The notes under the pieces were generated by a model. The model saw nothing but the letters and a program-made list of their open reading frames with translations. It was not told the origin of the DNA and made no database searches. From Polytrichum commune (taxonomy: Eukaryota > Streptophyta > Polytrichopsida > Polytrichales > Polytrichaceae): a DNA stretch of 64,000 nt. The stretch spans positions 13,704,001 to 13,768,000 of the forward strand of contig OX485803.1 in assembly GCA_950295325.1 (NCBI GenBank), read 5' to 3'. Shown in pieces: positions 1-64,000 of the stretch. A program made the translations under genes and the position numbers. The stretch's first letter is position 1; each line of letters opens with the position of its first letter.

Positions 1-1
1 A

Positions 2-721
2 AAAATATATCATGGTTTTGAAATGGATCGGTCTAGATTAGGAGATGACCTTGAGGAAGTACTTAAATTCCAACATGCCTTTGCGGAAGCTGTTTGTGCA
101 GGCTTGGATGCTAGATTTGTAGATAATGATCTTATTTCATGTTTTAAAATCTTAAATCCTACTAATATGCCTTCAAAGCAGATAGGCCTCCAAAATTGGG
201 GGGTAGTTGAGTTGGAGAAATTACTAGCACACTATGGGCATGATCGCTCCCAAGAAGGTTCAAATTTTTCCCCCTTCATTGATGTGATGGCTTGCAAGCG
301 TGAATTTCTAGCTTTCAAATTGCAAGCCACCACTGAATGGGGAGATAAGACTTGTAGAGATTTATGGGGCATGATCACATGGAATCATTCTTTGCAAACC
401 CTATATCCTAATTTGCTTGTCCTTGCTGATTTGGCTAGAGTACAATGTGTATCGACATCCACTTGTGAAAGGGCGTTTAGTGTCCAAAATTTAATAAAAA
501 CACGAGTGAGAAATAGACTTGGAAGTAAAAATTTAGAAGCTATGCTTAGAATTGCTTTAGAGGGACCAAATGAGAACATTGATAATATTATTGAAGAGGC
601 AATTCCATTGTGGAAAAGTGGAACTAAATACCGGTTTTTATATGCTAATCCTTCATTTTATGTGTCTTCGGGAAGTGATGCATCTCGTTTAGTAAGTTCA
701 ACTATGTTTTCTAATTCATAG
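2..721 (+). CDS. hAT-family transposase, C-terminal part (5' end outside window)
   Basis: The frame is open to the left window edge, so the protein is N-terminally incomplete; about 240 residues are visible, with the first Met at 23. In the second half the segment YPNLLVLADLARVQ, followed by STSTCERAFS and later RVRNRLGSKNLEAMLRIAL, is the hallmark of the hAT C-terminal dimerisation region (the usual 'P.L..lA...L...atsa.sER.FS' pattern). That domain lets hAT transposases assemble on transposon ends in the nucleus. The catalytic RNase-H-like core, including its first acidic residues, would lie to the left. The frame ends cleanly with TAG and shows no internal stops, so the copy may be recent or domesticated. 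The repeats at 971-1128 fit the 3' subterminal region of such an element. Confidence 0.85.
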   Translation, partial: KIYHGFEMDRSRLGDDLEEVLKFQHAFAEAVCAGLDARFVDNDLISCFKILNPTNMPSKQIGLQNWGVVELEKLLAHYGHDRSQEGSNFSPFIDVMACKREFLAFKLQATTEWGDKTCRDLWGMITWNHSLQTLYPNLLVLADLARVQCVSTSTCERAFSVQNLIKTRVRNRLGSKNLEAMLRIALEGPNENIDNIIEEAIPLWKSGTKYRFLYANPSFYVSSGSDASRLVSSTMFSNS

Positions 722-970
722 GATACGAATATCTAAGAGATGAATGTATTGTTGTACTAACTAGCCTCTTAATAATGTATGAACCCTTTTTGGATTTATA
801 CATTTTTTCAAGGCTAAATCCTTGGCCCCAAGTTGGTGGGGGCTTGGCAAGGTTCAAATCCTTCCAAGGATACTTGGATTTTATATCAACACAAATATAC
901 CCATTTAAAAGCATAATACCAATTTTTTTTTAATATTAAAAAAAACAAATCCGACATACAATACAAATCT

Positions 971-1128
971 TCGGAAATATACCGAATTGAAATTCACAAA
1001 ATCGGAAAATTACCGAATGAGAAAGTTAAATATCGGAATTTAACCGACAAAAAAAATTGGATTTAGGTAGCTTCCGATCAAAAAAATAAAAATCCGAATC
1101 TTTTCATAAAAGATCGGAAATCTACCGA
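971..1128. repeat. Four copies of a 15-bp quasi-palindrome (TCGGAAATnTACCGA)
   Basis: Near-identical 15-mers occur at 971-985, 1002-1016, 1033-1047 and 1114-1128. Each is TCGGAA(A/T)..ACCGA and close to its own reverse complement. The first three are spaced exactly 31 bp apart. Isolated half-sites (TTCCGATC, ATCCGAA) lie between the third and fourth. They begin about 250 bp after the hAT transposase stop codon. Subterminal clusters of short transposase-binding repeats are known for plant hAT elements such as Ac. Assigning this role here is inference; the terminal inverted repeat itself was not found. Confidence 0.6.
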
Positions 1129-2277
1129 TTTTTTCAAAAAACTCCCCGGACTCTGCTTGTGTGAGTCTACCTGGTCTGCTTGTAGGAAGCATGCGTGGCT
1201 GACTTTCGTCCACCACAGTCATCCAATTGGCACACGGATTTTGGGTAAGGTCCATTTATCTAGGTCTAACTCATTGACCCATGGTCCCTTTGGCTTTCCC
1301 AAGTCACAAGTGGCTGTGGAATTTTTTTGACCTTTCAAATTGGAAAGTTGTTCTAAAGCATGTCCGATGTTCTCCACGTGCACCCAACTTCCTAAGCTTG
1401 CGTTTTCATGGGCTTCGTGTTCACGTGTCATGGCCCATAAGCTACTTAAGTACACTAAATGTGGTATTATCTTGTCATATGGTATTTTAATAAGTCATGG
1501 TGGTAATGCCCCCTCCCCATCCGACTTTAGCTAAGCCTAAAAGTTGGTTCTAAAAACACGGCCTTCACACCACCGACATTATCTAGTGCCGAGCCTAGTT
1601 GGCAAATGATGTGGCATGGTTTGAATGTGGAGGGTTTAAAGCCTCAAGCACCGACCCTCCCATTAGTACCTAGACATGAGGCAAGAATATAGAACCTTTA
1701 AAAGTGTCACCTCCTGCCCTTGTGATGGTTGCTTTTTAATCTTAGCTATGAGGGCACGAGGAGCTCCATTAACAAAAACCAATGGTGAGATAGATGAGTA
1801 GTAAGGCATTTGGGGATGGGACCAAAAACTATCCAACTATCATTGCTTGGTAGATAAAACCATTAACATGTGTGAAAGCTACTTAACTAAAACTTACTTG
1901 AAAATCGCCAGAGCAAGTTCCTGTAGGTGCATCAGGATAGCCGGATGCCTCCCCTGTAACCAAGGGAGCTTTACCCAGGTTTTAGGATAAACTTTGGTTA
2001 TTTGGTAAAGTCAGGTGGGGAGGGGGCATAACCTTTCTAGTGACACTTCTAATGAATAAGTTTACAAGTGCTAACATGGATGATTAAAATATGGATGAAA
2101 TTCTTGCCACTTATTGAAACAAAGTTTGGTGTATTCTACATTTTAACATTTCTATAATGAAACATTGTCATGGATGATTGAAATTTGGACCAAAAATCAT
2201 TTAGTAGATGACAATAATTTCAACGTCGTAAATCTACAATACCCAGATTCTTTTACGAGGAATGACAAATAGTGTTA
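1129..2277. other. Non-coding stretch, nothing recognised
   Basis: Open frames of 60-78 codons occur on both strands around 1219-1534 but resemble nothing I know. No RNA gene or repeat was recognised. The true right end of the hAT element may lie within this stretch. Confidence 0.4.
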
Positions 2278-2395
2278 GCTTTACATTTAGTGTTGGTGAC
2301 ACCATACAAGGCGGTTTTACAATCAGTATTGAACAAGATTAAATACAATTGGAAAACTCAATACAATATTTAGTGCAGTGATTTTGTACTTGATT
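2278..2395 (+). repeat. Interspersed repeat also present near 60780
   Basis: The stretch with TTGGTGACACCATAC, GGCGGTTTTACAATCAGTATTGA and TACAATATTTAGTGCAG resembles 60780-60870, which has GGCGGTTTACAATGAGTATTGA, TTGGTGACACTGCATAC and TACAATGTTTAGTGTAG. The blocks occur in a slightly different order. No coding capacity is seen. The family is unknown. Confidence 0.4.
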
Positions 2396-2849
2396 AATAG
2401 AAAGAAGTAGTGAAGTAACAACCACATGACAATACCCTAGAGGTTTGAACTAATTGGCTACATATTCATAGGTTGGTCTTGTGTCTTATGGTGCATTTAT
2501 AGACAATCTCGTCGATGATCCCATCCCCCCCCCCCTCAACGTGGTTTTGAAGACAAGAAAATTAAAAAATTGTTTATGATAACTTCATCTTTAGCCATTT
2601 GGTAATAATAAACCCTATTGATATATTCTCATTCATTTAGTTGAAATTAAAGTGCAAACACGATCAAATATGTGAAGACTCCAACATACAACTCCATGCA
2701 AGATCTAGTATGTTAAGCACATGATTAATAACCCTTAATCACAATAATGCATATGTATGTACAATTCATTCATACCATTAGATGAACAAGGCATAGGTAA
2801 TATAGTAGGTCCAGGTGTTTACATCTCAACCAATAACCTCTAAATTGGA
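2396..2849. other. AT-rich non-coding stretch with a C10 run
   Basis: No coding frame or RNA recognised. A poly-C run lies at about 2525-2535. Confidence 0.4.
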
Positions 2850-3830
2850 GAAAGGCTCCTTGGCCTACAAACCTACTAAGAGAAAAAATCAATGCCCTAT
2901 TAATTGCCCTAACCACTGCTAGACACTACTCACAAGATACCTTTGTACTCACATTTAGCCTTAATAGCATGCACCTAATATATGACCACATAAGGCACCT
3001 ATCATTCCAACATAAATATCCCAACAAACTACTCATCTTAGCCATAGTCAACTAAATCATATGATCCACACATAACATAACAATACAAAACGTCGAAGCA
3101 CATACTAGTATAATAGGAAATGAATTAGCCAATCAATTAGCAAAAGACATAACCACCTTAAATAAACCCACTCCCACACCCCATATGCACATACCACATA
3201 CCACATACCATACCATATTGCCTAAATGGAACACCAATCGGGGCACACAATGGAGCTATCTATAGTTTGCAAACATACATGCACAAAGAAAATCATGAAA
3301 TTTAATTAGAAGTGGCCAAAACCAAAACTCCCTATGTTGATAGATGGGTGTCTAATGACCAAATTGTTCACAAACGCTCACATCACTACTGGAAAGCCAT
3401 GGGTATCTTTGACACACACATCACCAATAATAATAATAATAATAATTGCTACTCCCAATACATGGGCAACCATCGAAAAACATATTCTATCCAATCACCC
3501 ATACCCAAATTGCACACTATGCCCCCAACAACGCAATAGACCCAAGGCCACACTTACTATCCACATGCTCAAACCAACATATTTTGCATAGCCTGCCATA
3601 AGAATGGAGTCCATCAAATAAACACACGCACTCTAACCCAACATATATGCAAAATTCTACACTCTAATCAATGCATGAAACCAAAACTCTGAACCACAAG
3701 ACATAACCCCAACCCCTCAAATATCATATAACTCAAAAAATCCACCTACTACCACTATAAATTCCCCAATATGGCAACCAAAAGAACAATCCACTCATAT
3801 AAGCACTTAGAATTGCATGTTAGAAAGTCA
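2850..3830 (+). pseudogene. Decayed LINE ORF2 3' segment (RNase H and zinc-motif region)
   Basis: Across shifting frames the plus strand still reads like ORF2 of LINE copies 1-3. Near 2850 there is an RLLGLQ-like block, as in RLPGLQ of the intact copies. Near 2960 comes LNSMHLIYDH, matching the DCLNxLY region of RNase H. Near 3090 is VEAHTSIIGNELANQLAK, matching the VKAHTNIQGNEQADKLAK end of RNase H, with the last catalytic Asp changed to Asn. A CTLCPQQ block near 3510 corresponds to the CxxC of the zinc motif. Numerous stops and frameshifts show that it is dead. It precedes an RT relic on the same strand, so it belongs to a different copy from 3831-7388. Confidence 0.65.
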
Positions 3831-6800
3831 ACCCCCTTTTTACTACTACTATATTCATAAGAGGAGATATCTACAAGCACTCAATCCAAAAATTAGAACA
3901 TCTCAAAACATATGCCAAATCCTATGTTTATGAAAACCTAGCCACAACATCCTCCTCCGTAAAACAAAAGGATCACACACTATTACCCAACTACATATCC
4001 ATCCCCCTAACAAACACTATCTATAAATCTATTCACCGGCACAACCACCACCCATTAAGAACAACATGGTGAAACATACCAAATCCTCAACGATAACCGA
4101 TAAGGGTTATGGGTCGAACACAATACCATATGCCGAATCCAGATACTTAATGTTGCCATTGAGGATGCCAAACTTGTCCACCGAGACTTATACATTATCC
4201 ACATAGACTTTAGGAATGCCTTTGGCTTCACATACCATCTTCGCCTCCTTGCCATTATGGAACATCTAGGCTACCTTGTTAACACCGTTAGCCTTGTTGG
4301 AAACATTATGCCAATACCTTTATCACCTTTGTTGGGCCTTACTTCAGACAAACTCAACAAGTCCCATCTCTAGAGGCATCATCCAAGGGGATACCTTCAT
4401 CTTCTAACTCTTCCTATTATTCCTTGAGCCCCTACTCCGTTGGCTAGAATGGGACAACTATGGCTACCACCACAATACCTCCAATATGCAAACCGACTCT
4501 ATAGCCTATGCCAATGACCTAGCCATCCTATCACAATACCTCCCCAACCTATAAGCTCAACCTTTCAAGCACTAAAGATTTAACAACTAAACAAGAATGA
4601 AACTCAAGATACCCAAATGTGTCCCCCCCCTTTAAATTAAACTCCAACATTGTAACCTCACCTACAAAAAATCATATACATACTTAGGAATACAACTTGT
4701 TCCTCCCTTTAAATGGTCCATCCAAACCTCCTTACTCAATCCCCGCCACCATATGCCAAACACTACATGTGGTCAACATTGTCATCATGCTCGGCGTATA
4801 ATACACCTTCTACGTTGCACCACTCTTCATACCTGACATCAAAAAACTTGACCAAGTTATTGTCCAATTAGTCAAAGATATGTAACCCCCCCCCCCAAAT
4901 GCCATTGTCCAAATCCCACATAATGTTTTTCCGAACCGATGTTCTTTCCTTCCTCCTTGCATGTACTTGAGTGTTTGTTTCTCAACTATGCGGCACTCTT
5001 AACAACAACAACAACAACAACCACCACCTCATAATCATCTATACCAAATTTATATGCCACCTCGCCAGTAGGTTTGGCGGATTACGCACCTTCCTCAAAC
5101 TCACACCATTAGTCTGCCTCCACTCCCCTATCACACGGTCCTTCCAAATGATGTGTGCTCTAAATATACGCTTCAACCATCAATGACTTCCCATACCAAT
5201 CTTCACCCTTCGAACATCTTTGGAACAATCACATTTCCATTGCATGCTTAGATGAAACGAAACAACTCTCCCATCCCAAACTCTTCACCATCTTACTTAA
5301 TTGGCAACTCACTACCATCCGAGACATTGTTGAATCCATTGGCACATGCACCCTCATGCCCAAAACTTTCAAAATTGTCATTCACAAAATGCACAAAACT
5401 CAATTAACAAGCCATTGCCCACCCAAAAGCTCTTATACTACACCCACCATTGTTGAACCTCCCAAATGCACACCCATCGTCATTGCACCTCCCAATGCGC
5501 ACCCCATGCATACATGATCATAATAATAACATCCTCTTCCCAAACTAACAACCCACCCACAACCCCCCCCCCCCCCCGCCATTGCCACCTCTCTAAATCT
5601 CCACGCCCAACACACCCACCAACACTCGACCGCACACATCCACTCCAACTGCTGACACCACTCCCAAAACTCTAAAGCCATCCTCACGTGCCTACCAAAT
5701 ACAAACCATTCATGGGGTCCGCATAGAATACAAACTAAACTCCAATGGCATCACAAAATCCAAACACAAATACCTTTGCCATTTGCAATGGTTCCCTGAC
5801 TTTAAGGTCACCTAGGAACCCGAAGAAAACCTCTTCGGCAACCATGAGCAATGGTTCCCTAACTTCAAAGTCACCTAGGAACCCACAGAAAACCTCTTTG
5901 GCAACCATGAAGATTGCGACCCCACACATAATGAACACCTCTTGATGCAATATATACCCGCACTACACATACACACATCCAAAATATACATAAAAAAAAC
6001 ACTACCTTTGATCACAAACATGAGACCTTTGCTATATTGAAAACCTATACACCTACCTAATATCCACATTTACAACCATGGAATGTTACCCATACGCATA
6101 CATCTACATCACCATCCATATCCTCCAAATATATATATTTTTTGCATGATTCCATGACATTTTGGCCCCACCCTCTTCGAATTTTTGATACCATGCATCC
6201 AATAGCGAACAATACCTTTACTCCCCCCCCCCCCCCCTCCCCCTTCATCCATACCCTCCACCCCCTCCCAAAGACTTTGTGACCAAACTCTTTTGGCTCA
6301 TCCAACAATACCCTTCACAACAACCACTCCCTCCACACACTAGATGCAATCTTCGTCATACAAGGCAACACATACTCTATCCAACGGTGAGGACGAGGTA
6401 TCACCAATCTACCCAACTCCCAAACAATTATCGAAGCCCTCCATTGGGCATGCATGGTGGCACGCACTGACCTTGAAGCCCTCACCATATTTATTTCCCC
6501 TACAAAGATTGGTACAGCAAATGCCACCCACTCATAAGTCCATACACAAACACTTAGGTACTAACCCACCTTGACCCCCACATCCTCACATACTCACTCC
6601 AAGTTGGATCCCCGACCTATCTCACCCGACCAGAGCCAAGAATCATCACCATTTTATGAATACACCAATTTTCATCAATAAAAATTGTACATGATTTCAT
6701 GGAAAGATTTGATATTGTCTTGAAACAACATTACGTTGCAACAAACTTACCAAATTTACAAGTACCACAAAATGGAAACACACCTCATTCCCCTCCTCTG

Positions 6801-7388
6801 CTACCCCAACCTCCCCCCATTCCCATTCCCCCTTCCTTTCCCACCTTCTTTCTACACACAATGCCTATTATAATATAACATCTCACACATAAATTGCACC
6901 TACATCTTATCCCTCCCCCTTGACGCACATACTACACCTACAATTTACCCCCCCCCCCCCCCTTTTACACACACACACACACACCACTCTATGTGTACAA
7001 CAATTCCTATCAATAAACACCATATCCATCTTTGTAATTACGCCTCAACAAACTCACCTTCACCATACTTACCAATACCAACCCCACCCCCCCCCCCCCC
7101 CACACACACACACCCACTAAGGTGAGGAAGGTAGCATTGGGCTAGGTCTCTACCACCTTTTGGGCAACATCCTACAAGCCGAACTTACAACTCTCTTAGT
7201 AGCCTTAAAACTCATTCATGCATCTTCACATACAACCTAATTCCCTCTACCTCATACATAACTGCCTATGCCAATCTTCTTCCCAACATAAACACCCATA
7301 TAAACTACTCAATCAAGCCATAATTTGCCACCTCTCCCAACAATACTTTAGAAAATCCACACACGCTCAAGATTTCTAAGCAACAACA
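3831..7388 (+). pseudogene. Ancient LINE ORF2 relic, segment 1 (RT to RNase H)
   Basis: Heavily decayed plus-strand relative of LINE copies 1-3, in the expected domain order. About 4050-4330 reads HIDFRNAF...LLAIMEHLGY...SLVGNI, matching the RT block YIDFKNAFGS...LLAIMKDLGY...ALVGNI. About 4505-4535 reads AYANDLAI, the RT active-site box with one Asp changed to Asn. About 4675-4710 reads YTYLGIQLVP, a post-RT block. About 6430-6520 reads EALHWACMVA...LTIFIS, matching the domain between RT and RNase H. About 7170-7290 reads NILQAELTTLLVALKLI, the RNase H block with its catalytic Glu. LINE copy 1 interrupts it at 7389-7399, and the relic resumes at 20797. It carries several poly-C runs. Confidence 0.75.
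5787..5912 (+). repeat. 63-bp tandem duplication inside the LINE relic
   Basis: Two adjacent copies of a 63-bp unit start with TGGTTCCCT and end with GGCAACCATGA, with a few substitutions. The unit length is a multiple of three. It aligns with the post-RT region of the intact copies (YLCQWILPNDTKYHKWLPQ-like). It is probably a simple local duplication in a dead element. Confidence 0.6.
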
Positions 7389-7399
7389 CAACAAATCAA
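7389..7399. repeat. Target-site duplication of LINE copy 1 (left)
   Basis: CAACAAATCAA, identical to 20786-20796 at the other end of the element. Such short direct repeats are made by target-primed reverse transcription. Confidence 0.85.
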
Positions 7400-7935
7400 G
7401 AAGAAGAACTCCGGTCCCTACTAGGGACCGGAGTGAATAAAGTGTATGTTCGTAGGACAACCGTGGCCGTACCCCAGGGTAGCGGCGTTGGGTGTAATAC
7501 TACTTCACCCTTTGCAGGGAGTAGACACTATGTTAGAAACCGATGTTTTAACCGGTTGAACCGGGGGGGGGGGGGGAGGGTGGTGTGTAGGGTGCATGGG
7601 TTTTAATTTAGATTTGTGTGGGTTTTGCTACTTTGTTTGAGACGAGAAGCGTGTGTATTTGTTTGAGTATAAATGATGGTTGATTGTGTTGTTGGTCGCC
7701 AAGTCATGGTTCCAAGGTTGGTTGGATAAGGACGTGCGTGTTGTATTAATACGGTCCGGGTTCGATTCGCGTTGAATCCGTCTGAGCGTGTTAGTGCAAT
7801 ACACTTTGACTTGGTGCTGCAAGTGAGTTAATCATAGGCAGGAAAGTTATGCCAACCAACCGGCTACTCCCCGCCTTTCTGAGCTATAGGTGGTATCTTA
7901 ATAATTAGTGGTCTGACCACTACCCCTCTCTAATT
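7400..7935 (-). other. 3' UTR and tail of LINE copy 1
   Basis: The 3' terminus, in element sense, ends with a perfect inverted repeat at 7408-7434 (ACTCCGGTCCCTA arms, one central base) followed by a short TTCTTCTTC tail instead of poly-A. The block AGTAGACACT (7528-7537) and GTGAATAAAGTGTATGTTCG (7433-7452) recur in copies 2 and 3, so about 140 bp next to the end is conserved, as expected for an RT recognition structure. A G14 run lies at about 7563-7576. A second conserved block at about 7810-7890 (GGCAGGAA...CCAACCAACCGGCT) is shared with copy 3. Confidence 0.75.
7707..7790 (+). other. tRNA-like / pol III promoter-like segment (antisense to the LINE)
   Basis: On the plus strand GGTTCGATTC at 7759-7768 matches the tRNA B box (GGTTCGANTCC). 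A box A-like AGGTTGGTTGGATAAGG lies at about 7715-7731, at ordinary tRNA spacing. The same arrangement recurs in copy 3 at 30436-30492. Acceptor and anticodon stems do not fold convincingly, so it is not a functional tRNA gene. It may be a tRNA-derived SINE fused into the LINE 3' UTR in reverse orientation. Confidence 0.45.
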
Positions 7936-10011
7936 TTAGTTATGATTTTGTAGGTCTGTGATGGGTTGTCTATTTTCTATTCGTCTTTTGTGGATTAATA
8001 TTGAGTGTGCATATTGTATGGCAATTATGTTAAGTTGTTTGAATGTGTTCCTAATTTGTGATGTAGGGAGTTTAAGCTTTGTTTCAAGTTCGTTCATTGA
8101 GGGGATGTGAGTTGTGGCTCGAGCACCAGATGCTAATACGATAAGTGGGGCTACGTTCCAACCCTTTGCGATGATATTATTTATGAGTGGTTGATATTTT
8201 GTGATTTTTTGATTTATGGTTTCAGTGGAGAATCTGTCATTACAGTATGTGAATTCTATAAATTGAACTGTAATTTCTGGTGTGGGTGCTTCTGGTGGTG
8301 GGGAATTGTAAGGGTGCCCTATAATGCATAGAATGTCGGGTTTAAGTCTAGCGTTACAATGACATCTTTGGGTACCACATGTGCAGGGTAGTAACCATGT
8401 TGGTACTGTGTTGTCTTGGGGTAGTTCATTATATGTACCTGCGTTCATGAGTATGTAGTGTCTTGTTATTTTATTTGAGACAAGAAGTTTGCGGATTTCC
8501 CATACCGCTTTGTTATGTCTTTTTGTAATTAGTGCGTGGATGTGTTGTTGTTTGCACTTAAGGAGTATATGTAGCCATGTATCCGCTTCTAGTGAGTTGC
8601 AAATGTTACATGTATGGGATGGGTATGCAATTCTACCAAAAAATAGTTGTTTTCTAGCTTGTCCCATGTATTGTCCGGTTCGGAATTTTACTAAGCACGT
8701 TTTTTGCTTGTCTGAGATAGCAGGGTTGGTCCAAAAGTCATTTGATAATGTTTTGTCGATATCTTTGTTATCAAGCCATTTATGTAATTGATGTGTTTGG
8801 GTTGCTAGAATGGATAGGTTGTGTTTTTTATCATGTTTGATGATGTATTTGCCAAGGTGTCGGATGGGGCCTTTGTCTGGTGTTTCTTGCATTGAATGCC
8901 ACCAATCTTTTTGGAGGTAGTATGGCGTGGGGTGCGCATACTCATGTGTGGCTATAGCGTCTCTATGTTCTAATTCACAACCCAATTTTGCTAATTTATC
9001 GGCTTGTTCGTTACCTTGAATGTTTGTGTGGGCTTTGACTTTGTGTAGTGTGGTGGTTTGTGTGCGGGATTGCAACATCTTAACTATGGATTCTAGTATC
9101 TTTTTATCCGGGTGGCTATTGTGTAGTGTTGGGTGTTTAGTTTGCGTGTTCAGGAGGTATAAGACATTGAGACAATCTGTAAAGATATGTGCCGGTTCAT
9201 TCCGGTATGTGGTAGTGAGGAGGTGGAGGGTGTGGTGTATAGCCATAAGTTCTGCCCTAAGTATATTTTGGAGTCCGGGTAGTCTTTCTGTGATTTTGAG
9301 GTTTTTGAAGGGGTTATATATACCATACCCTGCTTTTTCTCTTCTCCAATGCCCTCGGGTTATTTCTTTGGGTGGCATGAATGATCCATCCGTGTAATAG
9401 CAAAATTGTGGGTGGTATTTGAGGGGTAGGCATATGTCTTGATTCGTGTATATGGGAGTGTTAGAAGTTTGGTTTGTAAGTGGATGGGGGGGCGGGTATA
9501 TAAGTTGGGACCATTTCTTGCTTCTATTTACTAAGGTGTTTATAGGTGTAGGCGGTGCCGGTGTGTGAAATGATGTGGGTATTTGGAGGGTAGTGCTAAT
9601 AGTGTCCATACGAGTCGCATATTCACATGATCCGGGGGACGTGTGTTTGTGGTGTATACATAATATGCGGATGTCATGATTTTCTGTTCGTGGGTTAGTT
9701 CGTAATTCCGGGGGTATTGTGGGTTCATCATATGCAATGGTGTCTGCTTTGAAATGTGAGATAACGTGAGAATCTGGGAAAGGGCCTTCATGGGGGTTGA
9801 TGTTGTGGTACCAGTTTGGGTCAGTTGTTATGAGTATTGTGATTGTGTTTGGGTTATGTTTGGCGGCAAGTCTAGCCCAATGTAGGGCTTGTTGAGTGTC
9901 TTTTTCTGTGTGCGGGTGGGCATATCCCACCCCTGCCCATTTATGTTGGAATGCTGTGCCTATTGATCCGAATACCTTGTCCCTAGAAAATGGGGAGGAG
10001 AATTGTTTCAA
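7936..10011 (-). CDS. LINE copy 1 ORF2, C-terminal part: MTase-like, RNase H, CCHC, RLE-like domain
   Basis: 691 codons. Residues ~9-70 hold a block conserved in copy 3 (DKVFGSIGTAFQ, GYAHP, QALHWARLAAK, NTITIL), resembling Dam-like methyltransferases. RNase H follows at ~200-340, with catalytic Asp in YTDGSF, Glu in RAELMA, Asp in FTDCLN and a final GNEQAD. At ~467-490 C-x2-C-x9-H-x4-C is followed by KRHNKAVWEI, the zinc-motif plus RHN arrangement of RLE-type LINEs. At ~540-640 come PCTCGTQRCHCN, KPDILCI, FIEFTYCND and KYQPL...GWNVAPLIVLASGA, which I read as a PD-(D/E)XK restriction-like endonuclease. The frame differs from the upstream segment by one base shift near 10.05 kb; the listed start is only the first Met in an open frame. 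Confidence 0.8.
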   Translation of the reverse strand: MKQFSSPFSRDKVFGSIGTAFQHKWAGVGYAHPHTEKDTQQALHWARLAAKHNPNTITILITTDPNWYHNINPHEGPFPDSHVISHFKADTIAYDEPTIPPELRTNPRTENHDIRILCIHHKHTSPGSCEYATRMDTISTTLQIPTSFHTPAPPTPINTLVNRSKKWSQLIYPPPHPLTNQTSNTPIYTNQDICLPLKYHPQFCYYTDGSFMPPKEITRGHWRREKAGYGIYNPFKNLKITERLPGLQNILRAELMAIHHTLHLLTTTYRNEPAHIFTDCLNVLYLLNTQTKHPTLHNSHPDKKILESIVKMLQSRTQTTTLHKVKAHTNIQGNEQADKLAKLGCELEHRDAIATHEYAHPTPYYLQKDWWHSMQETPDKGPIRHLGKYIIKHDKKHNLSILATQTHQLHKWLDNKDIDKTLSNDFWTNPAISDKQKTCLVKFRTGQYMGQARKQLFFGRIAYPSHTCNICNSLEADTWLHILLKCKQQHIHALITKRHNKAVWEIRKLLVSNKITRHYILMNAGTYNELPQDNTVPTWLLPCTCGTQRCHCNARLKPDILCIIGHPYNSPPPEAPTPEITVQFIEFTYCNDRFSTETINQKITKYQPLINNIIAKGWNVAPLIVLASGARATTHIPSMNELETKLKLPTSQIRNTFKQLNIIAIQYAHSILIHKRRIENRQPITDLQNHN

Positions 10012-10079
10012 TGTAGTAGGACATGTGATTGGTGATGAGAAGTAAGAATGGGTGATGTGGAAGGAGTCAATGATGTTTT

Positions 10080-11444
10080 CTATGATGGCATTTGGGAGGT
10101 GTATTGTGAGAGTTTGAGGGGGTTGTTTTTGGGCATTCTATATTTGTATCTTTGATACAACCATGCCACTTCTTTTTCAAAGGATTGTATGGGGGGTTCT
10201 AAGTTGTGTGGTTTGTTTAATGCATTTTGGTATTGTTCCCATAGCCATTGTAGTCTTAGTTCGGGAATGGTAATTAGGTGGCGTCCGTCATTATCATAGA
10301 TGTGTGATGCGCCATATTGGCTTTGAATGGTGTGTTGTGTGCATTCAATGTCATTATCCGGGTTGCATTCATTGATATGAATGTGGCATAGGGGTATGTC
10401 TTGTGGTGGGCGGACATATCTTGTGTCTCTCATTTGTGCTTCACTAAAGTTTATTTGGAGAATGTTGGTAAAGTGTTGGTGTTGTTTTTGGGTGTAGTAT
10501 TGTGTTAAGAGTAGTATGTTATGATTTATAGTGTTTTGGTTGTTCCAAGGGAACAAGTCTCTTTGTGGGAGCCATTTATGGTATTTGGTGTCGTTAGGAA
10601 GTATCCATTGGCAAAGGTAGGATGTGTAGTGTTTTGTGATTTTGTGTTTGTCTTTGTATGTGTGAGGGTGGTCGTTTATTATAGATTGTATTGGGAATTG
10701 TATGTGGTTTCGTTGGATGTGTAAGGGGGGTTTTGGATATTCCGGTAGTGGGGGTGGCATGGGGTGTATGTTATGTCTACTTAGGCTTGTGTTTATATGA
10801 TGATTTTGTATTTTGTAGGCGTCCTTGAGAGTATTGGGTGTCGTATGTGTTAGGCAAGTATTTGGGCATTGGTTGTGACAAGGGGGTTTACAAAATATCT
10901 TACGCGCGTGTTCTAGGGCGGTTTTAACTAGTTTAGTGGGTGGGGCATAATAGTACTTGAATTCATCATTTGTCATGAGGTGTGTGCCATTGGGGTGCGT
11001 GATGTGTTTTAATTCGGTTATGTTGTGTAAAATTAATTTATGCAAGTATTTGAGGGAAGTGGTGGGAGTTAGTGTGGGTATATGGTGTGCTTGACTCATC
11101 CATTGTGTCTCTAATGGCGTAGGGTGAAGGGGGAATTTTGCAAGTGTACTTCTAAGGTGAGTGTCACTAGTTTTTTTGAGTAGGTATAATGTTCTAGTAA
11201 TTGGTGATCTCATGCAATCATGTGGGGTTATTCGTGGTAGGTGGAGTGATCCGCCATGTTTGGCAAGGATATGTTTGGTTAATCCATTATATATTCTTCC
11301 AAGTCTTCCTTGGTCGTTGAGGGCATTTATGAGTTGTTCTCCGATACATGTTATATAGGCGTTTTTTAGTGAGAAAGCTTCGGTGCCGAAATATTTTGTG
11401 GAAGTTGTGTAACGGCGTTTGATAGGCATTTCGGGAGGCCACAT
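10080..11444 (-). CDS. LINE copy 1 ORF2, middle part (post-RT region)
   Basis: 454 codons linking the RT segment to the RNase H segment, in a third frame that overlaps the RT-bearing frame at 11366-11444. It begins with the FGTEAFSLKNAYITCIGEQLINALND region and continues with a His/Pro/Thr-rich stretch. CNQCPNTCL, a possible metal-binding Cys group, lies about a third of the way from the start. Copy 3 has a clear counterpart (32727-33677 plus the end of 33732-35996), including the CDS-like signature W(L/M)PQRxLFPxN. No enzymatic domain is recognised. A +/-1 change near 11.4 kb separates it from the RT part. The shared layout suggests one long ORF2 polyprotein originally. Confidence 0.75.
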   Translation of the reverse strand: MWPPEMPIKRRYTTSTKYFGTEAFSLKNAYITCIGEQLINALNDQGRLGRIYNGLTKHILAKHGGSLHLPRITPHDCMRSPITRTLYLLKKTSDTHLRSTLAKFPLHPTPLETQWMSQAHHIPTLTPTTSLKYLHKLILHNITELKHITHPNGTHLMTNDEFKYYYAPPTKLVKTALEHARKIFCKPPCHNQCPNTCLTHTTPNTLKDAYKIQNHHINTSLSRHNIHPMPPPLPEYPKPPLHIQRNHIQFPIQSIINDHPHTYKDKHKITKHYTSYLCQWILPNDTKYHKWLPQRDLFPWNNQNTINHNILLLTQYYTQKQHQHFTNILQINFSEAQMRDTRYVRPPQDIPLCHIHINECNPDNDIECTQHTIQSQYGASHIYDNDGRHLITIPELRLQWLWEQYQNALNKPHNLEPPIQSFEKEVAWLYQRYKYRMPKNNPLKLSQYTSQMPS

Positions 11445-14400
11445 ATATTTTTGTGTAGGGCAATTATTCTTTTATCTAGTTTTTTAATAGCGGGAAGTGA
11501 GTATGGGACGGCATAAAAGCTATAGGCTATGCCGGCTCTTATGACTGTGTCAACCATTTGTATTTTTTGCTTCATGGTGGCTGGGCATGTGGTTAGGAGT
11601 TTACATTGTTTGATTAGTTTGGTTGTTGTGATGTGCGTTTGTGTTTTCCATTGTAGTGATGGAACTAAATTGATTCCGAGGTAAACATATGGTTCGTGTT
11701 GGCTTAGTATTGGTATTGGTTGGTTTCGGAAGTTAATATTGATGGTCGTTAAATGTGTTTTAAAGGCTTGTGCATTTAGTTTGGATTTATTTGGGCATCC
11801 TGTGATTGCGCATTTCGGGATGCCGAGGTCCATTCCGGCCCATTCGCAATATCTATCTAGCTTGTTCAATTGTTGTTGGATGGATGTCATATGGTTGGAT
11901 ATTATCGCTAGGTCGTCCGCATAGGCCGCGGAACTTAATTTTGTATTAGAGGTTTTAAAGGTGTATCCGTGGGGTCCGCGTTGTAGCCATCTAAGTAATG
12001 GTTCGAGAAAGATGATGAAGAGGTAAGGGCTTAGCGTATCTCCTTGTATGGTTTCCCTTTGTATGGGTATGGGTAGTGTTTTATCGAAGTATTCCCCGAC
12101 AAATATGGTAGTTGATTGTGAATAGATATTTCCTACTAGTGCAACGGCATCTTGCGGATAACCGAGGTCTTTCATAATGGCGAGGAGTCTAGCATGGTCG
12201 ATAGAGCCAAAGGCATTTTTGAAGTCTATGTATAGGATGTAGATGTCTTGGTTAGTGAGTCGTGCATCTTCTAATGCGGCGATGAGGGTTTGAAGTTGTC
12301 GGGCGGTGCATCTTTCAGCTCTAAAGCCCTCTTGGCTATCATGTAGAATTTGATGTTTTTCCCCGTATGAGGAGAGTATACTAGTAAACGTGCTAGTAAA
12401 TAGTTTGTAAATAGTGTTGGCAAGTGCAATAGGCCGATGGTTGGTGAGGTGATGGGGGTTGCCTTTTTTGTATAAGAGTTTCGTAAGGCTCGTTTTCCAA
12501 GTTTCAAGTATTTCTTTTTGTTTATAACAGTGGGTAAAAAATAATAGTAGAAGCTTATGGAATCTTGGCGGCATATTTTTTAGTATGGTGTTAGGAATTT
12601 GATCGGGTCCCGGCATTTTCCTGTTGGTAAGGTTTTTAAGACATATATCGTATGTTTCTTGGTCTAGATATGTGTGTAAGGGAGTTAAGGCTTCGCCTCT
12701 CTTTTCTATAGTAAATCCGTTGAGGTCGTGCCATGGATATTGTCTAACTCCACATAGGCATTGTTGTGGGTGATCGGGTTGATAATGACATGTTGGGACG
12801 GTTGGTCTATTACTTATGGATTGTTGCACATGTATTTCTTGTGCGATGTCTGTGGGGCTTGTAAGGATATTATTGAATCGATCTATTAGGCAGTCTAGAG
12901 GGGGGGTGTCAATATTCTTGAAGACTTTTCTATTAATTTTCTTGGGACTTTTGTCATATAATTGTTGGTATTTGCATATGGCTTTTTTGATTTGTTGGGT
13001 TGTGTAGTTTGTTGTTATTTTGCGGGCTTTGTTTTTAGCTTCTTTGGCGATGTTGGCTAAGTTGGCTAACCATGTTTCGTATGGGTGGGAAGGATGTGGA
13101 GGTGGGGGTATAGTGACAGAGGTATGGTTGTTAATTTCTTGTGTGATAATGGGGTGAATTCGCCAATTTGGGTTGTTTTTTATGATATATATTGTTTTTC
13201 TAATAAGATGGTAGGTAGATAGATGTATTTTCCATTTTTTTTGGAGTTTCTTTGGAAGGTAGCCTCCTTGCTTGGCAATTTTGTTTGATAGCGTGGGAAT
13301 GGGTGGGGCACTACATGTTTCAAGGACGGAGGTTGTAATGTTGTCGGTGAGGAAACTTAGTGATTGACATGCTAGTTGCCATTGTTCATTTGTCAAGTGG
13401 TTATTTTCTAACAATTGTATGAGCTCGTCGATTTGGTTTGAGTTGTCCTCGAAGAATTTGGTGTGGAATGTTTCTAGGTTTTCCTTGGGTATAGGGTTGA
13501 GTATCCTAGGTGGTGGGTCGGGGGTTGTGATTGGTTCTCTTGCTATAAGTGTGTTTGGGGGTATTCGGAGTTGTATAGGTAGATGATCGGAGTTTAGGTG
13601 CGTTGTTTGATTTGTGGTTGAGGTGAATTGGTGGTTATGTGGGGTTTTGATGTAAAATCCATCTATTAGGCTATTTTGTGTGTAATTATGTCCTCCTTGT
13701 CTTGAAAATGTTGTGTTTGTCGGGATGTATGTTAGTTCTAGGTTGGTTGTGAAGGATCGCCAAAGGTAATCTTCCGGTTGTAGCGGTGTGGTTTGTTGGT
13801 CATTTTGTCTTCCAATTAAAGCAACGTCTCTATTAAAATCTCCACATAGGATATATGTGTGATTAGGGTATGTATTTATTTGATGAGTGATGTTAGTTTG
13901 TATGAAGGGGATGAGAGGTAGGTCCTCCTCATGCGATGACATATATAAATTAATTAAGAGCCATGGTTGTAAAGGTTGGTTTGCTATGCGCGTTACTTGG
14001 AGGAATGGGGATATGTTTGCGGGGGTGGGAATTTTGGAAAGATTGCCTGGAAATGCATGTTTGTTGTGTATTAGTAGTAGTAATCCCCCTCTATATTCTC
14101 TATATGTCATTCGTTGGCGTGTGATTCTTGTGATGTTGTGGATGTTGTTAAAGAAAAGTTTGTATTGAGGGAATAGGTATTGTATATATTTTGTAGATTT
14201 AGTGGCGGAAAGCTTGGTTTCTTGAATGGTGATGATTGATGGGGGTTGTTGGGGGTCCGTGATTAGTTCTTGTAGACATGGCATGGCAGTGTTTAGTGAG
14301 GAGGCATTCCAGGTTATGGCGTATGATTCTTGACTAGTTAGCGGGACCGGATTGGGCGAGGATGATGAATGATAAGTAATGGGGGGGTTGGGACTTGTGT

Positions 14401-15253
14401 ATTCATTTATAGGTTCGTTATATCTTAGTGCCTCCATTAGTAGTTGTCGTGGTAGGTATGAGAATTTTTCTTGTAATTTTTCTATATTAGCGGAGTTATG
14501 GTCTAGATGTATATAATCATATAATTGTTTGTGTATTGTGTTGGGAGGGGTGATAGTGTCTTTATATATATGGCAAAATTGTGTGTATGGGTGTGGGGTA
14601 TCTATGTGTCTTTCTGGTGGGTTTTGCAATCTTGACATTCTTTCTAGTAGTTGAGATGTCCATTCTTGTATTGGTTGGTGGTGTAGGAGTGTGTTACATG
14701 TTAGAGTGGAGGGACTAATGGTTACGATTATTGCATAGATGACCCTTGGGGGAGGGTGGTGATTATATTGTTGTATGTGATTATACAAGTATGGGAGGGA
14801 GTGTATTATTTGTGTATGTAGCGGATGTGTGTTTTGGAAAAGGGGTTTGAATGTTCCGGCCAAGTGTTGGTATTCTGGGTGGAATTTGATCGTACTTGGT
14901 AAGAAATATGTTGTTTGTCTTCTCTTGTGGTCAGGGGGGTGTGTTTTTAGTAGGTCAGGCATAGGTCCTGGGTTAGGGTGGATGTCACCACATTGTAGGA
15001 GGAGATGGTTTTGATTGCGGTGTTGTGTGCTTATGCTTAATTGTGGTTTCTTGTTATGTGATTGTATGACGGGTGGTGGTTGAATTTGGAGTAAGTAGGG
15101 TGGTGTCCATATGGTAGTTATATATCTATGTATAATTATGGTGTTATTTTGTGTGTTTGGGTGTGAGGGTTTTGGGGCGGTTGGTTTGTGGTGTGAATGG
15201 CTTTGGCCTAATTTGATGGGGTTAAGGGGGTGTTGTGGTAAGTGTATGGGCAA
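11366..15253 (-). CDS. LINE copy 1 ORF2, N-terminal part: 2A-like, APE endonuclease, reverse transcriptase
   Basis: The listed start codon is TTG; the frame is open back to about 15362 and its first ATG is at 14962, right after a 2A-like motif. After ~200 residues of unknown function come APE endonuclease motifs: ITWNASSLN (~313), a QETKL catalytic-Glu block, LCGDFNRD (~469) and SDHLPI (~556). RT motifs follow: MPGPDQIPN (~885), QEGFRAERCTARQL, YIDFKNAFGSIDHARLL (~1005, first catalytic Asp), QGDTLSPYLF and AYADDLAI (~1111, catalytic Asp pair), then YVYLGINL. This is the nicking and target-primed reverse-transcription engine. All RT catalytic residues are present. Confidence 0.88.
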   Translation of the reverse strand: MPIHLPQHPLNPIKLGQSHSHHKPTAPKPSHPNTQNNTIIIHRYITTIWTPPYLLQIQPPPVIQSHNKKPQLSISTQHRNQNHLLLQCGDIHPNPGPMPDLLKTHPPDHKRRQTTYFLPSTIKFHPEYQHLAGTFKPLFQNTHPLHTQIIHSLPYLYNHIQQYNHHPPPRVIYAIIVTISPSTLTCNTLLHHQPIQEWTSQLLERMSRLQNPPERHIDTPHPYTQFCHIYKDTITPPNTIHKQLYDYIHLDHNSANIEKLQEKFSYLPRQLLMEALRYNEPINEYTSPNPPITYHSSSSPNPVPLTSQESYAITWNASSLNTAMPCLQELITDPQQPPSIITIQETKLSATKSTKYIQYLFPQYKLFFNNIHNITRITRQRMTYREYRGGLLLLIHNKHAFPGNLSKIPTPANISPFLQVTRIANQPLQPWLLINLYMSSHEEDLPLIPFIQTNITHQINTYPNHTYILCGDFNRDVALIGRQNDQQTTPLQPEDYLWRSFTTNLELTYIPTNTTFSRQGGHNYTQNSLIDGFYIKTPHNHQFTSTTNQTTHLNSDHLPIQLRIPPNTLIAREPITTPDPPPRILNPIPKENLETFHTKFFEDNSNQIDELIQLLENNHLTNEQWQLACQSLSFLTDNITTSVLETCSAPPIPTLSNKIAKQGGYLPKKLQKKWKIHLSTYHLIRKTIYIIKNNPNWRIHPIITQEINNHTSVTIPPPPHPSHPYETWLANLANIAKEAKNKARKITTNYTTQQIKKAICKYQQLYDKSPKKINRKVFKNIDTPPLDCLIDRFNNILTSPTDIAQEIHVQQSISNRPTVPTCHYQPDHPQQCLCGVRQYPWHDLNGFTIEKRGEALTPLHTYLDQETYDICLKNLTNRKMPGPDQIPNTILKNMPPRFHKLLLLFFTHCYKQKEILETWKTSLTKLLYKKGNPHHLTNHRPIALANTIYKLFTSTFTSILSSYGEKHQILHDSQEGFRAERCTARQLQTLIAALEDARLTNQDIYILYIDFKNAFGSIDHARLLAIMKDLGYPQDAVALVGNIYSQSTTIFVGEYFDKTLPIPIQRETIQGDTLSPYLFIIFLEPLLRWLQRGPHGYTFKTSNTKLSSAAYADDLAIISNHMTSIQQQLNKLDRYCEWAGMDLGIPKCAITGCPNKSKLNAQAFKTHLTTININFRNQPIPILSQHEPYVYLGINLVPSLQWKTQTHITTTKLIKQCKLLTTCPATMKQKIQMVDTVIRAGIAYSFYAVPYSLPAIKKLDKRIIALHKNICGLPKCLSNAVTQLPQNISAPKLSH
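14963..15004 (-). other. 2A-like ribosome-skipping motif (second) in LINE copy 1
   Basis: Encodes LLLQCGDIHPNPGP in frame with the APE/RT segment and directly before Met-14962. The 2A consensus is D(V/I)ExNPGP; here Glu is replaced by His, a variant seen among 2A-like motifs of non-LTR elements. Skipping would separate an N-terminal peptide from the endonuclease/RT protein. Confidence 0.7.
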
Positions 15254-15359
15254 TGGGCTTACTAGTTGGGCGTATTGGAATACGGGTGGATTTTTAATAG
15301 AGTATTGTTTTGTTTCTTGAATGTTTTTTATAAGGGGATTTTTATAGATGTATGAAAGT

Positions 15360-15410
15360 GGGCCCGGATTGGGTTGTATGTCTCCACTTCTTAGGATGAG
15401 TGTTTGGAGG
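15360..15410 (-). other. 2A-like ribosome-skipping motif (first) in LINE copy 1
   Basis: Encodes LQTLILRSGDIQPNPGP, 356 bp upstream of the second motif. It lies in a different frame from the open frames on both sides. A one-base loss upstream (near 15415) and a one-base gain in the C run just after the motif would place all of them in one frame, so the pair of breaks is compensating. Confidence 0.65.
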
Positions 15411-15793
15411 TCAACAATTTGTGCAAAGGTTTTGTGTAATGTTGGATGTTTTAAGTGTGTATGTCTTATTGTGTAGAAGTTGATTAAAGTGATGTTGTGG
15501 CGGTTTATGTGGCTATATCCAATGTGATGATGTCTTAATGGTGTGGTGATGTGAGGTAGTGGAGGTGTATGTGAGTTTAGTATGGGTGGTGTGGATGTGC
15601 CCGATATGTGGGTTTTTAGTGTTTCTTTTAGTGTGTAAAATAGCTCTTCTTTTTGAGGTGTTGTTTTGTTTGAGTTTGGGATGGTATTATATAAAAGTGT
15701 GTGTGTGGGTGTGTTAATTATTATGAGTGTTATGTTATGTGAGTAGTTGTATGAGTGAGTATGGTTATGGTGTAGGGTGGTAATAGAGTGTGC
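15394..15793 (-). pseudogene. Open frame upstream of the first 2A-like motif (ORF2 leader region)
   Basis: About 130 sense codons, from just after the ORF1b stop to a TAA near 15393, with no Met in frame. It is His/Thr/Asn-rich, with blocks such as KEELFYTLKETLKTH and NFYTIRHTHLKH. It is in the same frame as ORF1b, separated from it by a single TAA. Its continuity into the 2A motif is broken by one base. It may be the N-terminal leader released by 2A skipping. Lacking Met, it would need readthrough or internal entry, or the TAA is a mutation. Confidence 0.4.
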
Positions 15794-16006
15794 TTAGTAT
15801 GGGTTGTTTATTGTATCGTGGGATGATGTGGGAGTAGCGTGGGGGGTTAAGGTGGTGAAATTAGCACATAGTATTGAGGCTATAATGATATGGATAAGAG
15901 TGATATTGAATTGCTTAGTGCGTGTGCACTTTTTATTGATAAGTAATAGAAAACATATATAGTATGTAACTAGCGTCCATGTGTATGCTAATGGGTTGCT
16001 ATTCAT
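15794..16006 (-). CDS. LINE copy 1 ORF1b, small hydrophobic peptide overlapping the ORF1 stop
   Basis: 70 codons. The start overlaps the end of ORF1 in an ATGAATAG arrangement (ATG at 16006, ORF1 TAG at 16001-15999), typical of termination-reinitiation coupling. Two hydrophobic runs are visible: WTLVTYYICFLLLI (residues ~10-23) and ITLIHIIIASILCANF (~36-51), separated by a basic NKKCTRTK. The nucleotide stretch coding for YYICFLLLINK is conserved in copy 3 near 40080-40115, where the frame reads LLYIFLCYINK but has no obvious ATG. No known domain. Whether it is translated is unknown. Confidence 0.4.
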   Translation of the reverse strand: MNSNPLAYTWTLVTYYICFLLLINKKCTRTKQFNITLIHIIIASILCANFTTLTPHATPTSSHDTINNPY

Positions 16007-19000
16007 TTTGGGAGTTTGGGCCTTTGTGGTAACTTGATGGGGAATTCCGGTAGTGGGTACTATGGAATCCCGGGGGTGCTAGTTGTGCCGCGTTGGTGTC
16101 GTCCATGGGATGGTGTGGTATGTGAGGAAGTCTTGCGGTGTTGACTTGAGGGGGAGGGGGGTCCGGGAGGGTGGCGGCGAGTGTTTGCATGATGTTGTGG
16201 ATGCGATGGTTCGATTGTTGAAACTCCATGGCCATTGCACTCATGATGTTGTGGATGTTGGCCGCATGTGTTTTGAGTGTTTCCGTGGATGCCTCGATTC
16301 GTGTGTCCGTGTTGTGGTTGATGTTGTTGGCGATTGTGTTGAGTTTAACGTCCATTGTTTCGGTGAGGTCTTTCATGGCTTTGTTGAAGATCTTCTCCGA
16401 CACTAAAGGGGAGGCGGCGGCATGGTTGCTCATGGCTTGAGCCTTTTGAGCGATGACTTCCCGTACCGGTGCGTGTGCGAGGCGAATGGCGGTGGGGTTA
16501 GGGTCGGAGCCATCTATGCTACCTTTGTGTGGGACAAAGTCTACTCTCCTTCCAAAGATATACGAAGACTTGTGTAACCATTCAGTGTAGACGGCGGCAT
16601 TTAAGCATTGAATGTGGCACCATCCGGCTTGCCTATCGTCGTCTTGTTTGTTTTGGTACCCGAAAGTGACTCTGGTGACATTGTCTTCTCCAATGAGCTT
16701 CTTGAGATGTTTGGTGATGGTTGATTGGGACTCTCGTTGCGGGAGATTGTTCGCTACAAGAGTAGTACTAATCCTTAGCTCCGAGGGGTTGCCCAAGTCT
16801 TTATCCTTGGTGATGCTCACTTTGAGGCGTTCGGAATGGTATGTGAGACCATTGTTGAGGATGTCCGCTCTAGCCTCTTCGTTGGTGAGGGTGATGAAGG
16901 CGAAATCTTTCTCGGTGTCCGACTTGGTGAGGGAGAGAATCTCTATTTCGCGGCCATCGTAGTAGGAGTCCCTCATGATGCTCCTAAGTATGTCGGTGGC
17001 CGTATTGTCGCGGAGGGCCTCTCCCTTTAGGTGTAGTCTCATGTTTCGGGCTTTGGTGATGAGTTCGAAGCCCTTCTCGACTTTCCCAATGATTCTCTCT
17101 CCATCCCCCATAATCATGACAAAAGCTCTTTCTCCACGGAGGAGGGCCAAAGCATCCCGTTTCGGGTGTTGGAGGTGGATTTTAATAAATCTGGCCCAAT
17201 TTCGTGTGATTGTGTTGATACCTATGTCCACGGGGTTAGAGTATGAGGTACCTAACGTCATGTTCATGAGTTTGAGCCTTTCTATGCAAGCTATTTTAAC
17301 CTCCCTCCGACTAAGCTTCTTGTACTCTCCATCAAACCTTATGGTGACATGAAAACCTTCGGTGAGTCCGGTGTCATTGGATATTTTCTCGTACCTTGGG
17401 ATTTGTGTGAGGTGTAGATGTTGGCCCGGGACCGCGTCCGGTCGTTCGGATGGGTATAAGACTTGTTTCGTCCTTGGGAAGGCGTGTCGGAGTGAGCGGA
17501 ATTCTTGGATTTCGGTGGGGGGCGTACCTATGGCAAGGAATTCTTCATTTGTCCGAGACTCCTTCAAAGTACTCTTGCTATGTTGGGTTAGGAGTGCCTC
17601 TTGCATTTGGAAACCTAGCCACATTTGGCTAAGCATATCAATGCCTAATGTGGATGTGCGTTGGGATTTTGTATGGGCGGGGGGTGTGTTGTGCTTACTT
17701 GAGATTTTGGGCGTGGACGTGGCGGTGTAGTCTTCGGCTTTTCTCCTCTTCGTGGTTTGGCTCTCCGAGGCGTCCTCCAACCGGGGGTTGCGGTATTGTA
17801 ATCTGGGTGGCGTACTTTCGGAGATGTGCATGGGCTTACGGGGTGTTGCTTGTGCGGCTTGAATTGAGTGTCTCTCTAGTGAGACTTGTAGGGAGCTCCC
17901 ACCGCGTTCCGGTGACACGTTCTCCAATTGGGCGTCCATGTCCAAGTCTTCTTCGGCATCCATGTCGAGGGGCAATTGAGGTGATTTGGATTGAGTTGGC
18001 GGGTGGGCTTGAACTTGGCTTCGAAATGACGTGTATTGGGCCTCCATCGTCCTTGGTGACCGTGTGTGATGGGACAGCTTTCTGTCTTGAGGGCCGGCTG
18101 GCCTAGTCTTTTCGGCGTACAGGTGTATATAACCGTGGGCCGGGCTGATTCGGTGTAGGGTCGTTGGCCTGGGGACCGGGACTTGTCTAATTTGGTGGAG
18201 AGCCGTTGGGCTTGGGTCTGGTGCCTTGCGCGTTTGGTGGAGGGTCGTTAGCCTGGGGAGTCTGTGGCTTCGTCTCGGTGTGATGGGAGTTGTCAGTTGT
18301 TTGAATCTGTGAGAGTGCATGCAATGTGTGAGTGTGTGCTGAAGTGTGCGTTGTGTGAGGCAAGGGAGGTGGAGTCTGCAAGAGGGGGCATGTAGGTGGG
18401 TTGAGAGTGTCTTACCATTAGCTGGGTTGCGGTTGGGTCTGATGTGTGTCTGGTGCTGAATTCGCCTGTCGTCCTTGGTTGCAGTTGTTTGAATTTGGGC
18501 TGTGTTCTGGAGTGATCTGCAATCAGGGTAACTTTGAGTGAGGTGGTCTTGGTGGGGTGTGCAATGTGTTGCATGTGAGTGAGTGGGGAGGGGGGAGATG
18601 GTTACCTTGTGTGCGTCGGGGGTGTTATCCTGGTGGGGGCTGCTGACATTCGGTGTGGTATGCGTAGGTGTCTTGCGGGAGCGGGTAAGCGGCGTCCTGT
18701 TGGTGGCTGCAGCATGTCGGCCTTGCGGTGTGTGGGCTTGGTGCTGCGGGCTTTCGGTGTAGAGAATTGCTGCAGCTACGTCGGTGCTGATTCGGTGGTG
18801 GGCGGCTACTGTGTCACTGGTGCTGTTGATGATGATTCGGGGGCGTCTGTGGTGTGCGCAGTGGTGAATTTCGGTAGGGTCTGGGTGTCGTGCTGCGTGG
18901 GAGGGGTTGCGGTCAGTGAGTATCGGTCGTGAGAGAGTGGAGTGGGGGGGATGAGGATTGTGGTGTGGAGAGGTGCATATGTGTGATGAGGGGTGAGTGA

Positions 19001-20666
19001 TGACTAGAGTCGGGGAGGGTGGGGGAAGTGGGGATGAAGTGTTGTGAGGGAGAGAGGTGTGTGTGATTGTGAGTGAGTGGGAGTGGAAGTGAGGGATGTT
19101 GTGTTTGAGTGTGGGCGTATTAAGTAGTAATCTATGGTAGCTAATGTTGGTGTTTGCTCGGGTGTCTGTGCTGGCTTTTTCGGGGAGGTTCTGGTGTGAT
19201 TTTGGGTGTGCTAAGGTGGCTGATTTCTTGTGGCGGTTTGTGGGTGTCGTCTTTCGGCTAGTGGGATGCTTGGGGTCATTTTCTGTGTATCTGTCTGAGT
19301 AATGTTGGGTTTTATAGCGGAGTAGTAAATATTGTGTGAGGTTTTGTGTGATTTTGCTTGGTTTTCTTGATGCTGGTTGATTGTGTGGTACAGTTTGAGC
19401 GCACTGGTGTTGGGTGGAGGTTGTGCAAGCGTCTGTGTGTTGTGCATGTTGAGGTTGTCTTTCGTTGGGGGGTACCTCCTGCGTCCACTGTTGGCATTTT
19501 CCTTCGCGGTGGCGTCTATCTTCCAAGTTCCAGGGTGTGGTTGAATGGGGTGACAGGAGGCAGATCGACCTTGGTAGGGGGTGGGCATCTTGCAGAGGCG
19601 GGGATTGGAGGTTTATGAGTGATGCTTTGGCCGACGGGGGCAGTGAGGGGTGCGCGACTAGTGAAGGGGGTAGGAGGCAGGGATCTTTTGACGGGCGCAG
19701 GCTGGTGTTAGTGTTATTTTGGTGCTGGCTGGTTGCTTCTTCCGGCAGGCAGCATTCGTCGAGCTGGTGGGAGGCGGAGGAGGTGATACATCGGGATCGG
19801 CAAGTATGTGTTACTTTGTGTGGGGTGTTTTGAATGTGTTGATTGTATGAGAAGGTTTGATTGCACTGGTGTGCGCGTTTTTTCAGAGCTGTGTGGGTGT
19901 AGATTTGTATGTACTTCTGTGTGATGTTTGTGTGTGGATTGGTGAGGTCAAGGGTTAGGGTTTGAATGTACCTGTGTCTATTCGAGGTGGTCGTGCGCTC
20001 TTGGTGGGTGAAGGTTGTGCAAGTGTCTGTGTGTTGTATGTGTTGAGGCTGCCATTCGCGGGGGGATGTCTCCTGCGTCCAGCATCGGTGTTTTGTCCAG
20101 CATCCATTGTTCGAGGTCCAAGCTTCACGGTGGTTTCTATCAGCCGAGACCCAGGCTTCGCGGTGGCGTCCATTTGTCAGGTTCCAGGATGTGGCTGAAG
20201 GGGGTGGCAGAAAGTAGATCGGCCTTGGTAGGAGGTGGGTCTCTTGCAGTGGCGGATAGTGGAGGTGTTGAGGTGATGCAGTGGCCGGCGGGAGCAATGG
20301 GGGATGCGCAGCTAGTGTAGGAGGTAGAGGACATGGGTGTTTGATGCAATTCTTGTGCGGGGGAGTTGGGTAGATTAGGGTTAAGCAAGTAAGCGTGTAA
20401 AACACTATTTCAAATAAAGACAGTTGAGGTTGACGGCCTTTCTCTTGTTTCTGCCTGTGAGGTGGTTGTGTCTGTGTTGATGTTGTGTCGAGGGCCTTTC
20501 TCCTGTTAGCTCTTCCATGTGTATGTTGGTGTGCGGAGTTCACCTCGGGGCTGGGCTTCTCTCTTGTGTGTCGCCATCTTCGCAGTAGGCTTGAGTTGCA
20601 GCGCCTCCGTTGTCGACTCTGTTCCAGGCTGCATTCGATCTGTGTTGCGGCCTGCGCTGCGGCCAT
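15999..20666 (-). CDS. LINE copy 1 ORF1 (RNA-binding-like protein), long N-terminal extension
   Basis: 1555 codons without a stop. The conserved part is the last ~600 residues: PSERPDAVPGQH, HLQHPKRDALALLRGERAF, and RISTTLVANNLPQ followed by GWCHIQCLNAAVYTEWLHKSS...VDFVPH, which has the beta-alpha-beta rhythm of an RRM fold. Copy 3 ORF1 (40314-42185) matches these blocks. ORF1 proteins of LINEs bind the element RNA in cytoplasmic particles. A plausible internal start is Met-18047, giving 682 residues, close to the copy 3 length. Alternatively the ATG at 20666, only ~119 nt from the element 5' end, is real, and the His/Thr/Pro-rich N-terminal 870 residues with 218-codon repeats are translated. 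The low-T sense strand makes stop-free runs likely by chance. Confidence 0.7.
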   Translation of the reverse strand: MAAAQAATQIECSLEQSRQRRRCNSSLLRRWRHTREKPSPEVNSAHQHTHGRANRRKALDTTSTQTQPPHRQKQEKGRQPQLSLFEIVFYTLTCLTLIYPTPPHKNCIKHPCPLPPTLAAHPPLLPPATASPQHLHYPPLQETHLLPRPIYFLPPPSATSWNLTNGRHREAWVSADRNHREAWTSNNGCWTKHRCWTQETSPREWQPQHIQHTDTCTTFTHQERTTTSNRHRYIQTLTLDLTNPHTNITQKYIQIYTHTALKKRAHQCNQTFSYNQHIQNTPHKVTHTCRSRCITSSASHQLDECCLPEEATSQHQNNTNTSLRPSKDPCLLPPSLVAHPSLPPSAKASLINLQSPPLQDAHPLPRSICLLSPHSTTPWNLEDRRHREGKCQQWTQEVPPNERQPQHAQHTDACTTSTQHQCAQTVPHNQPASRKPSKITQNLTQYLLLRYKTQHYSDRYTENDPKHPTSRKTTPTNRHKKSATLAHPKSHQNLPEKASTDTRANTNISYHRLLLNTPTLKHNIPHFHSHSLTITHTSLPHNTSSPLPPPSPTLVITHPSSHICTSPHHNPHPPHSTLSRPILTDRNPSHAARHPDPTEIHHCAHHRRPRIIINSTSDTVAAHHRISTDVAAAILYTESPQHQAHTPQGRHAAATNRTPLTRSRKTPTHTTPNVSSPHQDNTPDAHKVTISPLPTHSHATHCTPHQDHLTQSYPDCRSLQNTAQIQTTATKDDRRIQHQTHIRPNRNPANGKTLSTHLHAPSCRLHLPCLTQRTLQHTLTHCMHSHRFKQLTTPITPRRSHRLPRLTTLHQTRKAPDPSPTALHQIRQVPVPRPTTLHRISPAHGYIHLYAEKTRPAGPQDRKLSHHTRSPRTMEAQYTSFRSQVQAHPPTQSKSPQLPLDMDAEEDLDMDAQLENVSPERGGSSLQVSLERHSIQAAQATPRKPMHISESTPPRLQYRNPRLEDASESQTTKRRKAEDYTATSTPKISSKHNTPPAHTKSQRTSTLGIDMLSQMWLGFQMQEALLTQHSKSTLKESRTNEEFLAIGTPPTEIQEFRSLRHAFPRTKQVLYPSERPDAVPGQHLHLTQIPRYEKISNDTGLTEGFHVTIRFDGEYKKLSRREVKIACIERLKLMNMTLGTSYSNPVDIGINTITRNWARFIKIHLQHPKRDALALLRGERAFVMIMGDGERIIGKVEKGFELITKARNMRLHLKGEALRDNTATDILRSIMRDSYYDGREIEILSLTKSDTEKDFAFITLTNEEARADILNNGLTYHSERLKVSITKDKDLGNPSELRISTTLVANNLPQRESQSTITKHLKKLIGEDNVTRVTFGYQNKQDDDRQAGWCHIQCLNAAVYTEWLHKSSYIFGRRVDFVPHKGSIDGSDPNPTAIRLAHAPVREVIAQKAQAMSNHAAASPLVSEKIFNKAMKDLTETMDVKLNTIANNINHNTDTRIEASTETLKTHAANIHNIMSAMAMEFQQSNHRIHNIMQTLAATLPDPPPPQVNTARLPHIPHHPMDDTNAAQLAPPGFHSTHYRNSPSSYHKGPNSQNE
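19415..20400 (-). repeat. Tandem 5' repeats of LINE copy 1 (654-bp offset)
   Basis: Two imperfect direct copies. The block CGGTGGCGTC followed by the GTTCCAGG region occurs at 19507 and again at 20161, an offset of 654 bp. The block TTGTGCAAG at 19421 recurs at 20015, an offset of 594 bp, so one unit carries a 60-bp internal insertion. Both offsets and the length difference are multiples of three, and the ORF1 extension stays open across both. Repeated 5' monomers act as promoters in some LINEs; here a coding repeat is also possible. Confidence 0.7.
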
Positions 20667-20785
20667 CGCAAGAACTCATACACATACATAGTTGCTTAGG
20701 AAGTTCTAGATTGATCTCGAGGTTTGTGTTGTGGCTTACCACGGCTGCACTCCCCTGGAACCCAAGTGTTGTATGGGTTGATTTC

Positions 20786-20796
20786 CAACAAATCAA
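20786..20796. repeat. Target-site duplication of LINE copy 1 (right)
   Basis: CAACAAATCAA, identical to 7389-7399; marks the 5' end of the element. Confidence 0.85.
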
Positions 20797-21221
20797 AAAA
20801 TAAGAGTAGGAGCCAACAAACCCTAGAATGAACCACCTCCACCGTACACATGCCCCATTTGTGCACTCCAAAATCATCATGAAGCACCCCCATAACACAC
20901 CCATCTGCCACCTTAAACCGTACATACGCAAAGAATATATCATCGACTCATTGCTACAATCCTCCTCCACTTCCCATACGTTGCCAAATGGCTTAACAAC
21001 CCCCTAATTCACTCATTCGTCTCCAAATGCTTAAGTTTCTCACCCAAAGGCACAAACGCCCAAATCACATACACACTCAAATGGGATGGGTTCTTGGAAT
21101 GGGTAGGCTAATTGCAAGGGACAAACCAAAACCTCATGTCGGGTAGGATGGCACTACTGGCAAATACCCTTGTCTTGCAAAGGATTAACTAAAATGAGCG
21201 TACAACTTGTCCCGATACTAT
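20797..21221 (+). pseudogene. Ancient LINE ORF2 relic, segment 2
   Basis: Continuation of the plus-strand relic broken by copy 1. Weak matches to the stretch between RNase H and the zinc motif can be followed, for example a block near 21150-21210 that aligns with the region just before KFRTGQY in the intact copies. Frames are badly broken. Copy 2 interrupts it at 21222-21232 and the relic resumes at 22664. Confidence 0.5.
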
Positions 21222-21232
21222 TTCAGCCGACA
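21222..21232. repeat. Target-site duplication of LINE copy 2 (left)
   Basis: TTCAGCCGACA, identical to 22653-22663. Confidence 0.85.
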
Positions 21233-22652
21233 GAGAGAAGAAACTTCGATCCCTAGAAAGGGACCGACGTGAATGGAGTGTCTGTTCGTTCCATCCCTAG
21301 ACCTATGTCCACGGGACATAGGAATAGAAATAAAGAACTACTTCCCCCTTTTGAGAGTAGACACTATAGTCACAAGTAACCAGTAACAAATATGACCCCA
21401 ATAACAGAAGGGGCCGGTACCAAAGTAGAAAGATATAAATGTGGGTTAATTAATATAGGGTTTGTTTTGTGCAGGGTCGGGACGTCAGACCATGAACTCA
21501 TTGTTGTGTGGGGAGGACATTTTATAATATTACGTTGGTTCAGCTAGGGGGGGTCTTGTATTTGGGGTAGGGGTTGGTGGTTTTCTAGTCTTCTTTTGTG
21601 GAGGAGGATGGACATAGCGTATTGTATGGCAATGGTATTGATGTTTTCTAAGGTATTGCGGATGGCTGGCATAGGTAGTTTAAATTTGTCTTCAAGTATT
21701 TTTATTGATGGGATGTGTGTTGCGGCTCTGGCACCAGCTGTTATAACAATGAGCGGATCGATTTTCCAGCCTAGGGCGGCAATGTTTTCTATCAGGGGTT
21801 TGTATTTGTTAGCTTTGGCTTCAAGTGTTTATGGTGAGAATCTGTCATTACAGTATGTAAATTCAATGAATTGTATGGTAAGTGTTTGGTCTATATTTGT
21901 GGGGGGTTCGTTTTGATATGGTAACCCTTTAACGCAAAGAATGTCAAGTCTAAATCGAGAGTTACAATGGCATCTTTGGGTTCCACATGTACATGGTAAT
22001 AGCCAGTTGGGGACGGTGTTTTCTTGGGGGTTGTCATTAAAGGTGCCATCGTTCATAAGAGTGTAGCAACGGGATATTTCGGAGGAAATTAGTAGTTTCA
22101 TGATTTCCCATACTGCTTTGTTATGTCTTTTGATGTGTAGTGAGTGTATATGTTGTTGCCTACATGTGAGTAGTACATGTAGCCAGGTATCAAGTTCGTA
22201 TGAGTTACAAATAGGACATGTGATGGTGGGGAATCTTTGTCTACCAAAGAAGGTTTGTTTTCTAGCTTGGCCCAAATAAGTTCTAGTACGGAATTTGATA
22301 AGGCACGATTTTTGCTTGTCCGTAATAGTAGGGTTGTTCCAAAATTCACTGGAGAGTTCTTTGTCAATATTGTCATTGCCTGTCCATTTATAAATATTGG
22401 GGGTTTGTATGGCCATAGTTTCTAAGTTGTTTATTTTGTCATATTTTATGATTTGTTTATCTAGAAATCTAACGGGGCCTTTGTCTGGCGTGTCTATCAT
22501 GGAGGGCCATTCGTCATTTTGGTAGTAGTAGGGTGTGGCATGGGCGTGTTCGTATGGGTGTGTGGCGCTTCTATGGGTAAGGTCCAATCCTTCTTTTGCC
22601 AATTTATCTGCTTGTTCGTTTCCGTCTATGTTGACATGTGCCCTAATGTTCG
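21233..22652 (-). mobile_element. LINE copy 2, 5'-truncated insertion (1.4 kb)
   Basis: Reads leftward and is flanked by an 11-bp TTCAGCCGACA duplication. It keeps only the end of RNase H, the zinc motif, the RLE-like domain and the 3' UTR, which is typical of abortive reverse transcription. The 3' terminus has the family hairpin (arms 21247-21254 and 21259-21266, one G-T pair) and the conserved GTGAATGGAGTGTCTGTTCG and AGTAGACACTATAG blocks. It ends in a TTCTTCTCTC tail. The antisense tRNA-like block of copies 1 and 3 is absent here. Confidence 0.85.
21530..22652 (-). pseudogene. LINE copy 2 ORF2 C-terminal fragment (CCHC and RLE-like domain)
   Basis: An open stretch at 22602-21829, extended at both ends, reads from the tail of RNase H through HAHATPYYYQ, KFRTRTYLGQARKQ, the zinc motif C-x2-C-x9-H-x4-C (CPICNSYE...LLTC) and KRHNKAVWEI to PCTCGTQRCHCN and FIEFTYCNDRFS. 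A stop at 21829 interrupts it. The same frame then continues with KYKPL, GWKIDPLIVITAGARAATH and a HKRRLENHQP-like end. The proline of the KPD motif is replaced (RLD). Incomplete at the 5' side, with one stop, so dead. Confidence 0.75.
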
Positions 22653-22663
22653 TTCAGCCGACA
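22653..22663. repeat. Target-site duplication of LINE copy 2 (right)
   Basis: TTCAGCCGACA, identical to 21222-21232. Confidence 0.85.
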
Positions 22664-23440
22664 TGATACTTTCTAGATAGGCGAAACTAAGATTTGGCCA
22701 ATGCATGAATAACGAAAGAAAACACACCATCTTGGCCTACTTAGTTCCCATCACCCTTGCCACTTGTGCCTCGTTCATGTGGATGACACATACATCCACC
22801 TCCTCTTCATGTGTATTATCCCCACCATCAATAACATTTGCACCGCATGACACAAGATAACAACTATGGCAAATTTATTAACTCTGCCTCTCACACTCCC
22901 AAACATGAGACACCATCTTCACGAATGCCGGAACGCACCTAGGCACCCCCCAAGCTCTACCCATCTATATGATGACCATGCCACTGCCTTGCTTGACTAA
23001 GATCATATATCTTCATCATCAATAACCAAAGTACACCCCGTTATACCACTCAAAACTTACCGCCATTCGCTTTGTAGAATGTACATTTTTGCTATGACAT
23101 AGATCCCACAACATCTATCCAACATAAAATTCAAATACCGATTGTTAGTCAACACATTGGTAGACACCAATTTGTATACCACACTCACTATCATCGTGGC
23201 CGGTGTCCACGGCAACATCCACATTAATACTATTTCCAAACTATTCAAATAATGCTACATCCCCTTTATCATGCCCACCCATGCATGCATACAACAAATC
23301 CATTTCATAGTCATCAAATACCTCACACTCATCATGCCAACCAGGTGAAGATTTGAGAACCACCAAACACCATCATTCCAAACTAAACACACACACACAC
23401 ACACATGTAACAAAACCCCAAGAACATATACTACCACAAA
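22664..23440 (+). pseudogene. Ancient LINE ORF2 relic, segment 3 (zinc motif to C terminus)
   Basis: Resumes the plus-strand relic after copy 2. Near 22680-22800 FGQCMNNERKHTILAY...TCASF aligns with the FRTGQYMGQARKQLFF...TCNIC block of the intact copies. Near 23060-23110 IRFVECTF aligns with VQFIEFTY. Near 23120-23250 KFKYRLLVNT and TIIVAGVHG align with KITKYQPLINN and LIVLASGAR of the RLE-like domain. Several frame changes and stops. The 3' end is not sharply defined; no family hairpin was found. Confidence 0.6.
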
Positions 23441-23903
23441 CTATCCAAACCAATTCACTTAGCTAGGTTCTAGGGATAGCTACCGACCTAAAGAGATCGA
23501 ACCCAATAGACATTGAGACCAACCAGGACAACATGCCAACGTAACAACCACCCTCATGGTACCATGTGAGCCCAAAATGGTTGCTCATATTTGTTTTATG
23601 TTTAGGATCTACTTAGAATTGCATTTGGAGTGTTATTGAAACAATCAAAAGTATAAAAAGAGTGAGGCTTGGTGTGGTTCATGTTTTAGGCTTTAAGCCT
23701 ATTGTGTGTGGTTAAGTAGAGGTTTAGTGGCATTAGGGAGTGTTTTGATTAAAGGAGTAGTGTTTGGTGAGGCAAGGGGAAGGGCCTTTGATTTAAATGT
23801 TTGAATTAGAACATGTTCTTGTTGATTTAGGGGGTAAGGAGTTAGTGGATAGGATAAGGTCCTACTAAGTAGGAAAAGGTTAGAGAGGTCGTGGTTGTGG
23901 GAT

Positions 23904-23940
<37 letters not shown>

Positions 23941-25675
23941 TTCTTGAAAACTGGAATCTACGAACTCCACACACAAAATTTCTTACGGGCAGCCCGTCAA
24001 AAGAAATTTAATTACTATATAAAATTAGGTGTGCAGACGGGTTAGCATCCCTGACAATCTCGCCTCCTGTGTGTGATGTAGCTCGTAGTAATAGACAGCA
24101 CCGAGAGCTCTATACATGCTTACTTCTGTAGTAGCTTTCTACACAGGAATAGAGACTCTCTTGAGCAAGTAGACATAGACGTTGATCTGCTACTACAGAA
24201 TTTTGCGGACATAGTGCAGATACCTGCTGAGTAGTGCTCTGCTCAGAGATACCTATTGTTGTTCGGAGAAGCAGCTCTTCGGAGATATGGCTGTTCTGAG
24301 TTGGGACTCTGCTAAACAGTAATACTACTTTGAACTGGTGTGATGCCTAAAGATAGCTGCAGCATGCACATATTCTGTAGCAAGCACAGACTGAATCTAA
24401 GGGGCGTAGTAAAGTGGAAGAATAGTTCTCTTGAGAGGGAGTTTAGTTCCGACACAAACTATCACAGACTGTTCACTGAGAGCTTCATAAGTTCAAGAAA
24501 TTACAGCTACAGCAAGATGAGCACATCTAACTCATCCAAGGACGAGTTTAAGGTGTTAATCCATGTTTAGTATAACTACACAGTTTATACTCATGATGGA
24601 TAATAGACACATGAATTCTTGCTGTGTACATGATATTATACATATATGAATAATGATGTAAGGTTATATATCAATCTTCCCAAAAAATATATATGAAGAT
24701 GATGTTGAATTTTATCTATTTCCAAGAAAGAGGTATAGCACTTGTTGACATCGATAACAAGTAAGAGGTCCGTTGATACCTGATGTACGCTCTACTAACT
24801 TTTCTTGTAATTGTGGGGAGCATGGGCACAGGTGAGGACCTCTTCTACAAGTGCGGTGCACCTTTCGAAGAAATTGATTACTCACTACATTTTTCTGGAA
24901 ACTTCTCTATGAAACCCAGAAAATTGATTATCAGAATTATCTTTCTTGATAATTATAGTCTAAATCACTCTACAAACTGACTGATACCTGCGATTGTTTT
25001 TCTATATACGACAGTCAGTAGATATGAACATACTATGAAAACTCATCTGCTGCAGAGAGTTCCCAAGATAATTTCCTGCTGAACTGTTTGATGTGCCTTC
25101 AGTTACCGAAGTACTAATACAGCTTGTCTTTGCGGATTATCAGTAACAATGAGAGATAGGGACTTGGAGATGGTGGTTGTAAAAAGTCTCAAAACTACTT
25201 TTCAACCTATACTCTTTCTTACTGAACAATTATGAACTGGACATTAGAATATGTGGCTGAGGACACTAATTTTGAGTATATTCATACCAAATATACTTCT
25301 GATTACAATATTTGTGGTGTTTTGGATAAGAATACTGATGTATAAAGTATTTCAGAGATACTCAGATTTTCGGAATTTCTGGTGATATCCCCATAGAAAT
25401 GTTTTTCGAATGTGGGTAATTCCGAAAATAAGCATACCCTGGATATTCTCAGTAACTCTCTGAGAAATGGTCCTACAAACTATACAATTATGATGGTTCA
25501 CCCATAGCTTGATCTTCTCAAAATGAACAATCAAGAACAGATGATCATTTGAGAATTGATCAGTGATATATACTATTGAAGGGTATAAAGCTTAAGCAGA
25601 TCCGAAGGATTTCTGATATCTGGTGGAAAATGGGGGAAGAGATATATTATTACGGTTTTTTTTAAAAAGGGGTCT
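23441..25675. other. Non-coding stretch with a CT microsatellite
   Basis: A (CT)15 tract lies at 23905-23934. The rest has only short frames; the longest, 24340-24570 plus, encodes a Ser-rich 76-residue product of no recognised family. A relic of a retroelement is possible but cannot be shown. Confidence 0.4.
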
Positions 25676-25800
25676 TACATCTATGGTGAAACTATGACCA
25701 TATGAGCGATATAGACACAAGTAACTCCCGACCTACTGGTTCTTTTATAAACCATGTGAACTAATAATACTGGGACGTTTCCAAGAGAAATGGTAATAGG
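25676..25800 (+). pseudogene. Possible relic of copia-type RNase H
   Basis: The plus strand reads MSDIDTSNSRPTGSFIN, then stops, then YWDVSKRNG. This resembles the copia RNase H blocks 'GDxDTRKSTSGYVF' and 'isWxSKrQ'. Nothing else of the element is clear, so this is a weak call. Confidence 0.3.
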
Positions 25801-27292
25801 GAACCAATGAAGGCGAAGCCAAGAACCAAGGTAGCCCGTTATAGATCACTGCTGGAAGATTGTTGTAATTGATATATTACACAGTAAGCGGTTAAGGTGA
25901 AATTCCATGACAGACAATGGGTGTATGAGGATTTCGTAAAGGCATACTAAAGAACTATACAATCGTACTGGAACTATTACATATCTCTACTTAACAAAGG
26001 CGTTACGTACTGAGAAATGTAACATACCATGAAAATTATCGAGACCCTGCTTTGACAGGGATGTATGTTGTCGCTATTCTACATAACATGACTCTACAAT
26101 AGGAGTGACATAACCTATTGTGACATGACTCTAATCCAGACAAGATTAGTCAGCTATCTTGCTCTTGTTTAAAGCCATATATTTTGTTTAAGCTTGTATT
26201 CCTTTACTTTATACCTATCATGCACACATAAATAAAAAAATAGTTACTGTGTGGACTAAGTGTTCATAAGTATAGATGAATGATACAAGGTGACTAGGGT
26301 TAAGGATGTAGAACACATCCCTAACACGTGGTAAAATTAGGGTTGTACAGAACTTACCTTGGGTAAGATCTCCAATATAAACCCGTAAACCCTAAAAGAG
26401 GCTCTTTTTTACCATTCGCACAAGGGCTTGGTGAGGTAACTTGGAGCACACTTACTGGGATACTAGATACGTGTGCTAAGTGAAGTAGAGGATACTTAGG
26501 CTATTCACCAAGGAGAGCATTCTACTTGTGGTGATACAATCATGGCTAAAGAACAGGTTTGAACACCCATTTGACATTTTGTAATGAGTGTTACTATTAG
26601 CAATACTACTATGCATGTAATGTATGTTTGATGTGTGTGACATGGATAACAACTGGGTCCTGCTGTTATTTACCTCGTGTACGTAACTAATCCTCAATTA
26701 TTTGTTGGTTGGTTGCATGGGCACATGTGAGGCAGGCCCTTCACACTTACAATACTACGAAGTATTGTGAATATGACATTTTATGTATTTCTTTTGGTTG
26801 ATACTACTAGGCATATCTCCTGGTATGTTTTCCATATATATAATAGTTAGGGTACATCCTTGTTGGAGCAATGCATGAAGAGAGGTAATTAAATCTACAA
26901 AGGTATGTTGGGGTCAGCCACAATTTGTTTTTGAAGTACTTAGGAACTATGTATGAGTACTGAAACCCTAAGTATGATACAAATACTTATGAAAGTACAG
27001 TATATCGCATTACTACATGTTTGTATTGTTTACATACAATTAAACATGGGCATTTACAAAGAGCAGTGAACATACTTAGCCTTAAAACGATATGATGAGA
27101 AGGTTAGATTTGAGGTAATGAGGGTTATGAAAAAATTCCCACCCACCCACCCTTGCATTGCAATGAAGAAGACATTGAAGGATTAGGCCTCTGAAAAGAG
27201 GAAGATCAAGCTTTGAAAAAAGCATTGAAAAGTCAGCTCTCTCTCGTGTGGGTGTGTGTGTGTGTGTTGTGGAGTGTGGTAGATATAGAGTT
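25801..27292. other. Non-coding stretch, nothing recognised
   Basis: AT-rich, only short frames (73 codons at most). A short GT run sits at 27249-27267. Confidence 0.4.
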
Positions 27293-27370
27293 GATTAGGG
27301 GGAGCTTAGAAAATTAGCGATTAGGGGGAGCTTAGAAAACTAGCGATTAGAGAGAGCTTAGAAAATTAGC
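27293..27370. repeat. Three tandem 26-bp repeats
   Basis: Units at 27293-27318, 27319-27344 and 27345-27370 share GATTAG, GGAGCTTAGAAAA and TTAGC, with one to three differences, and a fourth begins at 27371. They adjoin the larger minisatellite. Confidence 0.8.
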
Positions 27371-27384
27371 GATTAGAAGGGCCA

Positions 27385-28200
27385 AGATGGCAGCTTATTA
27401 AGGCCGAGGCCAACAGTTACTAAGGTCAAGGGCAGAGGCTACTAAGGCCGAGGGCAAAGCTTACTTAGATGAGACCAGCAGCTACTAAGGCCGATCGAAG
27501 ACAGAGCTTACTTAGACGAGACCAGAGGTTACTAAGGCCGAGGCCAGCAGTTACTGAGGCCAAGGGCAGAGGTTTACTAAGGCCGAGGGCAGAGCTTACT
27601 TAGACGAGACCAGGGGCTTACTAAGGCCAAGGGCAAAGCTTACTTAGATGAGACCAGCAACTACTAAGGCCGAGACCAACAGTTACTGAGGCCAAGGGCA
27701 GAGGCTTACTAAGGCCGAGGGCAAAGCTTACTTAGACGAGACCAGGGGCTTACTAAGGCCAAGGGCAAAGCTTACTTAGATGAGACCAACAGCTACTAAG
27801 GCCGAGACCAACAATTACTGAGGCCAAGGGCAGAGGCTTACTAAGGCCGAGGGCAGAGCTTACTTAGACGAGACCAGTGGCTTACTAAGGCCAAGGGCAA
27901 AGCTTACTTAGATGAGACCAGCAGCTACTAAGGCCAAAGACAGAGCTTACTTAGACGAGACCAGAGGTTATTAAGGCCGAGGCCAACATCTACTAAGGCT
28001 GAGGGCAGAGCTTACTTAGACAAGACCATAGGTTACTAAGGCCGAGGGCAAAGCTTACTTAGATGAGACCAGGGGCTTACTAAGGCCGAGGGCAGAGCTT
28101 ACTTAGATGAGACCAACAGCTACTAAGGCCAAGGGCAGAGGCCTACTAAGGCCGAGGACAGAAACTCACTAAGAGCTGGGACAAAAGCTTACTAAGGAGC
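27385..28200. repeat. Complex minisatellite built from two alternating motifs
   Basis: About 0.8 kb alternates two modules: TACTAAGGCCGAGGGCAGAG (variants with CAAG or AAAG) and CTTACTTAGAYGAGACCAG. Higher-order units of roughly 85-125 bp recur, for example the block starting GAGACCAGGGGCTTACTAAGG. No frame stays open through the array, so it is not a protein repeat. Lengths and module order vary, which suggests unequal exchange. Confidence 0.8.
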
Positions 28201-28745
28201 AGCTGGTAGCATTCGGGGGAGCTAATAGTTACACTAGACTAAATTGTAGCGTAGTCAATTAGATTAGTACATAGTGTTGGTTTCAAACAAAGAGGAAAAG
28301 AACTAGTTCATTAGAGTAGTGATTAAGTTGTGTGGGATTGTACTTGAGCACGCGAATAGCGCCATGATAGAGAAGAGTGTTTCTTAACACTTGTAATCTT
28401 GTTATGGAATAAATTGGTGTGTACGAATTAATGAGAAATGTAATGACTTCCAATGAAGTTGGTAAGAGGGAGCTATGCGAAACGAATGTGATATCCATTC
28501 CCTCACCCGGACTAGGACGCTTAAGGGTGGGCGGTTTGGCCTCACATACCCATATTAACGCAAAACTCTAATATACAACCACCCGCAACCAATAGCGGGC
28601 CCTCCTTTGTCCACGATTACCAAGGGGCCACCTCCAATAGGAAGCATAAGCAAGTGTCCCATGGCCTAGCTATGTAAACCCGCTTCGGGGTTCACATATG
28701 AGCTTGTGGCTGTGCTCAAAGTGAGTGTCCCTCATTCATGTCAAT

Positions 28746-28789
<44 letters not shown>

Positions 28790-30179
28790 ACATCTCACAC
28801 ACCTAATATAAAACAAACTAAAATTGGACAACTAACAAGCCCCCATGGACTACCGTAGAGGACAACCCCTCTAATTGACTATGCTACTCAAAAGAGCCCA
28901 ATTCTAAAAGCAACAAAACAACCTTATCTTAAAGCTTGACAACACATGATCAAGGTAAGGAAGATCGGGTTCCCATCCACATCGGCATAAACCAAAACAC
29001 CAATGGTATTATTAATATCTATTATATATTTTAAACAATAATGTACGTGTGTTTGTTTTGGGACTTAGCCAACGATGTACATGGTAATTTAGCATGTCAA
29101 GATGTTAAATTTAACTTTTGATTATATGGAAAAACATTAACCTTATTGAGTTCTAAACTAAACTTGTTAGTAGCTCTTACATTCAACTACATGGCAACTT
29201 TAGGCTAGTATTAATCAAACTATCATGAGTTTTAATACATACCATTATTCATACCTTGAGGCATAAGCTACTAATTCCCTTGTATAAAATTATGGTTATA
29301 AAATATACTCTAAATTGTTCTTGGCACGACTCCAACGCGTGTTTGAGATATTATCACTTGTCGTATGAGATAGATAAATAACAATGCCAACTTCACGAGG
29401 AAGCAAACATGAACGAAGAGTCTCTTTGCCCTACTTGCCTTATAGAGTAGAACATACACAATGTTGTTATTGGAGTTATAAAACGATTCTCACGATAGTT
29501 GGAATTCTAAGTTTTTGTGGGAAGCAAGGTTGCACAGTCATTCCACCCACAAAGGCCACATGTCTTTCCTAAAAACCGTATTGCCCATCGCAATTATTCT
29601 AGTGAGTGTAAATCCCTTCCCCCCTCACCTTCAAGAATTGAGGATCAAAAGACCATATGTATAGTATAATAGATGTCAAATCCCTAAGGAGCAAGCATGA
29701 ATGGAGAACCCCTTCACATGCATGGTATTATCCCCTCGAAGGACTTAAACCATAAATATTTCATGAGTGGTTTTATTTTTCAATTATAATTTCATCTCCC
29801 TACTAATTCAAATTCATTTTTTTAAACTCTAACATGGACGGTGGAGTGAAACTCTAATATGCATGTTGCATATTATGCTTTGAATGTTGCATCCATGTTG
29901 CAAAAGATCTGTCATGACAAATGTAAGTTTTTTTTTGGAAACATGAGTTGTTGTTCCCCACACTCATTTACAAGAAGCTCCTAATAAGCTTCTTATGGGT
30001 GCACTTCATGAGGATTGAGTGCTAAAACATGATTTGGGACACCACACCTAGTTTCTATGTAGATATTGGAGGCTCCATCCCTATCACACATCGTAATTAT
30101 AATAAAAGAGATTGATAAATAACAAGTAATCATATATAGTAGTGTTAATATTTTATATATTAACAAATGAAATAAAATA
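28201..30179. other. Non-coding stretch with a long CT microsatellite
   Basis: (CT)21 lies at 28747-28788. Frames of 60-70 codons occur (28283-28498 minus, 29384-29572 plus) but match nothing known. The rest is AT-rich and featureless. Confidence 0.4.
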
Positions 30180-30191
30180 TTATCTAATATA
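30180..30191. repeat. Target-site duplication of LINE copy 3 (left)
   Basis: TTATCTAATATA, identical to 43490-43501 at the other end. Confidence 0.85.
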
Positions 30192-30654
30192 GATAGATAG
30201 ATAGAAACTCCGGTCCTCTTTCGAGGCCGGCGTGAATAGAGTGTTTGTTCGTCTTGACAATGGGCCAGTGCCCACTGGGCAAAGGATCATTGGTGCAAGA
30301 CTACTCACCTCTTTCGAGAATAGACACTTTAGTAACCAGAAAACAGAAAAAATAGCTTGGTATAAATATTGGTAGTAGTAGTGTAAGAGTATAAGTTTGT
30401 GGTTTGCCGTTTGGTGGACGCCCGGTCATGGTATCTTGGCTGGTTGAGGAAGGAAGTCTGTATTGCACTTTAGGCGGTCCGGGTTCGATTCCTGTTGAGG
30501 CCGTCTGAGCGTCTAATGTGTTTTTTCATGACTTGGTGTTGTTAGTGCATTGTAGGCAGGAAGATTGTACCAACCAGTCGGCTCTTGTCCGCCTTCCTGA
30601 GCTATTGGATGTATTGTGTTTAATAAATGATGGTCCTTATTGTGACCCAACGTT
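30192..30654 (-). other. 3' UTR and (TATC)n tail of LINE copy 3
   Basis: Element sense ends in a hairpin (30210-30230, CCGGTCCTC and GAGGCCGG arms with one bulged T) followed by four TATC units in place of poly-A. GTGAATAGAGTGTTTGTTCG (30232-30251) and GAATAGACACTTTAGT (30318-30333) are the conserved family blocks. Confidence 0.75.
30421..30512 (+). other. tRNA-like / pol III promoter-like segment (antisense to LINE copy 3)
   Basis: GGTTCGATTCC at 30482-30492 is a near-perfect B box, and TTGGCTGGTTGAGGA at 30436-30450 is box A-like. A following block (GGCAGGAAGATTGTACCAACCAGTCGGCT) is split here as GGCAGGAAG and CCAACCAGTCGGCT and is shared with copy 1. The full tRNA cloverleaf is not formed. 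Confidence 0.5.
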
Positions 30655-32184
30655 TTATTCTGCTGGTATTGCTTGGTTATTTTCGATTCGTCTTTTGTGT
30701 AGGAGGATTGAACTGGCATATTGTATGGCATTAGTGTTTATTACTTTGAATGTGTGTTTAACAGCGGTTTCGGATAGTTGGAATGTTTGTTCGAGTTGTA
30801 TCATTGATGGGGCATGTGTGGTGCCTCTGGCTCCAGCCGTAATGACCATAAGTGGTTCTACTTTCCAGCCTTGTTGAGTGATGTCGTTAATTAGTGGTTG
30901 GTATTTATGGATTTTATTGTTAATTGTATCTTGTGAAAATCTATCATTTGTGTATGTGAATTCGATAAACTGTACCGTGAGGTTGTCCGATGGGTGTGTT
31001 GGCGGAGTACTTTGGTGAGGAAGCTCTTTAATACATAGTAGGTCAGGTTTAAATCTAGTGTTGCAGTGACATCTGTGTTGCCTACATGTACATGGTAGGA
31101 GCCATGTGGGAACTGTATTATCTTGTGGGTTGTTGTTAAAAGTCCCTGCATTCATGAGAATGGAACATCTTGATTTTTGTGATGATAGAATTAGTTTCTT
31201 TAGTTCCCATGCTGCTTTGTTATGTCTTTTAGTTCTAAGGGCATGTATGTGGTGCTGCGTGTATTTTAATAATACATGTAGCCATGTGTCTGCATCTGGG
31301 GAGTTGCATATTGGGCATGTTATTGTTGGGAATTTTTCTATTCCAAAAAATAATTGTTTTCTAGCATTTCCCATGTATTGTCCAGTCCGGAATTTTAGTA
31401 TGCTTGTTTTTTGTGAGTCTGTTATTGTTGGTGTAGACCAGAATTTGTTGGATATATCTTTATCTATGTCCGGGTTCATTGTCCATTTGTTAATGTTAGG
31501 GAATTGTTCCGCCATTATTTTTAGGTTGGTTTTACGATCGTATTTTGTGATGTATGTTTGGAGGCATCTGACAGGTCCTTTGTCGGGTCGTTTAGTTGGT
31601 CCAGGCCATGTGTCTTTTTGAAAGAAATATGGTGTGGTGTGTGCGAATTCATATGATTTGGTAGCAAAACTATATCTTTTTTTGGCGCCGTTTTTTGCAA
31701 GTTCGTCGGCTTTCTCATTACCAACGATGTTTATGTGTGCTTTGACTTTGTATATTGTGGTGGGTTGTGTGCGTTTTTTTAGCATTTCGACCATAGATGT
31801 TAATATGGTTTTGTCTGCATGGTTGTTCTGTTGGGTTGGGTGTTTTATTTGTGTGTTAAGTACATATAGACAATTGAGACAATCGGTGAATATGTGGGCT
31901 GGTTCGTTTGCGTATTTGGTGGTAATTAGTCTGATTGTTTTATGTATGGCCATTAATTCAACTCTGAAGCTTGTTTGTAATCCTGGTAATCTTTTAGAGA
32001 TTTGTATTTCTTCTTTGGTTGGGTTGTAGATACCATAGCCAACTTTCTCTTTTTTCCAGCGGCCGTTCTCAACTTTTTTAGGTGGGACAAACGATCCGTT
32101 TGTATAGTAGCTATATTGTGGTGGGAATTTAAGTATGATATTAATTTCGTATTTTGGTAATGGTGGTATTTGTGTGATTGTCAA
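30655..32184 (-). pseudogene. LINE copy 3 ORF2 C-terminal part: RNase H, CCHC, RLE-like domain
   Basis: 509 open codons. RNase H: SYYTNGSF carries Asn where the first catalytic Asp should be; VELMAIHK, FTDCLN and GNEKADELAK keep the other acidic residues. The zinc motif is C-x2-C-x9-H-x4-Y (CPICNSPD...LLKY), so its last Cys is replaced by Tyr; TKRHNKAAWEL follows. Then PCTCRQHRCHCN, KPDLLCIK, FIEFTYTNDRF, KYQPLINDI and GWKVEPLMVITAGARGTTH, as in copies 1 and 2, ending in HKRRIEN. Losing both an RNase H residue and a zinc ligand argues that this copy is inactive, besides its frame breaks. Confidence 0.8.
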
Positions 32185-32726
32185 GTTGGTGTGGGGTGGA
32201 TAGAGTAGTTTATTCCATTTGGGGTTTTTATTTATTGTAGTGTCAGAGGGCGTGGGTGGGGCTTTTTGTAAGTGGTATTGTGTGATTTGTAAATTTTCAA
32301 TTGTTGTTTTGATTGTGTCTATTTGGTTGGTTGTGCCAATGCTGTGTGCTTGGTAATGAGTGCATAGTATGTGTATTACTAATGGTTCAATCCGTGGTTT
32401 ATTTGTAGCTTGGGGGTTTATTGGCTCATCATATGTAATGGTGTCTGCGGCAAAGTTGGCTATAACATGTGTGTCTGGGAATGGACCAGTATGTGGTGTG
32501 TAGTTTTGGTATCAGTTGATGTCCGGAATGACTAATATTGTGATGGTATTTGGGTCGTTTTTGGCTGCTAATCGTGCCCAGTGTATTGCTTGTTGGGCCA
32601 TTTCTTCATTCGGTGGGTGGGCGTAGCCGATTCCTTTCCATTTATATTGAAAGGCGGTTCCGAGGGATCCAAATATTTTGTCTCTTGCGAATGGGGAATA
32701 TAATCGTGTAATGTGTGTAGAGCATG
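32185..32726 (-). pseudogene. LINE copy 3 methyltransferase-like segment of ORF2
   Basis: Between the RNase H part and the post-RT part the minus strand reads SPFARDKIFGSLGTAFQ, then KWKGIGYAHPPNEEMAQQ, AIHWARLAAKNDPNTITIL, GPFPDTHVIANF and ADTITYDEP, closely matching residues ~5-95 of 7936-10011. A TGA at 32512-32514 replaces a Trp codon of copy 1. The pattern (aromatic/GTAFQ..W....YAHPP, then ~20 residues, then a hydrophobic strand and D.NWY) recalls Dam-like N6-adenine methyltransferases with NPP(Y/F) changed to HPP. This functional reading is inference. Confidence 0.5.
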
Positions 32727-33677
32727 TTACTGGTGAGGAGAAGTATGAGAGTGAGATATTGAATGTTTTTGTGAGAGAATCAACGATGTTTTGCGGGAGG
32801 GTGTGTTGTAATCCTTGAAGTGAGTCTTTTTGGTGTTTTTATGTTTATATTTTTGATAGAGCCATATAACTTCTGTTTCAAATGGTTGTGTGTGTGGTAC
32901 TAATCCGTGTGTGTTGTGGTTGGTGTTGTGGTATTGATACCATAACCATTCTAGTCTAGTAGTTGGGATGGTAATGAGGTATTTACCGGTGTCATCATAT
33001 AGATGGGTTAGTTCGCCTTGAGTTTGTATAGTGTTTTTTGTGGTGGCTATATCTTTTTCCGGATTACATTCTATTATTGAAATGTGAGTGTGTGGTAGTT
33101 GTGTGGATGGTGGTATGAATCTTGGGTCTCTACTTTGTTCAGGAGTGAAGTGTGTATTTATCAAGTTTTTGTAGTGCGTATGTTGGTGTTTTGTGTAATA
33201 TTCTTTTAATATTTTTATGTTGTGTTCAACTACCAGGGGTTGATTTAATGGGAATAGTGTGCGTTGTGGCATCCATTTATTGTATGTTAGGTTGTTTTGT
33301 GATGACCATTGACATAGGTACGTATTGTAACTAACTGTTATTTTGTATTTATCTTTTGTTTTATTTGTTTTGTGGCTTAGTATGGTGTTTATAGGGTATT
33401 TTAGTGGGTTATTTATGATGTTGGAAGGTGGATTGGCCAATTGTATTTGTTGTGGTAAGGGTGTATTTAGGGGGTTTATTGGTATTCTGGGCGTTATTGT
33501 TTGGTTGTGTGTTATATATTTTGCTTTTAGAGTGCGTGGTGGTGGGTGTATGTTGCATAGGTTTGGGCAGTCTTGATTGCAGTTTGGGTGGCAAAAAAGT
33601 TGTTCCGCGATGTTCAATGCATTTTTTTCTAATTTTGTTGGAGTTTTGTAGTAGGTTTGAAAGTCTTTAGGTGCCAT
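32727..33677 (-). pseudogene. LINE copy 3 ORF2 post-RT region
   Basis: 316 open codons matching 10080-11444 of copy 1. Shared blocks include YYxxPTKLxKxAL, FCxPxCNQDCPNLC (a Cys-rich group), YLCQW, KWMPQRTLFPLN and RLEWLWYQY. Rich in Asn, Thr and His. No enzymatic domain recognised. A frame break near 33.70 kb separates it from the RT part. Confidence 0.7.
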
Positions 33678-33731
33678 TAGATTTGTGCCATTTGGGAGAG
33701 TGATGTGTTTGATTTTGTGTATGTTGTGAAT

Positions 33732-35996
33732 TCAAAGTTTGTGTAGTAGTTTAAGGGATAGCTTAGGATTAAGACGTGGTAGGTCTACTATGGCATTAGC
33801 TGTCCATTCGCGTTCTAGTTCTGATATATGTAGTTGGAAGTTTTCTTCTATGCTTTTGAGATGAGTTCCACCTTCTTTCTTCATGAGGAAAAGTGTTCGT
33901 GTAGTGGGTGATCTGGTGCAATCGGTATGTGTGACTTTTGGTATGTCTTCTACGCCGCCATACTTGGCGAGGATATGTTGTATGAGTCCCTTATAAATTA
34001 TTCCTAGTCTGCCAGTGTCATTTAGTGCGTTTATGAGTTGTTCACTGATGCATCTTAGGTAGGCATTCTTCAGTGAGAACGCTTCTAGACCAAATAAGTT
34101 GTGAGGGAGTTGGGTTATGATGTTTGCTGTGCATTTCGGAAGGCCGCAGATTATTTTTTGGATTCCTATAATCTTTTTATCTAGTTTTTTAATTGTTGGC
34201 AAAGAGTATGAGACTGCATAGAAGCTGTAGGCTATGCCTACTCTGATCACGGTATCCACCATGTTAATTTTTTGCTTAATTGTCGTTGGGCAGTTTGATA
34301 GTTGTTTACATTGGTTGGTTATTTTGGTTGTAGTGATGTGTGTTTGGAGTTTCCATTTTAGTGAGGGTACTAATTGTATGCCTAGATACACATATGGCTC
34401 GTTTTGGTGTAGTACAGGGAGTGGTTGATTTTTGTAGTTAATGTTTTGGGCTTGGATTTTGGATTTAAATATGTCCAGTTTGGTTTTTGATTTGTTTGGG
34501 CATCCAGTGATGGCACATTTTGTTACTCCTAGGTCCATTCCGGCCCATTCACAGTATTTGTCAAGTTTATTTAGTTGGACTTGTATTGATTGGAGGTTGT
34601 TTGTGATAGCTGCTAAGTCGTCTGCGTATGCTGCCGAGTTAATTGTTAGCTGAAATGTACCGAATGTGTATCCATTCTTCCCTAATTGTAGCCAACGTAA
34701 CAATGGTTTTAGAAATATTAGGAAGATGTATGGGCTAAGTGTGTCTCCTTGTATAGTTCCTCTTTGTATGGGGATTGGTTCTGTTTTACCGAAGTGTTCA
34801 CCTGTGAATATTGTACTAGAGTGTGAGTAAATATTACCTATTAGAGTTACGGAGTCTGTTGGGTATCCTAGGTCTTTTATTATGGCTAGCAATCTTGCAT
34901 GGTCAAGAGATCCGAATGCGTTTTTAAAATCAATGTATAATAAGTAGATATCTTGATTTGTGAATTTGGCATCTTCGAGCGCTGCTATGAGAAGCTGGAG
35001 TTGTCTAGCCGTACTTCTTTCTGCTCTGAATCCTTCTTGACTGTCATGTAAGATTTGATGTTTTTCTCCGTATGCCGAGAGTATGAGTGTTAAGGTACTG
35101 GTAAAAAGTTTGTATATTGTGTTTGCAACTGCGATTGGTCTATGGTTTGGTAGTTGTGAGGGATCTCCTTTTTTGTAGAGGAGTATGATTAGACTTGTTT
35201 TCCATGATGTTGGGATTTGTTTTTGTTTGTAACAGTGGTTGAAGAACAGAAAGAGAAGTTTGTGGAAACTTTCGGGCATATTAAGAAGTATTATGTTGGG
35301 GATTCTGTCTGGTCCAGGTGTTTTATTATTTGCTAAGTTTTTTAGGCAGATGTCATATGTTTCTTTATCAAAATAATGATGTAGTGGGATTTGTGGGTTC
35401 CCTCTTTTGTCTATAGTGTACCCTTCTAAATCATGCCATGGGTATTGTCTAACCCCACAAGTGCATTTTGGTGTGTGTTCCGGTTGGTGATGGCATGTTG
35501 GTACTGTGGGTCTGTTGCTGATAGATTGTTGTCTATGGATTTCGTTGGCTATGTCTATAGGGCTTGTAAGTATGTTATTGTATCCATCTATTATGCAGTC
35601 TAAAGGGGGCGTTTCTTGATTTTTAAAGACTCTTTTATTAATTTTTTTTGGGTTTTTTTCATATAATTGTCTATATTTGAATATGGCTTTTCTGATACAA
35701 TCTTGAGTATATTTTGTAGTGATTTTGCGGGCTTGTTTGTTTGCGGTTTTTGCTATGTTGGCTATTGCAATGATCCATTCTTGTTGATTAGGTTCTTGAT
35801 CTGGGGGGGGCGGGATATTAACATGTCTGTGGTTTTTTAATTCTTCTATTATGGGGTGTGTTTGCCAGTTTGGGGAGTTTCTAGTGATGTAGATTGCTTT
35901 TCTGATTAAATGGTAGGTGTAGAGATGATTTTTCCACTTCTTCTGGAGTTTTCTTGGTAAGAAACCTCCTTGTTGCGATGTGCGATTTGTGAGCAT
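33732..35996 (-). pseudogene. LINE copy 3 reverse transcriptase part of ORF2
   Basis: 754 open codons. Upstream thumb-like leader QQGGFLPRKLQKKWKNHL, a CTCGVRQYPWHDL block, then RT motifs TPGPDRIPN, HRPIAVANTIYKLF, DSQEGFRAERSTARQL, YIDFKNAFGSLDHARLL with the first catalytic Asp, QGDTLSPYIFLIF and AYADDLAA with the Asp pair, followed by VYLGIQLVPSLKW. The RT active site is intact. The protein-level match to copy 1 RT is strong over the whole length. The frame closes at both ends through indels rather than natural start or stop signals. Confidence 0.82.
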
Positions 35997-37139
35997 TGGG
36001 AGGGGTGGTGCACTACAAGTTTCTTGGATTTTATCAGAGATCTTTTTTATTAGATGATCTAGTGCTATACATGATGTTTGCCATTGGTTGTCTGTTAGTT
36101 GGTCTTTTATTAGTGTGTTGGTGAGTTCGTTTATTTGGAGTGCGTTTTCTTCAAAGAACTCCGTTTTAAATTTTTCAATATTTGTGTTTGGAATGGGGTT
36201 TAGTATTCGAGGTGTGTTGTCTGTCGTTGGGGGTATGCAACGGGCTATTAAGGTGTTAGGTGGTAGGTGGTATGTGCAGTGTTACTGGGGAATGATCCGA
36301 ATTTAGGTTATGATCATTGTTTATGGTTGATGTATATAATGTGTTGTTGGGTGTGTTTATGTAATACCCATCTATTAGGCTAGAATGGGTATAGTTTTGA
36401 CCTCTTTGTCTGGAGTATATGTTGTTTGTGGGGACGTATGTAAGTTGCAGGTTATTTGTGAATGCGCGCCATTCTATATCTTCTATTAGGGGCGGTGTGG
36501 TGTTGTATTCGTGCTGGCGCCCGATAAGGGCTATGTCTCTGTTAAAGTCGCCGCATAGGATATGTATGTGATTTGGGTGATTTGTTATTTGTTGTGTTAT
36601 ATTTTGTTAAATTGTTGGGATGGATCGCATGTCTTCTACGTGTGATGGCATATAGATGTGTATTATTAGCCATGGTTGTAGAGGTTGGTTTTTTATTTTT
36701 ATTATTTGTAGGTATGGTGAGATTTCTGCTGGGGTAGGTATTTTTGTGATGTTTCCGGGGTATGCATACTTTTTATTTATTAGTGTAAGGAGTCCACCTC
36801 TTGCCGGAGTATATAGTATTCTTTGTTGTATACACCTTGTGAGTGCGTGGGTGTTGTTGAATATTAGTTTGTATTGTGGAAATAAGTTTTGTATGGATTT
36901 TGTGGATTTTGTTGCGGTTAGTTTAGTTTCTTGTATAGTGATGATTGCGGGGTTGTTTGGTGTATTTGATATTAGTTGGTGAAGGTTTGGTAGTGCATTA
37001 TTTAGTGATGAGGCATTCCATGTGCTAATGTAGGTGTTAAGAGTTGTTGTTTGTATGTCTTGGGTGCGTGATGTAGGTGTATTGGGTAGTGGCGGCGGGT
37101 GCGAGTATTCATATAATGGTTCATTATATTTTAGTGTTT
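35997..37139 (-). pseudogene. LINE copy 3 APE endonuclease region (broken)
   Basis: In shifting frames the minus strand shows ITIQETKL, ILCGDFNRD (near 36540-36570) and NSDHSPVTL (near 36290-36310), the catalytic blocks of APE-type endonucleases, and matches residues ~315-590 of 11366-15253. A TAA lies near 36606, and a frame change separates the SDH block. The region is therefore non-functional as read. Confidence 0.7.
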
Positions 37140-37664
37140 CTAGAAGTAGTTGTTCTGGTAGAAAAGGGAATTTTTTTTCATAATGTGTATGTTTAGTGGT
37201 TCGTTATTTTTTATGAAGTTGTACATTTCTTTGTGAATGGTATTGGTTGGGTTAATAATGTTTTGGTGTGTTTGTATGAATTGTGTATATGGGTGTGTGG
37301 TTATGATGTGTCTTTTAGGTGGATTTTGGAGCAAGGTCATTTTTTCCAGGAGCACTATTGTCCAGTCTGGTTCTGGGATTTGTGTTAGTAGGTGGTCGCA
37401 TGACCTTATTACTGGGCTGAGTGTGACAATGAGCGCATATAGTATACGCGGGGGTGGATGGTGTTGGTTTTGGTAAATGTATTTTGAAAGGTGTGGATAG
37501 TCAGTGGTTGTGTTTTGATGGTTTGGGTGTGTTAGGTTTATACTGGGAGAGAATGTTTTTGCTAAGTGTTGGTATTCCGGTTGTAATTTAATTGTGCATG
37601 GTATGAAATATGTTTTGTTTCTATTTTTGTGTGTGGATGGATGTGCTTGTAGTATATTGGGCAT
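37140..37664 (-). pseudogene. LINE copy 3 ORF2 N-terminal segment following the 2A-like motif
   Basis: 174 open codons starting at the ATG that directly follows NPGP. Matches residues ~97-270 of the copy 1 segment: MPxxLxxHPxxHKxR, YFxPxTIKxxPEYQHLAxTF, RILYALIVTLSP and LLEKMTLLQNPPKRHI. No known domain. The frame ends in a stop where copy 1 continues to the LLMEALRYNEP block. Confidence 0.7.
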
Positions 37665-37709
37665 AGGTCCTGGGTTGATTTCTATGTCACCGCTAAGGAG
37701 TATTAGAAG
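37665..37709 (-). other. Canonical 2A-like ribosome-skipping motif in LINE copy 3
   Basis: Encodes LLILLSGDIEINPGP directly before Met-37664. It fits D(V/I)ExNPGP exactly, with the hydrophobic upstream stretch typical of 2A-like sequences of non-LTR retrotransposons. The coding frame is open upstream into the GT microsatellite. Confidence 0.75.
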
Positions 37710-37750
37710 ATGTGTTGGGAACTTGTTATTTTGTGGTAGGATTTTCCTCT

Positions 37751-37769
37751 TTATGGGTTTGTTGTTGTT

Positions 37770-37823
<54 letters not shown>

Positions 37824-38923
37824 TTCTTTTTTTTTCTTTTTTTTTCTTTTCTTTTTGAGGCTGAGTTTGTTAAGTGCTTTGTATTTTTGTTATGTGTTTT
37901 TTGAGTTTTGTTGGTTGTATATTTATATCTTGTTTTGTGTTGGTATTTTTTGGTAGTCTTGTCATTTCCTTTTTTGTTTTGGTTTAGGCCAGTAGATCGA
38001 GGACTTTCTAGGTGATTTTGTAAGATGATTTGGTATGTTTGGTTGGTTATGTTTTGTTTTTTGGTGTGCTGTTTTTTGATGATTTTATTGTATATGTTTA
38101 GGGTGTGGTAAGGAAGTTGAGCCGCTTTGAGGTGTTTTTGGTTTTTGGGGTTTCTTGTTATGTTTGGGTGTTGAATTGTGGCGAGGCCGGTAGGCCGAGC
38201 TTGTTTTAGGTAGTTTGTTGTTCTGGGGTATATTTGAATGTGCATATTTGGGGGTGATGTGGTTTTTGTGCGGTGTATGATTGGAGTGAGGTGGGTTGAG
38301 TATTTAGTTTTGGGGTTTGTGCCTTGACGTGTTTGGTTGGTTGGGTTTGGTGTCCACTGGTGGTATGTAGTTTGGTTTAGAGTTGTGGGTTTTTTCCTTT
38401 CGTGACTTTTTGTTACGGGTGTGGTAGTTGCTTGGTTTTTGCTTCTAAGTTTTTTTGTTTTGATTTGGGTAGTGTTGATTATAAGGGTTTTATAGTTGGT
38501 TATGTTTTTGAGTGTGGATATTGTAATTGTTATGTTAGGTGCGGTTTGGTGAGGTGGTAGATTGGTTTTTGGTTTTTTATTAGGGTGGGTGGTTAGTTTT
38601 ATATGTGTGTTGTTTGTTTTTGTTTTTTTGTTTTGGGTAGGGGAGGGTTTGGTTGTTTGCGATGAGGGTGTTTTATTTGTTTGTGTATATTTTGAGATGG
38701 TTTTAGATGTTGTGGCAATATAGAGTTGGGGAGTGGTATTATGTTGTATGCTTTGTTTATTTAAGGTTATGTAGTGGCATAGTGTTGGTTTTATTTTGGG
38801 GGCGGTTGTGGTGTTTATGAGGTTTTTTTTTGTTTTTTTGGGAACGTATTCTTTATCATGTGGGTGGGGCGTACTTGTATGGCATAATAGTTGTTTTTGT
38901 TGGTGTAGTGATTGGTTATACAT
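37751..38923 (-). CDS. Thr/Lys/Asn-rich open frame between ORF1 and ORF2 of LINE copy 3
   Basis: 390 codons, low complexity, strongly Thr/Lys/Asn-rich, ending in Lys-rich then His-Thr repeats from the microsatellite. It lies in a different frame from the 2A-like motif just downstream; the GT tract sits between. It may be the leader that 2A would separate from the endonuclease/RT protein, shifted by microsatellite slippage. It has no match in copy 1 beyond the general position. The T-poor sense strand makes long open frames cheap, so coding is uncertain. Confidence 0.3.
37771..37820. repeat. (GT)25 microsatellite in LINE copy 3 coding spacer
   Basis: Uninterrupted GT dinucleotides, followed by T-rich runs. 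In element sense it is (AC)n, giving His-Thr repeats. Length changes here would switch the frame between the upstream Thr/Lys-rich reading frame and the 2A-like motif. Confidence 0.95.
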
Positions 38924-40313
38924 AGTTTTGTATAGGGTGGGATAGTTGGAGTAAGAGGTCTTGTTTGGTGGAGTAGGTTTTGGCCAGTTGTTGGAGTGTT
39001 GTTATCTTTTGGTTTTATTTTTACTTGGTTAGTGGAGTTTAAAGGGGTTGGATAATTGGTAAGATGGTTAGTTGTGAGTGTTATTGCTTTTGTTCTTGAG
39101 GGTGTGTGTAGGGGTAGATCGTTAATTTTTGGATATGCAACTTGATTGTTTATGTATTTTTGTTTTATGAATATGTGTGTTGTACTTAGTTTAATAGGGG
39201 GGGCGTATGAGTAGTTGCATGGTGTTATAATTATATGTGTAGGTTTGTTTTGTAGAGGTTGTAGGTGTGTGGTTTTTATATCTTTTTAAGGGGGTGTTTT
39301 GTTTTATGTTTGTTGTGTGGAGGGTTTGTAGAATATGTGTATGTGTTTTATTGGGATTGTTTTTTGCTATAATGTATACAAGCGAAACTTGTGTTGTGGG
39401 GCTACAAGGGTTTAAATAAACATGTTTAATGAATATGAGTCTTGATGTAAAAAGTTTGGATTGCAAGTGTTTGAAGGGTTTTTGTGTAGTTATATAGGTT
39501 ATGCATTTGTTTGAGAGTGTACGGTAGAAAGTTATGGTGGAGTTGTGATGGGTTTTGTGATAGTAGGTTTGGGTTAATGTGGTATTGAGTATTTATGTGT
39601 TTTCTTGTGGGAGGTGTAGTGAAATTTTTGTTTATTTTGAGAGGTACCTGGAGGGTGTGTATTGTCTAAACTATAGTGCCATTGTGTTTGAAATGTGATG
39701 GGTGATTGGACATAGAACTTTGATCGGCATGTGTTCGGAAAGTTTATTATGTATTTTGTCCTAGGTTTGTTTGTGTATTTAATGAGTGCTAGCGAAGTTT
39801 GTGTTGTAAGGCTATCTAAGTAAGTGTGGCTAGGAGGAGTGGGTTTTGTTTTGGGTGTTTTGATTATAGATGTAAGTAGTGTGCTATGCATGTGAGTGGA
39901 TGGGAGTGGTTGGAAATAGTACATTTGTAAAGTAGTCGGTGGGTAGTAGGATTTGGTGTAAGTGTGATGTTTTTTGTGGTGTGATGGTTGTGCTAATTTG
40001 TATTTATTGTGAGTTGTATTTTAAAAAAATATATGTTTCTTCTTGAGAGTGGTGTGAGGAGACTTTTGCGCATAGTAGCCACTTTTATTGATATAGCAAA
40101 GAAATATATATAGTAAGAAAGGGTATGCACTAGCTAAACTATAGGAGTATTGTTTTTGAGGTGTGGAGGGAGTTGTTCCATAAAACAATGGGAAGAATGG
40201 GTTTTGAGCTATGGAGTTGTGTGTAGTTACTTTGTGAAGATAGAGTGTGATGTTTAAAACACCATTGAGTACTAGAAAGCTAGTGGTTATTGCGATGGAG
40301 TTGTAGTTGGCTA
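38924..40313 (-). other. Spacer of LINE copy 3 between ORF1 and the Thr/Lys-rich frame
   Basis: Two short open frames (39191-39466 and 39574-39924 minus) contain related blocks, LNPCSPTTQVSLVYI and LDSLTTQTSLALIKY, pointing to an old internal duplication about 0.4 kb apart. Right after the ORF1 stop, the stretch near 40080-40115 resembles the ORF1b region of copy 1 (YINK block). No domain recognised. Confidence 0.45.
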
Positions 40314-42185
40314 CTAGTTTGGCGGTTGACCGGGTGTATCCGGGGAAGGAAGAGAGGGCCTTACAAGATTTTTGACTACCTGCATGCTCTGTCCTAGTAC
40401 TTGTTCCAAGTTTGTGAGAGCACTACGGAGTTCAAAGTTGATTTGGTCGGCGTAGCTCTGTGCTTCCGTGCGCATGTCCGTTCGGAGAAGCGTCATGTCC
40501 GCCTTGAATTCCGTCCTTAGCTTAGTATTCTCCTTTGAAACAACATCCTCTACAAGTGTGGCAATGTCGGCTTTGGTGAGGGGCGATTGGCTTGGACCGG
40601 GGGCGTTCTTCAGGGCTTCAATCATGTTGGCCAGGGCATTGTTGATGTCTGTGAATCCTAACTTCTTCAAAGTGGCATCGTCAGGCCGAGCACTTCCGTC
40701 AAGAGAGTTCGGATGAGGTTGAAAAACAACCCATTTGTTCTGAAGTCGCACTGATTTCTTCAAGTGTTGTTTGTACACGGCCGAGTTTAAGCATTCCACG
40801 TTTGCTATTCCATGATGAATGTTACTTGTTGCTCTAGGATAGAAGACTGACACAATGTTTTTTGTGCCAAAGTGTGCATGTAGACTTGCGGTGGTTGGTT
40901 CGATGGCTTTAGTGAGATTGAGACCTTTTGCAAGCAAGACTAAACAGTTGCGACGAGTAACATCCTCACGTGAGAGTTGGTCACCTGAGGTTATCACCGG
41001 AGTGAGGAGTTCGCCGAGGACGGGAATTTTGTTGCGACCGATTTTCTCCACTTGTTCTGGCGACGTCGTGATTAACCATCCGTAGGCTTCGCCTGATGCT
41101 TTCTGCACTTGTGTAAGCTCGAACTCATGACCGCGCTTGAAGCTTTCTTCCACGACTAGTTTGAGGAGTTGGTGTGATTCGAGGTTGCGGATGTTGTCAG
41201 TGTGGATTTTGATAGTCAAAAGGTTGCTTGAGGCGAGTGGGTCGTAAGATTTGGCTATCTTGGCTATGGTGAGAGTATCATCGTCTAATGAAATTGCAAA
41301 AATTCTCCTACCACTCAAGAGGGTCATGCCATCCTTGCTTGGGTTTTTGAGGTGAATTTTGGCCATCCCTGACCATACTCTAGCTGTCTTGGGGCCATGG
41401 CAAAGGATTGCTATTGGTTCTCCTATTAGATCCCCAAGTGGAATTTGCATGACTTGAAAGCGCAATATCATCTTCTTCATGATTTGCTCTTGGCTAAAAG
41501 GGGTGTTGGGTTTTTCGAAGTGCAATAGTATGTGGTAATCCATGGATAGGTTGGTTTTGGGATTTACCTCAATGTCAAAGGGTAGTTGTGTAATGTTGAC
41601 GTGTTGGCCTTTGATGCCGTCCGGGCGAGTTGTTGGCCAAAGCTTTTGTTGCACTCTCGGGAACGACATGCGTGCTGAGCATAGCTCTTCCGCCTCGCTT
41701 GCAACATATCCCGATGCCACTAATTCCTCAATTAGTGTGGTCATGGAGATGGGTGGGATGCCAGCTTCATATGCAATAGTCTCCATGGCCGGGTATCCAT
41801 ACCAAAATTCTATTTTAGATGAATCACGGTAGAGGGATACCGTGTTGTTCTTGGGTTTTTTGTGTGATGGTTTAGTGGAGTGTGGAGAGTTCCGCTTGCT
41901 CGGGGGCGTAACATCCTCCATCACCGCTTCGGGATTGGGGTTCGGATTGCGAGTGTTGGTCTTTGAAGCTCCAGTCATGTTTCCTGGAATAAGATGCCAA
42001 CGCAAGAATGTGGGGAGTGCAATTGTGAGGGGAGTTTTTTTTGGTGGTTTTGGTATTTGGTAACCAGGGGGTGTTACTGTGATTGAGTGGGATATATGTA
42101 GTATGCGGGTCTCGGCATTGAAAGCAGGGGCCCTCCCGGGAGCCAGTGGCCCCCAGGCATGCAGTGGGTTGCTTTGAATGCTCAA
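40314..42185 (-). CDS. LINE copy 3 ORF1 (RNA-binding-like protein)
   Basis: 623 open codons from a TTG; the first ATG is at 41978, giving 554 residues. Aligns with the C-terminal ~600 residues of copy 1 ORF1: FPRVQQKLWPTTRPDGIKGQH, HLKNPSKDGMTLLSGRRIF, LLTIKIHTDNIRN, and NVECLNSAVYKQHLKKSV...VVFQPHPNSLDGS, the last in an RRM-like rhythm. A predicted helical tail (ALANMIEALKNA, then SYADQINFELRSALTNLEQVL) follows, as in copy 1. A basic Ser/Pro/Lys stretch (~residues 85-120) precedes the core. LINE ORF1 proteins coat element RNA. No internal stops, so ORF1 looks better preserved than ORF2 in this copy. Confidence 0.75.
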   Translation of the reverse strand: MSIQSNPLHAWGPLAPGRAPAFNAETRILHISHSITVTPPGYQIPKPPKKTPLTIALPTFLRWHLIPGNMTGASKTNTRNPNPNPEAVMEDVTPPSKRNSPHSTKPSHKKPKNNTVSLYRDSSKIEFWYGYPAMETIAYEAGIPPISMTTLIEELVASGYVASEAEELCSARMSFPRVQQKLWPTTRPDGIKGQHVNITQLPFDIEVNPKTNLSMDYHILLHFEKPNTPFSQEQIMKKMILRFQVMQIPLGDLIGEPIAILCHGPKTARVWSGMAKIHLKNPSKDGMTLLSGRRIFAISLDDDTLTIAKIAKSYDPLASSNLLTIKIHTDNIRNLESHQLLKLVVEESFKRGHEFELTQVQKASGEAYGWLITTSPEQVEKIGRNKIPVLGELLTPVITSGDQLSREDVTRRNCLVLLAKGLNLTKAIEPTTASLHAHFGTKNIVSVFYPRATSNIHHGIANVECLNSAVYKQHLKKSVRLQNKWVVFQPHPNSLDGSARPDDATLKKLGFTDINNALANMIEALKNAPGPSQSPLTKADIATLVEDVVSKENTKLRTEFKADMTLLRTDMRTEAQSYADQINFELRSALTNLEQVLGQSMQVVKNLVRPSLPSPDTPGQPPN

Positions 42186-42567
42186 GGGATTGAGTTTATT
42201 ATTACGGAATTGACGAATCTTGAATTTGACAATACTGAGTTTGGGAGGATGCTTACCTGAGTGTTTGTTGTCGGATGGTTGTCGCGATTGGGGTGTCTAT
42301 TGCGGGGCAAGCTGGGTGTTGGTGCAGGCTTGTGTCTGTACCTTCGGTGCGGTGTTGGTGATGTGCTGCAGCTGTTGGTTAGTCGCGGAGTCGGTGTTGT
42401 GTAGTGGGTGCAGGGAATGATCGTTGCGGGGAGTCGTCGGTGTTGAGTGCTCGGTGGAGTAGGCGCTGTGGGGAGTCGTATGTGGTTGTCTGTCAAGTGT
42501 TGGAGCAGTAGATCTGCGACCCACTGGTGGGTGAGCTCCCGACGTTGTACTCGGTATGGTTGATGAC

Positions 42568-43483
42568 TTCGGAGTGCCGGCATCAAGAGTTGAGTGTCGG
42601 TGCAGAAGCAGGTGCTGCAACCGATCGGTGCAGGCTCGGTACATAGATCTGGGTCGTGTGGTCTCGGAATGTGGATACCTCCAGAGTGTCGCCCAACAAG
42701 CTCAACATTCGGCACTTCTAGATCCAACCGGTATCAGCGCTATCCCCGATAGCGATTCCAGCCTCCCATTCTCCAGATCTGCGACCCAACCGTTTGCGAT
42801 CGGGTTTGCAGATGGCGGCACAACGTTTGCACGGCGATTACCACCATAGACGCCCAGCCATACTCATCTCGTCCTGCTTCCTCTCGACACTCACTCTTTC
42901 CACCAACAAGCGCTTATGCTTGCAACACTTCGGAGTGCCGACATCAAGAGTTTAGTGTCGATGCAGAAGCAGGTGTTGCAACCGATCGGTGCGTGCTCGG
43001 TACAGAGATCTGGGTCGTGTAGTCTCGGATTGTGGATACCTCCAGAGTGTCGCCCAACAAGCTCAACATTCGGCACTTCTAGATCCAACCGATATTAGCA
43101 CTATCCCTGATAGCGATTCCAGCCTCCAATCACCAGATATGCGACCCAACCGTTTTGCGATCGGGTTTGCAAATGGTGGCACAATGTTTGCTCTGTAACA
43201 TTGTCTGATTACCACCATAGACGCCCAGCCATACTCGTCTCGACCTGCTTCCTCTCAACACTCACTCTTTCCACCAGCTAGCGCTTACGCTTGCATTTCT
43301 CCTTGCAATTGGCACCAACTACATGTGAATGAACTTTTGACTTCGTTTGATTACCACCATAGACGCCCAGCCATACTCGTCTCGACCTGCTTCCTCTCGA
43401 CACTCACTCTTTCCACCAGCTAGCGCTTACGCTTGCATTTCTCCTTGCAATTGGCACCAACTACATGTGAATGAACTTTTGAC
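42568..43483 (-). repeat. 5' tandem monomers of LINE copy 3
   Basis: TTCGGAGTGCC occurs at 42568 and 42929 (361-bp offset). GATTACCACCATAGACGCCC occurs at 42837, 43207 and 43349 (370 and 142 bp). Thus about two and a half monomers, the outermost truncated, stand at the 5' end. Offsets are not multiples of three, so these are not coding repeats. Promoter-bearing 5' monomers are known in mouse L1. Part of a 181-codon open frame (42182-42727 minus) runs through the innermost monomer and is probably fortuitous. Confidence 0.85.
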
Positions 43484-43489
43484 TTGTGT

Positions 43490-43501
43490 TTATCTAATAT
43501 A
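43490..43501. repeat. Target-site duplication of LINE copy 3 (right)
   Basis: TTATCTAATATA, identical to 30180-30191; fixes the 5' end of the element. Confidence 0.85.
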
Positions 43502-45239
43502 CATAATATTTTGAATATTTTGAATGAGGTTGAGAGTGGTTATTATAGGTTTTATTAAATATATAGTTAATTATAGCAGAGTTATTGTGTCATTTTTAAT
43601 TAATATGATAATAATTGTTATTAATATTTAATTATAAACCCCATATTTTATTAATATTACAATATTAAAAATATAATTTATCAAGTGGTAGAGAATTTAT
43701 TTTGACAAACATCATGACAAAAAATCAGGATTTTATTAAATCTTCAACTAGAATGTGCGTGAAAAATATAGTTCGGATTTTAAAGGACAAATGGAGGTTG
43801 ATAATGAAGTGATCCGAAGTACCTTTGAGGAATATGCTTGATATTATAGCAACTTATATGATATTGCACATTTGGTATATTATAAATAATGAAGAGATTG
43901 AAGATGAATGGATTGTTGAAGCAAAAAATAAATTAGCTGGAAAGCATAGCAAAGGAGAAATATGAGAGGGCAATGAATTGCAGGGATAGAAGTCGGACTT
44001 GCCAAAGTGAATTAGACTTGTGAAACAACATTATAGATTGGGGATACTAAGAAAATCATAAGTTTTTTTTACTTTAGTTTATCCAATGTGTTGTAATATT
44101 TGATCATCATTATATATTATGTTATCTTTAAAATGTAATTGTGCATATTAGTGTCATTATGTTGAATTGATTTTTTGAGTTCACCAATTTATAATAAGGT
44201 GATATATATTATTTTGACATATTACAAATGTTTGAGCAATTACACCCATGCATAATAAATGAGTTGTGAACAAAAAGAATGGCTATGGCGACACGACATA
44301 GCCACTTGTTACATATGTTGACAACTTGCGATACTTATCAATATAACCATGTGGAATCCAAAGCCACATCATGACCTTGGAGACAACTCATGTGATGTTA
44401 GAAAATAGGCTTAGAGCATGCAAAATCACATCATGGCCCCTTGCCAATTAATTGATATTTACAAAATAACTAGTAGTTCACAATAGCTGTGAGGGAACAA
44501 GGGGGTCTTATGTGGTAACTCGGAGACACTTCACTAAAGTAATCTCCATTCGAGCTTCTTAATGAACAGGGACGAACCAACCCGTACACTGGTTCCTTGA
44601 AGGCAACGGTTTAGGCATTCAACAAGGAATGAGTGTATGGGTTGGTTTGCCCAAATCTTCTTGATGGACTCATCTGATTTTTGTTACTGGATGACTTTAC
44701 TTAAGTGCCACGAATGCCCTAAAATAAGTTAGACCAACCTTGCTACCTCTAGATCTTTCTTCTGCTGTCGCTAATAATGATAAGTTTTCAATCCAACGAT
44801 ATGATTTTCATCCACCCATTATGTTCATCCTTAAGCACCATTGTCCAAGATCAAAAGTGATGACATGGTCTATAGTATCCTAAGGGACATAGCCAACAAA
44901 GACTACAACAATTGTCCATCATTTCCCCCCAAACAACTAAATCCGCCATATTGAAACAGCTATATAGTATAGATGTATAGCGTGGCTATCTAGCAAAACC
45001 TGACCAATACCATTGGCGTAAATCCAAGTTAGGAAGCTGCCCTCTAAATTTACAGTGCCATGTGGAGGCTCTTATAACGATGATGGATGGTGGTACTATA
45101 CCTCCATCCTCTGTGGAAGGAGGTAAGCCAGGTTCAGTCGTTTAGTCCTCTGAAGCAACAAGCAGCAGCAAAGCCTCATAGCAGGAATTGTCCACCGTCT
45201 CCCGCAAACAATCACAAATCGCATGCTCTGAACATCGAT
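43502..45239. other. AT-rich intergenic stretch upstream of the aldo-keto reductase gene
   Basis: Very AT-rich to about 44300, then mixed composition. Only short frames; no RNA or transposon was recognised. The last part (about 45060-45240) would contain the promoter of the downstream gene, but no clear TATA box stands out. Confidence 0.4.
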
Positions 45240-45406
45240 CGGCAGATCAGAAGAAACAGTGATCGATCAGAGGGAGGAAAGAAGGGAAAAGAAAAGAGAT
45301 CCTTGCGCAAAGGATGCACCAGGGGAGGAAGAATCGAAGTAGCAACAGACACGAGAGGATAAGTTCGCAGCAGAGTTGGCGATGGCCATCATCATCATCG
45401 CCAAGG

Positions 45407-48400
45407 ATGGCCATCAACGCCCTCATCACCGTCTGCTGCTCGCTCCTGCTAGTGATTCACTTTCTGTGGCGCCCCGTGGGGTTGCCTGCTGGCCTGCCAG
45501 GAAGGACCGGGACGCTATTGTGGCCTCCCAGGGGTTTCGTCGCTCTCCGAGACGGCTCTCTTAGTAAGTGCTCCGATGATGTGCGTTTCCCTTTCTCGTG
45601 GTCCAATTTGTGTTTTGGAATTATTTTTTCGGCCTCCCACGGTCTCCTCTCATGTGGTAGCAAGATGACTTTGGACTTCGGGTTTAGGGTTTAGGGTTTT
45701 GGTGTGTTTTGAGAATTTTATGATTGATTGGTGGAGATTGAAGCCGTTTACGATTTCACATGGTTTAGGAGAGGGTGAGAAACCGGTGGGGGAAACAGTG
45801 ATTTAAAGAAGTTCAATAGTGCATTGGCAGTTTCGCATGTAATTTTGATTTGGTGGAATTCGCAGGCTTTTCCACTTCCTCTCTTGGTATGAACCCTCAG
45901 CTCATTGTCTGTGAAAACCATGATACAAAGTCAATTTCTTCTTAGGACAGTGTGAGGAATATGGCAATGTGACCCCTTCATCGGACTAGCCTAGGACGAG
46001 AATATATGGAATAAATTAAGCAAGCTTTACTGAGCGTATTCCCTTCATAAAGTCCTCAAGCAATTACGATTCCATCAGAAATACACGGAATTCACACAAA
46101 CTCTCTGGACAAAAACATATTCACCATTCTGTATTGTCAATCACATCCGCTTGAACCCTAATTTTTGTGAGCTCGGATGAGAATTGCCACTGTATCGATT
46201 GGTGGTGCTTACATCAACTAAAACTCAATGAATTCCTCGGTTCTACTAAATTAAGCTACATTCCCTGTGTGTTCCTGGTGTCTTCTCGTACATTAGGTTG
46301 TAAGCATATTTTTAACGAATAGGAGGCGGCCTCGTTTTAGAATGCACAGAAAAGACAAAGTATCAACAGGGATGAGTGAAAATTGTAATGAGTTCTTCTT
46401 CACATGCAGAGTGCGAGGGTCTAATGATTCGATTGCAGCAATTCTCTTTACAGAATCTTAAGTTGACCCCAGATTGCAGTAATTATCAGAGGCAATTTTG
46501 TCGTCACTGTCGAAGCTTCTCCCTATTTTGTCTTTGTAGATAATAAGTGCTCAAGGACTCGATGAAGGCTTCAGAAATGCAGAGAACAGACAGGATAGAA
46601 AAAACTCTATGTTCATAAACTACATGGAAGAGCAAGAATGCATGTTTAGGCAAAAATTTGGCAAGCGTAGAGAGTGATTTTAAGAAAATTGGGATATGCT
46701 TTGAATGGGCGACAGATCCAGAGAACAGGACAAAATGTAGGAAATTCCTGACTTTTAGGTCATGACAGAATTGTTTTGCTGTGGGTTAAGCAAGGTCTTT
46801 CTTTATGTGATTGCAGTGCTGCAGCTGGGCTTTGGAACTGCAGGATTGGGCCAAATGACTGAACAAGCTACTATCTGGGCATTGAAGGCGGGTTACAGGT
46901 AGCTTCTCATCACAAATTTCTGGACTCATAATTAATATGTTAAAAGACAATCACGTATTGAAATTACTTCATTTGCTATCATTTAATTTTGTGTTATTTG
47001 CACAAATATCTGATTTTCATATATCATGTGTCACATTATACGACTACATGTGTAAGAATGTATAAGAAAACAATCACAATATGCACCACTAGAAGTTCTT
47101 TTGATGTAAATAGTATAAATTAATCACATTTGGAAGTTTGTGATGCTCCTTGCTTCAAAACATGTGTGATCTCTTTGTCTGTGAACTTGTAGTTGTCCAA
47201 CTTGCAGGATTCTTACAATCACTAAGGCAAGTGAAGCATCATGTGTAGTGATGAAAGTGTTGTGATTAGTTAGTATCTGTCTTCTATGTTTGTCGTGCTC
47301 GTGAAAATACATATACTTATAATTTTGAAGCTCATGTTTGCAGGTTAATTGATTCAGCGCAAGCTACAGAGTGGTACGATGGAAAAAGCTGTGGGAAGAG
47401 CAATACGCACCTTGAGCATGCGCAGAGATGAATTATTCCTCGTTTCGAAGGTCTTGTGAGACTTATCCTGATGAGAAGTCTCTTTGTGCTCCCTGTTTAT
47501 GGTAATGCTGAATGCTTATGTTTATGTCTATGTATATGCTCATGCTTACGTTCATGTTCTGAAGCTCAGTCCACCTTTGTCTGTTCTTACAGGCCATAGA
47601 TACCTGTTGTGTTTCTTTTTCTTGTTTTATCTGTCTATTCTGGGCTACTGTTGGTTGTGGTTTATAGTGCACATTAATCTCTGTTATGCTTCATATCTGG
47701 GAGTTGTGGGTGGGCTCTCGTTTATCCATTTGAATCTCCAGGACATTGACAATAGGATGTGTAGGTGTTGAGATAACAGCTGCATCCAAGGAACTTGGGA
47801 TATGAGACAACAAAGATGAAATTTAGCAGCTCTTTAGAAGACTTGGGCACATCATATGTTGACCTCTTTTTGCTTCACTACCCCCGCTGCTTTCCAGCCA
47901 TTTGTGGGGACTTCACACCTGCTGGATCATGGCAAGAAAGGTGCGATCAATCCTGTTTCATTGCTCGAGAACCTTGTACTTGTGTTATTTGACTATATAT
48001 AGCATCTGGTGGTGCACCTTTTGTGTACTTGGCTGAAAACACAAAAATAATTATACTTGGGTACACTTTCTGCTCAAAATCTGTTTACTATTCTAGGCTC
48101 AATAGTCAATATAATTGGGTGACCGTATATGATCATATACTAAGAAATAGAATCGTCACTTTGACAATGCATAAGATATTTACATGAACTCCAAAAATTA
48201 TGAGGAAAATGGCTATGGGTACAATTTGGATTTGTTAATTGCATGTTTCAAATCCTATGAGCAGTGGGTACAGAGCTAGAAGTGTCCATTTGAGGCCTGC
48301 ACCTTAACAACTGCACCAGATGACAGATGGGTTGCTTCTCATTCTCGTGAATCCATTTAGATGTCCACAGAGTGAATTGTACATACTGGAACAGCGCCAA

Positions 48401-50343
48401 GTAATACCTGAGATTGACCTAGATTATTATACGTTGGATCACCTTGTGCATTGGCAGCTGGAAGGCTTTGGAAGACTTGCATGACGAGCTTAAAATCAAG
48501 GCAATTGGTGTAAGTCTCAATGCTTTTAACCTTTTGTGATGTGGTCTTTCAGCTCAATCATTTGTGTCTATGGGGTACTGTGAACTTTGTTGTCTCCAAA
48601 AGACTTGTAAGTGTTATTTGTTTCTGTTATGGAGTAAGAATTCTTCCAAAGACAAGTATCGAGTATGCGTTTGGGAAGTCTTGAAGAACACTTAAGAATA
48701 ATTGATTCAAGAGAATTTTTGGAACGTTTCAGGTTAGCAATTTTGACCAAGAGGAGCTAAAGGAGCTTGTTGCTTTTGCAAGAATTAAACCTCTCGTTGT
48801 ACAACGGTAATCCATCAATCATTGCAGGAATCCCTCTTGCACACCATGCACACAGGGAATTAAATATTTTGATTGCTCTTTGTTCTTTGGTTATAGATTT
48901 CCCAAAGGCTGCAGGTTGCAGCCATTTTAGTGGTATTTTTCTTCTGATCTCCATTTTATAGCAATGTCAGGGCTATGTCAAGTGGTGCTTCAATTTGCAG
49001 GCTTTCATAGTGGTTGCAATTTCTGTTTTTTATAGTTTCAGCGTCTTAAATATAACATATCCTCACTCTGCCTCTGCATTTCTCCAATAGTCACTAAGCA
49101 TTCTTTGGTTCTAGGCGATTTCAATTCTGCTCAAGTAAGTAACTTGTGATACCATTCTTTTCTGTGGTTGCTGCCAGGAACTCTGATCCCTTCAGTTCCG
49201 ACCTGAAAGTGCAGGTATAACTTGCCTATTTTACATTTTAGATATGTGTTTGGCATATATCAGCCCATGCAGAGGCAGTGGAACTCTGTTATGTTAATTT
49301 TGTACTCGAGTCTTTACCTAGCCTTTGTCAGAAGTTAAATTACATTGATTGAAGTACAAAAGAACTTATGCTTTGAGCAGGAATATTGTCATCAAGAAGG
49401 AATTCAATACATGGGGTACAGCACTCTTGGCAGTCAGTGGCTCATGCGAGGAGTCTCTACAAACCTGGTATTGTTTAATGCTTTTGATAAATCAGGTTTA
49501 AAACTTTCAGGATTAAGCCACATGTCGAATACCTCAAATTAATTGAAAACTCTCCTTGGCTTTGGCATATCGCAGAGGCATCTGAGAAGTCCTGTTTTCA
49601 TCTTGAGGTGTTGTCTATATTTCTATGTAATGACTGACTAAGATCGAGGAACAATATGTGCACATTTACTGTATAATGTGATTAGTAGTGGTATAGAATA
49701 ATGTAGAGAGGGGTGCAGCATTTCTGAAAGTCACTTAGCAATGTGCAAATCCTCCATTACCTAGTGGGGTTTTGGTTATGCTGCTACACTTTTAGTGCTT
49801 CAACCGTTTTTGTGTGTACAGGTGTTGAAGCATCCTACAATCCAAAGGATATCTGTTGCTCAAAATTGCACATGTGCCCAGGTAGAGCTACCACTCTTGT
49901 ATAGTATATTATCAAGTTTTGGGTGAAAATTGTCAGAATCTATGATGGAAATTGTAGTTCAAAACTACACATTGAAGTTCAGCTTGCTGGGAGGCAATTG
50001 CTCGACCAATGCTCATGTTCCCTTAACCACTGTTGTCATCATGTTCTTCCTACATTTGCTCAACCTGCAATTTCAACCAGGACTGCAGAATATATCCTCC
50101 ATAGCAAACCAGTTAGTTAACTTGGATCATGGCTGGAAGTATCACAATAAATGAAATAACACAAGCCTTGTTTCGATTCTTTTGCAGGTGGTTCTGAGTT
50201 GGGCACTTCAAAAGCACCAAGTTGTTGTACCAAGATCAAGTAAACATGCTCATATAATTGAGAACCTCAATGCTCAAAACTGTTATCTTCCAGATATTCA
50301 AGTTAAAGAGATAGATGCTCTAGATGGCCATGTTCCTCAATAG
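45407..50343 (+). CDS. Aldo-keto reductase, ten exons, one extra base in exon 3
   Basis: Exons by splice sites and homology: 45407-45563, 46817-46898, 47344-47450, 47780-47940, 48458-48509, 48733-48806, 49178-49214, 49381-49467, 49822-49881, 50188-50343. Without one surplus base they total 972 nt (323 residues), normal for the family. N-terminal ITVCCSLLLVIHFLW suggests a membrane anchor. Family blocks: LGFGTAGLG, DSAQ (Asp) with EWY (catalytic Tyr), LVSK (Lys), LLHYPRCFPAICGDF (His), IGVSNFDQEEL, YMGYSTLGSQW, and VVPRSSKHAHI for NADPH. It should reduce carbonyls with NADPH; substrate unknown. The GGAAAAAGC run at 47381-47389 in exon 3 carries one base too many and shifts the frame, so this allele is a pseudogene unless the base is a sequencing error. 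All other exon phases fit. Confidence 0.8.
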
Positions 50344-51164
50344 CAGTGCTGGTAATTGAGGACACATGCACCTGCTGGCTTCTGTGATACTCAAATTTTT
50401 TTAGGCCTAGTGTAGGTTGCAGGTGGTTCCATGTTTGTGGCCACATGTGACAGAAAAGCATAGCAGCAAAGTTTCACCTTATACACCAGACAGAGTGTCA
50501 ATCCAGGTATGTACGACATTACAATTTTGTATATAAATCAGCTAAGAGAAGTTCAAAATTCAACAGTTGTCACTCACAAGATTCAATTTGCCAGGCAAAA
50601 GTGCAGATGTATATCATGTTTGGAATGCTCACTTTAGTTGCACATGTGTAGGTGCATTTTATTAGAAAGACATTTGACTCTCCTGAGTGATAGCACAAGT
50701 TTTCGAGTCTCAGGAGAAGACATTCTTGATATGATTTTGCTTGTGAAGAGGTACCAATCTCAAGTGCCAGTTGTGATGACCATAGACCTAAATCCTATTT
50801 TGTAGAGTCTTGATTCGAAAGAGAGCCGAGAATATGGTAATCCTAATGTTCCCCTGCAAGATTACATTTTCTTTGCTATCTCTGTGGCATTGTACACAAT
50901 CTGACATTATGTTCATGAAATGATAGTGTTGATGTACACTGATGCATAAATCCAAATATTGAAAGTCAGTGTGCAAAAGTGTAAGCAATATTGCAAGTGA
51001 AGAAGTGCAAGTTGAATTGGCGTAAGCCTGGATTCACCCTTAACCCTAATCCTGGGCAAAATAGTTTACACCCAGGTTGAAGGTTTAGGGTGTAGTGAAG
51101 AAGTGTAAGCAAGATAAGGTTCAGATTTTATAAGGATGTGGCCTTCTGGAGAGCGAACTGTGGA
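50344..51164. other. 3' UTR and intergenic stretch after the aldo-keto reductase
   Basis: AT-rich with scattered short frames; nothing recognised. No convincing polyadenylation signal was pinned down. Confidence 0.35.
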
Positions 51165-51478
51165 TAGGTGAAGATCAAAGCACAAACACCAAAGACACAT
51201 GTTTAAAAGAGATTTGACTACATCTTCAAATTTTAGCAACTACTCCACAACCAATAGTGAACACAATTGGGAGGACCTCTGTATTTAATTAAGGAATCAA
51301 TAAACATGCACTTCCTATAACATTAAGTAAATCATGGGAAGTCAGATTTTCAATTTGGTTTTTGTTGATGCTTCGTTGTAGATTTGCTTTGCATCACAAG
51401 TTTTGTTGTGTTAACTCAATCGGTAGAAGTTGGAGAACATGAAAACAAACCGAGAATAACACCCACATATCTTGAGGT
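51165..51478 (+). repeat. Interspersed ~310-bp repeat, copy A
   Basis: Collinear with 61190-61505: shared blocks include ACATCTTCAAATTT, CAATAGTGAAC..AATT, TAATTAAG, AATCA, GTCTGACTTT/GTCAGATTTT, GATTTGCT and GAATAACACCC at the end. Non-coding. No terminal inverted repeat or tRNA-like promoter was recognised; family unknown. Confidence 0.65.
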
Positions 51479-54286
51479 ATGTTGGCCTAATCATGTGGTC
51501 ATTTTTCTTGATCTGACACCCATATTTGAGTGGTATATAACAAAGCTAGTAGTGAGTCATTGACTCTAAAAGATACATCTAATGATGAGGTTAGGCTATG
51601 TGCTCAAAATATAGACACTATCATAGGTACAATAGTGAACACAGTTGCGAGTGCCTGTGTGATTGTCACTTAGGACCTTGCATTAATATGGTATGCATTC
51701 TTAAATGACTAGGAGAGTTGCCGAGGACCTCACTTGTATTGTTGCTTGCTCGATGCACATGTGTATGTGACTGATGGCAAACGATAATCCTTTTGAGGAT
51801 TCCCCTTCACGCAATCCTCCTTAATTTTGATGAGGCCTACAAATCAAATCAAATCAAACCATCATCAGGCATAAGTAGAGATCCCTAGTAGCTATCACAT
51901 AAAATCTTCTAACAAGAAGGTTGTAATTACTTTGTAACTACATGCTGGTTATAAAAAATCATTGTGACTCGTAACTAGAGGGTTGCAATATTGTAGCTGG
52001 AGATTTTGACCAAAGGTTAAGTCATGGAAAGACGTTTGTAACATGAGCATTGTAACTTGCTAAATTCTTGGTTCATTCATTTAATGATTACTTTTGCGAA
52101 CATACAAAATTGTGAACTTGTATGTTACTTGATTCCTCAACAAGTAGTATGTTACTTGAGCAAAGAAAACTAAGTATAAGTTCATGACCGATTCAAAAGT
52201 TGATTGATTGATGAAACCTATTTACAATGTACCTTAGTTAAAATCTTCTAAATTCCTATTATCATACAAACAACCCGTTTATTGGAGTTATTTAAATATT
52301 TTTCTAAGTGTTGACAAAATAAAAATGAGATGGTTGCAACTATGTTCAATGCTGCAAGTTATATAACATCAAAAGATTACAAATCGTGAGGGACAAAATT
52401 TTAAGACAAATTTAGTTAAATCACAGACTCTTGTATTCAAAAATGCTCGAGACAAGTAAAGAAAGCTGAGGCTGACTGATGCAATTCTCTTGAACCGGTG
52501 ACCATGAAAGTGCAGCTTCACATATGGAGATTGCTTCTGTGATTGAAGGGTAAAGGTATGCTCCTTGGTACCCCAATCTGATCCTACCACAGCTAAGGAA
52601 AATTGTATGCTAAGTTACTAACATTATGTTCTTCGAACCTTGTTTAGAACTCAATTCAGATGGTTGAACAAGGTAAGGAACAATATAATCTTATAGTTGA
52701 AAGTCAGAGATACTGAGATGGTCTCCGGGGAATGTGAGGCCCATAATCAATGTCTTGGACCTTTCAAGCTTAACAATGTGTTTGTCAGGATATATAACAT
52801 TTCTCAATAGCTCATGGATGTTTTGTGGGTTCTGAAGGACAAGGTACTTAATTGGATGCTTAAATCTCCACCTTCGGATGCGGGTATTCAAGGGACATTC
52901 TATGTGTATTAGATTGAATCTAGGCCTCCGTAATATTTTGAATGTGAACAAGGCTACCATGATATTGAACAATGTTATGCATCAAGTTGTTTGTTACGGG
53001 AAGTGGTTTCCCAAATGTGCACAATAAACTATATGGTATGTCAATTGCTAGTGCATTATGGGAAGAACTACAAAAATTGGATATTAAGATTGCTCACTTT
53101 CATACTAGATCAACATGTTGAGTTGATTGGATGGCATAGGAATTGAGATCCTGATATTTTTTTGCTACAGCTTATTCAAATTGAAATCAAATTGAAAATA
53201 TTGTGTGTAAAGTGGTAAGTGGCATATCACTTCATAGCTACATGTTGTTTCTTGACCTCATCACAAATTTTGGCTTGGCCTTGGAGCACAACTCTCGGTT
53301 CCATTGACATTTTTGGCCCAAAAATCTATTCTGAGATGAATGCGTGGATAATTGTTTTAGGAGTCCATGGTTAATGGAATCATTAGTAGAGATGTATAAC
53401 TGGGCGTGACATGGCCTCTAGTTGTCATGTCCAAAACAAATCTAGACTGTCAGATCTTGTAGGTTGTAACCAACAAGATCTAACAATCCAATTTTTTGGA
53501 ATTTTGGAAATATGTATTGCATATGACAAGAAAAATAATATTTTAGAGCATTGGGTAATAAGTTGATGAGCCTAGCAAGAGTAGGGATTGGGTCTTCCAC
53601 TTATGAAATAGAAGCTCTCTCAAGAATCTTATGGATGGCCTCTGCACCCTTAACAACTATGATTCCTTTCTCTTTTATACATGAGAAACCATTTCCTTTG
53701 TAGTCATCAAAGTCAACCATTATGTTGATTGTTATTTTGCAATCCACTACAAAGTAGTAGTCGACCACATTAGTTTACCCTTAGGTAAATTGTTGAGCTT
53801 ACCCCCCGCTAACGTGTTGTTTTTGGTCCGGGGCCACGTCACCATCACAAGATGTGATGCGACGTGACAAATGCAAACATGAGACCCCTACTAAAAGATG
53901 TCAACACAAATTTATTACTCATCCGTCAATATCTACATTATGCACAGTGATTATAAACATCTATGATAGCATTAACAAATTATCATGCTAATTAAAATTG
54001 TGATGCAAATGTGAAGATTCAGAGTTTTACTTCCCTTTATAGATAATTATATAAACATTACCAACCAATCATCAAATTAATTCATTGGATAAACCTTCAC
54101 GAATGGAGCACCTTGTTTATATCAACTTTCACATCAAAACGTTATCGCAATGATATTTTGGATTATGAGAAGAGTTCAAAGTTTTTACTTGTTAATGCAT
54201 TATAAGGGAAGCATTTCAAGTATATACGATAGTATGGATGCGATCCCTTGATGGTGTCGCTCTTTTGTGATACATCCATACTTGTG
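51479..54286. other. Non-coding stretch, one short unassigned frame
   Basis: The best frame is 52691-52972 minus (93 codons, ending in LTFPGDHLSISDFQL), non-repetitive and basic; it could be an exon or a relic, but nothing is recognised. The rest is AT-rich without identifiable features. Confidence 0.35.
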
Positions 54287-54291
54287 GGAAA
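54287..54291. repeat. Target-site duplication of the copia element (left)
   Basis: GGAAA, repeated at 59677-59681 after the right LTR; 5 bp is the usual length for copia integrases. Confidence 0.75.
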
Positions 54292-54516
54292 TTTTAGTTC
54301 ATTCATCCTATCAATAGTTCATTCATTCATTCATTAGAAGTATGTAGAAGGTTCGTAGTCGTTCTGGTAGTTTTCGTAGAAGTAGAGATAGGATATATAT
54401 AGTCACTCAACCACAGGGTTGATTATTATTAGTACAGGTAGCTGGAATAGTTCTAGTAGTTCTTTACTGATGTAATCTTCATTCAATTAGAGTAATAAAG
54501 TTCTGTTTATACAAAA
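54292..54516 (+). repeat. Left LTR of the copia element
   Basis: Begins TTTTAG and ends ACAAAA rather than the common TG...CA. It holds a short (ATTC)n run, a TATA-like GGATATATATAG near 54391-54402 and an AATAAAG near 54493, which would serve as promoter and polyadenylation signals. Confidence 0.85.
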
Positions 54517-54669
54517 GGTTATGGGCCGCCGACGACTTTAAGACTCGCTGTTCCCTGTCTGTCTGTTCACTGTCTGTCTCTCTGTCTGTCTGTATCGAAT
54601 ACAATTGTCTGTCAACACGTCATTTGTCAATGAAACTGTAAAATCTGTCTGTATTTTGTCTATGATCCA

Positions 54670-55734
54670 ATGGATAAGGATCTTTCTGGTATCGCTCGTT
54701 TTAACGGCGATGAGTTTCACATATGGAAGTGGCAGATTAAGGCCCTTCTTATGTATAAGAAGGTTTTTGGAGTACCAAATGGTACTGACCTTGAAGCAAA
54801 CGCTACAGACAAAGAAGCGTGGAAAGAGCGAGAATATCTTGCTTACTCAATCCTCTGTAATTCTGTTGAACGCAAATTGCTTGGATCTCTCCTTAACTGT
54901 ACAACTTCGAGAGAAATCTGGACCACACTCTTGTCACTATATGAACAGAATACTAGTCAAAATTTACATGAACTTCAGAAGAAATTCTTCCAGGCTACTA
55001 TTCTTCCTGAACAGTCTGTTACAGATTTTATTGCAAGTCTCAACCTCATTCTGAGTGAATTGACTGCTCTCGGTGATGAAACATTCACAGAAGACACGAT
55101 GATTTCTAAACTACTTTCCTCTCTACCTGAAGGTTTCGATAATTTCTTAACATCCTGGGAGAGTACACCAGCCACTGAACGAACCTTGATTAACCTTAAG
55201 CTTCGTCTTATCAAAGAAGAACAGAAAATTAAGAAAAGACTTCTTAATGAGACTATTGCTGCTACGAGTGCTTTCTACTCACATACTCCGATTAATCGTG
55301 GTCGAGGTCGTTTTCCGAACAGTCTTCCTCCTTCTGGTTCTTCTCGTGGTCTATCGAATAGTGGGAGAGGTTTTTCGACCAGTGGGAGGGGATTTCTACA
55401 GAACAGTGGGAGAGGTGCTTCACCGTTTCGAAGGGGTGTTTCTTTTCTTGACTCTTGTCGTTCATCTCGTCCTATTCCAAGGTATTCGGCAGCCGAATTG
55501 GCGCATGTCAAGCAACATATGCGTTGCATTGAATGCGGACAGTATGGTCATTGGCGTCAAGAGTGTCCACATCTCTTTCCTACAAATTCTGAATCTCTGC
55601 AAAATTTTAATTCCACTCGTGTTCATTTTGCTGAAGTTTCTCCGTCTTCTTTTTCACCTGAATCCTCAATTACACCTGAAGTATCACCTCTTCCTGTCGA
55701 TACTCTTCTTTCTCTCGATGAAGATTTTTCATGA
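54670..55734 (+). CDS. Copia gag (nucleocapsid-bearing capsid protein)
   Basis: 354 codons. The start FNGDEFHIWKWQIKALL and the blocks AYSILCNSV, EIWTTLLSLYEQ, LLSSLPEGFDNFLTSW match the plant copia gag (UBN2-type) region. Residues ~210-260 are Gly/Arg/Ser-rich (RGRGRFPN, SGRGF repeats). At ~287 CIECGQYGHWRQEC is the CCHC zinc knuckle (C-x2-C-x4-H-x4-C) that binds element RNA. The frame ends with TGA just after a T5 run at 55725-55729, where protease coding continues in another frame; a one-base difference in this run accounts for the change. Confidence 0.9.
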   Translation: MDKDLSGIARFNGDEFHIWKWQIKALLMYKKVFGVPNGTDLEANATDKEAWKEREYLAYSILCNSVERKLLGSLLNCTTSREIWTTLLSLYEQNTSQNLHELQKKFFQATILPEQSVTDFIASLNLILSELTALGDETFTEDTMISKLLSSLPEGFDNFLTSWESTPATERTLINLKLRLIKEEQKIKKRLLNETIAATSAFYSHTPINRGRGRFPNSLPPSGSSRGLSNSGRGFSTSGRGFLQNSGRGASPFRRGVSFLDSCRSSRPIPRYSAAELAHVKQHMRCIECGQYGHWRQECPHLFPTNSESLQNFNSTRVHFAEVSPSSFSPESSITPEVSPLPVDTLLSLDEDFS

Positions 55735-56386
55735 TACATTTGAACAGCTTCAATTAGATGACTCTTATTCCGAAGCTTATTCAGATACGCCCGATTTCCA
55801 ATCTACTCATCCTCTTTCTAGAGGCTATATGGCTCTATCTTCTTCTGTCACTCCTAATCTTCTCCTTGACGTCTGGATCGCAGACAGTGGTGCAAATCAG
55901 CACATGTCTCACAAGCTTGAATGGTTCACATCCTACACACCATTACCTATTGCCAATTCTTGGCTAATTACTTCTATAGCAGGACATAAGACATACGTTG
56001 CCGGTACTGGAACAATTCGATTCTTATTACAACTTCCAGATCGTACAGAGATATTCTCTCTTGAAAACGTCTTGTATGTCCCTGGTTTAGATTGCAATTT
56101 GTTTTCTACAACAGCCATGGCCAAGAAATATGGTCTCATCTTCACAGGCGCTGCTGATACTTGTACATTCACGAAGGACAGTGAGTTGTATCTCACAGGG
56201 CGTTTACGGAATGACATGTATATCCTGGACTTAACAGTTCTCTTGCCTCAAACTATTGCTACACATGCAAGTAGTTTTGGTAATATTCCGAAATCGCAAG
56301 AACGCCAATCCATTCAGACTTGGCATCATCGATTTGCTCATCTCAATTTTGAGATGATCAAACAGACAAATGATCAATACAGATGA
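55735..56386 (+). CDS. Copia protease and start of integrase (separate frame from gag)
   Basis: Continues gag-pol in the +1 frame relative to gag. WIADSGANQHM contains the aspartic-protease catalytic D-S-G. VLYVPGLDCNLFS follows, then the integrase zinc-domain beginning WHHRFAHLN (His pair). The frame ends at a TGA where a 13-bp unit (TGATCAATACAGA) is repeated at 56371-56383 and 56384-56396; a 13-bp tandem duplication shifts the frame by one. This frame also overlaps the 3' half of gag from 55247, but that overlap is not the coding frame there. Confidence 0.8.
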
Positions 56387-59300
56387 TCAATACAGATTTG
56401 ATGAATTGATCAAATTGATGTACAAATTGATCAAATTTGATGTCTGTACAGATTTTGTATTCGGTTCTGTTCTTGGTCTTCAATTGTCTAAGCGAGAGCC
56501 AGATCATCTCTGTGAAGGGTGTCAGTTCGGCAAGCATCACCGAACTCCGTTTCCTATAAATCCTGTTAGACAGCGGTTTCCCAAGCCCGGCAATCTTCTA
56601 CATGGAGACATTTGCGGACCAATGTCTGTGCCTTCTCATGGCGGCTCTGTCTACTTTGTCCTATTCAAGGACGATGCAACTTCCTATCGGTTTGTTTTCT
56701 GTATTCGCAGGAAATCTGAAGCACTTGCATGCTTTAAGAAAGTTTGTATCCAGCTTACTCAAGACACAGGCTATTCTGTTCATATGCTTCGAACAGATAG
56801 AGGGGGAGAATTCGCCAACAAAGCATTCGACCAGTATTTGGATGCTCACTCTATTCGTCGAGAGTATACTACTCCTTATACACCGGAGCAAAATTCAGTG
56901 GCAGAAAGGGAGAATCGTACCATTATGGAAGGCGTTCGCAGTTGTCTACATCACGCCCAGATTAACAAGAAATTTTGGGCAGAAGCAGTTCACTATTTGG
57001 TATATACCCTAAATCGCACAGGGACTAGACTTCTTTCTGATTACACTCCTTTCGAGGCTTATTTTGGAGTTCCTCCTTCTGTCTCTCATCTCCGACCATT
57101 TGGTTGTCCGACATTCGTTCATATTCCTACTCAGTTGCGTCGCAAACTGGATCCTAAAGCTCAACAGGGTATATTTGTTGGTTATTCAGATGAGAGCAAG
57201 GCTTTTAGGGTATGGCTTCCTGGACAATCTCGAGTCATTACATCTAGAGATGTCACTTTCGATGAAGAAAAGATTGTTAAATATAACGTATCAGTTTCTC
57301 CATCACCTACTTCACAATCTTCTCAGATTCCCAGTGCTATCACTGCAGTCAACACTTCTTATACTTCTTCTCATTCTGATAATCTTCCTCCTCTTTCTAC
57401 TACTATTGAGAATGGTCCTTCATCGTCGATTTCTTTTACGAACAGCCTGTCTCCTCACAATTCATCTCGACAGCATTCTTCTACACCGGACAGGATACTT
57501 CCTACCGAAGCAGGACCAAGTAATTCCGGCCACATCATCGACCACATTCCTGAATTATCTCCAGATCCTGTTCAGGACCACGATACAGGTCAGCCTATTA
57601 TTCCTGTTTCTATTCCTGATGATCCATACGATTTTTCTACTCAAAATGACACAGCAGATCATGTTACTTCTCAAACGGTGCATGGATCCTCTACACAAAC
57701 ATCTGCTGTACATTCTGTTGAAAATTCTTCTTCATCATTGTCTCGCCGAGATGTTCACCCTCCTATCCGTTATGGGGATTGGTACTATGCCTTTTCAGCG
57801 ATGGCTGGAACACTTCCTTCTGTCCCTAAAACTTATCAGGAAGCCATTCAGGGTCCTTTTGCATCACAGTGGAAAGCTGCAATGGATGAAGAATTTAATA
57901 GTCTCATTACCAATAAGACATGGCGACTTACAACTCTTCCACCAGGAAGAAAGGCTATTCGCTGCAAATGGGTATATGCTTTGAAGACGAAACCTGACGG
58001 CAGCCTTGATCGTTTTAAAGCAAGATTAGTCGCGAAAGGGTGTAGTCAGATTCCAGGGGTGGACTTCCACGAAACATTTTCACCGACTGTTAAATATGAC
58101 AGTCTTCGAATTATCCTAGCCCTTGTAGCTTCACTTGACCTTCATATGACGCAGTTTGACATTAAAACAGCTTTTCTCTATGGAAGCATTCAAGAAGAAA
58201 TTTATATGGAACAGGTTGAGGGTTATGTTGATCCAACATGGCTTGAGGCTGTTTGTCAACTCCTTCAAGCTTTATATGGCTTGCGACAATCAAGTCGAGC
58301 TTGGAGTAAGAAGATGGAGGGATTTCTTAGAGCTTTTGGGTTGATTCAAGCAGCTGTTGATCATTGTGTATATTATTCCCATCAGGCAGGAGTAATTACG
58401 ATTGTTACCATTTTTGTGGACGATGGACTCATCTGTTCCAATGATCCTGCTCGTATTACTTCTATACTAAAGTATATGAGCGATGTTTTTGTTACCAAAA
58501 TTTCCGACCCCGAGGTTTATGTCGGTCTACACTTGACCCGTGATCGCCAACAGAGGACAATCTCAATTGACCAAGAGCGCTATATTCAAGACAAAATTGT
58601 TGATCAATATGGTTTACATGCAGCCCATCCTGCCGCGACGCCGGCTGATCCTTCTTTGAGGATATCTGCAGTCATGTCATCTAACGTTACACAATCTCTG
58701 GTTGAATTTCCTTTTCTGAATATGATTGGTAGTTGTCAGTTTGCTGCCATTACTACTCGATGTGATATTTCCTATGCAACTAACGCAGTTGCGACTTCGA
58801 AACGACTGGGTTTACCGACAGCAGCTCAATGCAATGCTATTAAGCGTATTGGGCGATATTTGAAGGGCACTAAGAATTTCAAGCTTGTTCTGGGAGGCCT
58901 AACAGGTAATGGTATTCTCACTGCGTACACAGATGCTGATTATGGAGCTGATCATTTGGATCGAAAATCTCGTATTGGATACATTCTATTTTTCAACAAT
59001 GGCCCTGTCGCTTGGGGCTCGAAAAAGCAATCCTGTGTTGCGACATCAACTACTCATGCAGAGTACATTGCATTGTACACTGTCACTAAGGAAGTTATTT
59101 GGTGCCGTAGGCTGCTAGCAGCTTTAGGGTACGCACAACCAGCACCTACGGTTATCTACACTGATAGCCAAAGTGCTATTCGCCTGGCAATGAATCCTGA
59201 ATTCCATGCCCAAACCAAGCATATTGATATCAAGTATCACTATACTCGTGAACAAATTCTTCTTCAGTCAATTCAGCTACAGTATATTAATACACATGTT

Positions 59301-59402
59301 CAGCTTGCTGATATTCTTACGAAGCCTCTTACTCCAGAGCAATTTCGTAGACTTAGGGATTCTATACTCACACTTGATTCTTCTTTACCGCTTGAGACTT
59401 GA
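56370..59402 (+). CDS. Copia integrase, reverse transcriptase and RNase H
   Basis: 1010 open codons. Zinc-domain Cys pair CEGCQFGKHH, then the integrase D-D-E triad in HGDICGPM, RTDRGGEF and PEQNSVAERENR. A Ser/Thr-rich linker follows (~residues 300-450). RT motifs: WRLTTLPPGRKAIRCKWVY, RLVAKG, FDIKTAFLYGSIQEEIYM and TIFVDDGLI (catalytic Asp pair). RNase H: AYTDADYGADHLDRKSRIGY, SSTTHAEYIA-like ATSTTHAEYIAL, IYTDSQSAIRLAMNP and KHIDIKYHYTREQ, ending with LADILTKPL. Within this frame all catalytic residues are present. The first ~35 residues are an AT-rich GATCAA-repeat stretch. The RT family is plant copia; I do not assign a lineage. Confidence 0.92.
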   Translation: MINTDDQYRFDELIKLMYKLIKFDVCTDFVFGSVLGLQLSKREPDHLCEGCQFGKHHRTPFPINPVRQRFPKPGNLLHGDICGPMSVPSHGGSVYFVLFKDDATSYRFVFCIRRKSEALACFKKVCIQLTQDTGYSVHMLRTDRGGEFANKAFDQYLDAHSIRREYTTPYTPEQNSVAERENRTIMEGVRSCLHHAQINKKFWAEAVHYLVYTLNRTGTRLLSDYTPFEAYFGVPPSVSHLRPFGCPTFVHIPTQLRRKLDPKAQQGIFVGYSDESKAFRVWLPGQSRVITSRDVTFDEEKIVKYNVSVSPSPTSQSSQIPSAITAVNTSYTSSHSDNLPPLSTTIENGPSSSISFTNSLSPHNSSRQHSSTPDRILPTEAGPSNSGHIIDHIPELSPDPVQDHDTGQPIIPVSIPDDPYDFSTQNDTADHVTSQTVHGSSTQTSAVHSVENSSSSLSRRDVHPPIRYGDWYYAFSAMAGTLPSVPKTYQEAIQGPFASQWKAAMDEEFNSLITNKTWRLTTLPPGRKAIRCKWVYALKTKPDGSLDRFKARLVAKGCSQIPGVDFHETFSPTVKYDSLRIILALVASLDLHMTQFDIKTAFLYGSIQEEIYMEQVEGYVDPTWLEAVCQLLQALYGLRQSSRAWSKKMEGFLRAFGLIQAAVDHCVYYSHQAGVITIVTIFVDDGLICSNDPARITSILKYMSDVFVTKISDPEVYVGLHLTRDRQQRTISIDQERYIQDKIVDQYGLHAAHPAATPADPSLRISAVMSSNVTQSLVEFPFLNMIGSCQFAAITTRCDISYATNAVATSKRLGLPTAAQCNAIKRIGRYLKGTKNFKLVLGGLTGNGILTAYTDADYGADHLDRKSRIGYILFFNNGPVAWGSKKQSCVATSTTHAEYIALYTVTKEVIWCRRLLAALGYAQPAPTVIYTDSQSAIRLAMNPEFHAQTKHIDIKYHYTREQILLQSIQLQYINTHVQLADILTKPLTPEQFRRLRDSILTLDSSLPLET

Positions 59403-59441
59403 AGTGGGAGATTGTTTAATATCAAGTCCCTGCGGTTGAGT

Positions 59442-59451
59442 GAAGTGGGAG
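59442..59451 (+). promoter_or_regulatory. Polypurine tract of the copia element
   Basis: GAAGTGGGAG directly before the right LTR primes plus-strand DNA synthesis in LTR retrotransposons. A near copy stands at 59401-59410. Confidence 0.7.
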
Positions 59452-59676
59452 TTTTAGTTCATTCATCCTATCAATAGTTCATTCATTCATTCATTAGAAG
59501 TATGTAGAAGGTTCGTAGTCGTTCTGGTAGTTTTCGTAGAAGTAGAGATAGGATATATATAGTCACTCAACCACATGGTTGATTATTATTAGTACAGGTA
59601 GCTGGAATAGTTCTAGTAGTTCTTTACTGATGTAATCTTCATTCAATTAGAGTAATAAAGTTCTGTTTATACAAAA
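59452..59676 (+). repeat. Right LTR of the copia element
   Basis: Matches 54292-54516 with one substitution. Confidence 0.9.
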
Positions 59677-59681
59677 GGAAA
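59677..59681. repeat. Target-site duplication of the copia element (right)
   Basis: GGAAA, as at 54287-54291. Confidence 0.75.
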
Positions 59682-60779
59682 GTACTGGAAATCACAAGTG
59701 GAATGCACTGTGATGCTTTCAAAGTCATCCTATCAAAATGTCATTATCACTGAAAGTGTCATAGGTACTTTAGGGCATGTGTCTCTATTACCATAACCTT
59801 CCAATGATAGAAGATTTGTTAGAACTGATCATAAGAATAAACCTGCCAACAAAGGTATAAATACTTAATTGTGAGTTACTTGTAGCATGCTCACACTAGG
59901 ACCAACGATTGGTCTACAACATTGGGAGAGTTTGTAGTTTGATAGGATTTTATGTCTTGTATGCAGTGAAGTGAAGGAGCGAAATTGTTATACATTATAT
60001 CCCGTGAGGTTGCTGTGAGTACGACAGAAAAATTGGTGCTGACAGTAATAAATTTCGGAAAGAGATGAACTTTCATTATCAAGAGGGAGCCCTGCTGCTA
60101 CCAGGGAGCAATGATTGGCCCTAGTATAGGCATGGCATTACTTAGCACTAGAGGTAAAACATGTCCAAATCAACAGTGTATGGTTGATGGAATTACGATC
60201 GATATGGTCACCAGCGGTTGCAAGTAGTCGGTGCAATCTTGATGGCCAAGTTGAAAACTGGGTGATGTTTCAATATCATTGTTTTGGGCCCACTAGGTTT
60301 TCTACAGGCGAGGATCCCCATCTTCATGGTGATGCATACCCTTTGCCCTTTCTGCCATACTGAGTGGCATGGAAAAAGAAGAGGAAAATCCTAGAAAGCT
60401 CACATCGTGCAAGGAGGTGATGACAATACCCAAAATGGTGTGGGCCAACCCACATATAACAACCACGTAGACCGGTTTGTTGTGCAACCAAGAAACACCA
60501 ACCCTCAGGCCAAAACGTACACCCAACCCATAAATTCGGCAACCGAATGGCTACCAAAATAACGGTGGCCAGTGAAAAAGGTTGACATGGCAACCAAAAC
60601 AACTAAAAACAAGCTCAAACCATAAATGGGTTAGAACCACCCACATTCATGCAGAAATGACAGTGAAAATGATGGTTCTAATTAGAATGGTAGTGGATAT
60701 GGAGGCTAGCAACATTGTTGAACATGGTTCATTTGGACACGATTTCCTCTAGTGTAGTAAGTTGATTGCTTGGGTTGAT
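59682..60779. other. Non-coding stretch, nothing recognised
   Basis: Short frames only. Two overlapping frames near 60302-60602 on the minus strand do not resemble known proteins. Confidence 0.35.
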
Positions 60780-60870
60780 GAAACCCTACATGTGGCGGTT
60801 TACAATGAGTATTGAGCGAGACACTGTTTTGGTGACACTGCATACAATGTTTAGTGTAGTTTTCAAAGTG
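60780..60870 (+). repeat. Interspersed repeat also present at 2278-2395
   Basis: Shares GCGGTTTACAAT.AGTATTGA, TTGGTGACAC and TACAAT.TTTAGTG.AG with the distant copy. Confidence 0.4.
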
Positions 60871-61189
60871 GGATCTGGGAAATAAATATTGTGTCCAAAA
60901 CAAGATCCATAATGTCTACTTACATCTGCCTATGCTTGGTACGTAGGCATCCAAATTCATAAGCTCCATGAACTTACTTGATCAAACAATCAAGCCATTG
61001 AGTAAAGCATCCATCTTTACCTCTTGTTCCAAACTTTCCAAATAAAAAAGAAAAACTATGACATTCTGCAGAAGAATTGCATAAACATGGAGCAATTTGA
61101 TTGCACACTTGAAATATTGGTGTAAGGTAGGCAGATGGTATTGGATTACTTTTCCTAATTGGATCCTTAGTATTTGATTGGAATGTGGT

Positions 61190-61505
61190 TAGGCGGGGAT
61201 CAAAAAAACAAACAGCATATAGACACATGCTTTAAAGAGACTGGACAACATCTTCAAATTTATTGCCTAAACCATACTCAATAGTGAACTCAATTAGGAA
61301 GACCTACGTAACTAATTAAGAAGAAATCAGCAATCAAGCACTTTTTGATAACCATGACTAAATCAGGAGAGGTCTGACTTTCGATTTGTTGTTATTTTTT
61401 TTTGGGTGTTTCATTGTTGATTTGCTAACGTAACAAAAATTGTAGACGTGAAATCTGATCAATATAAAGGTAGAGAACAAGAAAAACTTTCGGAATAACA
61501 CCCGC
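61190..61505 (+). repeat. Interspersed ~310-bp repeat, copy B
   Basis: Collinear with 51165-51478, same orientation, 10 kb apart, on the other side of the copia insertion. Both end near GGAATAACACCC.CATA. Confidence 0.65.
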
Positions 61506-62527
61506 ATACAGTACTTTGGAAGGAGCAAAGTCGACATGAAATCGACGCCTAAAGACACCGCGAGTTCAGAAAATCCTCAAGAGCCACGCATCGGCCGGGA
61601 TGAAGATAAGGATTCTGTGGATATATAACACCGGCAAAGTTCCCCTGAGTCCAATTATTGATACCTCGTTTGTCAAGTGCTTCCATCCAGCATCAATGGC
61701 TGCCTGCCACGATAGCAATGAGCTTTAGCAGTAACATTTTTTGATCGTTGACGGCATTGATCGAGAGGCAAATCACCTGCTTTCACCCAGCGAGAAGGTA
61801 GATTGCATTAAAGTTCGCAGCTCTAGCTGGTTGTGAGTGGCTGATCCTGATTTTGTTTTCGTGTCTTGAGCTCTTGTCCCGATTTCCTTGTGACTGGCCC
61901 AGAAGTGTTAGAAAGCTCCGCACATTCACTTCCTCAACTGGCATCAAAACTAGTACGACTTATTGCAATTTCTTGCTTTAAGTCATTCCTTAAAGCAAAT
62001 TCTTTATGGTAATTCTTGTAATTCTTTATGGTTTCTTGGTATCAAATGAGTATCCATTTGTAGAATTGAAGACTGGAGGTTGAGTATTTTGCTCACATTT
62101 GCTTTCCTAAAGACATTCAGCAGGCAAACTTCTTGCGAAGGATTTCCCTACATAAATCATGCCAGTTGGGGTTATGCCACATCTGAAGAGTTGTTGGCCT
62201 CGCAAAAATTCTGACCATTAAGCTATGTCCACAACACTCATCACCCCTCCTTTTGTCATTTGGAAGCATTGCGGTGTGGTGATAAGGAAACATTTACAGT
62301 AAACAGCCACCTTCTTGATTAACTTTCGAAAGTTCTCTTTTCTCTAGGAAACTTTTTGCGAGTATTAGCATAGAGATTATCAGGTTCCTTGGCTGGTAGA
62401 TAAACCACTCATCTGAGATTTAGATGAAGGCTCACTAGCATGTTGTACACCACTGAATAGCTGCCATGACCATCAGTACTATAAATGCCTTCATAAAATT
62501 TCGGGGGAATGGGCTGCAGATTGCTGT
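61506..62527. other. Non-coding stretch, nothing recognised
   Basis: Mixed composition with no long frame and no recognisable RNA. Confidence 0.35.
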
Positions 62528-62875
62528 TCATGACGGCTTAACCATGGTCTTGAACCAATTAATTTCGTTTTCTAAAATTCTATCCCATCTCATAGCAGAG
62601 GTGTGTAGTTGGTGTTGACCACCATCCCTGAGAGTGTACTCGTTGTAGAGCATTAAGCATTTTCTTTTCATCTCCGTATAGTAAATCTCTTGTCTTGAGA
62701 CGGAACTTCTTTCAGTTTCCCCACGTACATTAGCAAGTCTCGATTTCAAATATAGCAAGCAGAGAAGTCCATTGTGCACAGAACATTTCAACGGATGAAG
62801 GATGCGTGCGACTTCATAAGCTTGCAAAATGCTTCTATCATCCGAGGGAAAATGTGGGAATTCTAAGGGATACAT
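62528..62875 (-). CDS. Hypothetical protein or exon, unknown function
   Basis: 115 codons ending in a TGA at 62528. The product is non-repetitive with balanced composition (MYPLEFPHFPSDDRS, LHPLKCSVHNGLLCLLY, EIYYTEMKRKCLMLYNEYTL) and looks more like real protein than the surrounding frames. No family is recognised. It could be a final exon: an upstream minus-strand frame of similar quality lies at 62950-63216. No promoter or splice sites can be fixed, so a relic is equally possible. Confidence 0.3.
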   Translation of the reverse strand: MYPLEFPHFPSDDRSILQAYEVARILHPLKCSVHNGLLCLLYLKSRLANVRGETERSSVSRQEIYYTEMKRKCLMLYNEYTLRDGGQHQLHTSAMRWDRILENEINWFKTMVKPS

Positions 62876-63395
62876 TCGCTGTAGGTCTCACAAAATCACC
62901 AACACCGCAAATTGCACAGCTATAGACACACATTCCCAAACTACTCACATCATTCGGAACCCGGAAGACTGTCCGTAGAAGCCCTATTTCTATCCTCAAT
63001 CGAATGGGCACTCTTAACAATTTCACACAATTCTTTTTCAGACACCGGCGACAGTTTGGTGTTTCTCTGGTTTGAAGAATCCCAAATCACAGATAGCCAT
63101 GACCAAAAGCCGCTCAACAACGAGCGACAGCGGTAGCAGTCGCTACAATGTCGACAATAGAGTGCCGGAAGAAGCGCAGGATCAAAACCACGGGCCATAC
63201 TCGACAAAGAAATCAAGGGAGAAGCACTTCCATCGTCTCATAAGCAAAAATGTGTGCGAATCATGGGGGATTGGATTTCCTTTCCTTTGCAATTTAAGGC
63301 GTTGCCTGTATATCAGATTATTTTCATGACTCTGACTCAATGGCTCCTACTAAGGAGCCAAGAGCTCGGCGAATAATAAATTGCGATGAAACCTA
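62876..63395. other. Intergenic stretch and rbcS 3' UTR
   Basis: Contains an 88-codon minus-strand frame at 62950-63216 of unknown nature. The last ~70 bases before 63396 would be rbcS 3' UTR. Confidence 0.35.
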
Positions 63396-64000
63396 TCAGT
63401 TAGGGAAGGCGACCAAGAATCCGGCGATCTGCACCTGCCTCTTGTTGTCGAAGCCCAAGACGCGGACGAAGCAGTCAGGGTATGACTTCTTGCACTCCTG
63501 GATCTCAGCCAACACCTGGCTGGCGTCGTTGCAGCCGAACATGGGCAGCTTCCACATGGTCCAGTAGCGCCCGTCGTAGTAGCCGGATCCCTGGAAGTTG
63601 TCGCGGGACACGGTGCCCACCTTGTCGAATTCCAAGCAGGGAATGAGGTTCTGGCGGATCATGAACTCCACCTGCTTCGCGATCTGCTCGTCGCTCAATG
63701 CGGGCAAGTACGACAGAGTCTCGAACTTGGGGTTGCCGTAAGGGTTCCATACCTGCAGCCATTTCGAGCAATTCCATCCATCAACATTCCATTACCCAAA
63801 GCCAATGCATGCCCCACGGTGCTCGGAATTGGCTAGCTAATTGAGTAGCAGCAGATGTACAATATCGTGGAAATCAATACAGTTCATACATTCAGGTGGG
63901 GATGATACATATCAAACAATCCCAAACCACATGTAAAAACCCGCAAACTAAAATTCATGAAAGAGGGGATAGTAAAGTGTGAAGTTCCAACCTGCATGCA
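63396..64000 (-). CDS. rbcS: RuBisCO small subunit, main exon plus end of the first exon (5' end outside window)
   Basis: The large exon runs 63752-63396 and encodes 118 residues from [17 protein letters not shown] to VAFPN and a TGA. An acceptor TGCAG precedes it. The window edge shows TGCATGCAG followed by a GT donor at 63992-63991, i.e. Cys-Met-Gln, the end of the transit peptide and start of the mature protein; the intron is 63753-63992. Signature [17 protein letters not shown] and [23 protein letters not shown] fix the identity. The subunit joins eight large subunits in chloroplast RuBisCO for CO2 fixation. The mature length of 120 is normal for land plants. The second intron of many dicot genes is absent. 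GC-rich codons contrast with the AT-rich surroundings. The transit peptide is mostly outside the window. Confidence 0.95.

Follow-up and report, generated by a model that had tools for sequence, protein, structure and literature searches.

Probable Dualen-group LINEs with two types of endonucleases and a CAPAM-like domain in a land-plant genome

Results

Three LINE copies, A to C, in the window, i.e. the whole analysed stretch of 64,000 nucleotides, very probably belong to the Dualen group in both family and architecture, and reside in a land-plant genome; we put the probability of this reading at roughly 90%. It is based on the R2-type fold predicted for the C terminus, the Pfam domains, the clade of the reverse transcriptase (RT), the database relatives, the target-site duplications and the RuBisCO small subunit gene of the window, which by its sequence is of land-plant type, although the host could also be a streptophyte alga. 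The DNA itself shows which domains are present and in what order, as well as the three duplications, the 5' truncation of copy B and the 3' hairpin with simple tail that the copies share. A Dualen-like architecture, with APE, restriction-like endonuclease (RLE) and RNase H in one ORF2, was the core of the original prediction, and Pfam, the predicted fold and the relatives agree on it.

Copies of the element

The predicted element is real, but the interval first proposed for it (7936..15253) is too small, as copy A alone covers 7400-20785 (Table 1). This copy is defective because its ORF2 is spread over three frames, and its long open frames are partly compositional since the sense strand has 13% G. 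Copies A and C are 67% identical in DNA across 7.4 kb and show no alignment in the first 5.8 kb, and pN/pS between them is below 1 in all six tested segments. Each of the three copies is bounded by a duplication of 11-12 bp; for that of copy A, ~0.017 11-mer matches are expected over the searched ranges, assuming uniform bases. At least five copies had been claimed. Copies A, B and C hold up, and the other two are decayed plus-strand pieces, which may be a single rearranged copy. The 3' UTRs of copies A and C contain an antisense stretch resembling a tRNA B box (gggttcgattc), a reading that we rejected: no tRNA was detected by ARAGORN in the window, and Rfam gave nothing in 7000-8000 and, in 30000-30800, no more than two sub-threshold matches, both unrelated.

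Table 1. Positions of the elements, their domains and other features in the window
Feature	Position	Strand	Evidence or remark
Copy A, full-length Dualen-group LINE (probable), defective	7400..20785	-	13,386 bp; 11-bp duplication abuts 3' tail and bounds 5' end
Copy A target-site duplication, 3' side, CAACAAATCAA	7389..7399	.	11 bp
Copy A target-site duplication, 5' side	20786..20796	.	11 bp
3'-terminal hairpin and (TTC)n tail, copy A	7397..7435	-	Final three bases overlap duplication; common to copies B and C
Zinc finger, RHN and RLE module, copy A	7954..8775	-	AlphaFold; R2 matches; C-x2-C-x9-H-x4-C 8554-8610, RHN 8503-8523, KPD 8326-8346, E-x-T-Y 8245-8265, K..KY 8188-8211
RNase H, copy A	8977..9405	-	Pfam 3.9e-15
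CAPAM/PCIF1-like methyltransferase-fold domain, copy A	9403..10137	-	Pfam PF12237 8.1e-6, below gathering score; NPPF-equivalent AHPH within 9904-9924
RT tail, linker and CAPAM-like start, copy A	10080..11471	-	Second frame of broken ORF2
RT, copy A (segment for trees)	11369..12703	-	Pfam RVT_1 5.6e-27; trees; YADD 11906-11926
APE endonuclease domain, copy A	13514..14341 (approximate)	-	Pfam PF14529 6.7e-7; GDFNRD 13826-13843, NSDHLP 13577-13594
Second 2A-like peptide, GDIHPNPGP	14963..14989	-	First Met of its frame directly after
First 2A-like peptide, GDIQPNPGP	15359..15385	-	Tandem sites also in relatives P0091, P0093
Probable ORF1, copy A	15999..18047	-	Start at Met of MEAQYTSFRS is a guess; stop-to-stop frame 15999-20675
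Copy B, 5'-truncated	21233..22652	-	1,420 bp
Copy B duplication TTCAGCCGACA	21222-21232 and 22653-22663		
Copy C, full length, defective, subfamily distinct from A	30192..43489	-	13,298 bp
Copy C duplication TTATCTAATATA	30180-30191 and 43490-43501		
Decayed RNase H-zinc fragment	2849..3479	+	Two tblastn pieces, 29-30% identity
Decayed RT fragment	4029..5153	+	Four tblastn pieces, 29-51% identity
RuBisCO small subunit exon	63399..63791	-	Pfam 5.6e-36; comparison with solved chains

ORF1 and the 2A-like peptides

Pfam gives no match for ORF1 of copy A, and RRM-like stretches seen there by eye were discarded. Residues 981-1509 of its frame match copy C (40332-41918) at 26%. The 2A/StopGo motif is D-[VI]-E-x-N-P-G-P; NPGP occurs twice in the window, with Q and H at the glutamate position. 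The peptide GDIEPNPGPMP is present in relatives P0086, P0094, P0095, P0096 and P0099, and the strict form D[VI]ExNPGP is found in 9 of the 231 examined proteins (six close relatives and three from Haematococcus). The 2A-like peptides, the CAPAM-like domain and the target-site duplications did not figure in the original prediction.

Domains of ORF2

ORF2 carries the N-terminal APE that had been claimed, with the quoted motifs on the minus strand and a Pfam match, and RNase H lies between the RT and the zinc motif in the order proposed. In copy C the linker segment shares its frame with the RT, and in relative P0007 it does so with the CAPAM-like domain. A chromodomain in this linker, which by eye resembles that of P0223 (43.4 bits), was rejected (hhalign Prob 0.1). 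Searched with Pfam up to an E of 10, the ORF1 and ORF2 frames of the window yield no cysteine protease, and a candidate in P0098 (YNCGIW), read by eye and lacking a Pfam match, was also set aside.

The C-terminal module is predicted by AlphaFold, on the window's own sequence, to have an R2-type RLE fold (pLDDT 82.8, pTM 0.81), the nearest solved fold being R2. Its motifs as originally quoted are all present at their positions on the minus strand. They are not a matter of chance, because the module recurs in 35 of the 105 new relatives, i.e. proteins in none of the earlier-match sets used to build the profiles, with its residues conserved: PD in 32/34 filled rows, E in 32/33, the zinc C-C in 34/34 and H-C in 33/34. 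The sequence match to R2 is collinear but weak, with an i-E of 0.0028 for the zinc-RHN piece; for the nuclease piece it is 0.21 jointly, and 0.3 and 69 alone, so the RLE claim rests on the fold. A point against the Dualen reading is the catalytic lysine of the RLE: the window reads E-x-T, and the first K of K..KY is less constant (K in 21/31 filled rows).

The CAPAM-like domain

The CAPAM-like domain most likely methylates no longer. PCIF1/CAPAM is a cap-specific adenosine-N6 methyltransferase, and eukaryotic adenine methylation, reportedly treated by Iyer et al. in 2016, is possibly relevant here. PF12237 scores 26.0 in the window against a gathering score of 31.1; it is above gathering in relatives P0097, P0102, P0103 and P0107, weak in P0104 and P0109, and without a Pfam match in P0105, P0106 and P0108. 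The CAPAM fold was predicted for relative P0066, which is 50% identical to P0003, and by alignment at this identity the window domain is predicted to share it. NPP[FYW] occurs in none of the 123 CAPAM-like segments; the 111 rows filled at the catalytic position read AHPH in 45 cases, N-P-E-Y in 11 and S-P-P-F in one.

The domain could instead be a still active adenine methyltransferase that marks the element RNA or DNA using an altered motif. Asp-x-x-Phe-Gly in 40 of the 46 filled new rows, the N-P-E-Y and S-P-P-F rows and the constraint between copies A and C (pN/pS 0.43) speak for activity, whereas the missing NPP[FYW], the frequent AHPH and the conservation of the remaining active sites in the same proteins speak against it, and we consider it unlikely. 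For the retired domain, we give about even odds to binding of the element RNA, at its capped 5' end or elsewhere; that it is a cap binder in particular seems doubtful. Among the papers listed for PCIF1 with retrotransposons or retroelements, and for the Pfam names, titles and abstract beginnings show no LINE-encoded domain.

Placement among LINEs

The RT of the window falls into one clade of 34 rows (support 100/99.8) with proteins of three green algae and rows of the same architecture. Rows of Pleodorina (Volvocaceae) and Haematococcus lie inside it, in a tree without the Chlamydomonas Dualen row. When rooted on R2, with few reference clades, the tree places this clade as sister to 12 other LINE rows, one of which is human L1; the APE Pfam domain is found in 8 of their 11 database rows. 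The R2 rows are set apart from the window RT (100/99). Relatives P0116, P0119 and P0124, which have very long branches and lie outside the 19-row clade of an earlier tree, were dropped before the final tree, and of the three RTs in the fused gene model P0112 one was entered.

Membership in the Dualen group is supported by relatives with APE and RLE in a single protein, and the name is based on proteins of Pleodorina and Haematococcus that combine Josephin, APE and RT (Pfam) and on descriptions in passages of the literature. It is very improbable that a separate lineage in plants converged on Dualen, with an APE LINE regaining an RLE: the window family does form its own RT branch (100/100), but the order with RNase H, CAPAM-like domain and RLE is common to other members of the clade, including Haematococcus P0171 and P0179.

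We give even less credence to an APE-only LINE of the L1, I or CR1 type, whose zinc motif would be an ordinary zf-RVT and whose "RLE" would be chance. APE, RNase H and a zinc motif are found in plant L1 as well (for RNase H, a passage of PMC4640811), and zf-RVT matches weakly, below cut-off, in relatives P0107 and P0097 (22.7 and 15.4 bits). Against this stand the predicted R2-type fold and the AU tests, which, on groups chosen after an earlier RT tree was known, reject a grouping of the RT with L1-like rows (p 6.2e-10) and with a set of six further LINE rows (p 1.4e-4). Neither an RT within L1 nor a C terminus lacking the RLE fold was found, and the original prediction gains on both counts. 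The least credible idea, which the several adjacent copies might suggest, is a chimera in which an R2-like element is nested at the 3' end of an APE element, but copies A and C share one order over their aligned 7.4 kb (67% identity) and 15 of the 105 new relatives hold all five domains in that order on one protein and in one frame, with no order violations.

Discussion

As Dualen-group LINEs, these elements would encode ORF1p and ORF2 on a single transcript, and the N terminus of ORF2 may be shed by 2A-like ribosome skipping. ORF2p would bind the 3' hairpin of its own RNA, one endonuclease, whichever of the two it may be, would nick the target, and the RT would copy the RNA starting at the nick. 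RNase H would then remove the RNA and the other nuclease would cut the second strand, giving the 11-12-bp duplications. The CAPAM-like domain, which sits between the RT and RNase H and has lost its catalytic tetrapeptide, may bind RNA instead of methylating it.

We speculate, with considerable reserve, that green-algal and plant Dualen-group LINEs share an overlooked, CAPAM-derived retired methyltransferase reading their own m7G-capped RNA, which would link the RT to the choice of template (cis preference) or to copying in full length. If true, a retrotransposon would here, for the first time, carry a built-in module for cap recognition. The retired fold in the polyprotein offers a testable account of how LINE proteins might recognise the capped RNA that encodes them, a point relevant to the long-standing issue of cis preference. 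The 13-kilobase plant elements tie the algal Dualen family to plants, and full-length plant copies with duplications, together with more than 100 database relatives, provide material on which nuclease cuts what. In a passage of PMC4640811, Dualen with its two endonuclease types serves as an argument that APE LINEs derived from RLE LINEs.

Comparison with known systems

The nearest comparison is the Dualen/RandI group. As in that group, a single ORF2 of the window element encodes both APE and RLE, RNase H is present, the 3' tail is a simple repeat, and the RT lies between the rows of R2 and those of other LINEs. Dualen carries a cysteine protease, and this group of non-LTR retrotransposons was reportedly treated by Kojima and Fujiwara in 2005. 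The window element differs in its land-plant-type host and in that Pfam does not find the protease. Passages of PMC4640811, PMC3636483 and PMC8226300 describe the group, and a table in PMC3747384 gives algal RandI tails as (ATT)n and (CTATTT)n; these passages do not mention 2A-like peptides or a CAPAM-like domain, which the window element has.

R2 (Bombyx, Taeniopygia, Platysternon) has the same C-terminal zinc-RHN-RLE module and by score provides the nearest solved RT, whereas the window element also has APE, RNase H and ORF1, and the R2 rows branch apart. APE-type LINEs reportedly carry 2A-like peptides (Odon 2013), similarly with an NPGP peptide near the ORF2 N terminus, but the window element has Q or H at the glutamate. 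Compared with PCIF1/CAPAM, the window domain has AHPH in place of the catalytic NPPF and sits in a LINE polyprotein.

Domain architecture and placement of the elements

The original prediction of a LINE with APE and restriction-like (RLE) endonucleases plus an RNase H holds for the architecture and, to the extent that it is testable here, for the Dualen family; the motifs it quoted were all found in the window and their coordinates located. Translation of the window in all six frames gave an ORF2 of copy A split over three frames (P0001-P0003), which have Pfam matches to an APE-type endonuclease (6.7e-7), RT (5.6e-27) and RNase H (3.9e-15) and a sub-threshold match to PCIF1_WW (8.1e-6, 26.0 bits vs 31.1). 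The ORF2 of copy C contains frame changes and stops. Its RT and linker share one frame, and in the relative P0007 a single frame runs from the end of the RT through to the RLE, so ORF2 was originally an uninterrupted long frame.

The window copies are part of a six-row RT family (100/100) inside a 34-row clade (100/99.8) in our 49-row tree. Green algae were identified in 8 of the 34 rows, i.e. Haematococcus lacustris (5), Parachlorella kessleri (2) and Pleodorina starrii (1). An earlier 37-row tree recovers this clade as well, there with 19 rows (100/99). Placement of the RT with L1 was rejected when the family was forced to group with six L1-like rows (p 6.2e-10), as was forced grouping with six other LINE rows (p 1.4e-4). 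The Pleodorina protein P0196 and the Haematococcus protein P0166 combine Josephin, APE and RT. In four relatives (P0102, P0105, P0158 and P0223) the RT-bearing protein also has a PHD finger or chromodomain, which could serve chromatin targeting. The LINE pieces P0034 and P0187 come from genome bins assigned to Nitrosocosmicus and Agrobacterium, and their contigs are most likely mis-binned eukaryotic sequence.

Features of the window
Feature	Position	Strand	Remark
hAT transposase dimerisation domain	2-718	plus	Pfam 1.9e-6
Decayed piece	2849-3479	plus	
Decayed piece	4029-5153	plus	
Copy A direct repeat CAACAAATCAA	7389-7399 and 20786-20796		perfect, abuts 3' tail
gggttcgattc, tRNA B-box-like, 3' UTR of copies A and C	~7755-7770 and 30475-30490		antisense to element
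P0003, translated frame	7936-10137	minus	
P0002, translated frame	10080-11471	minus	
P0001, translated frame	11366-15793	minus	
Copy A 5' region repeat pairs	19408-20330		~600-650 bp apart
Copy B repeat TTCAGCCGACA	21222-21232 and 22653-22663		
Copy B	21233-22652	minus	5'-truncated
Satellite-like array	27293-28197		periods e.g. 22, 44, 132 bp
Copy C direct repeat TTATCTAATATA	30180-30191 and 43490-43501		perfect, abuts 3' tail
Copy C 5' region tandem repeat	42566-43485		142 bp, 99%
Copia-type LTR element	54284-59678	plus	gag, integrase, RT in several frames (Pfam)
Its LTRs	54284-54518 and 59445-59678		98.7% identical
rbcS exon	63399-63791		

Element ends and mobility

For the flanking repeats of copies A, C and B, chance matches expected in the searched ranges are ~0.017, 0.011 and 0.003, respectively, for uniform bases, and AT-rich sequence raises these values. 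Copies A (13,386 bp) and C (13,298 bp) are 67% identical across 7.4 kb and their 3' ends align too; their first 5.8 kb do not align to each other. At their 3' ends all three copies have a hairpin and a short tail of simple repeats. Read by eye in these three sequences, stem columns 32-53 are C-G in copies A and C and U-A in copy B, and the hairpin of copy C has a one-base bulge. From the duplications, 5' truncation, hairpin and tail we infer that the elements would move by target-primed reverse transcription with staggered cuts, and the two nucleases would allow the two cuts to be divided between them.

The 5'-region repeats of copies A and C are possibly promoter monomers. The B-box-like sequence in their 3' UTRs has no tRNA or Rfam match.

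2A-like peptides precede the APE in frame (GDIQPNPGP and GDIHPNPGP), the latter immediately before the first Met of its frame, and may cause ribosome skipping. Of the 231 proteins compared, 9 have the strict form D[VI]ExNPGP: six of the close family (P0086, P0093, P0094, P0095, P0096, P0099) and three of Haematococcus (P0166, P0224, P0228).

A CAPAM-like domain with a probably lost active site

The CAPAM-like domain, with its predicted PCIF1 cap-methyltransferase-like fold, most likely represents a retired enzyme, which may be retained to bind RNA or the cap. The catalytic NPPF position is filled in 111 of 123 segments, reading AHPH in 45 of the 111, NPEY in 11 and NPP[FYW] in none. An alignment-free search of all 123 also gave no NPP[FYW], and SPPF once (relative P0145); ANPEY of relative P0097 aligned to human ANPPF (E 0.053). 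In contrast, among relatives absent from the earlier hits used to build the profiles, and counting filled rows, the APE GD-N is kept in 50/51, the RT xDD in 104/104, and the RNase H E in 39/39 and second D in 38/38. When copy A is compared with copy C, this domain has a pN/pS of 0.43 and the five other segments have values of 0.21-0.45, with synonymous sites near saturation and the decay of both copies included.

Host and comparison with known elements

The rbcS exon points to a land-plant host, or less probably to a streptophyte alga. Against the eight top-scoring solved chains (170-183 bits), several presumably from rice, it shows zero net length change or one residue, and the chains near 142 bits, which we take to be from Chlamydomonas, are seven residues longer.

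Dualen is described, in passages of PMC4640811 and PMC3636483, as encoding both APE and RLE. Other passages record Dualen in all species compared (PMC8226300), RandI under green algae only in a 2013 table of plant LINEs (PMC3747384), and LINE/Dualen repeats in cryptophytes (PMC12747079). Among the matches listed from the open-access literature we found no land-plant Dualen report. The main novelty is the CAPAM-like domain, apparently common to the group; also new is a plant host in which the ends of the elements are well defined.
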